This document shows, piece after piece, positions 1 through 42,337 of a DNA stretch of 42,337 bases (positions within the stretch are counted from its first letter, which is position 1; each line of letters begins with the position of its first letter). The notes under the pieces are model-generated. The model worked only from the letters and a program-made list of their open reading frames with translations. It was not told the DNA's origin and made no database searches. Source of the stretch: Acidimicrobiaceae bacterium (GTDB lineage Bacteria > Actinomycetota > Acidimicrobiia > Acidimicrobiales > Aldehydirespiratoraceae); the NCBI GenBank assembly GCA_028819505.1, contig JAPPLH010000101.1, positions 1 through 42,337 on the forward strand, read 5' to 3'. The position numbers and the translations under genes were made by a program.

Positions 1-235
1 CCGGTTCGGTGGTGTCGGCCGGTTCGGGCGCCCGTTCTTCCGGCGCGGGGCTGGTCGGCTCCCCGACGGTCTCCGGGGAACTCGTGTCGTCTGCTGCCGG
101 GTCTGCGGAGGTCGCGGGAGAGGCGGCCGTCGTAGCCGGAGCAGCGGTAGGCGACGGGTCGACGTCGGTTCCATCCCCGCAGCCAGCCGCAATGATCGCG
201 ATCGCAGCCAGCCCCACGACCAGTCGCCTGCGCAC
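1..235 (-). CDS. N-terminal part of a secreted lipoprotein (cut by window edge)
   Basis: The minus strand reads from a GTG at 235 to the window edge without a stop (78 codons). The first residues, VRRRLVVGLAAIAIIAAGC, form a lipoprotein signal peptide with a charged start, a hydrophobic core and a lipobox ending in Cys19. The exported part is rich in Ala, Thr, Pro, Ser and Glu, a low-complexity linker like that of the sortase lipoprotein at 41254-42171. A TATCCT -10 box lies 6 nt upstream of this GTG, which favours this start over the GTG at 241 and suggests its own leaderless transcript. The functional domain lies outside the window, so no function is assigned. Confidence 0.7.
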   Translation of the reverse strand, partial: MRRRLVVGLAAIAIIAAGCGDGTDVDPSPTAAPATTAASPATSADPAADDTSSPETVGEPTSPAPEERAPEPADTTEP

Positions 236-241
236 GGCCAC

Positions 242-247
242 AGGATA
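242..247 (-). promoter_or_regulatory. -10 box (TATCCT) of the lipoprotein gene
   Basis: TANNNT hexamer ending 6 nt before the GTG at 235. It has the same geometry as the other leaderless starts in this window. It overlaps the alternative start at 241, which argues against that start. Confidence 0.4.
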
Positions 248-263
248 TGCAGTCGAGGTTCCT

Positions 264-1418
264 TTAGCGGCGGAGGAGTCGCTTGAGCCGGCGGACGGCG
301 GGCGTCCACAGCCACTCGGGCTCGGTGTACCGGCGGAAGTTCTCGCCGGGCAGGCCGGTGGGGTCGTAGAAGCTCTGGTCGGCGTGCTTGCGCATCTCGC
401 TGGTGCGCTTCAGTATCTGCAGGGTGGCATAGGCCGTCCCCTTGTGGGTCCAGCCCTGCCGCTGGTAGTTCCAGTTGTCGGGGGCCAGGTCCTGCGCCGC
501 GGCGAAGTGCTCCAAGGCCCGCTCGCTGTCGCCGACCGCCTCGAAGTGCAGCGCCAGCTTGAACGTCGCCTCGGCCAGCCGCCTGTCGTCGTCGACGGGC
601 TTGATCCGCTCGGCCAGCTCCCGGCTCGACCAGACGTGCTCGCTGTCGGCGCCCCGCTCGATCCAGTCGCGGGTCGCCTCCGCGAACGAGTCGTCGCCCA
701 GGCGGATCTTGCCCAGGCCGAACCCGACGGTGGTCTCAGCCGGGTACACGCCTTCGTTGCTGCGGACGATCTTCCCGTTCTCGTCGATCCAGGCGGCCGA
801 CGGCACGTTCACCCAGCCGAACATCGAGCTGATCTCATGCGTCGGGTCGATGACGCACCGGTAGGTCGGCGAGGCCCGGTCGAACCACTTGTCGACCACA
901 CCGGGACCCGCCGAGTCCTGGGCCACGCTGATCAGCTCGAACCGGTCCGGGCCGATCGACTCGTAGAGCTCCTGCCAGACCGGCAGGCTGAAGCGGCAGC
1001 CTCACCAGGAGGCCCAGGTGAACAGGACCACCTTGCGGCCCCGCAGGTCTGAGAGCCTCAGCAGGTCGCCGTTGCACTGGGTCACCTCGAAGTCGGGGGC
1101 GATGGCCGATTCCAGCCCCATCCGACGGACCGCGGGCACCGAGCCAAAACTCCACACGTCGCCGTCGCGCGCGTGCTTCTGGCCCAGCATGTCGGCGAAC
1201 TCCGAGTAGTTGAACCACACCCAGTCGTCGGCGTCGGCGATCCACTCCTCGCGCTTGTGCTCCGGCAGCGGCACGCAGATCTCGCCCAGGCACGCGCCCT
1301 CCGGCTTCATCTGCCAGCCGGTGGCGTCGGGGAGCTCGTTGAGCCGCACCCACAGGACCTCGTCGGCGTCGGTCCGCTGGGCGACTTCGTTCGTCTTGCC
1401 GTCGGCGAGGATGATCAC
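264..1418 (-). CDS. Thioredoxin-like (TlpA/ResA/redoxin-type) selenoprotein with in-frame UGA
   Basis: One reading frame of 384 residues is interrupted only by a UGA at 1004-1002 (codon 139). The frame continues unchanged on both sides. Around the UGA it reads TWASW-Sec-GCRFSLPVW, the position of the redox-active Cys of a thioredoxin fold, with Cys141 as the likely resolving residue. A hairpin 15 nt after the UGA has a GGUCU loop, as in the E. coli fdhF SECIS. The N-terminal 100 residues contain a CLGEIC pair; the C-terminal 200 residues complete a redoxin fold and end in a helical, TPR-like stretch. The start is GTG 1418, with GGAG five nt upstream. The likely role is a thiol/selenol peroxidase or reductase; its substrate is unknown. 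SelA, SelB and tRNA-Sec are not in the window. A nonsense mutation is the alternative, but the SECIS-like hairpin makes that less likely. Confidence 0.85.
971..987 (-). promoter_or_regulatory. Bacterial SECIS-like hairpin
   Basis: On the minus strand the stem CCTGCC / GGCAGG (6 bp, perfect) closes a 5-nt loop GGTCT. The stem begins just after a 14-nt spacer behind the UGA (15 nt to the inner 5-bp stem). Bacterial SECIS elements lie inside the coding sequence just after the UGA and need a GU in the apical loop to bind SelB; this loop has it. It is within the coding region of the selenoprotein. Confidence 0.75.
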
Positions 1419-1512
1419 GATTGCTCCGCGCGGGCCGATCCGCCCGGCTGGGCGGGTGCTTCGCCGGGCAACAGTAGTTGCTGGCACAGAGTTCTACCGG
1501 TGTCAGATGCTT

Positions 1513-2340
1513 TCACGGCCAGTGCACGCCGGGGTAGGGGTTCGGGTTCGCGGCGGACCAGTCGTGCAGGTGGCGTGCCAGGGCGGGGGCCAGCGCCGAG
1601 CCGCGTGGGTGCTGGTGCTTCCGGACGAAGACGACCGGCACGCACGGCGCGCCCGCGGCGAGCCCGTCGTTGGTGATCGTGGCGAAGTCCGCGAGGTTCT
1701 CCGTCACGATGACGCTTTGGTACTCGACGGCTGCCTCGTAGACCGTGTCGTCATCGCTGCCTCCGAGTCCTGCCTCGGCAACGCTGAGGGCCTCATCGCG
1801 AGGCTGTAGGGCGTGAGATCCATGATGTCCCAGGGCTGCTCGAAGGTGACGAACGGCTGTCCTCGACATTTGGACATCGAGAAGTGCCCCTCGGGTGACG
1901 ATGCCGTCCCTCCAGGCCTCGATCCCGCCGAAGGCTGCTCCGTTGAAGGCGATCTCCTCATCGGGATCACGGCCGTTCCACATGCCGGATTCTGACCACA
2001 AATGGCAAAGAGCGGCCACGTGCGTCAGTGGCAGTCCGTGGCAGTTGACGCCTATGAAGTCGACCGCCATCCCTCCCCCCGGATCTCGAGGGAATCGCTG
2101 CATGAAGTGGCGGGCCGGGTGCGGATTGTCCGGTCCCGGCCCTGTCGGGATGGGCCGGCTCAGCGACACTGTCCGGCCCGTGCGCACCACGGCCGCCGAC
2201 TTCCGCCTCTTCTCGGCCGTGATCAGGTTGAGCGCCCCCAGCTCGTCGTCGTGCCCCCATCGTCCCCAGTTGCGATGCTCGGCCGGGTAGGCGTTGATGT
2301 CCTCGGCCGTCAATCGATCGTCGGCAGTGGTGTCTGACAT
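1513..2340 (-). CDS. Chimeric ORF: N-terminal half of a cyclase-family protein joined to a DUF5615-like PIN toxin
   Basis: Residues 1-155 match the cyclase/kynurenine-formamidase-like family (start with NWGRWGHDDELGALNLIT; metal-site region around NCHGLPLTHVAALCH). The catalytic C-terminal half of that family is missing. From about residue 152 (LLDVQMSRTAVRHL) to 275 the sequence looks like a PIN-like DUF5615 toxin, with IVTENLADFATI as the usual core strand and acidic residue. The switch occurs near nucleotide 1880 at a shared LLDV word. The start is ATG 2340 with AGGAG five nt upstream. No antitoxin gene of the usual small type is present. Both halves are probably remnants joined by a deletion, so the product may be inactive or may act only as a PIN nuclease. 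Confidence 0.6.
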   Translation of the reverse strand: MSDTTADDRLTAEDINAYPAEHRNWGRWGHDDELGALNLITAEKRRKSAAVVRTGRTVSLSRPIPTGPGPDNPHPARHFMQRFPRDPGGGMAVDFIGVNCHGLPLTHVAALCHLWSESGMWNGRDPDEEIAFNGAAFGGIEAWRDGIVTRGALLDVQMSRTAVRHLRAALGHHGSHALQPRDEALSVAEAGLGGSDDDTVYEAAVEYQSVIVTENLADFATITNDGLAAGAPCVPVVFVRKHQHPRGSALAPALARHLHDWSAANPNPYPGVHWP

Positions 2341-2382
2341 CGCAACTCCTAGACGCTCACTTACCGTGTCGTTATTCGCCCG

Positions 2383-2413
2383 TTTGACACGCTAAATTAC
2401 TGAGCGTGTCAAA
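2383..2413. promoter_or_regulatory. Inverted-repeat operator in the divergent cyclase/fic promoter region
   Basis: TTTGACACGCT (2383-2393) and AGCGTGTCAAA (2403-2413) are perfect 11-bp arms around a 9-bp AT-rich spacer. A third half-site, GTTTGGCACGCTAA, lies at 2423-2436 and differs by one base from GTTTGACACGCTAA at 2382-2395. The sites lie between divergent genes and overlap the upstream GTG of the fic frame, so the ATG at 2451 is the better fic start. A likely binder is the winged-helix C-terminal domain of the Fic protein itself (inference). Confidence 0.65.
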
Positions 2414-2450
2414 CAGGCCGAAGTTTGGCACGCTAACGGGAGTTCGGCGC

Positions 2451-3845
2451 ATGGGCAGATACGTCTCTCAGAAATGGGACGGCAACCCGCAAGCACTGTG
2501 CGCGAGAGACCGGCGCGGTGGCCGCTTCGACGCCTACGTCCCTCATCGGTTGGAGGGCTGGCAGCCACTACTGTCAGCCGACGTCGTTGCGTTCCTGGGC
2601 GAGACCGAACGCGTGTTGGTGGACACGGCTAGCCGGTTGCAGCCCCGCGTTGGCGGTGACATCTGCCTTTGGGCCGAGTCTCTCGGTTCGTCCCACATCG
2701 AGGGAGTGGCTCCCACCCCCAAGCGAGTTGTGCAGGCACTAGCGAAGCGACAGCACACAGGCGAAGGCGCTACCCATGGAGCGGTGGCTGAGGTCATCGG
2801 CAACATTGATGCCACCGCCCAAGCGCAGCAGATGCTGGCGCAACGCCAGGATCTGCGTTTGGAGACCCTGCTGGACGCTCACCGGACCCTGATGGCCGCG
2901 TCGCCCACCCCCCACTTCGGCGGGGTGGTGCGTTCTGACCAGAACTGGATCGGCGGGAACGACTGGCACCCGCTCGAGAGCGTGTTCGTGCCACCCCCAC
3001 CAGAGATGTGCCTGCCATTGCTGGAGGATCTGATCGTGTACCTGCGTGGGGAAGAGCACCCGCCGATGCTGCAAGCCGCGGTCGCGCATGTCCAGTTCGA
3101 GACGGTTCACCCGTTCGGCGACGGGAACGGCCGCGCTGGCCGCGCCGTGCTCTACGGCGTGCTCAAGCATCGCTGCGTGCCCGGCGGCATGATGCCACCG
3201 GTCAGCTTGGCGTTGTCCCGCAACCGGGATGCGTACCTTGACGCTCTCGCAGAGTTCCAGACCTATGTCGGGGACGCAGACCATCCGCGCCGTTCAGAGG
3301 CGCTGACGCGGTGGCTGGAGGTTCTTGCCGACGCCGTGCAGAAATCGAGCGCAGCAGTGGTCCGGTATCAGCAGGCGATCGGCACTCTGCAGAACCACTG
3401 GCGGGCCGCTGTCGGTGGCCGCAAGAAGCGCTCCGTCGCGGCGGCGGTCATCGACTATCTCTCCGCCAACCCGTCGGTGACCGCAAAGACGCTGGCCGAT
3501 GCGACCGGGTTCTCACAGCGACGATGCGGGGATGCGCTGCGCCGCCTGGAGGTAGCCGGTGTGGTGAGGGGCCGCTCCGCGGGGCCCTTGCTGCGCGTGT
3601 ACGACGCCGACAAGGTGTTTGAGGCATTCAACGTGATGTCCTCGACCGTGTGCGATGCCAAGGCATCGGGCAGCGACTACGCGCCGTTGTTGGCTGATCC
3701 GCTGCTGGTGGGCAGCCGCGACGTGTCCACGACCCGCTCGCCTACGGGTCTATGCCCACGCAATGTGAAGTCCACCGGCTTGCCTTGCGGGCTCGTCCGC
3801 AACCACAAGGGCCACTGCCGTCACCTGCCGCACCGCAAGACATGA
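2451..3845 (+). CDS. Fic-family protein (AMP transferase) with C-terminal winged helix
   Basis: Fic proteins transfer AMP from ATP to hydroxyl side chains of target proteins. The catalytic motif HPFGDGNGRAGR starts at His220. An N-terminal inhibitory helix motif, SSHIEG at residues 80-85, fits the (S/T)xxxE(G/N) rule of self-inhibited class II Fic proteins. After the Fic core comes a segment with helix-turn-helix character (VTAKTLADATGFSQRRCGDALRRLEVAGVVRG region, about residues 345-380), so the protein may bind its own operator. The last 60 residues contain CPRNV and CGLVRNHKGHC, a Cys/His-rich tail of unknown role. ATG 2451 has GGGAG eight nt upstream; an in-frame GTG at 2406 lies inside the operator. 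The length of 464 residues is usual for Fic proteins with an added wHTH. Confidence 0.88.
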   Translation: MGRYVSQKWDGNPQALCARDRRGGRFDAYVPHRLEGWQPLLSADVVAFLGETERVLVDTASRLQPRVGGDICLWAESLGSSHIEGVAPTPKRVVQALAKRQHTGEGATHGAVAEVIGNIDATAQAQQMLAQRQDLRLETLLDAHRTLMAASPTPHFGGVVRSDQNWIGGNDWHPLESVFVPPPPEMCLPLLEDLIVYLRGEEHPPMLQAAVAHVQFETVHPFGDGNGRAGRAVLYGVLKHRCVPGGMMPPVSLALSRNRDAYLDALAEFQTYVGDADHPRRSEALTRWLEVLADAVQKSSAAVVRYQQAIGTLQNHWRAAVGGRKKRSVAAAVIDYLSANPSVTAKTLADATGFSQRRCGDALRRLEVAGVVRGRSAGPLLRVYDADKVFEAFNVMSSTVCDAKASGSDYAPLLADPLLVGSRDVSTTRSPTGLCPRNVKSTGLPCGLVRNHKGHCRHLPHRKT

Positions 3846-3853
3846 GAGCTCTC

Positions 3854-3872
3854 CCGGCCGGTTGTCGGCCGG
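3854..3872. terminator. Hairpin between convergent fic and endonuclease remnant
   Basis: CCGGCCG and CGGCCGG form a perfect 7-bp stem with loop GTTGT, 9 bp after the fic stop. There is no T tract, as is common for GC-rich actinobacterial terminators. It may serve both directions. Confidence 0.45.
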
Positions 3873-3912
3873 ACGATCCCTCGGGCGTCGTCGGCGCGTG
3901 TGGCGTTGGTCG

Positions 3913-4500
3913 TCACGGCGAGGTGTTGGCGTGGCCGTGGCGTGGCTGGTGGGCGCCGTGTTCGTCCAGGCCTACGTAGACGTCGTCGGTTTCGACTTGC
4001 GAGCTGCTCGGCTTGCCGTCGATGGCGTTGGTGATGGTGATGCTTGTGCGCAGGTGGCTCTGGAGGGGGTAGCAGGCGAGGCCGGTGAACACATCGAGCA
4101 GTCGGTTGTACCGGACCCGGGCCAACAGGGCCTGTTCGTCCGTCAGGGAGTACTTGGAGATGACGCCGGGTGTGGCGTCGGGTAGGCGGATCGTCCGAAG
4201 GCCCTTGCGTGGCTCGATGAGATTGAAGGGCACGGACCGCAGCGTGTAGACGGCGTTGCCGCCGGGGAAGATTGCCCATTCACGGCCCGGTGGTGCTGTT
4301 CGTCGGATGGAGTCGGGAAGCGGCACCCGGTAGCGCAGCGAGTACACGATGTCACCGAGATTCTTAGGGCGGGGTGCGTTCAGCGCTTCGGCGGCAGAAA
4401 TCAAGTCGTCTCGTGTGAAGGTCACGTGATCGTCACCTGGATTGTGGCGCTGGGCGAAGATCCACTCGATGATCTGCTGCGCCAGGCTCGCCGTGGACAT
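3913..4500 (-). pseudogene. Type II restriction endonuclease, C-terminally truncated
   Basis: The 195-residue frame starts like the endonucleases encoded next to this methyltransferase type (ITNAIDGKPSSSQVETDDVYVGLDEHGAH). In relatives the next strand carries the QAKG-type catalytic residues of the PD-(D/E)xK fold. Here the frame instead runs into a His/Pro/Arg-rich tail (HQPRHGHANTSP) and stops, so the nuclease centre is missing. It lies 36 bp downstream of the methyltransferase on the same strand, as in a restriction-modification operon. Loss of the nuclease would leave the methyltransferase as an orphan. Family assignment is from remembered similarity and could be wrong; the abrupt change of composition at the end is directly visible. 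Confidence 0.6.
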
Positions 4501-4536
4501 GTCAGGCCAGTCCTTCGGCGGGAGTCTGCGAGAACC

Positions 4537-5961
4537 TCATCGGTGGCTGGCGGCGGCTGCGGCGCCTGGCCATCTCAGCACCAGTACTTCCTCTCGGAGT
4601 TGCTCTCGTGTTGCTGTGGCGTGGCGGGTGCGGAACAGGTCGATTGACTCGACGTCGTATCCGGCGCGCTCGGCGATCTCGGCCAGGATCTGACCGGTGC
4701 GGATCATGACTCTCAGATAGGAGGCTTGGTCGCCTACCACGTACGCGAGCCGGGCTCCGGGCTTGAGCACGCGGCTCAACGAGACGAGGTGACGGGCCAT
4801 CCCCCCGAAGTACAGCTTCGTGACCCGGTGGTACATGCGCTCGAATCCCGAGTCTTTGCCGAGTTCGATGCGGCGCGCCTCTATCGCTGAGGCGATCCGT
4901 TCGACCTCGGCGTCGTTTCGAACCCAGGCGTCGTCAGCGTCGTCGCGGTAGACGCCGCGGGTGTTGGACCTCACTAGGCCCTTCTTCATCGCCTGAAGGT
5001 CCGACCGGCTGCTGAGATAGCCCAGAAGCACCGACTCGAGGCGCACTGTGCGCGAGTAGTCCTTCTCGTTCGGATACGGCGGCGAGGTGATGACCGCATC
5101 GACACTGCTGGGCTCCAGGAGTTCGCCGACCATTCGCGCATCTGCGTCCAGGGCGACAGCCGAGGTGGCGGCGCGTGGCCGGAGCTGGCGCAGGTCGGCG
5201 CACATGGTCTGCACGCGCTCAAGCCACACCGACACCACCGGAGCGTCGAGCTTGACCGTTCCGAGGCCCACCTCTGGCCCGAAGCGCAGATTGCCGACCT
5301 CCACCGGCAGGATCCGAGCCAGCGCGAGCCGCTCGTGGCCAGCAAAGGCCGAGTCGTATTCGCCGTCGAGGGCGTCACGCAACACCAGCACCTTGTGAAG
5401 CGGCAGAGCGCTGATGGAGTCCTTGAGCAGCAGCTTCGCGCTCGCGGCGGGAAGCCTCCGCAGCCGCACTCCCCGCGGGACCGATGACGCCGGCTCATCG
5501 GAGATGCCGTCCGCGGCCAACATGGCGAGCGCCTTCTCGGCCACGAGTTCGGCGTGCTTGAGCAACTCGTCAGGATCTGGAGTCCAGTCGACCTTGGTGG
5601 AGGCTGCGAGCCGGGACAGCGGCACCGCTTCGAGGCCACAGCTAGGCACGCCGAGCTTCTTCGCCTCCACAATGGTCGTGCCCGTGCCGCAGAACGGGTC
5701 GAGAACCCGGCTGTCGGCGTCGAGCGCGAACCGCTGGGCATAATCGCGAACGAGGTGGGGCGGAAACGACAGCACGAAGCGGTACCAGTCGTGTGCGGGG
5801 GCGTCCCGCGCCAACAGCGTGTTCATGGCGCCGTTGGTGCGTGGCCGCGCGGCAGAGGCCATGTCGGCCACCGTAGACCACGACTCGCTCCCAGGAAGGG
5901 CAATCGGTCGAGCGGTACTCCCAGTCGACGAAGCGGGCGTTGAAACATGACGGCCGGACAT
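4537..5961 (-). CDS. DNA methyltransferase (N4-cytosine or N6-adenine type)
   Basis: The protein has the SAM-binding motif DPFCGTGTT (motif I) followed by the catalytic TSPPYPNEKDYSR (motif IV), in the I-then-IV order. SPPY is the amino-methyltransferase signature and is most common in N4-cytosine enzymes. A late segment, LKPGARLAYVVGD, is typical of the C-terminal strands of the fold. The start is ATG 5961 with AAGGAGG just upstream, giving 474 residues; an earlier ATG at 6015 has no ribosome site. A 14-bp palindrome resembling a LexA box lies between this site and ssrA. The partner nuclease downstream is truncated, so this is probably a surviving half of a restriction-modification system. 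The recognition sequence is not predictable. Confidence 0.85.
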   Translation of the reverse strand: MSGRHVSTPASSTGSTARPIALPGSESWSTVADMASAARPRTNGAMNTLLARDAPAHDWYRFVLSFPPHLVRDYAQRFALDADSRVLDPFCGTGTTIVEAKKLGVPSCGLEAVPLSRLAASTKVDWTPDPDELLKHAELVAEKALAMLAADGISDEPASSVPRGVRLRRLPAASAKLLLKDSISALPLHKVLVLRDALDGEYDSAFAGHERLALARILPVEVGNLRFGPEVGLGTVKLDAPVVSVWLERVQTMCADLRQLRPRAATSAVALDADARMVGELLEPSSVDAVITSPPYPNEKDYSRTVRLESVLLGYLSSRSDLQAMKKGLVRSNTRGVYRDDADDAWVRNDAEVERIASAIEARRIELGKDSGFERMYHRVTKLYFGGMARHLVSLSRVLKPGARLAYVVGDQASYLRVMIRTGQILAEIAERAGYDVESIDLFRTRHATATREQLREEVLVLRWPGAAAAASHR

Positions 5962-5978
5962 CCGCAACCTCCTTGAAG

Positions 5979-5992
5979 CGAACAGCTGTTCG
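5979..5992. promoter_or_regulatory. LexA (SOS)-box-like palindrome upstream of the methyltransferase
   Basis: CGAACAGCTGTTCG is a perfect 14-bp palindrome and fits the Gram-positive/actinobacterial SOS box CGAAC-N4-GTTCG. It ends 5 bp upstream of the AAGGAGG ribosome site of the methyltransferase. It could bind LexA, or a restriction-modification control protein; no C-protein gene is visible nearby. Confidence 0.55.
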
Positions 5993-6048
5993 ACAGTAGG
6001 GCTTGGCTGTGACATCCAGCTTGAGGTTGAAGACCGTGCTTACCTGGG

Positions 6049-6445
6049 TGGTGGAGCTGGGGAGAATCGAACTCCCGTCCGTCGGGCGGATACCGGGCTC
6101 GCTACGACCATTCCCGAGTCTGCGGCTTGCGGCTGCCGCCACGCCGGGTCGTGCGGATCGGAGGATCCGGCCGCCGGATCTTTCTCCGGTGCCAGCGGTC
6201 TTTGCCAGCTGTCGGCGGGTCTCTCCCCGCCGTCCACCCCTGCTTCTGGTGCCAGGCTGCAGCGGTCCGGCCCCGCGTGCCATTGCTGGTCGCGATGATT
6301 CTCGGCTGCTAGATCAGGTCTGATCAGGCGACGAGAACGAGAGCGTCGTCTTCGGCGTCTCTTCGGTTGCCCCGTTTAAGGAGTCTGAGCAACTCCGGTC
6401 GCACTCCGCGGCCTCCTGGTCCCGACGTCGAAACCGGTCAGCCCC
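6049..6445 (-). ncRNA. ssrA: tmRNA
   Basis: The 5' end GGGGCTGACCGGTTTCGAC (6445 downward) and the 3' end CAGCTCC-A-CCA (to 6049) pair as a 7-bp acceptor stem and carry an encoded CCA. A T-arm GGGAG-TTCGATT-CTCCC precedes it. The tag frame at 6371-6324 reads GNRRDAEDDALVLVA then TGA, ending in a hydrophobic degron (ALVLVA) instead of the common ALAA. The resume codon is inferred. A GATCAG/CTGATC hairpin follows the tag stop, as expected for helix 5. tmRNA rescues stalled ribosomes with SmpB, whose gene is 0.7 kb upstream on the same strand. The length of 397 nt is normal. The accessory block starts just beyond its 3' end. Confidence 0.95.
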
Positions 6446-6470
6446 TCGTGCAGTCTCTTTTCAAGCTGCC

Positions 6471-6484
6471 GTCCCCGAAGGGAC
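6471..6484 (-). terminator. UUCG-tetraloop hairpin between the PQ-loop gene and ssrA
   Basis: On the minus strand GUCCC-UUCG-GGGAC is a 5-bp stem with a C(UUCG)G tetraloop, 25 nt before the tmRNA 5' end. It may end transcription of smpB/PQ-loop or mark a processing site in a tmRNA precursor. A TATCAT hexamer at 6495-6490 could be the -10 box of such a precursor. Confidence 0.4.
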
Positions 6485-6511
6485 CAACCATGATACTCAG
6501 GCGACCGACAC

Positions 6512-7126
6512 TCAGACCCCGGGACTGAGCGCGGCGCGGATCCGGTCGCGGGTCAGCCACAGCCGCAGCAGCACCAGGACCGCCAGGAGCATCGCGGTCG
6601 ACCCGTACACCATGATCGGCACCGCGGCCACCAGCACTCCGTAGAGGCCCCACTTGAAGCCCTCCAACACCGTCAGCCACCACGTGCCGGGGGACACCCC
6701 GGCCGGGGCGTAGGTGCGCCACGCCGCGATCAGCGCCGGTCCGAGATACAGCCCGTTGGACAGGCCCAGCACCGTGCCCAGCACCGTCCAGCCCGCCGCC
6801 TGCTGGATCACCACGCTGGCCACCATCACGGCTGCGCCGATCAGCAGGGAGGCGCGCACGCTCACGCCGTTGCGGTACAGCAGGAACAGCGCCAGCCCGA
6901 AGCTGGAGATGGCGGCGATGATCGACGGGATCGTCTCCCAGAACTCGTTCTCCACCACGTAGGCGAGCCAGCCCACGTTGATGGTCATGCCGGCCGCGGC
7001 CCAGACGGGTGACACGCCCTCGGTGCGTCCCGTGCGGATGAGCCTCGCGATCTGGGGGATGATCTGCACGAACGTCACCCCGTTGGCGACGACGGCGACC
7101 CAGAAGGCGAGCTCCTGCCGGCTCAT
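6512..7126 (-). CDS. PQ-loop (SWEET/SemiSWEET-like) membrane protein
   Basis: A 204-residue, almost entirely hydrophobic protein with about seven membrane segments. The first repeat has VQIIPQIARLIRTGRTEGVSP, whose PQ pair is the hallmark of the family. The second half has a matching GLYLGPALIAAW ... AGVSP, with PA in place of PQ, so it looks like two fused three-helix repeats. Family members move small solutes such as sugars or amino acids; the substrate here is unknown. The start ATG 7126 overlaps the smpB stop (ATGA), showing translational coupling. The frame stays open far upstream, but that part is the antisense-free shadow of smpB in another frame and was left out. Confidence 0.8.
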   Translation of the reverse strand: MSRQELAFWVAVVANGVTFVQIIPQIARLIRTGRTEGVSPVWAAAGMTINVGWLAYVVENEFWETIPSIIAAISSFGLALFLLYRNGVSVRASLLIGAAVMVASVVIQQAAGWTVLGTVLGLSNGLYLGPALIAAWRTYAPAGVSPGTWWLTVLEGFKWGLYGVLVAAVPIMVYGSTAMLLAVLVLLRLWLTRDRIRAALSPGV

Positions 7127-7635
7127 GGCGGCGGGGGAGCGCGGCGCCGGCGGGCGGCGGCCATCGAGCGGGCCGCCTCGGCGTCGGCGTCGCGCTGCTG
7201 GATGTCGCGGCGCCGGTCGGACCGGGTGCGCCCCCGGGCCAGGGCCAGGGCCAGCTTGGCCCTCCCCTCGTTGAAGTAGAGCGCGAGCGGCACCAGCGCC
7301 AATCGCTCCTGATCGACCCGGGACGCCAGGCGCTGTATCTCGCGCCGGTGGGCCAGCAGCTTGCGGACCCGGTCCGGCTCGGAGCGGAACGGCGCCGCCG
7401 CGTGCGAGTAGGGCGAGATGTGCAGGTTGTGCAGCCACAGCTCGCCCCGGTCGATGCGGGCCCAGCTCTCCGCGATCTGCACGTTGCCCTCCCGCAGGGA
7501 CTTGACCTCGCTGCCCTGGAGCACCAGGCCGACCTCGAGAGACTCGAGGACGTCGTAGTTGCGGCGGGCGCGGCGATTGGTCGCCACCACCGACGCCCCT
7601 TCCGGGACGTCCCGACGCCTCTGCGACTTGGCCAC
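7123..7635 (-). CDS. smpB: SsrA-binding protein SmpB
   Basis: SmpB binds tmRNA and takes it to stalled ribosomes. The protein shows the family core: NRRARRNYDVLESLEVGLVLQGSEVKSLR, then the PYSHAAAPF segment and RKLLAHRREIQRL, followed by a basic C-terminal tail that fills the mRNA channel. The length is 170 residues. The GTG start at 7635 has a TACCGT -10 box eight nt upstream, so the transcript is probably leaderless. The stop overlaps the start of the PQ-loop gene, and ssrA follows, so two trans-translation genes surround a membrane protein gene. Confidence 0.95.
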   Translation of the reverse strand: MAKSQRRRDVPEGASVVATNRRARRNYDVLESLEVGLVLQGSEVKSLREGNVQIAESWARIDRGELWLHNLHISPYSHAAAPFRSEPDRVRKLLAHRREIQRLASRVDQERLALVPLALYFNEGRAKLALALARGRTRSDRRRDIQQRDADAEAARSMAAARRRRAPPPP

Positions 7636-7643
7636 GGCTGCTC

Positions 7644-7649
7644 ACGGTA
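7644..7649 (-). promoter_or_regulatory. -10 box (TACCGT) of smpB
   Basis: TANNNT hexamer 8 nt upstream of the smpB GTG. No Shine-Dalgarno-like sequence lies between, which fits leaderless translation. Confidence 0.35.
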
Positions 7650-7678
7650 CCGGTGCCCGCAGCAGGGGGCGGTGCATT

Positions 7679-7728
7679 CCCGCTCTTGTTCGCTGCGACC
7701 TGAGGGCCGCTCGGGCCGCGGCCTCGCT
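7679..7728 (-). repeat. Dispersed GC-rich repeat, copy A
   Basis: Inverse copy of the window's dispersed repeat, beginning CCCGCTCTTGTTCGCTGCG on the plus strand and containing GGGCCGCTCGGGCC. It fills the divergent smpB/mec intergenic region, with several mismatches to the copies at 36144 and 39620. Confidence 0.75.
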
Positions 7729-7787
7729 CACGGTTGCCGGATCCCAGGTCAGCCATCATCTGCCCGCTCGGCCTCGGGGCCCGGCGA

Positions 7788-7793
7788 TAGCGT
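7788..7793 (+). promoter_or_regulatory. -10 box (TAGCGT) of mec
   Basis: TANNNT hexamer 7 nt upstream of GTG 7801, which decides that start among several in-frame GTG/ATG codons. Confidence 0.35.
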
Positions 7794-7800
7794 GCGGGCG

Positions 7801-8223
7801 GTGCTTGAGATGTCGGCGGAGATGCACGCCGCGATGGTGGACCACGCCATCGCCGGGCTTCCCCACGAGGCCTGCGGCCTGTTCGCCGGGCAGCCCGGCT
7901 CGGACCGCGTCGAGCGCTTCTTTCCCATGCGCAACGCGGCCGAGTCCCGTGAGATCTACATGCTCGACGGCTTGGAGATGATGGACGTGGAGCGCACCGC
8001 CGACGACGCCGGCCTGGCGGTCATGGGAGTGATGCACTCACACACCCACACCACCAACTACCCGTCGCCCACCGACATCGCCGACGCGGCCCGCTTCGAC
8101 CCCTTCGGCGCCTGGCGCTTCGTGATCGTGTCGCTGCGCCATGCCGAGCCGTCGCTGCGGTCGTTCCGCATCCTCGACGGCGAAGTCACCGAAGAGCCCG
8201 TGGCGATAGACGGCTCAGCCTGA
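7801..8223 (+). CDS. mec: JAMM/Mov34 metallopeptidase (Mec-like)
   Basis: A 140-residue JAB1/MPN protein. The zinc motif HSHTHTTNYPSPTD fits HxH-x7-S-x2-D, and the upstream LPHEACGLFAG supplies the catalytic Glu. In Mycobacterium the homologue Mec removes cysteine from the C-terminus of the sulfur-carrier protein CysO. The nearby cysM supports the same role, but cysO is not between them and the two genes are 3 kb apart. The stop codon lies at the edge of a 49-bp perfect palindrome. Start GTG 7801 is chosen from the -10 spacing; ATG 7810 is possible. The symbol is by analogy. Confidence 0.8.
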   Translation: MLEMSAEMHAAMVDHAIAGLPHEACGLFAGQPGSDRVERFFPMRNAAESREIYMLDGLEMMDVERTADDAGLAVMGVMHSHTHTTNYPSPTDIADAARFDPFGAWRFVIVSLRHAEPSLRSFRILDGEVTEEPVAIDGSA

Positions 8224-8270
8224 ACTTCAATGGGTTGACCACCTCAGAGGTGGTCAACCCATTGAAGTTC
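8222..8270. terminator. 49-bp perfect palindrome at the 3' end of mec (likely bidirectional terminator)
   Basis: Two perfectly complementary 24-bp arms (8222-8245 and 8247-8270) are separated by a single A at 8246. The mec stop codon TGA (8221-8223) overlaps the left edge. The convergent MaoC/hydrolase gene ends at 8295. The AT-richer composition contrasts with its surroundings. Such a stem would stop transcription from both sides, although no T tract follows. A cloning or assembly fold-back is a less likely alternative. Confidence 0.6.
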
Positions 8271-8271
8271 G

Positions 8272-8295
8272 GGGCCGCTCGGGCCACGGCCCCGC
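8272..8295 (-). repeat. Dispersed GC-rich repeat, copy B (partial)
   Basis: GGGCCGCTCGGGCCACGGCC matches the core of the dispersed repeat in inverse orientation. It lies directly between the 49-bp palindrome and the stop codon of the MaoC/hydrolase gene. Confidence 0.55.
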
Positions 8296-9662
8296 TAGCG
8301 CGAGAGCTGATCGCCGAGCAGCTCCCGGACCGCGGCGGCGGCGACCACGCCGGGGGCCTCCAGCGGGCCGAAGTGGCCCAGGCCCGCGAAGCCCAGAAAC
8401 CGGCCGAGGGGCAGCGCCTCCGCGATCTCGGGGCCGACGATCCCGGGGTTGGACACACCAGCGGCCACCGTTCCCGCCGCCACCGTCGCGGGAACGCTGA
8501 TGGCGGACGCCTCCTCGGTGGGCAGCCCGCCGCTGGCCTCGAAGGTTCGGGCCTCGGTCTCGGCCGAACAGGCCAGGCGCACCCGGCCGTCGGGCATGTC
8601 GACGAAGCCGCCCTCGACGTAGGCGGCCAGGGCGTCGGCCCGCATCACCCCGAGCGGCGAACGGCTCGCGTAGCGCTCGATGGCCTCGGCCCGCGAGTTG
8701 AACACCTCGCGGCGCTTGCGGGCCCCCTCGGCCAGCGGGTTGGCCGCGGTTGCGTCGAAGAAGCCCCGTGGCAGCACGATCGGCTCGTACAGGAACAGGC
8801 GGTCGAACGTCCCGGGCTGCGAACGTTCGGCCAGCAGCAGCGCGGCCCCGCCCATCGAGTGGCCGAGCCCGTACAGCCGCCCCGCGCCGATGGCGGCCGC
8901 GCACGCGGCTACATCGATGCCCATGCCGCTCCAGGCGTAGTCGTCGCCCGGCGCGCGTCCCGAGGTGCCGTGGCCCCGGAAGTCCAGGGCCCAGACTGTG
9001 AAGTCCTCGGCGAGGTGCTGCGCCAGCGGCCGGTAGGCGAGGCCGTGGAACCCGGTGGCGTGGCACACCAGCAGGTCCGGGCCCGATCCTCCCATCGTCG
9101 TCAAGTTCAGCTTCACGCCGTCGGCGGATCGGACCTCGACGGAGCCCGCCGTGGCGGAGGGACCGGCGCCCGCATCCTGCTCGGGGCGGCTCGGGATGCG
9201 CTCGCCGGCCGGGTGGCGCCGGCCGAACAGGCCCCGCCCGTGGCAGGTCATCACCACCCGGCCGTGCTGGTTGGTCATCTTGCAGGCGATGAAGACCGTG
9301 CCCCGGTCTGCATGCCTCGACGACGGCCGGGTGTCGAGTATCTCCACCGTCGCGGTCAGCACGTCGCCCGGACGCACCGGCTCGAGCCAGCGCACATCCT
9401 GCATGCCGGGCGAGCCCCGGCCGTCGGCGTGCGCCACCAGGGCGTCGATCCACAGTCGGGCCCAGGCCGAGACGGTGTGCCAGCCGCTGGCGATCAGCCC
9501 CCCGAACGGCGAGTCCGCCGCGGCCTGCGGGTCGGTGTGGAAGTACTGGGGGTCGAAGCGCCGGCCGAAGTCGATGATCTCGTCCTCGGTCATCTCGCAG
9601 GTGCCGAGCTCGATCACATCACCCGGTGTGAAGTCCTCGAAGAACAGCATGGGCTCGGACAT
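8295..9662 (-). CDS. MaoC-like hot-dog dehydratase fused to an alpha/beta hydrolase
   Basis: Residues 1-150 form a complete MaoC/hot-dog domain: FEDFTPGDVIELG at the start, FDPQYFHTDPQAA with the catalytic Asp/His region, and SGWHTVSAWARLW. This domain hydrates enoyl-CoA thioesters or acts as a related thioesterase. After a Pro/Ala-rich linker (about 151-172), residues 173-455 form an alpha/beta hydrolase with the nucleophile elbow GLGHSMGG and the late catalytic His in GLGHFGPLE. The usual third-triad acidic residue in the strand before it (VPATVAAGTVAAGV) is not evident. The fusion suggests one route that hydrates and then hydrolyses an acyl thioester or ester; the substrate is unknown. ATG 9662 is divergent from the MFS gene, with TAGAAA eight nt upstream. 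Confidence 0.85.
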   Translation of the reverse strand: MSEPMLFFEDFTPGDVIELGTCEMTEDEIIDFGRRFDPQYFHTDPQAAADSPFGGLIASGWHTVSAWARLWIDALVAHADGRGSPGMQDVRWLEPVRPGDVLTATVEILDTRPSSRHADRGTVFIACKMTNQHGRVVMTCHGRGLFGRRHPAGERIPSRPEQDAGAGPSATAGSVEVRSADGVKLNLTTMGGSGPDLLVCHATGFHGLAYRPLAQHLAEDFTVWALDFRGHGTSGRAPGDDYAWSGMGIDVAACAAAIGAGRLYGLGHSMGGAALLLAERSQPGTFDRLFLYEPIVLPRGFFDATAANPLAEGARKRREVFNSRAEAIERYASRSPLGVMRADALAAYVEGGFVDMPDGRVRLACSAETEARTFEASGGLPTEEASAISVPATVAAGTVAAGVSNPGIVGPEIAEALPLGRFLGFAGLGHFGPLEAPGVVAAAAVRELLGDQLSR

Positions 9663-9694
9663 CGGCGATATTTCTATCGGCTGACCCGCACAGA

Positions 9695-9700
9695 TAGCTT
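9695..9700 (+). promoter_or_regulatory. -10 box (TAGCTT) of the MFS transporter gene
   Basis: TANNNT hexamer 6 nt upstream of GTG 9707. The spacing favours GTG 9707 over the adjacent GTG 9704. Confidence 0.35.
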
Positions 9701-9706
9701 CGGGTG

Positions 9707-11161
9707 GTGACGCGCTCTGAGACTCCGAGCCTTCTGAGCCCCAAGTACCGGGCGCCGGCTCTGGCTCTCATGTCGGCGATCGCCATGGCCTCCTACAACA
9801 ACCTGTCGGTCACGGCCGCCCTGCCCGACATCGGCGACGACCTGGGCAGGGTGGCGCTGCTCCCGTGGGTCGTGACGGTGGAGCTGCTGTCGGCGGCAAT
9901 AGCGGTGCTCGCGGTCGGGCCCTACATCGACGGCGCCGGGGCCCGCCGCGCCTTCCGGCTCACGGTGGTCGCCTTCTCCGTCACCTCCACGCTGTGCGTG
10001 ATCGCCCCGACCATGGAGTTGCTGGTGGCGGCCCGGGTGGCCCAGGGACTCGGCGGCGGGGCGCTGATCGGCACCTCGCTCACCTGCATCGGGCTGGTGT
10101 TCGAGGAGTCGGTGAGGCCGTGGGCCTACGCGCTCATGTCGTCGGTGTGGGGGATCATGGGAATAGGCGGCCCGGCCCTGGCCGCCGTCCTGGTGAGCAC
10201 GCTGGGGTGGCGAGCGGTGTTCGCGGTCAACCTTCCGGTGGCGGTCGCGGCCGCCGCAGTGGGGTGGCGGCGGCTGCCGGTCGCGGCCCGCGCCGCGGCA
10301 GAACCGCTCGATCGCAGGGGCCTGCTGATCCTGAGCGGCCTCACTGTCGCCCTGCTGCTGGCCACCGCCGACCTGGATTGGCGAAGCGCGGCGCTGGTAC
10401 TCGTCGGCGGGGCGCTGGCCGGGCTGTACGTGTACCACGCCCGCCGCCGGCAGACGCCGGTCGTGCGCCTCCCGCACATCTCGTCGCGACGCTGGCGCCA
10501 TATTCACATGGTCGGGGTGATGGCCGTCACCGGCGGCACCGGGGCCAGCGTCTTCCTGCCGCTGTACCTCAAGGGCGCCCGCGGCTCCTCGGCGGCGTTC
10601 GCCGCGTTCGCGGTGTTGTGGCCCACCCTGGGGTGGTCCGTCTCGTCCTGGGTGTCGGGCGCTCTCCAGCAGCGCTTCCGATCCGAGACCGTCGCCCTGA
10701 CCGGCGCGGTGATCATTACCGTCGGCGCGGTGGCAGTGACCACCGCGGCCGCGGCCGGGGCGCCGGTCACCGTGCTGCTGATCGCCTTCGCATGCGTGGG
10801 CTGGGGAATAGGCACGATCAGCACATCGAGCCTTGCGCTGCTGCAGGGCCGGGCCGAACTCCAGGAGATGGGCAGGGTGAGCTCGGCCCACCACTTCCTG
10901 CGCTCGCTCGGCTTCGCCTACGGGGCCGCCATCGCCGGCCTGGTCATCTTCTGGGTGGTCGATCGCCGCACCGGCGACGCCGAGCTGGTCCGCGACCTGC
11001 TCGGTGAGGCCGAGATCGTGGTCGACGCCGGCGTGGCCGGCGCGCTGGCCTCGGCCTACACGTGGGCACTGGCGGTGATGGCGGTGTTCTGCGTGCTCAC
11101 GCTGCCGCCCGCAATGCGCCTGTACCGCAGTTATAATCCTGAGCGAATCACTCGGGATTAG
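9707..11161 (+). CDS. MFS transporter, 14-helix drug:H+ antiporter (DHA2) type
   Basis: A 484-residue membrane protein with about 14 hydrophobic segments. The region after the second helix reads [17 protein letters not shown], a weak version of the MFS loop motif; [17 protein letters not shown] is the helix-4 motif, and [24 protein letters not shown] matches motif C, typical of drug antiporters of the EmrB/QacA group. A cytoplasmic Arg-rich stretch ([11 protein letters not shown]) separates the halves. The substrate cannot be told from sequence. It is divergent from the MaoC/hydrolase gene, and its 3' end carries the cysM -10 box. Confidence 0.85.
11132..11137 (+). promoter_or_regulatory. -10 box (TATAAT) for cysM inside the MFS 3' end
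   Basis: A perfect TATAAT lies within the last codons of the MFS gene, 48 bp before the cysM ATG. No convincing -35 hexamer was found at 17 bp. Confidence 0.4.
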
Positions 11162-11184
11162 GACGACCACAGGACCACGCTCAC

Positions 11185-12132
11185 ATGGCCCTCAAGCGGG
11201 ACGCACTCGACCTCATCGGGAACACGCCGGCCGTGGACGTCTCGCAGCTGAGCCCCAACCCCGACGTCCGGCTGGTGGCCAAGCTCGAGAGCGCCAACCC
11301 GACCGGCTCGGTCAAGGACCGCATCGCCAAGGCCATGGTGCTCGACGCCGAGGCCGACGGCACCCTCGGCCCCGGCAAGCGGATACTGGAGCCGTCCTCG
11401 GGCAACACCGGCATCGCCCTGGCCATGATCGCCCGGATCCGCGGCTACCCGACAACGGTGGTGATGCCCGAGAACACGTCGCCGGAGCGCCGGGCGATGT
11501 TGGAGGTGTTCGGAGCGGACATCGTGGCGTCGCCCGGCGCGGAGGGATCCAACGGCGCGGTGCGCCTGGCCCGCCGGATGGCCCTGGAACAACCCGGCTG
11601 GGTGTTCCTGTACCAGTACGCCAACGAGGCCAACCCCCGTGTCCACTACGAGACCACCGGACCCGAGATCCTGCGCGACGTGCCCGACGTCACCCACTTC
11701 GTTGCCGGTCTGGGCACCAGCGGAACCCTCATGGGCGTCGGGACCTTCCTCAAGGAGGCCCACCCCGACATCGAGGTGTTTGCGGTGGAGCCGCCCGCGG
11801 GGGAGACGGTCGACGGTCTGCGCAACCTCGACGACGGCTTCATACCGCCGGTCTACGAGAAGTGGGGCGGATCCGACCTGCTCAGCGGAAAGCGCATAGT
11901 GCGGCCCCGCGAGTCGGTGGAGTACACCCGGCGGCTGGCCGACGCCGGCATCTTCGCGGGCCTGTCGTCGGGCGCGGCCCTGGCCGGGGCGGTCCGGGTG
12001 GCCGAGCGGATCGACGCCGGCACGGTCGTGTTCATCGTGTGCGACGGGGGCTGGAAGTACCTGTCGAGCAAGGCCTGGACCGGCGACCTCGACGAGGTGG
12101 CCGAGCGGGCCTCGGAGATCATCTACTTCTGA
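11185..12132 (+). CDS. cysM: PLP-dependent cysteine synthase, O-phosphoserine/CysO type
   Basis: The protein shows the OAS/OPS sulfhydrylase fold: [16 protein letters not shown] with the PLP-binding Lys44, and [11 protein letters not shown] for the substrate loop. Details match mycobacterial CysM more than Cys[38 protein letters not shown] (with an Arg in the place that reads the phosphate of O-phosphoserine in CysM) and a WKYLSSKAW tail. CysM uses CysO thiocarboxylate as the sulfur donor. The 315-residue length is normal. It lies upstream of rpmB and downstream of mec, as part of a gene order shared with mycobacteria. A TATAAT box lies in the preceding gene; start ATG 11185. Confidence 0.85.
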
Positions 12133-12166
12133 GCGTCGGCGGGCTGCCGGGGGCCGCGGTCATCCG

Positions 12167-12202
12167 TCACATTCAGTGGAGCCTGGGCGGCGCCTCGCTA
12201 CC
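12167..12202 (+). repeat. Direct repeat upstream of rpmB, copy 1
   Basis: 36-bp repeat starting TCACATTCAGTGGAGCCTGG, matched at 12240-12275 with one mismatch (offset 73 bp). It looks like a tandem duplication of the rpmB upstream region. Unlike copy 2, it lacks the TACCCT ending and the start codon. Confidence 0.8.
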
Positions 12203-12239
12203 GGCCCACGGCTGGACCAGCCCGTCCTCCGCCGCGGTG

Positions 12240-12275
12240 TCAGATTCAGTGGAGCCTGGGCGGCGCCTCGCTACC
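12240..12275 (+). repeat. Direct repeat upstream of rpmB, copy 2
   Basis: Second copy of the 36-bp repeat. It ends in the rpmB -10 box, so it is likely to be the functional promoter copy. Confidence 0.8.
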
Positions 12276-12277
12276 CT
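12272..12277 (+). promoter_or_regulatory. -10 box (TACCCT) of rpmB
   Basis: TANNNT hexamer 7 nt upstream of ATG 12285. In the upstream direct-repeat copy the same spot reads TACCGG, so that copy probably lost the box. Confidence 0.4.
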
Positions 12278-12284
12278 TCCTCGA

Positions 12285-12521
12285 ATGTCCAAGATCTGCC
12301 AGGTCACCGGCAAGAAGCCGCAGTTCGGCAAGCAGCTCTCGCACTCGCACCGCCGCTCCAGCCGCCGCTGGGATCCCAACGTCCAGACCAAGCGCTACTA
12401 CCTGCCCAGCGAGAAGCGCTGGATCAAGCTGCGGCTGAGCACCAAGGCCATCAAGACCATCGACAAGCGGGGCATCGAGAGCGTGGTGGCCGAGATGCGC
12501 CGCAACGGTCGCAAGATCTAG
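12285..12521 (+). CDS. rpmB: 50S ribosomal protein L28
   Basis: 78 residues with the L28 signature [23 protein letters not shown] and [20 protein letters not shown]. Only one Cys is present, so this is the zinc-free form; the zinc form has two CxxC pairs. It is followed 15 bp later by rpmG, also Cys-free, as in the alternative ribosomal protein pairs of actinobacteria. Confidence 0.95.
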
Positions 12522-12536
12522 AGCAAGGAGGCGGCG

Positions 12537-12698
12537 ATGGCCAGCGACAAGCGTCCCATCATCAAGCTCCGGTCCACCGCCGGCACCGGCTACACCTACG
12601 TGACCACCAAGAACAAGACCAACACCCGTCACCGCATCGAGCTCAAGAAGTACGACCCGGTGATCCGCAAGCACGTGGTCTTCAAGGAGGAGCGCTAG
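12537..12698 (+). CDS. rpmG: 50S ribosomal protein L33
   Basis: 53 residues, [18 protein letters not shown] then [21 protein letters not shown], the L33 pattern, without any Cys, hence the zinc-independent form. AGGAG six nt upstream of ATG 12537 decides the start. It forms an operon with rpmB. The stop TAG is followed by GAGGCCGAGCG, a 12-bp match to the start of the dispersed repeat. Confidence 0.95.
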
Positions 12699-12735
12699 AG
12701 GCCGAGCGCGGCACCGCTCGACCCGGAGTGTTCCG

Positions 12736-13479
12736 GTGGCGCTGACGGTAACGGTCCTCGGGTGCAGCGGCAGCTACGCCGCGCCCGGCAACCCCTGCAC
12801 CGGCTACCTGGTGCGAAGCCCCGGCGCGTCGGTGCTGCTCGACTGCGGTCCGGGAACGCTGGGGCCCCTGCAGGAGGCGACGGACCTCGCCGACATCAGC
12901 GCCATCGTCGCCACCCACTGCCATCCCGACCACTGGCTGGAGCTGCCGGTGATCCGCAACGTCTTCGTCTGGTTCGTGCCCCGCAGCGAAGTCCCCGTCT
13001 ACGGCACGGCCGAGACCCGTGCCATGGACAGGGCCGTCACTGTGATGCGGTCGGGCAGGTCCGATCCCTTGGCCTGGAACGTGATCGACCCCTCGTCGAA
13101 GGTGACCATCGGCGACCAGCAGTGGAGCTTCGCCCTCACCGACCATCCGGTGGAGACGCTGGCCGTGCGGGTGGACTCGGGCGGCCGATCCTTCGCCTTC
13201 AGCTCCGACTCCGGGCCCGGATGGGACTTCCGGTCGCTGGGGGAGGGCATCCACCTCGCCATGTGCGACGCCAGCCACGGCTGCGAGCGCGAGGATGAGG
13301 GCATCCCCCACATGAGCGCCCGGCAGGCGGCCCGGGCCGCGACCAAGGCCAGCGCCGAGCGTCTGGTGCTCACCCATCTGGCCCCCGGATGCGACCCGGC
13401 CGCGCAACTGGCCGAGGCCGGCGAGGCTTTTCCCGGCCCCGTCGACGTGGCCCGCCCCGGTCTGGTCATGACGGTGTGA
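12736..13479 (+). CDS. Metallo-beta-lactamase fold hydrolase, Rv1339-like (atypical class II cAMP phosphodiesterase)
   Basis: 247 residues with the metal motif THCHPDHW (HxHxDH), a leading VTVLGCSGSY beta strand, SSDSGPGWDF with a metal-bridging Asp, and LVLTHL with the last His. The first half is like RNase Z-related MBL proteins. In Mycobacterium tuberculosis the gene in the same place, Rv1339 before rphA and the rdgB homologue, encodes a protein with cAMP phosphodiesterase activity; the same activity here is inferred from synteny and family. GTG 12736 has GGAG seven nt upstream. It probably starts an operon with rph and rdgB. Confidence 0.8.
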   Translation: MALTVTVLGCSGSYAAPGNPCTGYLVRSPGASVLLDCGPGTLGPLQEATDLADISAIVATHCHPDHWLELPVIRNVFVWFVPRSEVPVYGTAETRAMDRAVTVMRSGRSDPLAWNVIDPSSKVTIGDQQWSFALTDHPVETLAVRVDSGGRSFAFSSDSGPGWDFRSLGEGIHLAMCDASHGCEREDEGIPHMSARQAARAATKASAERLVLTHLAPGCDPAAQLAEAGEAFPGPVDVARPGLVMTV

Positions 13480-13489
13480 GGCGCCTGCG

Positions 13490-13567
13490 ATGACCGCCAG
13501 CGACGCCGCCGGACGGCGCTCGTCGATCCACCGCAGATCGGCGGCCATGCGGGAGATCCTGCGATGA
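13490..13567 (+). CDS. Possible 25-codon leader ORF overlapping rph
   Basis: ATG 13490 opens a 25-codon frame ([20 protein letters not shown]...) that ends in TGA overlapping the rph ATG (ATGA). The first eight bases match the rph start closely, so it may be a duplicated start region. It could couple translation or be meaningless. Confidence 0.2.
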
Positions 13568-14304
13568 CCGCCGGCGGCGCCGACCGCCGGCGCGCCGACG
13601 GTCGCAGGCCCGACGAGCTGCGACCGCTGAGGTTCCGCCGCGACTACACCACCATGGCGGGCGGATCGGTGCTGGCCGAGTTCGGGGACACCCGGGTGCT
13701 GTGCACGGCGTCGATCGACGACGACGTGCCCCGCTGGATGCGCGGGCGCGGCAGCGGATGGCTCACCGCCGAGTACTCGATGCTGCCGGGATCGTCGCCG
13801 GAGCGGGTCTCGCGCCGGGTGGGCGGCCGCACCAAAGAGATCCAGCGCCTCATCGGCCGGTCGCTGCGGACAGTCGTCGACCTGGAGGCGCTTCCGCAGC
13901 GCCAGGTGATCGTGGACTGCGACGTGCTGCAGGCCGACGGCGGCACCCGCACCGCGTCGATCTGCGGGGGCTACCTGGCCCTGCACGACGCGGTGACCCG
14001 GCTGATGCAGGCCGGCAAGCTGAAGGCGTCGCCGATGGTGGGGGAGTGCGCCGCGGTGAGCGTCGGCCTGATCGACGGCGTGGCGCTGCTGGACCTGCCC
14101 TACTGCGAGGACTCCCGCGCCGACGTGGACTTCAACGTGGTCATGACCGGCGAGGGCGAGCTGGTGGAGGTGCAGGGCACCGCCGAGGGCCGGCCCTTCA
14201 CGCGGTCCCAGCTCGACGAGCTCCTCGACCTGGCCTCGAAGGGGATCTCGGAGATCATGGCCGCGCAGCGGTCGATGCTCGCAAGCCCGCCTCCTGCCAG
14301 ATGA
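13564..14304 (+). CDS. rph: Ribonuclease PH
   Basis: RNase PH trims tRNA 3' ends with phosphate. The 246-residue protein has the opening R-x-DELRPLRF, [17 protein letters not shown], the [16 protein letters not shown] loop, the phosphate-binding [24 protein letters not shown] and [15 protein letters not shown]. All core segments are intact. ATG 13564 overlaps the stop of a small upstream frame, and the rph stop overlaps the rdgB ATG (ATGA), so the genes are coupled. Confidence 0.95.
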
Positions 14305-14882
14305 TCGAGCTGGTCTGCGCCAGCGCCAATCCCGACAAGGTGGCCGAGATGGCCGAGGTGCTGGAGGGCCGCGCCGTGCTGCTGCCCCGCCCGGCCGGCA
14401 TGGGCGAGGTGGTCGAGGACGCCGGCAGCCTGGAGGGCAACGCCATCCTCAAGGCCCGGGCCGTGTGCGAGCGCGCGGGAGCGGCCGCTCTGGCCGACGA
14501 CACCGGCCTGGAAGTCGACGCTCTGGGCGGCGCCCCCGGCGTGTACTCGGCCCGGTACGCGGGTCCCGGCGCGAGCTACGCCGACAACCTGGCCCGGCTG
14601 CTGGACGAGATGCGCGACGTGGAGCCATCGCAGCGGACGGCCCGGTTCCGGACGATGGCCGCGGTCTGCTTCCCGGACGGCACCAGCGTCCTGGCTGAGG
14701 GCACCGTCGAGGGCGCCATCACCACCGAACCCCGAGGCACGGGCGGCTTCGGCTACGACCCGGTGTTCGCGCCGGCCGAGGCCGGTGGCCTCACCTTCTC
14801 GGAGATGGGCCCGGCCGCCAAGAACGCCATGAGCCACCGCGCCCGGGCCCTGCGAGCCCTGCTTGAGATGCTCCGGAGCTAG
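14301..14882 (+). CDS. rdgB: XTP/dITP diphosphatase (RdgB/HAM1)
   Basis: The enzyme removes deaminated purine triphosphates from the nucleotide pool. The 193-residue protein has the SANPDK start, [31 protein letters not shown] (the HAM1 signature), and GGFGYDPVF near the C-terminus. ATG 14301 overlaps the rph stop by four bases. The pairing with rph is conserved in many bacteria. It converges with the E1-beta gene, whose stop is only six bases away, and no hairpin was seen there. Confidence 0.95.
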
Positions 14883-14888
14883 CCGCCG

Positions 14889-15863
14889 TCAGCCCAGTGC
14901 AGCCTTGATCGTGGCCGCGATGCGGTCGGCGTCGGGCAGGGCCAGATCCTCCAGGTTGGGAGCCGAAGCGAGGGGCAGGTGCGGCGTTGTGATCCGCACG
15001 ATGGGGCCGTCGAGATCCCAGAACGCCTCCTCGGAGACGATCGAGCAGATCTCGGCGCCCCAGCCGCACAGGCGCGGGTTCTCCTCCACGGTGAAGAGCC
15101 GGCTGGTCCCCGCCACTGATCGGAGGATCGTGGCGGTGTCCAGCGGGACCAGGCTGCGGACGTCGATGACGGTCAGGTGGATGCCCTCGGCCGCGAGACG
15201 ATCAGCCGCCTCCAGCGCCCGCGGCACCATCAGCGCCAGAGCCACCACCGTGGCGTCGGATCCGTCCCGCAGCACACGGGCCTTGCCCAGCTCGTCGACG
15301 ATCTCGCCCTCGGGGACCTCGCCCTTTGAGGGGTAGAGGGCCTTGTGCTCGAACAGCAGCACGGGGTCGGGATCGCGGACCGAGGCGGCCATCAGCCCGA
15401 TCAGGTCCTTCGGCGTGGACGGCGCGACCACCTTCACGCCGGGGACGGCCATCGCCCAGTTCTCGATGCTCTGGGAGTGCTGGGCACCGAAGCGCAGGCC
15501 CGCGCCGTTGCCGGACCGGATGACCAGCGGGCAGCCGACCATGCCGTCGGTCATGTAGCGCGACTTGGCGATCTCGTTGGCGACGAAGTCCCAGCACACC
15601 GCGAAGAAGTCGGAGAACATGATCTCGGCGATGGGCCGCAGCCCCGTCATGGCCGCTCCCATGGCTGCGCCGAGAATGGCCTGCTCGGATATCGGCGTGT
15701 CCACGACCCGGTCGGGTCCGAACTCCTCCAGCAGGCCGGCGGTGGTCTTGAAGACGCCCCCGGCCCCGCCCACGTCCTCACCGAGGAACACGACGGAGGG
15801 GTCTCGGCGCATCTCCTGGGCGATGCCGGCGGCGACCGCCTCCCGGTAGGTCAGTTCCGCCAC
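14889..15863 (-). CDS. 2-oxo-acid (pyruvate/acetoin) dehydrogenase E1 beta subunit
   Basis: 324 residues of the E1-beta transketolase family: ELTYREAVAAGIAQEM, VFLGEDVGGAGGVFKTTAGL, DTPISEQAILGAAMGAAMTG (TPP-binding Glu), and RFGAQHSQSIENW. With the alpha subunit it decarboxylates a 2-oxo acid and passes the acyl group to an E2 lipoyl carrier. The GTG start at 15863 lies inside the end of the alpha gene (13-nt overlap), so the pair is coupled. No E2 or E3 gene is in the window. Pyruvate, acetoin or branched-chain substrates cannot be told apart here. Confidence 0.9.
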   Translation of the reverse strand: MAELTYREAVAAGIAQEMRRDPSVVFLGEDVGGAGGVFKTTAGLLEEFGPDRVVDTPISEQAILGAAMGAAMTGLRPIAEIMFSDFFAVCWDFVANEIAKSRYMTDGMVGCPLVIRSGNGAGLRFGAQHSQSIENWAMAVPGVKVVAPSTPKDLIGLMAASVRDPDPVLLFEHKALYPSKGEVPEGEIVDELGKARVLRDGSDATVVALALMVPRALEAADRLAAEGIHLTVIDVRSLVPLDTATILRSVAGTSRLFTVEENPRLCGWGAEICSIVSEEAFWDLDGPIVRITTPHLPLASAPNLEDLALPDADRIAATIKAALG

Positions 15864-16909
15864 TGGGAGCCCCCATTCGCCCACACGTTGGTCCAGAGCG
15901 CCTCGGCGGGAGGCTCGGGCGCGCTCTTGGCCGCCGCGGCCGCCCGATCGATCTCGGCCGCGACCTCCTGAATGATCGCCGTCAGGCGGTCCTCGCCGAC
16001 ACCGAGATCGAGGAGACGCTGGTGGTACATCGGGATGGGATCGTGATCCAACCACGCTTCGACCTCGAGGTCGGGGCGGTACTTGCCCGGATCGGCGCGG
16101 CTGTGGCCGCCGTGGCGGTAGGTCTTGGCCTCGATGATCGACGGTCCGCCGCCGGTGCGGGCCCGCTCGATGGCAGCCCGAGCCGCGAGGTAGACCGCGT
16201 CGGCGTCGTTGCCGTCGACGATGGTGGCGTCCAGCCCGTAGGCCGGGGCGCGGTCGGCTGCCGGATGCTTCACCGGGGTGACCTCAGCGATCGGCGTGTA
16301 CTCCATGTAGAGGTTGTTCTCGCACACGAAGATGGTTCCGAGCCGGTAGTTGGCCGCGTAGTTGACGGCCTCGTGGAACGCCCCGATGTTGGTGGCCCCG
16401 TCGCCGAAGAATGCCACCGCCACTTGGTCCGTGCCCCGCAGCTTGGCCGACCATGCCGCGCCGTTGGCGATGCACAGGTGGGCGCCGATGATGGCGTAGC
16501 TGCCCATCATCCCGTGCTCCACCGAGGTCAGGTGCATCGACCCGCCCTTGCCGCCCACCAATCCGGTCGCCTTGCCCAGAAGCTCGGCGATGATCGGTTC
16601 CGGTGGGACGCCTCGGGCGACGGTGTGGCCGTGGCCGCGGTAGGTGTTGAAGCTGTAGTCGTCGGGGCGCAGCGCCACGCCGAACGCCGCGCTGGTGGCC
16701 TCCATGCCCATGGACTGGTGGCTGGTGCCCCTCACCAGCCCTTCCAGGAACAGGGTGTACAGCCGCTTCTCGAGCTGCCGGATCTGGTGCTGCTTGCGGA
16801 ACATCTCGATCCGGATCTCGAGATCGATGGGGGCGTCCTTCAGCGACTCGTCGAAGGGCTCCGGCAGGACGATCTGGTGCTTGCCGTAGGGCGCTCCACT
16901 CAGCGGCAT
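15851..16909 (-). CDS. 2-oxo-acid (pyruvate/acetoin) dehydrogenase E1 alpha subunit
   Basis: 352 residues. The TPP-binding motif runs from GDGATNIGAFHEA to CENNLY, about 30 residues as expected. GGKGGSMHL, DYSFNTYRGHGHTVARG and YRHGGHSRADPGKYR are the other family markers, the last being the phosphorylation-loop region. ATG 16909 has a TAGCCT box seven nt upstream, so the transcript may be leaderless. It is the middle gene of an SDR-E1alpha-E1beta run on the minus strand. Acetoin dehydrogenase is favoured slightly by the SDR partner, but this is inference. Confidence 0.9.
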   Translation of the reverse strand: MPLSGAPYGKHQIVLPEPFDESLKDAPIDLEIRIEMFRKQHQIRQLEKRLYTLFLEGLVRGTSHQSMGMEATSAAFGVALRPDDYSFNTYRGHGHTVARGVPPEPIIAELLGKATGLVGGKGGSMHLTSVEHGMMGSYAIIGAHLCIANGAAWSAKLRGTDQVAVAFFGDGATNIGAFHEAVNYAANYRLGTIFVCENNLYMEYTPIAEVTPVKHPAADRAPAYGLDATIVDGNDADAVYLAARAAIERARTGGGPSIIEAKTYRHGGHSRADPGKYRPDLEVEAWLDHDPIPMYHQRLLDLGVGEDRLTAIIQEVAAEIDRAAAAAKSAPEPPAEALWTNVWANGGSQWRN

Positions 16910-16916
16910 TCGGCTC

Positions 16917-16922
16917 AGGCTA
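16917..16922 (-). promoter_or_regulatory. -10 box (TAGCCT) before E1 alpha
   Basis: TANNNT hexamer 7 nt upstream of ATG 16909, in the 68-bp gap after the SDR gene. This suggests an internal promoter. Confidence 0.35.
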
Positions 16923-16977
16923 GAGCGTCGTCCAGGTCGGACAGAATCGGGCCGTCACCGGGGAGCTGGGAGAGGGC

Positions 16978-17712
16978 CTACTGGTAGAAGGCGCCTCCGT
17001 TGACCACGAGGTTCTGGCCGGTCACGAAGTCGGAGCCGGGGCCCGCGAGGTACAGGATCGTCCCGACCATGTCCTCTGGCACCTGGGTGCGCTTCATGGC
17101 CCGCCCGGCCACCACGAACTCGTCGCTGGCGGCGTCGGAGGGACGCAGCGACGGGTTGGGGATCAAGTCGGGGCTCACGGTGTTGACCGTTATCCCGTCG
17201 GGACCGAGCTCCTCGGCCAGGCAGCGCGTCAGTCCGATGAGGGCGGTCTTGCTCACCACGTAGTGGGGGAAGCCGACCGTGCCCTTGAAGCAGGTGGTGG
17301 AGGAGATGTTGATGATCTTCCCCGACCCCTGCTGCTTCATGTAGGGGTAGACCGCGCAGGACATGAGCCAGGCGCCCCGCACGTTGACCTCGAAGGCCCG
17401 GTCCCAATCCTGCAGCGATACCTCGTGGAACGGGCTGCGGGTGATCTGGGAGTAGTAGGCGGCGTTGTTGATCAGCACGTCGATGGTGCCGAACGCGCCG
17501 GCTGCGGCCGCGGCCAGAGCCTCGGTGCCGGCCGCGGAGCTGACGTCGGTATGCCAGCCGACAGCCCGGCCGCCACCGGCGGTGATCTCGTCTACGGCCT
17601 GGGCGGTGTCGAGCAGGTCGGCCACGACGATGTCGAACCCGTCGCCGGCCAGGGCCAGACAGTAGACCCGGCCCAGACCCCTGGCTCCTCCGGTCACGAT
17701 CGCAGTTGGCAT
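16978..17712 (-). CDS. Short-chain dehydrogenase/reductase (SDR)
   Basis: A classical SDR of 244 residues: TGGARGLGRVY for NAD(P), INNAAYY, INISSTT with the catalytic Ser, and YVVSK with the Tyr and Lys. The Asp in VVADLLD suggests NAD rather than NADP preference. The C-terminus SDFVTGQNLVVNGGAFYQ is repeated as a decayed fragment at 21769-21830. ATG 17712 has GGGGA upstream. It is divergent from hen1, with an inverted CAACC-G-GGTTG between them. The substrate is unknown; proximity to E1 genes suggests a role in oxo-acid or acetoin metabolism. Confidence 0.85.
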   Translation of the reverse strand: MPTAIVTGGARGLGRVYCLALAGDGFDIVVADLLDTAQAVDEITAGGGRAVGWHTDVSSAAGTEALAAAAAGAFGTIDVLINNAAYYSQITRSPFHEVSLQDWDRAFEVNVRGAWLMSCAVYPYMKQQGSGKIINISSTTCFKGTVGFPHYVVSKTALIGLTRCLAEELGPDGITVNTVSPDLIPNPSLRPSDAASDEFVVAGRAMKRTQVPEDMVGTILYLAGPGSDFVTGQNLVVNGGAFYQ

Positions 17713-17749
17713 GAGCTGTCCCCGAGGTTGCGGGGCCGGAAACCTAATG

Positions 17750-17760
17750 CAACCGGGTTG
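17750..17760. promoter_or_regulatory. Small inverted repeat between SDR and hen1
   Basis: CAACC-G-GGTTG; a GGTTGC at 17726-17731 also pairs with GCAACC at 17749-17754. It is a possible regulator site in the 60-bp divergent gap. Weak evidence. Confidence 0.25.
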
Positions 17761-17772
17761 AATGTCCAATCC

Positions 17773-19161
17773 ATGCTCGTCTCGCTGACCTCGACGACGC
17801 CTGTCGCTACCGACTTGGGGCACCTGCTGCACAAGCACCCCGATCGTGTGCGCTCCGTCGACGTCGGCTTCGGGCGCGCCCACGTCTTCTACCCCGAGGC
17901 CACCCCGCAGCGGTGCACGGCGACGACCTACGTCGAGGTCGACCCCTTCGGCCGGACACGTCACCGGCAGCACCGTCGAGCCCAAGGACTCGAGCCCTAC
18001 TTGAACGACCGGCCCTATGCGGCGTCGTCGATGTTGAGCGTTGCCCTGGGGCGCCTGTTCCGCACAGCTTTGAACGGCACGTGCGAGGCCCGGCCCGAAC
18101 TGGTCGGGCAGTCGCTCGACCTCGAGGTCGGCCTGCCGGTCGTGCCGGTGCGGGGCGGGCAGCAACTGCTGCGGCGCCTGTTCGAGCCGCTGGGCTACGA
18201 CGTGGACTGCTCGTCCATAGCACTGGACACCGAGTTTCCGGCCTGGGGGGACAGCCGTCACGTGTCGGCTCGACTGGCCGGCCGTCAAACGGTGCGCTCG
18301 GCCTTGGAACACCTCTACGTGCTGCTCCCGGTGCTCGACGACAACAAGCACTACTGGATCGGCCCCGACGAGGTGGACAAACTGCTGTCACGGGGCGGCG
18401 ACTGGCTCGGATCTCACCCTGAGTCGGACCTGATCGCCCGCCGTTACCTGCGTCTTCCCGACTACACGCGGGAGGCGCTGGCCCGTCTCGCCGACACCGG
18501 CGAGGACTCCGACCTCCTGGACACCCAGCGAGACGCGGCCGAGCAAGCGACCGAAGCACCCCTCCGCCTGGGCGAGCAGAGACTGGAGGCGGTGCTCGAA
18601 GTCGTGCGGAGCGTCGGGGCGGGAAGCGTTCTCGATCTCGGGTGCGGGGAGGGCCGGCTTCTGGAGCGGCTGATCGTCGAGCCCGCAGTGACCCGCGCCG
18701 TGGGAGTCGACGTGTCGGTGGGGGCGCTCAATAGGGCCGAGAAGCGTCTGAGGCTCGAGAACATGTCCGAGCGTCGCCGCGAGCGCGTCCAGCTGCTTCA
18801 GGGTGCCTTGACCTACACCGATTCCCGGTTGCGGGGCTTCGACGTGGCGACGGTCGTCGAGGCTGTCGAGCACCTCGACCCCGACCGCCTCGACGTGTTC
18901 GCCGAGGTGGTGTTCGGGCATGTATCCGCCTCGACGGTGGTGCTGACCACTCCGAACCGCGAGTACAACCAGAACTTCGAACAGCTCGACAGCAGGGGCT
19001 TGCGCCACGAGGACCATCGCTTCGAGTGGACTCGGGCCGAGTTCGAGGCATGGGCCGGCGGCATGGCGGAGCGCTTCGGCTACAGCGTCGAGATCAGCGC
19101 CGTCGGCCCGGTCGATCCGGTGTGCGGGCCTCCGACACAGATGGCGGTGTTCAGCCGATGA
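17773..19161 (+). CDS. hen1: Bacterial Hen1, 3'-terminal RNA ribose 2'-O-methyltransferase
   Basis: Hen1 methylates the 2'-OH at the 3' end of a cleaved RNA before Pnkp ligates it, so the repaired RNA resists the same nuclease. The 462-residue length matches bacterial Hen1. Residues 1-250 form the N-terminal domain that activates Pnkp ligase, and the SAM site LDLGCGEG is at 287-294. The Mn2+ ligands E363, E366, H367 and H415 have the same spacing as E366, E369, H370, H418 of the Clostridium thermocellum protein. ATG 17773; the Pnkp gene starts 10 bp after the stop. Related ORFs that read further upstream are shadows of the SDR gene. Confidence 0.95.
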   Translation: MLVSLTSTTPVATDLGHLLHKHPDRVRSVDVGFGRAHVFYPEATPQRCTATTYVEVDPFGRTRHRQHRRAQGLEPYLNDRPYAASSMLSVALGRLFRTALNGTCEARPELVGQSLDLEVGLPVVPVRGGQQLLRRLFEPLGYDVDCSSIALDTEFPAWGDSRHVSARLAGRQTVRSALEHLYVLLPVLDDNKHYWIGPDEVDKLLSRGGDWLGSHPESDLIARRYLRLPDYTREALARLADTGEDSDLLDTQRDAAEQATEAPLRLGEQRLEAVLEVVRSVGAGSVLDLGCGEGRLLERLIVEPAVTRAVGVDVSVGALNRAEKRLRLENMSERRRERVQLLQGALTYTDSRLRGFDVATVVEAVEHLDPDRLDVFAEVVFGHVSASTVVLTTPNREYNQNFEQLDSRGLRHEDHRFEWTRAEFEAWAGGMAERFGYSVEISAVGPVDPVCGPPTQMAVFSR

Positions 19162-19171
19162 GGCGGCTGCT

Positions 19172-21715
19172 GTGAGACGCCGGCTCGACCGCATCGAGAT
19201 GCCCGAACTCGGACTCGTGGTGCTCTGCGGCGCGTCCGGCTCGGGCAAGTCGACGTTCGCTCGACGGCACTTCGCTCCCACCGAAGTCGTGTCGAGCGAC
19301 CGGTGCAGAGCCCTGGTCGGCGACGACGAGACCGACCAGTCCGTCACCTCGGCAGCCTTCGAACTGCTCCACACCGTCGTCGACAAGCGTCTCGAGATCG
19401 GTCGCCTCACGGTGGTCGATGCCACCAACACGAAGCCCGAGGACCGCAAGGCCCTCCTCGAGCTGGCGCGCCGCTGGGACGTGCTGGCTACCGCCATCGT
19501 CTTCGACCTCGCCGTCGCCGCGTGCCTGGCCCACAACGAGAAGCGCCGGGACCGCCGCACACCGGTGCATGCCATCAAGCGTCAGCACGACACCCTGCGC
19601 CGCGGGGTCAAGCGGCTGCGCAAGGAACGCTTCACGAGGGTCTACACGCTCGGCTCGCTCGAAGAGCTCGACGGCGTCGAGGTGGTCCGCACCAGGATCT
19701 GGAGCGACCGCCGCGGCGACACCGGCCCGTTCGACATCATCGGCGACGTCCACGGCTGCCATGTCGAGCTGCTGAGCCTGCTCGACCGGTTGGGCTACGA
19801 CACCGCGGCCGAGCCCGTCGCGCATCCGGAGGGCCGCCGAGCAGTGTTCCTCGGCGACCTGGTCGACCGCGGCCCCGGTGTCGCCGAAGTGCTCGACGTC
19901 GCCATGTCCATGGTGGCTGCCGGCAGTGCGCTGTGCGTCGCGGGCAATCATGAGGTCAAGCTGGGTCGGGCCATCGCGGGACGCAACGTCCGGGTCAGCC
20001 ACGGGCTGGCCGAGTCGCTCGAGCAGCTGCAGCGGCGGGCCCCCGAGTTCTCCGAACGAGTCGCAGAGTTCATTGACGGCCTCATCAGCCACTACGTGCT
20101 CGACGGCGGCCGGCTGGTGGTCGCCCACGCCGGCCTCCCCGAGCGCTATCACGGGCGTTCCTCGGGCCGCGTGCGGGACCTCGCGCTGTACGGCGACACC
20201 GGCGGCGAGACCGACGAGTTCGGGTTGCCGGTGCGGTATCCGTGGGCCGAGGACTATCGCGGCGAGGCCGCGGTCGTGTACGGCCACACTCCGGTCCCCG
20301 AGGCGGTCTGGGTCAACAACACGATCTGCGTCGACACCGGAGCGGTCTTCGGAGGAGAGCTGACCGCACTGCGCTGGCCGGAGCGCGACCTGGTGTCGGT
20401 GCCCGCAGTCGCCGAGCACTACGAGCCGATCCGGCCCGCCCGCCCCACAGCCGGCGCGTCGTCGGGACCGTCACGGCTGCTCGACGTGGGCGCGGTGCTG
20501 GGCAAGCACCACATCGAGACGAGGCTGGCTGGGCGGGTGCTGATCGAAGCCGAGCGGTCGAGCGCTGCCCTCGAAGTCATGAGCCGCTTCGCGGCCGACC
20601 CGAGATGGCTCCCGTACCTGCCCCCGACCATGGCGCCCGCGGCTGCCTCGGTCCGTCCCGGCTACCTCGAGCATCCCGACGAGGCGTTCTCGTACTTCCG
20701 CAAGGCAGGCGTCGACGAGGTCGTGGCCCAGGAGAAGCACATGGGCTCGCGGGCGGTGCTGGTCGTCGCCCGGGACGCCGACGCAGCCCAGTCGAGGTTC
20801 GGCATCTCCAATCCCGAGGCCGGCGTCATCGTCACCCGCACCGGCAGATCCTTCTTCTCCGAAGCGGCCGTGACTGGTGCCCTGCTCGACCGGGTGCGGA
20901 CCGCGGCCGACGCCACGGGGCTGTGGAGCCGCCTCGGCACGGACTGGCTCATCCTCGATGCAGAGATCCTGCCGTGGTCGGCCAAGGCAGCCGGTCTGAT
21001 ACAGCGTCTGTATGCCGCGGTCGGCGCGGCGGGCACGGCCGCGCTCGATTCCGCATGTGGATCGATGGCTGACGCGGCCGGACGCGGCGTCGATATCGAG
21101 GCTCTCGCGGCCCGCACCGCAGAGCGGGCCGGGCATGTCGCGGCGTACGTCGATTCGTATCGCCGCCACTGCTGGGACATTGACGGCGCGGACGGCGTCG
21201 AGATCGCCCCGTTCCAGATCCTCGCGGCCGAGGGTGAGGTGCTCGCTCGCCGGCCCCACCGCTGGCATCTCGAGGAGATCGATGCGCTGGCTGACTGCGA
21301 ACCGTCCGCACTCTGCAGCACCGACCGCCGGTTCGTCGACTTGGGCGACGATACGTCGGTGAAGCATGCGACGGACTGGTGGCACTCACTGACCGACGGC
21401 GGAGGCGAGGGCGCAGTCGTCAAGCCAGCCGAGCCGATCATGACCGGCGCGGGCTCGCTCGTCCAGCCCGGCGTCAAGTGCAGGGGCCGCGAGTACCTGC
21501 GCATCATCTACGGCCCCGAGTATCTCGAGGCGGCGAATCTTGAGCGTCTGCGGCAGCGGTCGATCGGTCGCAAGTCGTCATTGGCCCGGCGTGAGTTCGC
21601 GCTCGGGATCGAGGCCCTCGATCGGTTCGTGGCCAACGAGCACCTCGCCCGGGTGCATGAGTGCGTCTTCGGCGTCCTCGCACTCGAGAGCGAGCCGGTC
21701 GATCCCCGGCTCTAG
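19172..21715 (+). CDS. pnkp: Polynucleotide kinase-phosphatase-ligase Pnkp
   Basis: This enzyme heals and seals broken RNA in three domains. The 5'-kinase has the P-loop GASGSGKST (20-28); the 2',3'-phosphatase has GDVHG (191-195), GDLVDRG (228-234) and GNHE (258-261); the adenylyltransferase/ligase has EKHMGSR with nucleophile Lys522. All catalytic motifs are intact and the length, 847 residues, matches the C. thermocellum enzyme. It forms an operon with hen1 (GTG start 19172, 10 bp after the hen1 stop), as in known bacterial RNA repair cassettes. Next comes an SDR remnant, then vapBC. The physiological break substrate is not known; tRNA cut by a ribotoxin is the standard hypothesis. Confidence 0.95.
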   Translation: MRRRLDRIEMPELGLVVLCGASGSGKSTFARRHFAPTEVVSSDRCRALVGDDETDQSVTSAAFELLHTVVDKRLEIGRLTVVDATNTKPEDRKALLELARRWDVLATAIVFDLAVAACLAHNEKRRDRRTPVHAIKRQHDTLRRGVKRLRKERFTRVYTLGSLEELDGVEVVRTRIWSDRRGDTGPFDIIGDVHGCHVELLSLLDRLGYDTAAEPVAHPEGRRAVFLGDLVDRGPGVAEVLDVAMSMVAAGSALCVAGNHEVKLGRAIAGRNVRVSHGLAESLEQLQRRAPEFSERVAEFIDGLISHYVLDGGRLVVAHAGLPERYHGRSSGRVRDLALYGDTGGETDEFGLPVRYPWAEDYRGEAAVVYGHTPVPEAVWVNNTICVDTGAVFGGELTALRWPERDLVSVPAVAEHYEPIRPARPTAGASSGPSRLLDVGAVLGKHHIETRLAGRVLIEAERSSAALEVMSRFAADPRWLPYLPPTMAPAAASVRPGYLEHPDEAFSYFRKAGVDEVVAQEKHMGSRAVLVVARDADAAQSRFGISNPEAGVIVTRTGRSFFSEAAVTGALLDRVRTAADATGLWSRLGTDWLILDAEILPWSAKAAGLIQRLYAAVGAAGTAALDSACGSMADAAGRGVDIEALAARTAERAGHVAAYVDSYRRHCWDIDGADGVEIAPFQILAAEGEVLARRPHRWHLEEIDALADCEPSALCSTDRRFVDLGDDTSVKHATDWWHSLTDGGGEGAVVKPAEPIMTGAGSLVQPGVKCRGREYLRIIYGPEYLEAANLERLRQRSIGRKSSLARREFALGIEALDRFVANEHLARVHECVFGVLALESEPVDPRL

Positions 21716-21768
21716 TCTCGGCCCGTTCGCCGCAATCGCATGGACCCGAGTATGGGCCTTGGGCGGGC

Positions 21769-21830
21769 CTACTGTCCGAAGGCCCCCCGTTGACGACGAT
21801 AATTCTGGCCGGTGACGAAGTCGGATCGGG
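21769..21830 (-). pseudogene. Remnant of an SDR gene 3' end
   Basis: The minus strand encodes SDFVTGQN, then a diverged stretch, then RGAFGQ and a TAG, matching the last 18 codons of the intact SDR at 16978-17712 (SDFVTGQNLVVNGGAFYQ). The DNA aligns base by base with 16978-17040, including GTTGACNACGA and TTCTGGCCGGTNACGAAGTCGGA. No upstream part of the gene remains. The intact SDR lies on the other side of hen1-pnkp in the same orientation. Confidence 0.8.
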
Positions 21831-21858
21831 TAGTCGAGGACCAGTAAGCTAGTAGTGG

Positions 21859-21870
21859 TACCATATATGG
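21859..21870 (+). promoter_or_regulatory. vapBC promoter/operator (TACCAT box and CCATATATGG palindrome)
   Basis: TACCAT (21859-21864) is a -10 box 7 nt before the vapB ATG. It overlaps the perfect palindrome CCATATATGG (21861-21870). Ribbon-helix-helix antitoxins repress their own operon at such sites, so this is the expected operator. Confidence 0.5.
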
Positions 21871-21871
21871 C

Positions 21872-22081
21872 ATGAACAAGACGACTGTGTATCTGCCGGA
21901 GAGCCTGAAGCGAGGAGTTGAGCGGCTAGCTCGGCAGCGTTCGTGCTCGGAGGCCGAAGTAATTCGTCAGGCCATACAGGATGCGGTCGTCCGGCCGAAG
22001 CCTCGACCCGGGATCATCCCCGGTGACAGCAGATGGGCCGAGCACGTGGACGAATTCCTGGCTGGCTTCGGCGACCGATGA
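21872..22081 (+). CDS. vapB: Ribbon-helix-helix antitoxin (VapB-like)
   Basis: 69 residues starting MNKTTVYLPESLKRGVERLARQ, a CopG/Arc-type ribbon-helix-helix domain whose beta strand (TTVYLPESL) reads DNA. The C-terminal 25 residues (DSRWAEHVDEFLAGFGDR) are the usual toxin-binding tail. The stop overlaps the toxin start (ATGA). The AT-rich palindrome upstream is its likely operator. Family identity rests on the fold pattern and the neighbour. Confidence 0.85.
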   Translation: MNKTTVYLPESLKRGVERLARQRSCSEAEVIRQAIQDAVVRPKPRPGIIPGDSRWAEHVDEFLAGFGDR

Positions 22082-22488
22082 TCATCGCTGACACCAGCGG
22101 GCTGATCGCATTCTTCAGCGAGTCCGGCCCGCAGCACGAGGCCGTGGCCAGTTGGGTCGAGGCCAATGACCCGGTCCTAGTCGTCTCGCCTTACGTCGTG
22201 GCTGAAGTGGACTATCTGGTGGCCACCAGAAAGGGCGTGGACGCCGAGTTGGCCGTCCTGGCCGAACTGTCGGGCGGCGCCTACGAATTGGCAGACATGG
22301 ATCCCGAGGCGCTGGCAGCGGCGAGAAGGGTCGTGGCCCGCTACCGCGACCTCGGCGTCGGGGTTGCCGACGCTTCGCTGGCAGTGCTGGCTGAGCGGTA
22401 CCGGACCCGCACGGTCCTGACCTTGGACCGCAAGCACTTCAGCGTGATGCGCCCGTTGGACGGCGGCACCTTCAAAATCGTCCCCTGA
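22078..22488 (+). CDS. vapC: PIN-domain ribonuclease toxin (VapC-like)
   Basis: 136 residues with the four acidic residues of the PIN active site: Asp5 (IIADTSGL), Glu43 (VVAEVDYL), Asp98 (GVADASLAVLAE) and Asp117 (TLDRKHF). VapC toxins cut RNA, often tRNA or the sarcin-ricin loop. Translation is coupled to vapB by ATGA. The gene lies 360 bp after the hen1-pnkp RNA repair operon, which could in principle repair RNA cut by such a toxin (inference). Length and motifs are intact. Confidence 0.9.
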   Translation: MIIADTSGLIAFFSESGPQHEAVASWVEANDPVLVVSPYVVAEVDYLVATRKGVDAELAVLAELSGGAYELADMDPEALAAARRVVARYRDLGVGVADASLAVLAERYRTRTVLTLDRKHFSVMRPLDGGTFKIVP

Positions 22489-22599
22489 CCACGCAGACTC
22501 CAGTTGGCGGCGGTTCGCCAGTTGCTCTGAGGTCTGTGTCTGTGCGCGATCTCGAAGCGCTGCCCGATTGTTGAGCGAACGCAAGCTTGCTCCGCGCAT

Positions 22600-23013
22600 G
22601 GTGCCCTACGCTGCTCACGGCAGGCCGAGCCCACCAGCGCTCGAACCGCGAGGCTGCCCTGAAACGTGCGGGCGGCGGGTCGTTGCTGTTGCTGGCGGGG
22701 ATCACCGAACGGCTCTCAGAGGACGTGGACATCAACGTCACGTTCGTTGACGGCGCGGACGCGTGCAAGTCCAATTGGGGCAAAGCGCCTGATGGAGGAA
22801 TGCCAGGCCAACGTCGAGCAGAACTTGGGCATCGAGGGTAAGCGCGACCCCAACGACGGCGGCAATTTCTTCCCCACGGTGCGCTACCAGTACCCGTCGG
22901 TGCTGCCCCCATCGGCAGAGGGGCGACCGGTCGTCAAATCCGACAAGGGCCTGCGGGACGCCCCCAAAGAACACCTGATCGACGAGGGTACGCTGAGGCA
23001 GGATCGACCCTGA
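22600..23013 (+). pseudogene. Frameshifted remnant of an AbiEii-like nucleotidyltransferase toxin
   Basis: One frame reads REAALKRAGGGSLLLLAGI then TERLSEDVDINVTF, the GG(T/G)S...SEDVD signature of AbiEii/AbiGii nucleotidyltransferases. Near 22770 the meaning moves to another frame: GAKRLMEECQANVEQNLGIEG, then GNFFPTVRYQYPSVLPPS and KSDKGLRD, ending in TGA at 23011-23013. The N-terminus is degraded and most of the C-terminal half is absent. It ends two bases from the 3' end of tRNA-Leu. No AbiEi-type antitoxin is present. Interpretation as AbiEii rests on the two signatures. Confidence 0.7.
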
Positions 23014-23014
23014 G

Positions 23015-23099
23015 TGCGGACGGGGGGATTCGAACCCCCACACCCTGGTGGGTACTGGGACCTAAACCCAGCGCGTCTGCCAGATTCCGCCACGTCCGC
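23015..23099 (-). tRNA. tRNA-Leu (anticodon UAG)
   Basis: An 85-nt cloverleaf with acceptor GCGGACG / CGTCCGC, discriminator A, a long variable arm typical of class II tRNAs, and T-arm GGGGG-TTCGAAT-CCCCC. The anticodon loop TTTAGGT (anticodon at 23064-23062) reads UAG, which decodes CUA and wobble CUN leucine codons. CCA is not encoded. The pseudogene remnant ends two bases beyond its 3' end, a common place for island insertion. Confidence 0.97.
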
Positions 23100-23174
23100 G
23101 AGTCCGATCAGGGTATCTGACGGCCCGACGCCGTCAGGTTCGCACGGACGGGCTCCGCCCGCTGGAGGCGCCGG

Positions 23175-23180
23175 TAGCCT
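23175..23180 (+). promoter_or_regulatory. -10 box (TAGCCT) of clpP
   Basis: TANNNT hexamer 7 nt upstream of ATG 23188. It sets that start among longer frames that run through the tRNA. Confidence 0.4.
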
Positions 23181-23187
23181 CGTGGCC

Positions 23188-23817
23188 ATGACGTCGCATG
23201 CACAGCCGCCCCATCTCCGTCCCGATCCCGGCGAGGTCGGCTTCGAGACGCCGACCACCGTCGCCAACCGCCAGAGCGAGGTGTACAACCGGCTCCTGCA
23301 GGACCGCATCGTGGTGCTCGGCTCCGACGTCAACGACGACGTGGCCAACTTCATCATGGCCCAACTCCTGTATCTGGAGGGCCAGGACGCCCGCAGGCCC
23401 GTCTGGCTGTACATCAACAGCCCCGGCGGCTCGGTCACGTCCGGCATGGCCATCTACGACACCATGCAGTTCATCCAGCCCGACGTGGGCACCATCTGCA
23501 TCGGCCTCGGCGCTTCGATGGGGCAGTTCCTGCTGTGCGCGGGCGCTCCCGGCAAGCGCTACGCCCTGCCCCACGCCCGGATCATGATGCACCAGCCCCT
23601 CGGAGGCGTCCGGGGCCAGGCCACCGACATCGCCATCCAGGCCGAGCAGATGGCCTACACCAAGAAGCTCCTCCAGGAGCGCATCGCCCACCACACGGGC
23701 CAGACCGTCGAGCAGATCGAGGCCGACTCCGACCGCGACCGGTGGTTCACCGCGTCGGAGGCCATGGACTACGGCATCATCGACCACGTCATCGTCAAGC
23801 GCGGCGAGATGCTCTAA
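23188..23817 (+). CDS. clpP: ATP-dependent Clp protease proteolytic subunit
   Basis: 209 residues with the serine protease triad Ser110 (GASMGQ), His135 (MMHQPLGG) and Asp184 (SDRDRW). The oxyanion-loop and handle segments ([27 protein letters not shown]) are intact. ClpP forms a barrel fed by ClpX or ClpC. Here it stands alone: no clpX, tig or second clpP is next to it, although actinobacteria usually have a clpP1-clpP2 pair. The start is ATG 23188 by -10 spacing. It may help degrade the tmRNA-tagged proteins implied by ssrA/smpB. Confidence 0.95.
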
Positions 23818-23853
23818 CGCCGCCCGCTGCGGCCGCGGCATAGCTGCCGCCGG

Positions 23854-23900
23854 GAATTGGCAGCGTGATGCACGGAGGGCGTGCGTTCTGCTGCCAATTC
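23854..23900. terminator. Hairpin between convergent clpP and rpe
   Basis: GAATTGGCAGC (23854-23864) and GCTGCCAATTC (23890-23900) are perfect 11-bp arms; the 25-nt loop has an inner GCAC/GTGC pairing. Likely a bidirectional terminator without T tract. Confidence 0.6.
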
Positions 23901-23916
23901 GACTGACAACCCGCGG

Positions 23917-24573
23917 TCAGACGCTGGACGCCAGCTCCTTGATGGCGATGGCCGGGCCCTCGGGGTGGCCGAACACCGCGGATCCGGCGACCAGGACGTT
24001 CGCCCCGGCACCGACCGCGGCCGGAGCGGTCGCCGCGGTGATGCCGCCGTCGACCTCCAGGTCGATGTCGCGGCCCGAGTCCTCGATCATCCGGCGCACA
24101 GCCGCGATCTTCGACTCGACTGACGCGATGTAGCGCTGCCCGCCGAAGCCGGGGTTGACCGTCATCACCAGCACCTCGTCGATCATCGGGACCACTTCGG
24201 AGATGCTCGACGCCGGGGTGTGCGGGTTGAGCACCACGCCGCAGCGGGCGCCGGCCTCGGAGATGGCGGCCAGCGAGCGGTGCAGGTGCGGGCAGGTCTC
24301 GGCATGGATCAGCACGGTGTCGCAGCCGGCCTCGATGTAGAGGGGAGCCAGCTCGTCGGGTTTCACCACCATCAGGTGGGCCTCGAAATGCAGGTCCACC
24401 AGCGGCCGGCATGCCGCCACCACGTCGGGTCCGAAGGTGAGGTTGGGCACGAACACCCCGTCCATCACGTCCCAGTGGACCCGATGAGCTCCTGCCTCGG
24501 CGATGGCCTGGCACTCGGTGCCCAAGCGTGAGGCATCGGCCGCCAGCACCGAGGGCGCTATCTCCACAGCCAC
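23917..24573 (-). CDS. rpe: Ribulose-phosphate 3-epimerase
   Basis: The enzyme interconverts ribulose 5-phosphate and xylulose 5-phosphate in the pentose phosphate pathway. The 218-residue TIM barrel has IAPSVLAADASRLG, HWDVMDGVFVPNLTFGP (metal-binding His/Asp), FEAHLMV, VLVMTVNPGFGGQ and LEVDGGI, all expected catalytic and phosphate-binding segments. The GTG start at 24573 has a TAGGGT box six nt upstream, so the transcript is probably leaderless. It converges with clpP. Confidence 0.96.
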   Translation of the reverse strand: MAVEIAPSVLAADASRLGTECQAIAEAGAHRVHWDVMDGVFVPNLTFGPDVVAACRPLVDLHFEAHLMVVKPDELAPLYIEAGCDTVLIHAETCPHLHRSLAAISEAGARCGVVLNPHTPASSISEVVPMIDEVLVMTVNPGFGGQRYIASVESKIAAVRRMIEDSGRDIDLEVDGGITAATAPAAVGAGANVLVAGSAVFGHPEGPAIAIKELASSV

Positions 24574-24579
24574 GCTTGA

Positions 24580-24585
24580 ACCCTA
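24580..24585 (-). promoter_or_regulatory. -10 box (TAGGGT) of rpe
   Basis: TANNNT hexamer 6 nt before GTG 24573. Confidence 0.4.
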
Positions 24586-24657
24586 ACCGCGCCGGGACCG
24601 GCCGATGAGCTTGGTCGCAGCCGCCGCCGGGACACCGAACGGAAGCCGATCGGGGCG

Positions 24658-25875
24658 GTGAAGGTGGTCGCTATCGCGGATCGCGCCGATACCGTCGGCT
24701 TCGTGGAGTTGCGGGTGACGGCCGCGGCGCGCGACGGCGTCGGGGTGGCTAGGGGCTGCGACGGGCGGGTCGTGTTCGTCGAGGGCGCCCTTCCCGGGGA
24801 GCTTGTGACCGCCGAGATCCACACCGTCGACCGGCGCTGGGCCAGAGCCAGGGTCATCGAGGTGATCGAGGAGTCGCCGCACCGTGTCCCGATCGCCTGC
24901 GAGCACCACCTGGAGGGCTGCGGCGGCTGCGACATGCTCCATGTCGACTCGCGGGCACAGATGCGGATGAAGGCGTCGATCGTGGTGGACCAGCTCACCC
25001 GCCACGGCGTGGACGCCCCCGCTCCGGCCCTGCGGATGCTCGACGGCGACCGGGGCCGCACCACGGTGCGGGCCAGGGTTGTGGACGGGCGGGCCGGGTT
25101 CATGGCCCGCTCCAGCCACGAGGTCGTCATCCCCGAGGACTGCGGGGCGGTGGACGACGCGGCCGAGGAACTGCTGGTGGAGGGCCGTTACGGCGGCGCC
25201 GACGGTGTGTTCATCCGGGTCGGATCCCGCACCGGGGAGCGGATGGTGGTGGTCGATCCCACCGTCGACGAGGTCTCGGTTCCCGACGACGTGATGGTGG
25301 TGGGCACCGACGAGCTCGACGGCGACCGGCGGGCCTGGATACACGAGGAGTTGTCGGGCCGGCGTTGGAGGATCTCGGCCCGGTCCTTCTTCCAGAACCG
25401 GCCGGCGGGGGCGGAGGCCCTCATCGACGAGGTGGCTGAGATGGTGGAGGAGTTGGCCGCGGACGGCCCCCTGGTGGACGCCTACGCCGGCGTGGGGCTG
25501 TTCGCGGGCACGGCGGGATGCGGCCGCAAGGTCATCGCCATCGAGCGCAGCGTCGACGCCGCGGCCGACGCCCGGGTCAACTTGGGCGACGGCGCCAAGG
25601 TGCTGCGGATCCCGGTGGAGAAGTGGCGGGCCTCGCCGGCCAGCGTCCTGGTGGCCGACCCCGCCCGTTCCGGGCTCGGCGAGGCGGCCGTGCGCCCGCT
25701 GCTGTCGTGCGGGCCCCGCCTGGTGGTGCTGGTGAGCTGCGACCCGTCGTCGTTCTCCAAGGACGCCGGCCGCCTCATCGGATGCGGCTTCACACTGGAC
25801 CGCTGGACGGTGGTCGACCTGTTCCCCCTCACCTCCCACATAGAGACGGTGGCGGCCTTCGTGGCCACCGCATAG
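24658..25875 (+). CDS. TRAM-domain class I RNA uracil C5-methyltransferase (RlmD/TrmA family)
   Basis: 405 residues. An N-terminal TRAM-like RNA-binding domain (VTAAARDGVGVARG ... VFVEGALPGELV) precedes Cys residues ACEHHLEGCGGCD of a probable 4Fe-4S cluster. The catalytic half has SFFQNRPAGAEAL, VDAYAGVGLF for SAM, ADPARSGLG, and VSCDPSSFSKD with the nucleophilic Cys and catalytic base region. This family makes 5-methyluridine in rRNA or tRNA; the position cannot be assigned. The start GTG 24658 lacks a clear ribosome site and could be a nearby GTG. It is divergent from rpe and converges on menB. Confidence 0.88.
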   Translation: MKVVAIADRADTVGFVELRVTAAARDGVGVARGCDGRVVFVEGALPGELVTAEIHTVDRRWARARVIEVIEESPHRVPIACEHHLEGCGGCDMLHVDSRAQMRMKASIVVDQLTRHGVDAPAPALRMLDGDRGRTTVRARVVDGRAGFMARSSHEVVIPEDCGAVDDAAEELLVEGRYGGADGVFIRVGSRTGERMVVVDPTVDEVSVPDDVMVVGTDELDGDRRAWIHEELSGRRWRISARSFFQNRPAGAEALIDEVAEMVEELAADGPLVDAYAGVGLFAGTAGCGRKVIAIERSVDAAADARVNLGDGAKVLRIPVEKWRASPASVLVADPARSGLGEAAVRPLLSCGPRLVVLVSCDPSSFSKDAGRLIGCGFTLDRWTVVDLFPLTSHIETVAAFVATA

Positions 25876-25907
25876 CCCGACCCGGCACGACGGCGAGACC
25901 GGGCGGG
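25876..25907. terminator. Hairpin between convergent RNA methyltransferase and menB
   Basis: CCCGACCCGG (25876-25885) pairs with CCGGGCGGG (25899-25907) with one bulged A; the loop is 13 nt. It lies directly after the stop codon and probably ends both transcripts. Confidence 0.5.
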
Positions 25908-25914
25908 CAGCCGC

Positions 25915-26817
25915 TCAGAAGTGCCAGCCGAACGGCGACCAGTCGGGGGGGCGCTTGTGCAGGAACGCGTCGCGGCCCTCGGCGGCCTCGTCGGTCATGT
26001 AGGCCAAACGGGTGGCCTCCCCGGCGAAGACCTGCTGGCCGATCAGCCCGTCGTCGACCAGGTTCAGGGCGAACTTCACCATCCGCTGCGCCGTCGGGCT
26101 CTTGGCGTTGATCTCCCGGGCCCACTCCAGGGCGACAGGCTCCAGATCGCCATGGGGGACCACCTTGTTGACCATGCCCATCTCGAAGGCCTCCCGGGCC
26201 GAGTAGGTGCGACCCAGGAAGAAGATCTCGCGGGCCCGCTTCTGGCCGACGAGCCGGGCGAGGTAGGCCGAGCCGAAGCCGCCGTCGAAGCTGGCCACGT
26301 CGGTGTCGGTCTGCTTGAACAGGCCGTGCTCGGCGCTGGCCAGGGTCAGGTCGGCCACCGCGTGGAGGCTGTGGCCCCCGCCCACCGCCCAGCCGGGCAC
26401 CACCGCGACCACCACTTTGGGCATCATGCGGACCAGGCGCTGCACCTCCAGGATGTGCAGCCGGCCCGAGCGCCCGGCGTCGATGGTGTCGCCGGTCTCC
26501 CCGGAGGCGTAGCGGTAGCCGTCGCGGCCCCGGATGCGCTGGTCGCCGCCCGAGCAGAAGGCCCAGCCCCCGTCGCGGGGAGACGGCCCGTTGCCGGTGA
26601 GCAGGACGCAGCCCACGTCGCCGGTCGTGCGGGCGTGGTCGAGGCAGCGGTACAACTCGTCGACGGTGTGGGGGCGGAAGGCGTTGCGCACCTCGGGCCG
26701 GTCGAAGGCGACCCGCACCGTGCCCTGGTCCACCGCTCGGTGGTAGGTGACGTCGGTGAGGTCCTCGAAGCCGTCGACAGCCCGCCAGGCCGCGGGATCG
26801 AAGAGCTCCGAGACCAT
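25915..26817 (-). CDS. menB: 1,4-dihydroxy-2-naphthoyl-CoA synthase
   Basis: MenB closes the naphthoquinone ring in menaquinone synthesis, so the organism probably makes menaquinone. The 300-residue crotonase-fold protein has DRPEVRNAFRPHTVDEL, FCSGGDQRIRGR, WAVGGGHSLHAV (oxyanion hole), DVASFDGGFGSAYLARLVG and the terminal RPPDWSPF, all MenB-specific. No other men genes are in the window. ATG 26817 has a TAGCTT box six nt upstream, suggesting a leaderless transcript. Confidence 0.96.
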   Translation of the reverse strand: MVSELFDPAAWRAVDGFEDLTDVTYHRAVDQGTVRVAFDRPEVRNAFRPHTVDELYRCLDHARTTGDVGCVLLTGNGPSPRDGGWAFCSGGDQRIRGRDGYRYASGETGDTIDAGRSGRLHILEVQRLVRMMPKVVVAVVPGWAVGGGHSLHAVADLTLASAEHGLFKQTDTDVASFDGGFGSAYLARLVGQKRAREIFFLGRTYSAREAFEMGMVNKVVPHGDLEPVALEWAREINAKSPTAQRMVKFALNLVDDGLIGQQVFAGEATRLAYMTDEAAEGRDAFLHKRPPDWSPFGWHF

Positions 26818-26823
26818 CGCGCC

Positions 26824-26829
26824 AAGCTA
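26824..26829 (-). promoter_or_regulatory. -10 box (TAGCTT) of menB
   Basis: TANNNT hexamer 6 nt before ATG 26817, in the gap after the pyrophosphatase gene. Confidence 0.4.
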
Positions 26830-26861
26830 CAGGCCGACCGTCGGGGCGTGCCGGCGCAGGA

Positions 26862-28958
<2,097 letters not shown>

Positions 28959-28998
28959 GACACTGCTCCCTTTGAAGAGTCCTAGAACCCGGCGAGCC

Positions 28999-29004
28999 TA
29001 CTCT
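28999..29004 (+). promoter_or_regulatory. -10 box (TACTCT) of the 5-FCL gene
   Basis: TANNNT hexamer 6 nt upstream of GTG 29011. Confidence 0.4.
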
Positions 29005-29010
29005 TGGGGA

Positions 29011-29607
29011 GTGACTTCGGTGTCGGATGCCAAGGCCCGCCTCCGGGCCGAGATGAGGTCCCGCCGCGCACGGTTGAGCCCGGCGGCCGCGGCCTCCGCC
29101 GGAGCCGCGGTGTCACGGCGGTTGGAGGCGCTGCCGGCGGTAGCCGGGGCCCGCCGCGTCGCCGCCTACCGGGCTGTGCGGGGGGAGATCCCGCTCGACG
29201 CGCTGCTGGACGGCCCGCGCCGCGAGGCGTTCACCGTTCCCCGCGTGGTGGGCGACGACCTGGAGTTCGTGGCCTGGTGCGAGGGCCAGTCGTTCGCACC
29301 GGGGTCCTTCGGCATTCCCGAGCCGGTCGACGGCGAGGCGGTGGCATTCGCCGACCACGATGCGGTGCTGGTGCCGCTGACCGCATTCGACGGGCGCTGT
29401 CGCCGGCTGGGGCAAGGCGGGGGGTTCTATGACCGGGCCCTGGCGTCGCTGCCGTCCGGCGCTGCCACCGGCCGGCCGGCGGCCATCGGCGTGGCCTACT
29501 CGTTCCAGCAGGTCGCCCGCGTCCCTGAGGACCGGTGGGACGTGCCTCTCGACGCAGTCGCCACCGACGCCGGCATCGTGATCGCCGACCGCGGGCTGCT
29601 CGCCTGA
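29011..29607 (+). CDS. 5-formyltetrahydrofolate cyclo-ligase
   Basis: The enzyme converts 5-formyl-THF to methenyl-THF with ATP. The 198-residue protein has KARLRAEMRSRR at the N-terminus, SFGIPEP, VLVPLTAFDGRCRRLGQGGGFYDR (the family signature) and GVAYSFQQV. The start GTG 29011 is favoured by a -10 box six nt upstream; GTG 29020 has GGGGAG at good spacing and is an equal alternative. It is divergent from the pyrophosphatase gene, with a 52-bp gap. Confidence 0.92.
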   Translation: MTSVSDAKARLRAEMRSRRARLSPAAAASAGAAVSRRLEALPAVAGARRVAAYRAVRGEIPLDALLDGPRREAFTVPRVVGDDLEFVAWCEGQSFAPGSFGIPEPVDGEAVAFADHDAVLVPLTAFDGRCRRLGQGGGFYDRALASLPSGAATGRPAAIGVAYSFQQVARVPEDRWDVPLDAVATDAGIVIADRGLLA

Positions 29608-29647
29608 TCACGCGGGGCCGAGAATCATGTTCGCGGCGATTCGCGGC

Positions 29648-29653
29648 TAGAAA
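29648..29653 (+). promoter_or_regulatory. Possible -10 box (TAGAAA) of trkA
   Basis: TAGAAA lies 6 nt upstream of GTG 29660. It deviates from TANNNT at the last base, so support is weak. The same hexamer lies 8 nt before the divergent MaoC/hydrolase start. Confidence 0.25.
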
Positions 29654-29659
29654 ATACCC

Positions 29660-31012
29660 GTGCATGTCATCGTGGTGGGTGCCGGCGAGGTCGGCTCCTA
29701 CGTGGCCGCTCGCCTCAGCCATGAGCGCCACAACGTCGCGGTGGTCGACGTCAGCGCCCACCGCCTGCGCCAACTCGGCGCCGAGCTCGACGTGCTCGCC
29801 GTGGAGGGCAGCGGCACCCATCCCAGCGTCCTCACCGACGCCGGGCTCGACGGCTGCGATCTGGTGGTGGCCGTCACCAGCAACGACGAGGTGAACCTGG
29901 TGGCGTCGTTGATCGCCAAGCAGCACGGCGTTGACAAGACCATCGTGCGCATCGAGTCCGAGGAACTGCGCAGCCGGTCGTCGGCTGAGCTGCTCCGGGC
30001 GTTCGGGGCCGACCTCGTCATCGATCCCGACCGCCAGACCGCGGAGCGGATCCTGAACCTGCTCGACTACCCGGGGGCGTCGGAGATAGCGGTCATGGCC
30101 CAGGGGGAGGCCATCGTGATCGGCGCCCGCCTGGAGGCCGGCGCCCCCATCGTGGGCCGGCGCCTGTCTGAGATCGCCGCCGAGCACGAGCCCGACTGGG
30201 AGTTCATCGTCGGTTCGATCTCCCGGGGCGAGGACACCTACATCCCCCGCGCCGACTACATGCTGCTGGAGGACGACCTGGTGCGGGTGGTCTGCAAGCG
30301 GCGGGCCCGTCACCGGGTGGCCAAGCTCCTGGGCCTGGGGGCCGGCGAGGTCCGCCACGTGCTGCTGCTCGGCGGGGGCCGCACCGCCGAGATCCTCGCG
30401 GCCCGGCTGGTGTCGAGGGGCGTGGAGGTGGTCATCGTGGAACGAGACCCGCCGCGGGCCCTGGAGCTGGCCGAGCACCTGGACGGTGTGCAGGTGTTCG
30501 AGGGCGACATCACCGACGCCGACCTCCTCGAGGAGACCAACCTCGGCCGCTTCGACGCGGTGGCCGCGCTGACCGGCGAGGACGAGTCCAACATCCTGGC
30601 CTGCCTCTACGCCAAGTCGGTGGGCGCGTCGGAGACGGTCGCGGTGGTTCACAAGCTGGCCCTGCTGTCGCTGCTGGACTCCGCCGGCGTCGACGTGGCC
30701 CTCTCGCCCCGAACCGCCACCGCCGACGGCGTGATGCGCTTCGTGCGCGGCGACGTCGCCGCGGTGGCGACCTTCCTGGAGTCCGACGCCGAGGTGCTGG
30801 AGCTCGAAGTGGAGAACGGCAGCCCCGCCGACGAGGCCCTCGTGAAGGACCTCAAGATCCCCAAGGGCGTGCTCATCGGCGCCATCGTGCGCGACGGCAA
30901 GCCGCACATCGCCCGCGGCCGGAGCCGGCTGCGCGGACGCGACCACGTGGTCGCCTTCGCCACCCCGGGCTCGGTGAGGGAGGTCCACCGGCTGTTGACG
31001 TGCGAAGACTAG
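29660..31012 (+). CDS. trkA: Trk potassium uptake regulator TrkA
   Basis: TrkA is the NAD(H)-binding cytoplasmic ring that gates TrkH. The 450-residue protein has two RCK halves: HVIVVGAGEVGSYVAARL (GxGxxG) with VVDVSAHRLRQL, then HVLLLGGGRTAEILAARL with VIVERDPPRALEL. Each half ends in a C-terminal RCK_C domain (GAPIVGRRLSEIA; GSPADEALVKDLKIP). The length is normal. The GTG start is followed by two trkH genes in the same direction. A dispersed repeat copy begins two bases inside the end of the gene (31011). Confidence 0.94.
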   Translation: MHVIVVGAGEVGSYVAARLSHERHNVAVVDVSAHRLRQLGAELDVLAVEGSGTHPSVLTDAGLDGCDLVVAVTSNDEVNLVASLIAKQHGVDKTIVRIESEELRSRSSAELLRAFGADLVIDPDRQTAERILNLLDYPGASEIAVMAQGEAIVIGARLEAGAPIVGRRLSEIAAEHEPDWEFIVGSISRGEDTYIPRADYMLLEDDLVRVVCKRRARHRVAKLLGLGAGEVRHVLLLGGGRTAEILAARLVSRGVEVVIVERDPPRALELAEHLDGVQVFEGDITDADLLEETNLGRFDAVAALTGEDESNILACLYAKSVGASETVAVVHKLALLSLLDSAGVDVALSPRTATADGVMRFVRGDVAAVATFLESDAEVLELEVENGSPADEALVKDLKIPKGVLIGAIVRDGKPHIARGRSRLRGRDHVVAFATPGSVREVHRLLTCED

Positions 31013-31110
31013 AGGCCGAGCGGACAGGCGGCGATCTGTGCAGGTCGTCGCGAGCCGCGGAGCGAGGCCGTGGCCCGAGCGGCCCGTGAGCGCCAGCGAG
31101 CAAGAGCGGG
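31011..31110 (+). repeat. Dispersed GC-rich repeat, copy C
   Basis: Full-length type: AGAGGCCGAGCG at 31011, GGCGGCGATCT after it, then GCGAGGCCGTGGCCCGAGCG and ends AGCAAGAGCGGG. It begins in the trkA stop codon and fills most of the trkA-trkH gap. An open frame for the next gene runs through it (ARAARERQRARAG), so a start at GTG 31070 would give a protein with a repeat-derived N-terminus. Confidence 0.8.
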
Positions 31111-31147
31111 AGTGACACCGTTGCGAAGCGACGGACTCTTGAGCGGT

Positions 31148-32755
31148 ATGCGCTCACGACGAGGCGGCGCGGGGGGTCGGCCGGCCGGCGGCTTGAGACG
31201 CTTGGGCGGTCTGCGTCGCACCCGTCCCCTGCTTCCCGGTCCGAAGGAGCGGCCACCGGCTCGGATCGTGTCCTGGGCGTTCGCCTCGATCGTCGACGCG
31301 GGCCTCGTGCTCGGCGTGGCCACCATGGTGTGCGGCCTCGCCGGAATCGGCGACGACAACACCGACGCAGTGGCGTTCGCTTGCGCGGGGGCGGTGTGCG
31401 CGGTCATCGCAGCCGTGGCCAGACGGCGGGTCGCGCCGCCCGACCGGCCCGGAACAGGCCGGGTGTTCGCCGGCATCGGCCTCCTCTGGACGGTGCTGGT
31501 GCTGTTCGGCACCGTCCTCTATGCGGCCACCGGCAGCGTGGCCCGCCTCGACGACGCCCTGGTCGAGTCGGCAGCCGGCTTCACCACCACCTCGCTCACC
31601 CTCCTGGACGCCGCCGAGGCGTCGCGGTCGGTGGTGCTGTTCAGGGCGGCCAGCAGCTGGGTGGGGGGCCTGATCGCGGTGTGGATCGGGGTGGTGACCC
31701 TCCCGGTCGTGCTGCGGTCCACCGCTCTGATCGGCTACACCACCGGGCGCAGGGGGCTGGACCTCGTGCCCAGCGCCGCCACGGGCAGGCGCCGGGTGCT
31801 CGTCCTGTACTCGGGCTTCACCGCGGCCTGCGCGGTCGCCTACCTTCTGACCGGTCTGGGCGTCACCGAGGCGCTGGTGGTGGGCCTGGGCACCGTCTCC
31901 ACCGGGGGCTTCACGGGCCGGGCCGACTCGCTGGCCGGCTACGGCGCCGCCACCCAGGCGGTCGCTGGCGTCGGGATGTTTCTGGCCGGCGCGGGGATCT
32001 TCGTGATCTGGTGGATCGCCCGGGGTCGGCTCCGTCCTCTCTGGCGCTCCCAGGAACTGAGGGCGTTCGTTGTGCTGCTCGCGGCGGCAACGGTCGCGAT
32101 GGCCCTGCACCGGGGCGTCGGCTGGGGCGAGGCCGCCTTCATGGCCGTCTCGGCTATGAGCACGACGGGGTTCGCGGTGGTCGACTGGACGGGGTGGGGG
32201 ACCGCGACCACGGTGATCCTGCTGGTCGCGGCCGGGATCGGGTCGATGATGGGCTCGGCGGGCGGCGGCATGCGGGTCATGCGAGCCCAGCTGCTGATGG
32301 GCTCGGCGGGAGGAGAACTGCGCCGCCAGCTCGATCCCTACGCGGTCGTGCTGGTGCGGCGCGACCAGGAGACCCTCTCCCAGCGCACCCTGGACCGCCT
32401 GGGCGGCCACCAGGTCGCGTACGTGGTCCTGGTGGGGCTGGGGGCCATGCTGCTGGGCGTCTCGGGTGTGTCCCTGCTGGGCAGCGTGTGGGGGTCGGTG
32501 AGCGCGGTGACCACCTTCGGTCCCGCGGTGGGAGAGATCGGCGCCTTCGGGCTGCTGGAAGGCGTGGACCGGGCCGAGCGGCTGGCCCTGGTGCCGCTGA
32601 TGCTGGGCGGCCGGATGTCGGTGCCCCCGGTGCTGGCCGGCGTGGGCCTCGTGCTCAACACCTACAGGACGATGCAGCGGCGGATCCGCTTCTCCCTGCG
32701 GCAGATGTCCCGCCGCCGCGACACCCCCGGCCAATCCGGACCGGAAGATGGCTAG
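31148..32755 (+). CDS. TrkH-family potassium transporter subunit (divergent paralogue 1)
   Basis: A 535-residue membrane protein with the four P-loops of the TrkH/KtrB family: SAAGFTTTSLTLL, VSTGGFTGR, SAMSTTGFAVVD and TTFGPAVGEIG, each with the filter Gly. GGRMSVPPVLAG matches the end segment. The N-terminus is Arg/Gly-rich and cytoplasmic. ATG 31148 was chosen because the longer frame from 31070 starts inside a dispersed repeat; the true start is uncertain. Its stop overlaps the next trkH start, so the two are coupled. Filter loops differ enough from the second copy that the paralogues may differ in ion selectivity or affinity. Confidence 0.85.
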   Translation: MRSRRGGAGGRPAGGLRRLGGLRRTRPLLPGPKERPPARIVSWAFASIVDAGLVLGVATMVCGLAGIGDDNTDAVAFACAGAVCAVIAAVARRRVAPPDRPGTGRVFAGIGLLWTVLVLFGTVLYAATGSVARLDDALVESAAGFTTTSLTLLDAAEASRSVVLFRAASSWVGGLIAVWIGVVTLPVVLRSTALIGYTTGRRGLDLVPSAATGRRRVLVLYSGFTAACAVAYLLTGLGVTEALVVGLGTVSTGGFTGRADSLAGYGAATQAVAGVGMFLAGAGIFVIWWIARGRLRPLWRSQELRAFVVLLAAATVAMALHRGVGWGEAAFMAVSAMSTTGFAVVDWTGWGTATTVILLVAAGIGSMMGSAGGGMRVMRAQLLMGSAGGELRRQLDPYAVVLVRRDQETLSQRTLDRLGGHQVAYVVLVGLGAMLLGVSGVSLLGSVWGSVSAVTTFGPAVGEIGAFGLLEGVDRAERLALVPLMLGGRMSVPPVLAGVGLVLNTYRTMQRRIRFSLRQMSRRRDTPGQSGPEDG

Positions 32756-34382
32756 CGACACCGTAGTCGGGGCCGCGCCGGCCGGTCCGAGCCCGCTGAG
32801 GAATCGGTTCGACTCCACCACCATGCACATCCTCGGCATCGCCCTGGCCGCGGTGTCGCTCGGGATGCTGTGCTGCACGCTGCTGGAGGCGGTCACCAGC
32901 CGGCGCGACACGATGGCGCTGGGGACCTCCGCGCTGCTGGCCGGCACGGCCGGGGGGCTGATGTGGTACGCCACCGTCCCGGGCGTGATCCGCATGCGTC
33001 AGGTCTTCGCCACCGTCTCCTGGACGTGGATCCTGACGACGGTGGTGGGAGCGGTTCCCTTCGTGCTGGCCGGCACCTTCGCCGCGCCCGGCGTCGGGTT
33101 CGTCGAGCAGGTCGTCAACAGCGTGTTCGAGTCGGCGTCGGGCTTCTCGGCCAGCGGCTCCACCGTCCTGTCGGACTTCGAGTCCCCGGGCCGCGGCCTG
33201 ATGATGTACCGCCAGCTCACCCACTGGTACGGGGGCATGGGCGTGGTGGTGCTGGCGGTGGCGGTGCTGCCGTTCCTCGGCGTCGGCGGCCTGGAGCTCA
33301 TCACCGCCGAGCTGCCGGGCACGTCGTCGGACCGTCTCGCCCCGAGGGTCAGCGAGACGGCCCGGAGGCTCTGGCTGGTCTACATCGGCTTCACCGCCTG
33401 CGCGGCGATGTCGTTCTACGCAGCGGACGGCTTCTCCTCCCTGTACGACGCGGTGGCCCACGCGTTCACGTTCGCGGCCACCGGCGGCTTCTCGGTGCAT
33501 GCCGACTCGATCGGCCACTATGACAGCGTGGCGGTGGAGACGGTGGCGATCGTGTTCATGATCCTGGGTGGCACGAGCTTCTCGCTGCACTGGCGACTGG
33601 TGGCCACCCGCACCCTGGGATACCACCGCAACAGCGAGTTCCGGACCTACCTCGCGATGCTCGGTGCGTGCTCGGCCGCCATCGTGCTCATCATCTGGCT
33701 GGAGAACGGGCTGCCCCTGGGATCGTCCATCCGGGCCGCGGTGTTCACCGTGGTGTCGCTGGGGACCAGCACAGGGCTGTCCAACGCGACGGGACCGGGC
33801 TCGCCCGGCGACTACGTCGCCTGGGTGGCCGGGGCGCAGCTGGTACTGCTGTTCCTGATGGTGGTGGGCGGCTGCACCGGGTCGACGTCGGGCGGAATAA
33901 AGGTGATGAGGATGAGGGTGCTGGGCCTGACGATGCTCCGGTCGGTCCAGCACGCCCAGACGCCCCGGGCCGTCATCCCGATCCGGCTCGGCGCCGACAG
34001 CGTCCGCGAGACCGTCGTGTCGCGGGCGACCGGGTTCTTCCTGCTGCACTTCGTGCTGGTGATGGCCGGCCTGCTGGCTGTGACCTCGCTCGGCGGGGAG
34101 TTGGAGACGTCGCTGGGCGCGGTCGTGTCGGCGCTGGGGAACATGGGCCCGGCGCTGGGCGAGGCCGGCCCGACCTCCGACTACGCGGTGGCGTTCACCC
34201 AGCCGGCCAGGCTGGTGCTGGCCCTGCTGATGGTGATCGGCCGGCTGGAGATCTTCCCGATCCTGCTGACGGGCGTGGGCCTGGTGACCACCGCATACCG
34301 CGGCACGGTGCGGCAGGGCCGCCGCACCGTGCGATGGACGGCCCGCCGCCTGGAGGACCTCGCCGAGCGGGAGCGCGAATAG
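32748..34382 (+). CDS. trkH: Trk potassium uptake protein TrkH
   Basis: 544 residues with about ten membrane helices. The four filter loops are SASGFSASGSTVL, AATGGFSVH, SLGTSTGLSN and SALGNMGPALG, and the end GRLEIFPILLTG is the classic TrkH signature. The internal cytoplasmic segment LVATRTLGYHRNSEFR is also typical. ATG 32748 lies inside the end of the preceding trkH (8-bp overlap). It is the more canonical of the two TrkH proteins and probably the main K+ channel gated by TrkA. Low repeat-free intergenic sequence follows. Confidence 0.93.
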   Translation: MASDTVVGAAPAGPSPLRNRFDSTTMHILGIALAAVSLGMLCCTLLEAVTSRRDTMALGTSALLAGTAGGLMWYATVPGVIRMRQVFATVSWTWILTTVVGAVPFVLAGTFAAPGVGFVEQVVNSVFESASGFSASGSTVLSDFESPGRGLMMYRQLTHWYGGMGVVVLAVAVLPFLGVGGLELITAELPGTSSDRLAPRVSETARRLWLVYIGFTACAAMSFYAADGFSSLYDAVAHAFTFAATGGFSVHADSIGHYDSVAVETVAIVFMILGGTSFSLHWRLVATRTLGYHRNSEFRTYLAMLGACSAAIVLIIWLENGLPLGSSIRAAVFTVVSLGTSTGLSNATGPGSPGDYVAWVAGAQLVLLFLMVVGGCTGSTSGGIKVMRMRVLGLTMLRSVQHAQTPRAVIPIRLGADSVRETVVSRATGFFLLHFVLVMAGLLAVTSLGGELETSLGAVVSALGNMGPALGEAGPTSDYAVAFTQPARLVLALLMVIGRLEIFPILLTGVGLVTTAYRGTVRQGRRTVRWTARRLEDLAERERE

Positions 34383-34413
34383 GTGAGAGTCCGTCGCGTC
34401 GCAGCGGTGCCGT

Positions 34414-34441
34414 CCCCGATCTTGTTCGCTGCGCTCACGGG
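34414..34441 (-). repeat. Dispersed GC-rich repeat, copy D (partial)
   Basis: CCCCGATCTTGTTCGCTGCG then CTCACGGG, the distal end of the repeat in inverse orientation. It is followed by CGCGTCGCAG, which also occurs before it, so D and E form a small tandem array. Confidence 0.7.
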
Positions 34442-34486
34442 CGTGGAGTGGCGCGTCGCAGCTTCGGGCGCCTGGGCGAGCGCCGT

Positions 34487-34566
34487 CCCCGATCTTGTTC
34501 GCAGCGCTCACGGGCCGCTCGGGCCAAGGCCTCGCGCCGCCTGCGCCGCCTGTTCGCTCGGCCTCT
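34487..34566 (-). repeat. Dispersed GC-rich repeat, copy E
   Basis: Nearly full-length inverse copy: CCCCGATCTTGTTCGCAGCG, then GGGCCGCTCGGGCCAAGGCC, ending GCCTGTTCGCTCGGCCTCT. It shows that the AGAGGCCGAGCG end and the GCGAACAAG end belong to one element. Confidence 0.8.
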
Positions 34567-34572
34567 GCTGAC

Positions 34573-34603
34573 TTGACGGCTGCCGGGATCTCTCCGGTAG
34601 GTT
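34573..34603 (+). promoter_or_regulatory. Candidate gltBD promoter
   Basis: -35 TTGACG (34573-34578) and -10 TAGGTT (34598-34603) with a 19-bp spacer, which is slightly long. It would give a leader of about 120 nt. Confidence 0.45.
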
Positions 34604-34733
34604 GTCTGGACGCGTTTCGAGCGGTGAGCGGCCAATGACGTCCCTCCCGCCGCCGTGCAAGCCGCGGTTCGGGCACGCCAGTTCTGCCTGAGGAGCGCTG
34701 CCAACGACGATCCAGCCTCCCGCGAGGAGAACG

Positions 34734-37700
34734 ATGGCCGCCGACCACGCACACCCCCAGGGCCTCTACGACCCGCAGAACGAGCACGACGCCTGCGGCG
34801 TCAGCTTCGTGTGCAACATCAGCGGGAAGGCCTCGCACAGCGTGGTGGCTCTGGGAGTGCGGGCCCTGTGCAATCTCGAGCACCGGGGGGCGCTGGGCGC
34901 CGACCCGCTCACCGGCGACGGTGCCGGCATCCTGATCCAGATACCGGACCGGTTCCTGCGCGACGTGGTGGACTACGAGCTCCCGCCCGCGGGCCGGTAC
35001 GCCACCGGCATCGGGTTCCTGCCCGCCGCCCACCACGACGCCGAGAAGGCGGCGGCGCAGGTGGAGCGCATCGTGCGCTCCGAGGGTCTCCATGTGATCG
35101 GGTGGCGGGACGTCCCCGTCGACACCGCCGTGCTGGGTCCGGGCTCGCGGGCCGCGATGCCCAGCTTCCGCCAGGTGTTCATCGCCGGCGACGACATCGC
35201 GGGCATCGATCTCGATCGGCGGGTCTACATCGTGCGCAAGCGCATAGAGCACGAGATAGGGCCGGGGGGCGCCGGCTACGAGGCGGCCGAGGACGACGAC
35301 GCGGCCATGGGCAACGCCGCACCGCCCCACACCGGCGTCTACTTCCCGAGCCTCAGCGCCCGGACGCTGGTCTACAAGGGGATGCTGATGTCCCGCCAGC
35401 TCACGTCGTTCTACGCCGACCTGCGCGACGAGCGGATCGAGAGCGCGCTGGCGCTGGTCCACTCCCGCTTCTCCACCAACACCTTCCCGTCGTGGCCGCT
35501 GGCCCACCCCTACCGCATGATCGCCCACAACGGCGAGATCAACACCATCGCCGGCAACCGCAACTGGATGCGGGCCCGCGAGACGCTGCTCTCGTCGCCG
35601 CTGCTCGATGGCCTGGAGAGGGCCTTCCCCGTCTGCACGCCCGGCGCCAGCGACACCGCCGGCTTCGACGAGGTGCTGGAGCTCCTGACACTGGGCGGCT
35701 ACTCCTTGGCCGAGGCGGTCCTGATGATGATCCCCGAGCCCTGGGAGCATCACGCCGAGATGGCCGCCGAGCGCAAGGCGTTCTACCAGTACCACGCCAC
35801 CCGGATGGAGCCCTGGGACGGCCCGGCCTCGATCGCCTTCACCGACGGGACCGTGATCGGCGCGGTTCTCGACCGCAACGGGCTGCGACCCTCGCGCTAC
35901 ATGGTCACCAGCGACGGTCTGGTGGTGATGGCGTCGGAGACCGGCGTGATCGACGTTGCGCAGTCGTCGGTGGTGGAGAAGGGCCGCCTGCAGCCCGGGC
36001 GCATGTTCCTGATCGACACCGCCGAGGGCCGCATCGTGCGCGACGACGAGATCAAGGACCGCCTGGCCTCGGGCCGTCCCTACGGCCAGTGGCTGGACCA
36101 GAACCTGGTCCATCTCGACGACCTGCCCCGTCGCGAGGTTCCCAGAGGCCGAGTCCGCGAGGCCGTGGCCCGAGCGGCCCGTGAGCGCAGCGAACAAGAG
36201 CGGGGCTCGCGCCGCGACGAGGGGTCGCTCATCCAGCGCCAGCAGATGTTCGGCCACACCCACGAGGAGCACCGCCTGCTGCTGGCGCCCATGGCCATCG
36301 ACGGCAAGGAGGCGTTGGGCTCGATGGGCACCGACACGCCGCCGGCGGTGCTGTCGGACCGGGCCCGACCGATCTACGACTACTTCAAGCAGCTCTTCGC
36401 GCAGGTCACCAACCCGCCGCTGGACGCCATCCGGGAGGAGCTGGTCACCTCGCTGTACGCCCGGGTCGGCCCCGAAGGCAACCTCTTCGACCCCCGGCCG
36501 TCGTCGTGCCGGACCGTCCACCTCGACAGCCCGGTCATCACCGACACCGAACTGGCCCGGCTGGTGGAGATCGACGGACCGGGCGGGATCGGGGACTTCC
36601 GCACCGAGGTGCTGCCCGCCCTGTTCGCGGTCGCCGACGGGGGCGACGGCCTGCGCCGGGCGCTGGACGGGCTGTGCGACGCGGCGTCGGCCGCCATAGC
36701 CGCGGGAGCCGACATCCTGGTGGTGTCCGACCGGGGCAGCGACGAGCGGATGGCGCCCATCCCGTCGCTGCTGGCCGTCTCCGCCGTGCACCAGCACCTG
36801 GTGCGGGAGCGCACCCGCACCCGGGTGGGGCTGGTGTCGGAGACCGGCGACGCCCGAGAAGTCCACCACCTGTGCCTGCACCTCGGCTACGGCGCCAACG
36901 CGGTCAACCCCTACCTGGCGTTCGAGACCATCACCCACATGGTGACGGAGGGACTCCACGGCCTGGACCCGGCCATGGGGGTCGAGGCCGCGCACCGCAA
37001 CTTCGTGAAGGCGGCGTGCGCGGGGATCCTCAAGGTGATGTCCAAGATGGGCATCTCCACGGTGGCCTCCTACACCGGCGCCCAGATATTCGAGGCCATC
37101 GGGCTGGGCCCCGAGCTGGTGGACAAGCACTTCACCGGAACGGCCAGCCGCCTGGGAGGCATCGGCACCGACGAGATCGCGGCCGCTGTGGCGGTGCGCC
37201 ACCGGCGGGCCTTCCCCGCCAACGCCACCCGGCGGGCCCACCGCACCATCGAGGCCGGCGGCGAGTACCAGTGGCGGCGCGAGGGCGAGTACCACCTGTT
37301 CAACCCCGAGACCGTGTTCAAGCTCCAGCACGCCACCCGCGAGCGCCGCTTCGACATCTTCCGGGAGTACACCCGGCGCGTCGACGACCAGTCCAGCCGC
37401 CTGGGCACGTTGCGGGGGCTGTTCCGGCTGCGCACCGGTGAGCGGCCGCCGGTGCCGCTCGACGAGGTCGAGCCGGTGGCCGAGATCGTCAGGCGCTTCG
37501 CCACCGGCGCCATGAGCTACGGATCGATCTCCAAGGAGGCCCACGAGACCCTGGCCATCGCCATGAACCGCATCGGCGGCAAGTCCAACACCGGCGAGGG
37601 CGGCGAGGACGCCGACCGTTACATCCCCGATCCCAACGGCGATCTGCGGCGCAGCGCGGTCAAGCAGGCCGCGTCGGGCCGCTTCGGCGTGACCAGCGAG

Positions 37701-39617
37701 TACCTGGTCAACGCGGACGACATCCAGATCAAGATGGCCCAGGGGGCCAAGCCCGGCGAGGGGGGCCAGCTGCCGGGCCACAAGGTCTACCCGTGGATAG
37801 CCAAGACCCGCCACTCCACGCCGGGGGTGGGGCTCATCTCCCCGCCGCCCCACCACGACATCTACTCCATCGAGGACCTGGCCCAGCTCATCCACGACCT
37901 CAAGAACGCCAACCCCGCGGCCCGCATCCACGTCAAGCTGGTGGCCGAGGTGGGGGTGGGCACGGTGGCCGCCGGGGTGTCCAAGGCCCACGCCGACGTG
38001 GTGCTCGTCTCCGGCCACGACGGCGGCACGGGAGCGTCGCCCCTGACATCGATCAAGCACGCCGGCGCGCCCTGGGAGCTGGGACTGGCCGAGACCCAGC
38101 AGACGCTGCTGCTCAACGACCTGAGGGACCGCATCGTCGTGCAGGTCGACGGCCAGCTCAAGACCGGCCGCGACGTGGTGATCGCCGCGCTGCTGGGCGC
38201 CGAGGAGTTCGGCTTCGCCACCGCGCCCCTGGTGGTGATGGGCTGCGTGATGATGCGGGTCTGCCACCTCGACACCTGCCCGGTGGGCGTGGCCACCCAG
38301 AACCCCGAGCTGCGCAAGAAGTTCTCGGGACAGCCCGAGTTCGTGGTCAACTTCTTCGAGTTCATCGCCGAAGAGGTGCGGGAGACGCTGGCGGAACTCG
38401 GCTTCCGCAGCATCGAGGAGGCCGTCGGACAGGTCGAGGTGCTCGACGTGACCGAGGCGGTCGACCACTGGAAGGCCTCGGGTTTGGACCTGACGCCCAT
38501 CCTGCACCTGCCGCCGGTCGGGCCCGGCGCCGTGCGCCACCAGCGAGAGCAGCAGGACCACGGCCTGGACCGGGCCCTCGACCAGATGCTGATCCAGCTC
38601 GCCGAGGGCGCCCTGTCCGACAGCCGTCCGGTTACCATCGACATCCCCATCCGCAACACCAACCGCACCGTCGGCACGCTGCTGGGCAGCGAGGTGACCC
38701 GGCGCTACGGCGCGGCCGGCCTGCCCGACGACACCATCGTCGTGAACTTCACCGGCTCGGCCGGAACGTCCTTCGGGGCGTTCGTGCCCCGGGGCATCAC
38801 CCTGCGCCTCGAGGGCGACGCCAACGACTACGTCGGCAAGGGCCTGTCCGGCGGTCGCATCGTCGTGCGCCCCCCCGCCGCCCCCCACATAGCGGCGGGG
38901 CGCCACCGCATAGCGGGGCACGGCAAAGGCGACGGCGCCCCCACGGGCGGGGTGTTCCAGCGGGGGGGGGGGCCGGGGGGGGGGGGGGCGGCGCGGGCCC
39001 CCCCCGGCCGCCGGGTGCGCGCCCCCTCCCCCCCCGCGGGCCGGGGGGGGGGGGGGGGGCGCGGGGGGGGCCCCCCGCCGCCCGACGCCAACTTCGCGGC
39101 GGAGCGCAACGTCATCGCGGGCAACGTCATCGGCTACGGCGCCACCTCGGGCGAGATGTACCTGCGGGGTCTGGTGGGGGAGCGGTTCTGCGTGCGCAAC
39201 TCCGGGGCCCTCGCGGTAGTGGAGGGCGTCGGCGACCACGGGTGCGAGTACATGACCGGCGGGCGGACGGTGGTCCTCGGCCCGGTGGGCCGGAACTTCG
39301 CGGCCGGCATGTCGGGCGGCATCGCCTTCGTGTACGACCCCAGCGGCAAGCTGCCGGTGCGGGTGAATCCCGAGATGGTGGAGCTCGAAGAGCTCGACGG
39401 CGAGGACTTCGTGTGGCTGCGGCACCGGGTGGAGCGCCACCGCCACGAGACCGGCAGCGAGGTGGCGGCCCGGCTGCTCGGCGACTGGGCCTCCGCCTCC
39501 AGGAACTTCGTGAAGGTGATGCCCAGCGACTACAAGCGGGTGCGTCAGGCGGCCGAGCAGGCCCGCGTCGCGGGCATCGACGAGGTGGCCGCAGTGATGG
39601 CCGCGGCCCACGGGTGA
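34734..39617 (+). CDS. gltB: Glutamate synthase (NADPH) large subunit
   Basis: GltB makes glutamate from glutamine and 2-oxoglutarate. Cys21 after a 20-residue propeptide (EHDACGVSF) is the amidotransferase nucleophile; [15 protein letters not shown] carries the 3Fe-4S cysteines; [11 protein letters not shown] and [13 protein letters not shown] are FMN-site segments; the C-terminal domain has [18 protein letters not shown] 34734 has AGGAG upstream. The 1627-residue length exceeds the usual 1500-1540 for two reasons. A dispersed repeat is inserted in frame (residues about 471-491, [13 protein letters not shown]), and residues about 1387-1454 are a G/C homopolymer stretch that looks like an assembly error. 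GltD follows, so it is a gltBD operon. Confidence 0.93.
36144..36205 (+). repeat. Dispersed GC-rich repeat, copy F, inside the gltB coding sequence
   Basis: AGAGGCCGAG, then GCGAGGCCGTGGCCCGAGCG, then GTGAGCGCAGCGAACAAGAG. In the gltB frame it encodes [20 protein letters not shown]. It lies in the linker between the amidotransferase domain and the segment starting [14 protein letters not shown]. It is a shorter form lacking the middle part seen in copies C and G. Confidence 0.85.
38877..39095 (+). other. G/C homopolymer stretch inside gltB (probable assembly error)
   Basis: Runs of 6-12 G or C replace normal codons. The stretch 38892-38965 is a degraded copy of 39096-39170, which encodes [20 protein letters not shown]. 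The offset is 204 bp, a multiple of three, so the frame stays open. Errors toward G and C suggest low-quality reads that were joined to good ones. Confidence 0.8.
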
Positions 39618-39619
39618 CC

Positions 39620-39719
39620 AGAGGCCGAGCGGGAAGGCGGCGATTCTTGATGATTCCACCGCGGCGCCCAGCGAGGCCGTGGCCCGAGCGGCCCGTGAGC
39701 GCAGCGAACAAGAGCGGGG
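39620..39719 (+). repeat. Dispersed GC-rich repeat, copy G, between gltB and gltD
   Basis: Full-length copy: AGAGGCCGAGCGGGAAGGCG, a variable middle, then AGCGAGGCCGTGGCCCGAGC and GTGAGCGCAGCGAACAAGAG, ending in a G run three bases before the gltD ATG. It fills the 105-bp gltB-gltD gap, and its terminal G run may serve as the gltD ribosome site. Confidence 0.85.
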
Positions 39720-39722
39720 GAC

Positions 39723-41186
<1,464 letters not shown>

Positions 41187-41196
41187 ACGGCCTGTT

Positions 41197-41232
41197 CCGG
41201 CCGGCTGCGCATCCCACGGAGCCTTCGGCCGG
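41197..41232. terminator. Hairpin between convergent gltD and sortase
   Basis: CCGGCCG (41197-41203) and CGGCCGG (41226-41232) form a 7-bp stem with a 22-nt loop in the 67-bp convergent gap. Confidence 0.35.
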
Positions 41233-41253
41233 TCGCGGCCTGCCCGCTCGCCC

Positions 41254-42171
41254 TCAGGCCAGCGAGGCGAAGACGATCACGTTGTCCGCGTAGGTCCTCA
41301 CGCCGAAGTCGAAGTCGCCGCCGCAGGTGACCAGCCGGAGCGTCGGCTCCTCGGTCGGCCCGTACACCGCGTGGGTGGGGAACTCGTCCTTGTCGTGCCG
41401 CTCGGTCGCCTCGACCACGTAGGTGATGGTCGATCCGTCCACCCGGTCGATGTGGATCTCGTCACCGGGATCCAGGTAACGGAGGTAGAAGAACACGGCC
41501 GGGCCCTCCTCCTGGGAGTCCACATGGCCGAGTATCACGGCCGGGCCCGTCTCGCCCGGCTCGGGGCCGCCCAGCCACCAGCCTGCTTGGTCCGGGTCCT
41601 CCGGCACCTCTATCGATCCGTCATCTTGAAGGCCGAGGGGGATGACCTCCGCTTCCACCTCGAGCCTCGGGATGCGGATGACGGCGGGGTCGGGCGCCTG
41701 CATCCGGGCGTCGGCGACCGCGTCGAGGCTCAAGTGGTCCGCCAGCGGCGAGTAGTCCCACGACTCGGCGGCGGTGCCGGCACCAGTGGCGCCAGTGGCG
41801 GGGGCCACGGCGCGTTCAGCGACCGAGGCCGGCGGCGCCACCGCAATGAGAGTCGTTGCTGCGCCAGTCGTCGGCGCTTCTGTGCCGGTCGAAGGCGCTG
41901 TCGTGTCGGTCGCAGGCGCTGTCGCGTCGGTCGTCGACATCTCCGTCGCGGCTGCCGGTGCTTCCGTCACGAGCGTCGGTGTCGACTCTCGAGCGGCTGT
42001 GGCCGGGTGGTCGGCGGCTGCTGTGTCGCTCGAGGTTGCCGGCGTTGAAGCGGCGGGCGCGGGTGCGACCGTGCGCGGGGGGCTAGCGCTGCAGGACGCG
42101 ACTGCGGCAGCCGCGATGAGTGCCGCTGCCGCAGTCCGCAGTCTTGCCGCTGAAGGAATGGTGTTCGCCAT
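41254..42171 (-). CDS. Class F sortase, lipoprotein-anchored
   Basis: Sortases join proteins to the cell surface at an LPXTG-like motif. The catalytic residues are His216 (ILGHVDS), Cys283 (LVTCGG) and Arg292 (GVRTYADNVI); the order and spacing fit class F. Instead of the usual membrane anchor, the N-terminus is a lipoprotein signal with lipobox VASC (Cys27). About 110 residues of Ala/Thr/Pro-rich linker, including repeated TDTTAPSTGTEAPTT-like stretches, hold the domain away from the membrane. ATG 42171 has a GGGAG just upstream. The gene directly upstream on the same strand encodes the C-terminus of a probable substrate. Confidence 0.85.
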   Translation of the reverse strand: MANTIPSAARLRTAAAALIAAAAVASCSASPPRTVAPAPAASTPATSSDTAAADHPATAARESTPTLVTEAPAAATEMSTTDATAPATDTTAPSTGTEAPTTGAATTLIAVAPPASVAERAVAPATGATGAGTAAESWDYSPLADHLSLDAVADARMQAPDPAVIRIPRLEVEAEVIPLGLQDDGSIEVPEDPDQAGWWLGGPEPGETGPAVILGHVDSQEEGPAVFFYLRYLDPGDEIHIDRVDGSTITYVVEATERHDKDEFPTHAVYGPTEEPTLRLVTCGGDFDFGVRTYADNVIVFASLA

Positions 42172-42202
42172 GAACTCCCGCCCCCAGCGGGTTGGTTGTC
42201 TG

Positions 42203-42337
42203 TTAGGCGTGACGCCTGGTGACGAGCGCAGCCCCGCCGAGCAGGACTACCGCCGCCAGGGTTGCGGCCAGCGGGACGGCCACGCTGTTGCCGTCGGAGC
42301 CGGCCATGCCGCCGAGGCCGGTCTCAGCCGCGCCCTC
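42203..42337 (-). CDS. C-terminus of a surface protein with sorting signal (cut by window edge)
   Basis: The last 44 codons read EGAAETGLGG, a spacer, then the hydrophobic segment VAVPLAATLAAVVLLGGAAL and the charged tail VTRRHA before TAA. AAETG fits a relaxed LPXTG/LAXTG motif. With membrane span and Arg/His tail it makes a cell-wall sorting signal. It lies 31 bp upstream of the sortase start, so it is likely to be its dedicated substrate. The rest of the protein is outside the window. Confidence 0.7.
   Translation of the reverse strand, partial: EGAAETGLGGMAGSDGNSVAVPLAATLAAVVLLGGAALVTRRHA

Follow-up and report, generated by a model that had tools for sequence, protein, structure and literature searches.

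A predicted selenoprotein with a U-G-C motif and a candidate SECIS hairpin in a genome of Acidimicrobiaceae

The analyzed stretch of DNA (herein referred to as the window) is a whole contig of 42,337 nucleotides from a genome of the Acidimicrobiaceae. The gene considered here is located at the beginning of the window on the minus strand, and its downstream side is readable for 263 bases only. The following features were found at this locus:

264-1418, minus strand: gene for a predicted selenoprotein of 384 residues, Sec139 included; starts with GTG at 1418 and ends with the stop codon at 264-266
1424-1427, minus strand: likely ribosome-binding site GGAG, found at the same position in most of the relatives compared
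1104-1418, minus strand: N-terminal domain with no family found, residues 1-105; model pLDDT 86.7
1275-1292, minus strand: invariant Cx4C pair, Cys43 (1290-1292) and Cys48 (1275-1277), present in 43 of 43 homologues
741-1103, minus strand: ResA/TlpA-like thioredoxin-fold domain, residues 106-226; AhpC-TSA, 59.7 bits
1002-1004, minus strand: UGA codon 139, predicted to encode selenocysteine; TGA in 49 of 49 loci, a Cys codon in a sister family
996-998, minus strand: Cys141, predicted to pair with Sec139 in the U-G-C motif; found in all 43 of the homologues aligned
971-987, minus strand: candidate SECIS hairpin with a stem of 6 bp (987-982 paired to 976-971), a loop at 981-977, and the inner pair 981-978
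474-575, minus strand: TPR-like repeat, residues 282-315, within a helical tail; TPR_2, E-value 0.011, 16.2 bits

In the ORF listing, this region appears as two ORFs, 1002-1487 and 264-926. A sequence-only reading of this DNA had placed the UGA at 1004-1002 at the redox Cys of a SWxGCR motif and had let the frame run on past it. Both points hold: the translation of 264-1418 has a single internal stop, in the context TWASW-U-GCRFSLPVW, and 245 sense codons follow it before the final stop. The alternative is a longer ORF starting at 1487. The GTG at 1418 fits better because it is preceded by the GGAG, because similarity to the relatives starts around it, and because several of 16 relatives have in-frame stops shortly upstream. 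In total, 10 UGA codons near Cys, codon 139 included, were found in the long frames of the window.

The upstream neighbor (1513-2340, minus strand) has a C-terminal DUF5615 domain, and whole or partial copies of this gene flank 5 of 19 loci (L052, L053, L054, L058, and L062). Other flank matches connect a few loci at a time, and only the selenoprotein gene itself is common to all flanks compared. Further along, the window contains a gene for a Fic/DOC-family protein with a winged-helix region (2406-3845, plus strand), a tmRNA gene with the tag peptide AEDDALVLVA (6049-6445, minus strand), and a gene for a Hen1-like methyltransferase adjoining Pnkp-like kinase/phosphatase/ligase genes, a bacterial RNA-repair pair (17263-21715, plus strand). 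A TrkA-like gene followed by two tandem TrkH-like genes was found at 29660-34382 (plus strand). An open frame of 2695 codons without Pfam matches (32655-40742, minus strand) is antisense to the gene for glutamate synthase (34734-39617, plus strand) and its neighbors; high GC content is the most likely reason for this frame.

The encoded protein had been described as thioredoxin-like. The thioredoxin fold stands, but it is of the ResA/TlpA-like type, with ResA proteins as the nearest structures, and has UxC in place of UxxC; in addition, the protein contains the Cx4C domain and the TPR-like tail. Searches with the N-terminal domain (residues 1-105) gave no family and no known redox domain. In the thioredoxin-fold domain, P206 is invariant among the aligned homologues and is located where, we assume, thioredoxin folds usually have a cis-Pro. 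The profile of the C-terminal tail matches TPR proteins, and the TPR_2 score of the repeat falls below the gathering score of 27.

The product matches the NCBIfam model NF041054, "ResA-like WAxxUGC motif-containing protein" (WAxxUGC_long), at 268.9 bits, below the curated cut-off of 300 bits. The WASWUGC sequence satisfies the WAxxUGC motif inside the ResA-like domain, and all 43 of 43 aligned homologues match the same model at E ≤ 1e-5. By these comparisons, the protein appears to be a related subfamily of NF041054 rather than a formal member. Because the score is under the curated cut-off, it is plausible that routine annotation splits the gene. On the tree, the clade of the window (18 rows) has a long branch; together with the score, this means that pipelines relying on the cut-off may miss the protein. 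The named relatives at 79-95% identity (17 of 19 loci) include metagenome-assembled genomes of Acidimicrobiaceae and Acidimicrobiia, several of which presumably come from sponges.

Alignment of the homologues at codon 139, proposed by the sequence-only reading, gave TGA in 49 of 49 loci (L022-L070), a set in which the window's own locus (L042) is counted and some genes occur more than once. In the family of the window, 40 of 51 genomes have a match to NF041054 at E ≤ 1e-30 with one TGA; the codon was read directly at loci L022-L051, and the other genomes were counted by one TGA within the match. In a sample of the phylum, 18 of 296 genomes match the model at the same threshold. Two of these belong to the window's family, 13 have UGA forms, one (G216) has a Cys form, and two (G102 and G173) have genes cut before the codon. 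In the sister family to which G216 belongs, matches at E ≤ 1e-25 were found in 25 of 172 genomes; the codon is TGC or TGT in 24 of these and TGA in the remaining one (G378). In three loci (L081, L083, and L088), only sequence from the downstream part is present, and the codon is unreadable. One of the 13 UGA-form genomes, G287, has two flawed-looking copies, L087 with an extra in-frame TAG and L080 with an apparent frameshift after the UGA.

The distribution of selA was compared with that of the codon. Of the 40 UGA-form genomes in the window's family, 39 have a selA match above the cut-off and one, G024, has only a fragment; of the 13 in the phylum sample, 12 have such a match and one, G086, has no hit. 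In the sister family, 14 of 172 genomes have a selA match at E ≤ 1e-20; G378 is among them, and none of the 24 Cys-form genomes is. Overall, with G173 and G102 excluded, selA is present in 52 of 54 UGA-form genomes versus 0 of 24 Cys-form genomes (Fisher test, 4e-18). This contrast counts as about one event, because the Cys forms constitute one clade for which one change on the tree suffices (support 94/87 in the second tree, from which the long-branched L080, L091, and L069 were left out). With midpoint rooting, the Cys forms are nested within the Sec forms.

The genome of the window (3.73 Mb in 167 contigs, 94% complete) contains all four of the components whose absence the sequence-only reading had regarded as telling against it. 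Genes for selA (369 bits) and selB (274 bits) are located on the same strand of one contig (C123), with about 120 bases between the matches. The tRNA-Sec with anticodon TCA was found by ARAGORN on another contig (C102); the Rfam tRNA-Sec model alone is a soft test, since a tRNA-Ser also passes its gathering score, as the second match. The fourth gene, selD (354 bits), is located on contig C28 (L012:1501-2415, minus strand). This selD is itself a Sec form, with one in-frame UGA in GAG-U-ACK at what we take to be the usual Sec/Cys site.

A 6-bp stem with a GGUCU loop had been noticed 15 nt after the UGA. It was found there, the stem beginning at the 15th nucleotide after a 14-nt spacer (1001-988), with the 5' arm CCUGCC and the 3' arm GGCAGG. 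The isolated hairpin folds at -10.0 kcal/mol. The bSECIS model, as outlined in a recent review, has a loop of 3-9 nt, a stem of 4-16 bp, G in the first two loop positions, a distance of 16-37 nt from the UGA, and an energy of -7.5 kcal/mol or lower (PMC13188914). The hairpin of the window agrees with this model (loop 5, stem 6, G at positions 1 and 2, 20 nt, and -10.0 kcal/mol). Single-sequence folding was rejected as a proof of a SECIS element: three folds of the region are unremarkable (z of -0.39, -0.60, and -1.16), and among 3000 synonymous resamplings 11.6% have an equally good bSECIS-like hairpin and 25.7% have one at -7.5 kcal/mol or better. Taken by itself, the hairpin of the window is within chance.

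It is only by comparison across relatives that the stem reaches significance. Over 50 distinct UGA sequences, 99.3% of 300 cells are paired, and 0 of 500 shuffles are as good; two-sided changes occur in 3 of the 6 stem pairs (9 cells), and RNAalifold recovers the stem unprompted. All six pairs are kept in 48 of the 50 sequences, versus a mean of 19.7 and a maximum of 34 under synonymous resampling; one pair is broken in L067 and in L085. An uninterrupted stem at -7.5 kcal/mol is reached by 45 of the 50 Sec forms and not by 5. The 60-nt stretch of one tree row (win_L033, the locus L033) is identical to that of the window. A complete stem is present in 49 of the 51 Sec forms versus 15 of the 24 Cys forms (Fisher test, 4e-4), and its survival in these 15 Cys forms means that it is partly explained by coding. 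The rate of synonymous change failed as a SECIS signal: no dip was found over the hairpin (0.245 for codons 140-165 versus 0.254 for codons 25-138), and no 9-codon window of the hairpin region is among the 15 lowest for synonymous change.

The loop provides a sharper contrast. Its inner pair is formed by columns 33 and 36 of alignment A2, the third positions of a Pro codon and of the next Val/Gly codon. These positions are Watson-Crick in all 51 of the distinct Sec forms (CG 26, GC 22, and AU 3) versus 9 of 24 Cys forms (13 counting GU; Fisher test, 5e-7). Among 10,000 shuffles, the highest count is 39 and the mean 24.3, so 51 is never attained. In the window's clade, neighboring four-fold sites are pairable in 410 of 1024 cases, wobble and loop codons included. 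The type of the pair changes among the Sec forms at least 6 times on the 75-row tree and 5 times on the 72-row tree. When the loop pair is included in the pair count, sliding the partners by -1 gives 23 two-sided cells versus 34, and 1 to 2 of 500 shuffles attain two of the five measures. Since the loop pair is kept in all Sec forms and in a minority of the Cys forms, the hairpin appears to be selected as RNA.

Taken together, the sequence comparisons confirm the apparently broken gene as an intact one whose stop would be read as selenocysteine, and its product is very likely a selenoprotein. The joint explanation, which we hold with high confidence, is a selenoprotein made by SelB- and hairpin-dependent decoding, with a U-G-C redox site in a ResA/TlpA-like fold. 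Under this explanation, SelB with Sec-tRNA(UCA) would bind the hairpin downstream of the UGA, and the ribosome would then insert selenocysteine at codon 139. By homology and the structural model, Sec139 and Cys141 would form the redox site, most likely cycling between selenol-thiol and selenylsulfide, and we infer a function in the cytosol as a thiol-disulfide oxidoreductase or a peroxide reductase. For the N-terminal Cx4C pair, the most probable role is to pass electrons on to the selenylsulfide or else to bind a metal, and the TPR-like tail would most probably serve to hold another protein as a partner.

Several other explanations of the locus were weighed against this one. If the UGA were a nonsense mutation in a pseudogene or an assembly error, the remainder of the gene should be decaying. 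The internal stop itself and the additional defects of L087 and L080 point that way, but the identical UGA recurs at all 49 loci, from many genomes. The decayed downstream half that the sequence-only reading had named as a counter-finding was likewise not seen: dN/dS downstream of the UGA is 0.12-0.44 in 20 comparisons, and this half alone matches NF041054 at 173 bits. We therefore give the pseudogene almost no weight. Two separate genes, before and after the UGA, are just as hard to credit. The ORF lists do show them, but NF041054 is matched by the two halves over adjoining segments (8-115 at 75 bits and 117-322 for the downstream half), and a gene boundary here would divide the thioredoxin fold right at the active site. 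Decoding of the UGA without selenium, by near-cognate readthrough or insertion of Cys with little full-length protein, is compatible with an inserted residue known here from sequence alone. This seems very unlikely given that Cys-coding forms occur in genomes without a selA hit, that the loop pair is kept in the UGA forms and mostly not in the Cys forms, and that the selD of the same genome also has a UGA, at the presumed Sec/Cys site.

A further alternative accepts the selenoprotein but assigns it to selenium or metal handling, with the Cx4C and U-G-C motifs jointly binding a metal or a mercury or copper species. The two invariant Cys pairs (Cx4C and U/C-x-C), the N-terminal domain without a match to known redox domains, and the departure of UxC from the usual UxxC are in its favor, while the thioredoxin fold, with P206 at the presumed cis-Pro place, and ResA as the nearest structures argue against it. 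We regard metal handling as unlikely. For the redox selenoprotein, a more specific proposal can be made: a strict loop rule, N-G-[U/G]-N'-U with N:N' Watson-Crick, kept at least five times by compensating synonymous changes and relaxed where the codon is Cys and selA is lost, together with a Cx4C domain that supplies the U-G-C site with a redox partner inside the same protein. We consider this proposal evenly balanced between true and false; if true, the family would be a natural experiment showing what the SelB of Acidimicrobiia reads.

These results point to the use of selenocysteine in uncultured Acidimicrobiia and rescue a seemingly broken gene. The Cys-containing sister family without selA provides a paired contrast for the benefit of selenium and for the loop features that SelB needs. 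The U-G-C site next to an invariant Cx4C domain would make this a defined, testable redox protein.

The family as such is already known, as UGC-containing selenoproteins in print and as NF041054 in NCBIfam. With NF041054, the window protein shares the three-part plan and the U-G-C motif; it differs by an additional stretch after Cx4C in the N-terminal domain. The ResA/TlpA oxidoreductases have a CxxC active site and an export signal or membrane anchor. The window protein shares their ResA-type thioredoxin fold but has UxC (CxC in the Cys forms) instead of CxxC and extra N- and C-terminal parts. A hydropathy scan showed no N-terminal hydrophobic stretch, with no 19-residue window starting before residue 60 above 0.24. 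UGC-containing Prx-like and TlpA-like selenoproteins appear in a table of the GOS survey, which gives 46 Sec sequences and 855 homologues with Cys (PMC2398784), the UGC-containing family is listed in reviews of 2022 (PMC9312934) and 2026 (PMC13188914), and one UXC Prx-like sequence was already present in the Sargasso Sea set (PMC1088965). These proteins have the same pfam00578-type domain and UGC motif, and are equated here with NF041054 by motif and domain only. The term "WAxxUGC" was not found in the literature searched, and the entries for the UGC-containing family in these sources make no mention of a Cx4C N-terminal domain.

In the SECIS of Escherichia coli fdhF, the upper stem-loop is located 11 nt from the UGA and requires a bulged U17, named along with G23 and U24 in the account of this element (PMC8659212). 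The likeness to this SECIS claimed by the sequence-only reading holds in part: the window also has a small hairpin shortly after the UGA with G-U in the loop, but its spacer is 14 nt and its 5' arm is unbulged, with no counterpart of U17. In fdhF, the pair flanking the SelB-read G23/U24 presumably gives the same four-base arrangement as the loop of this family.
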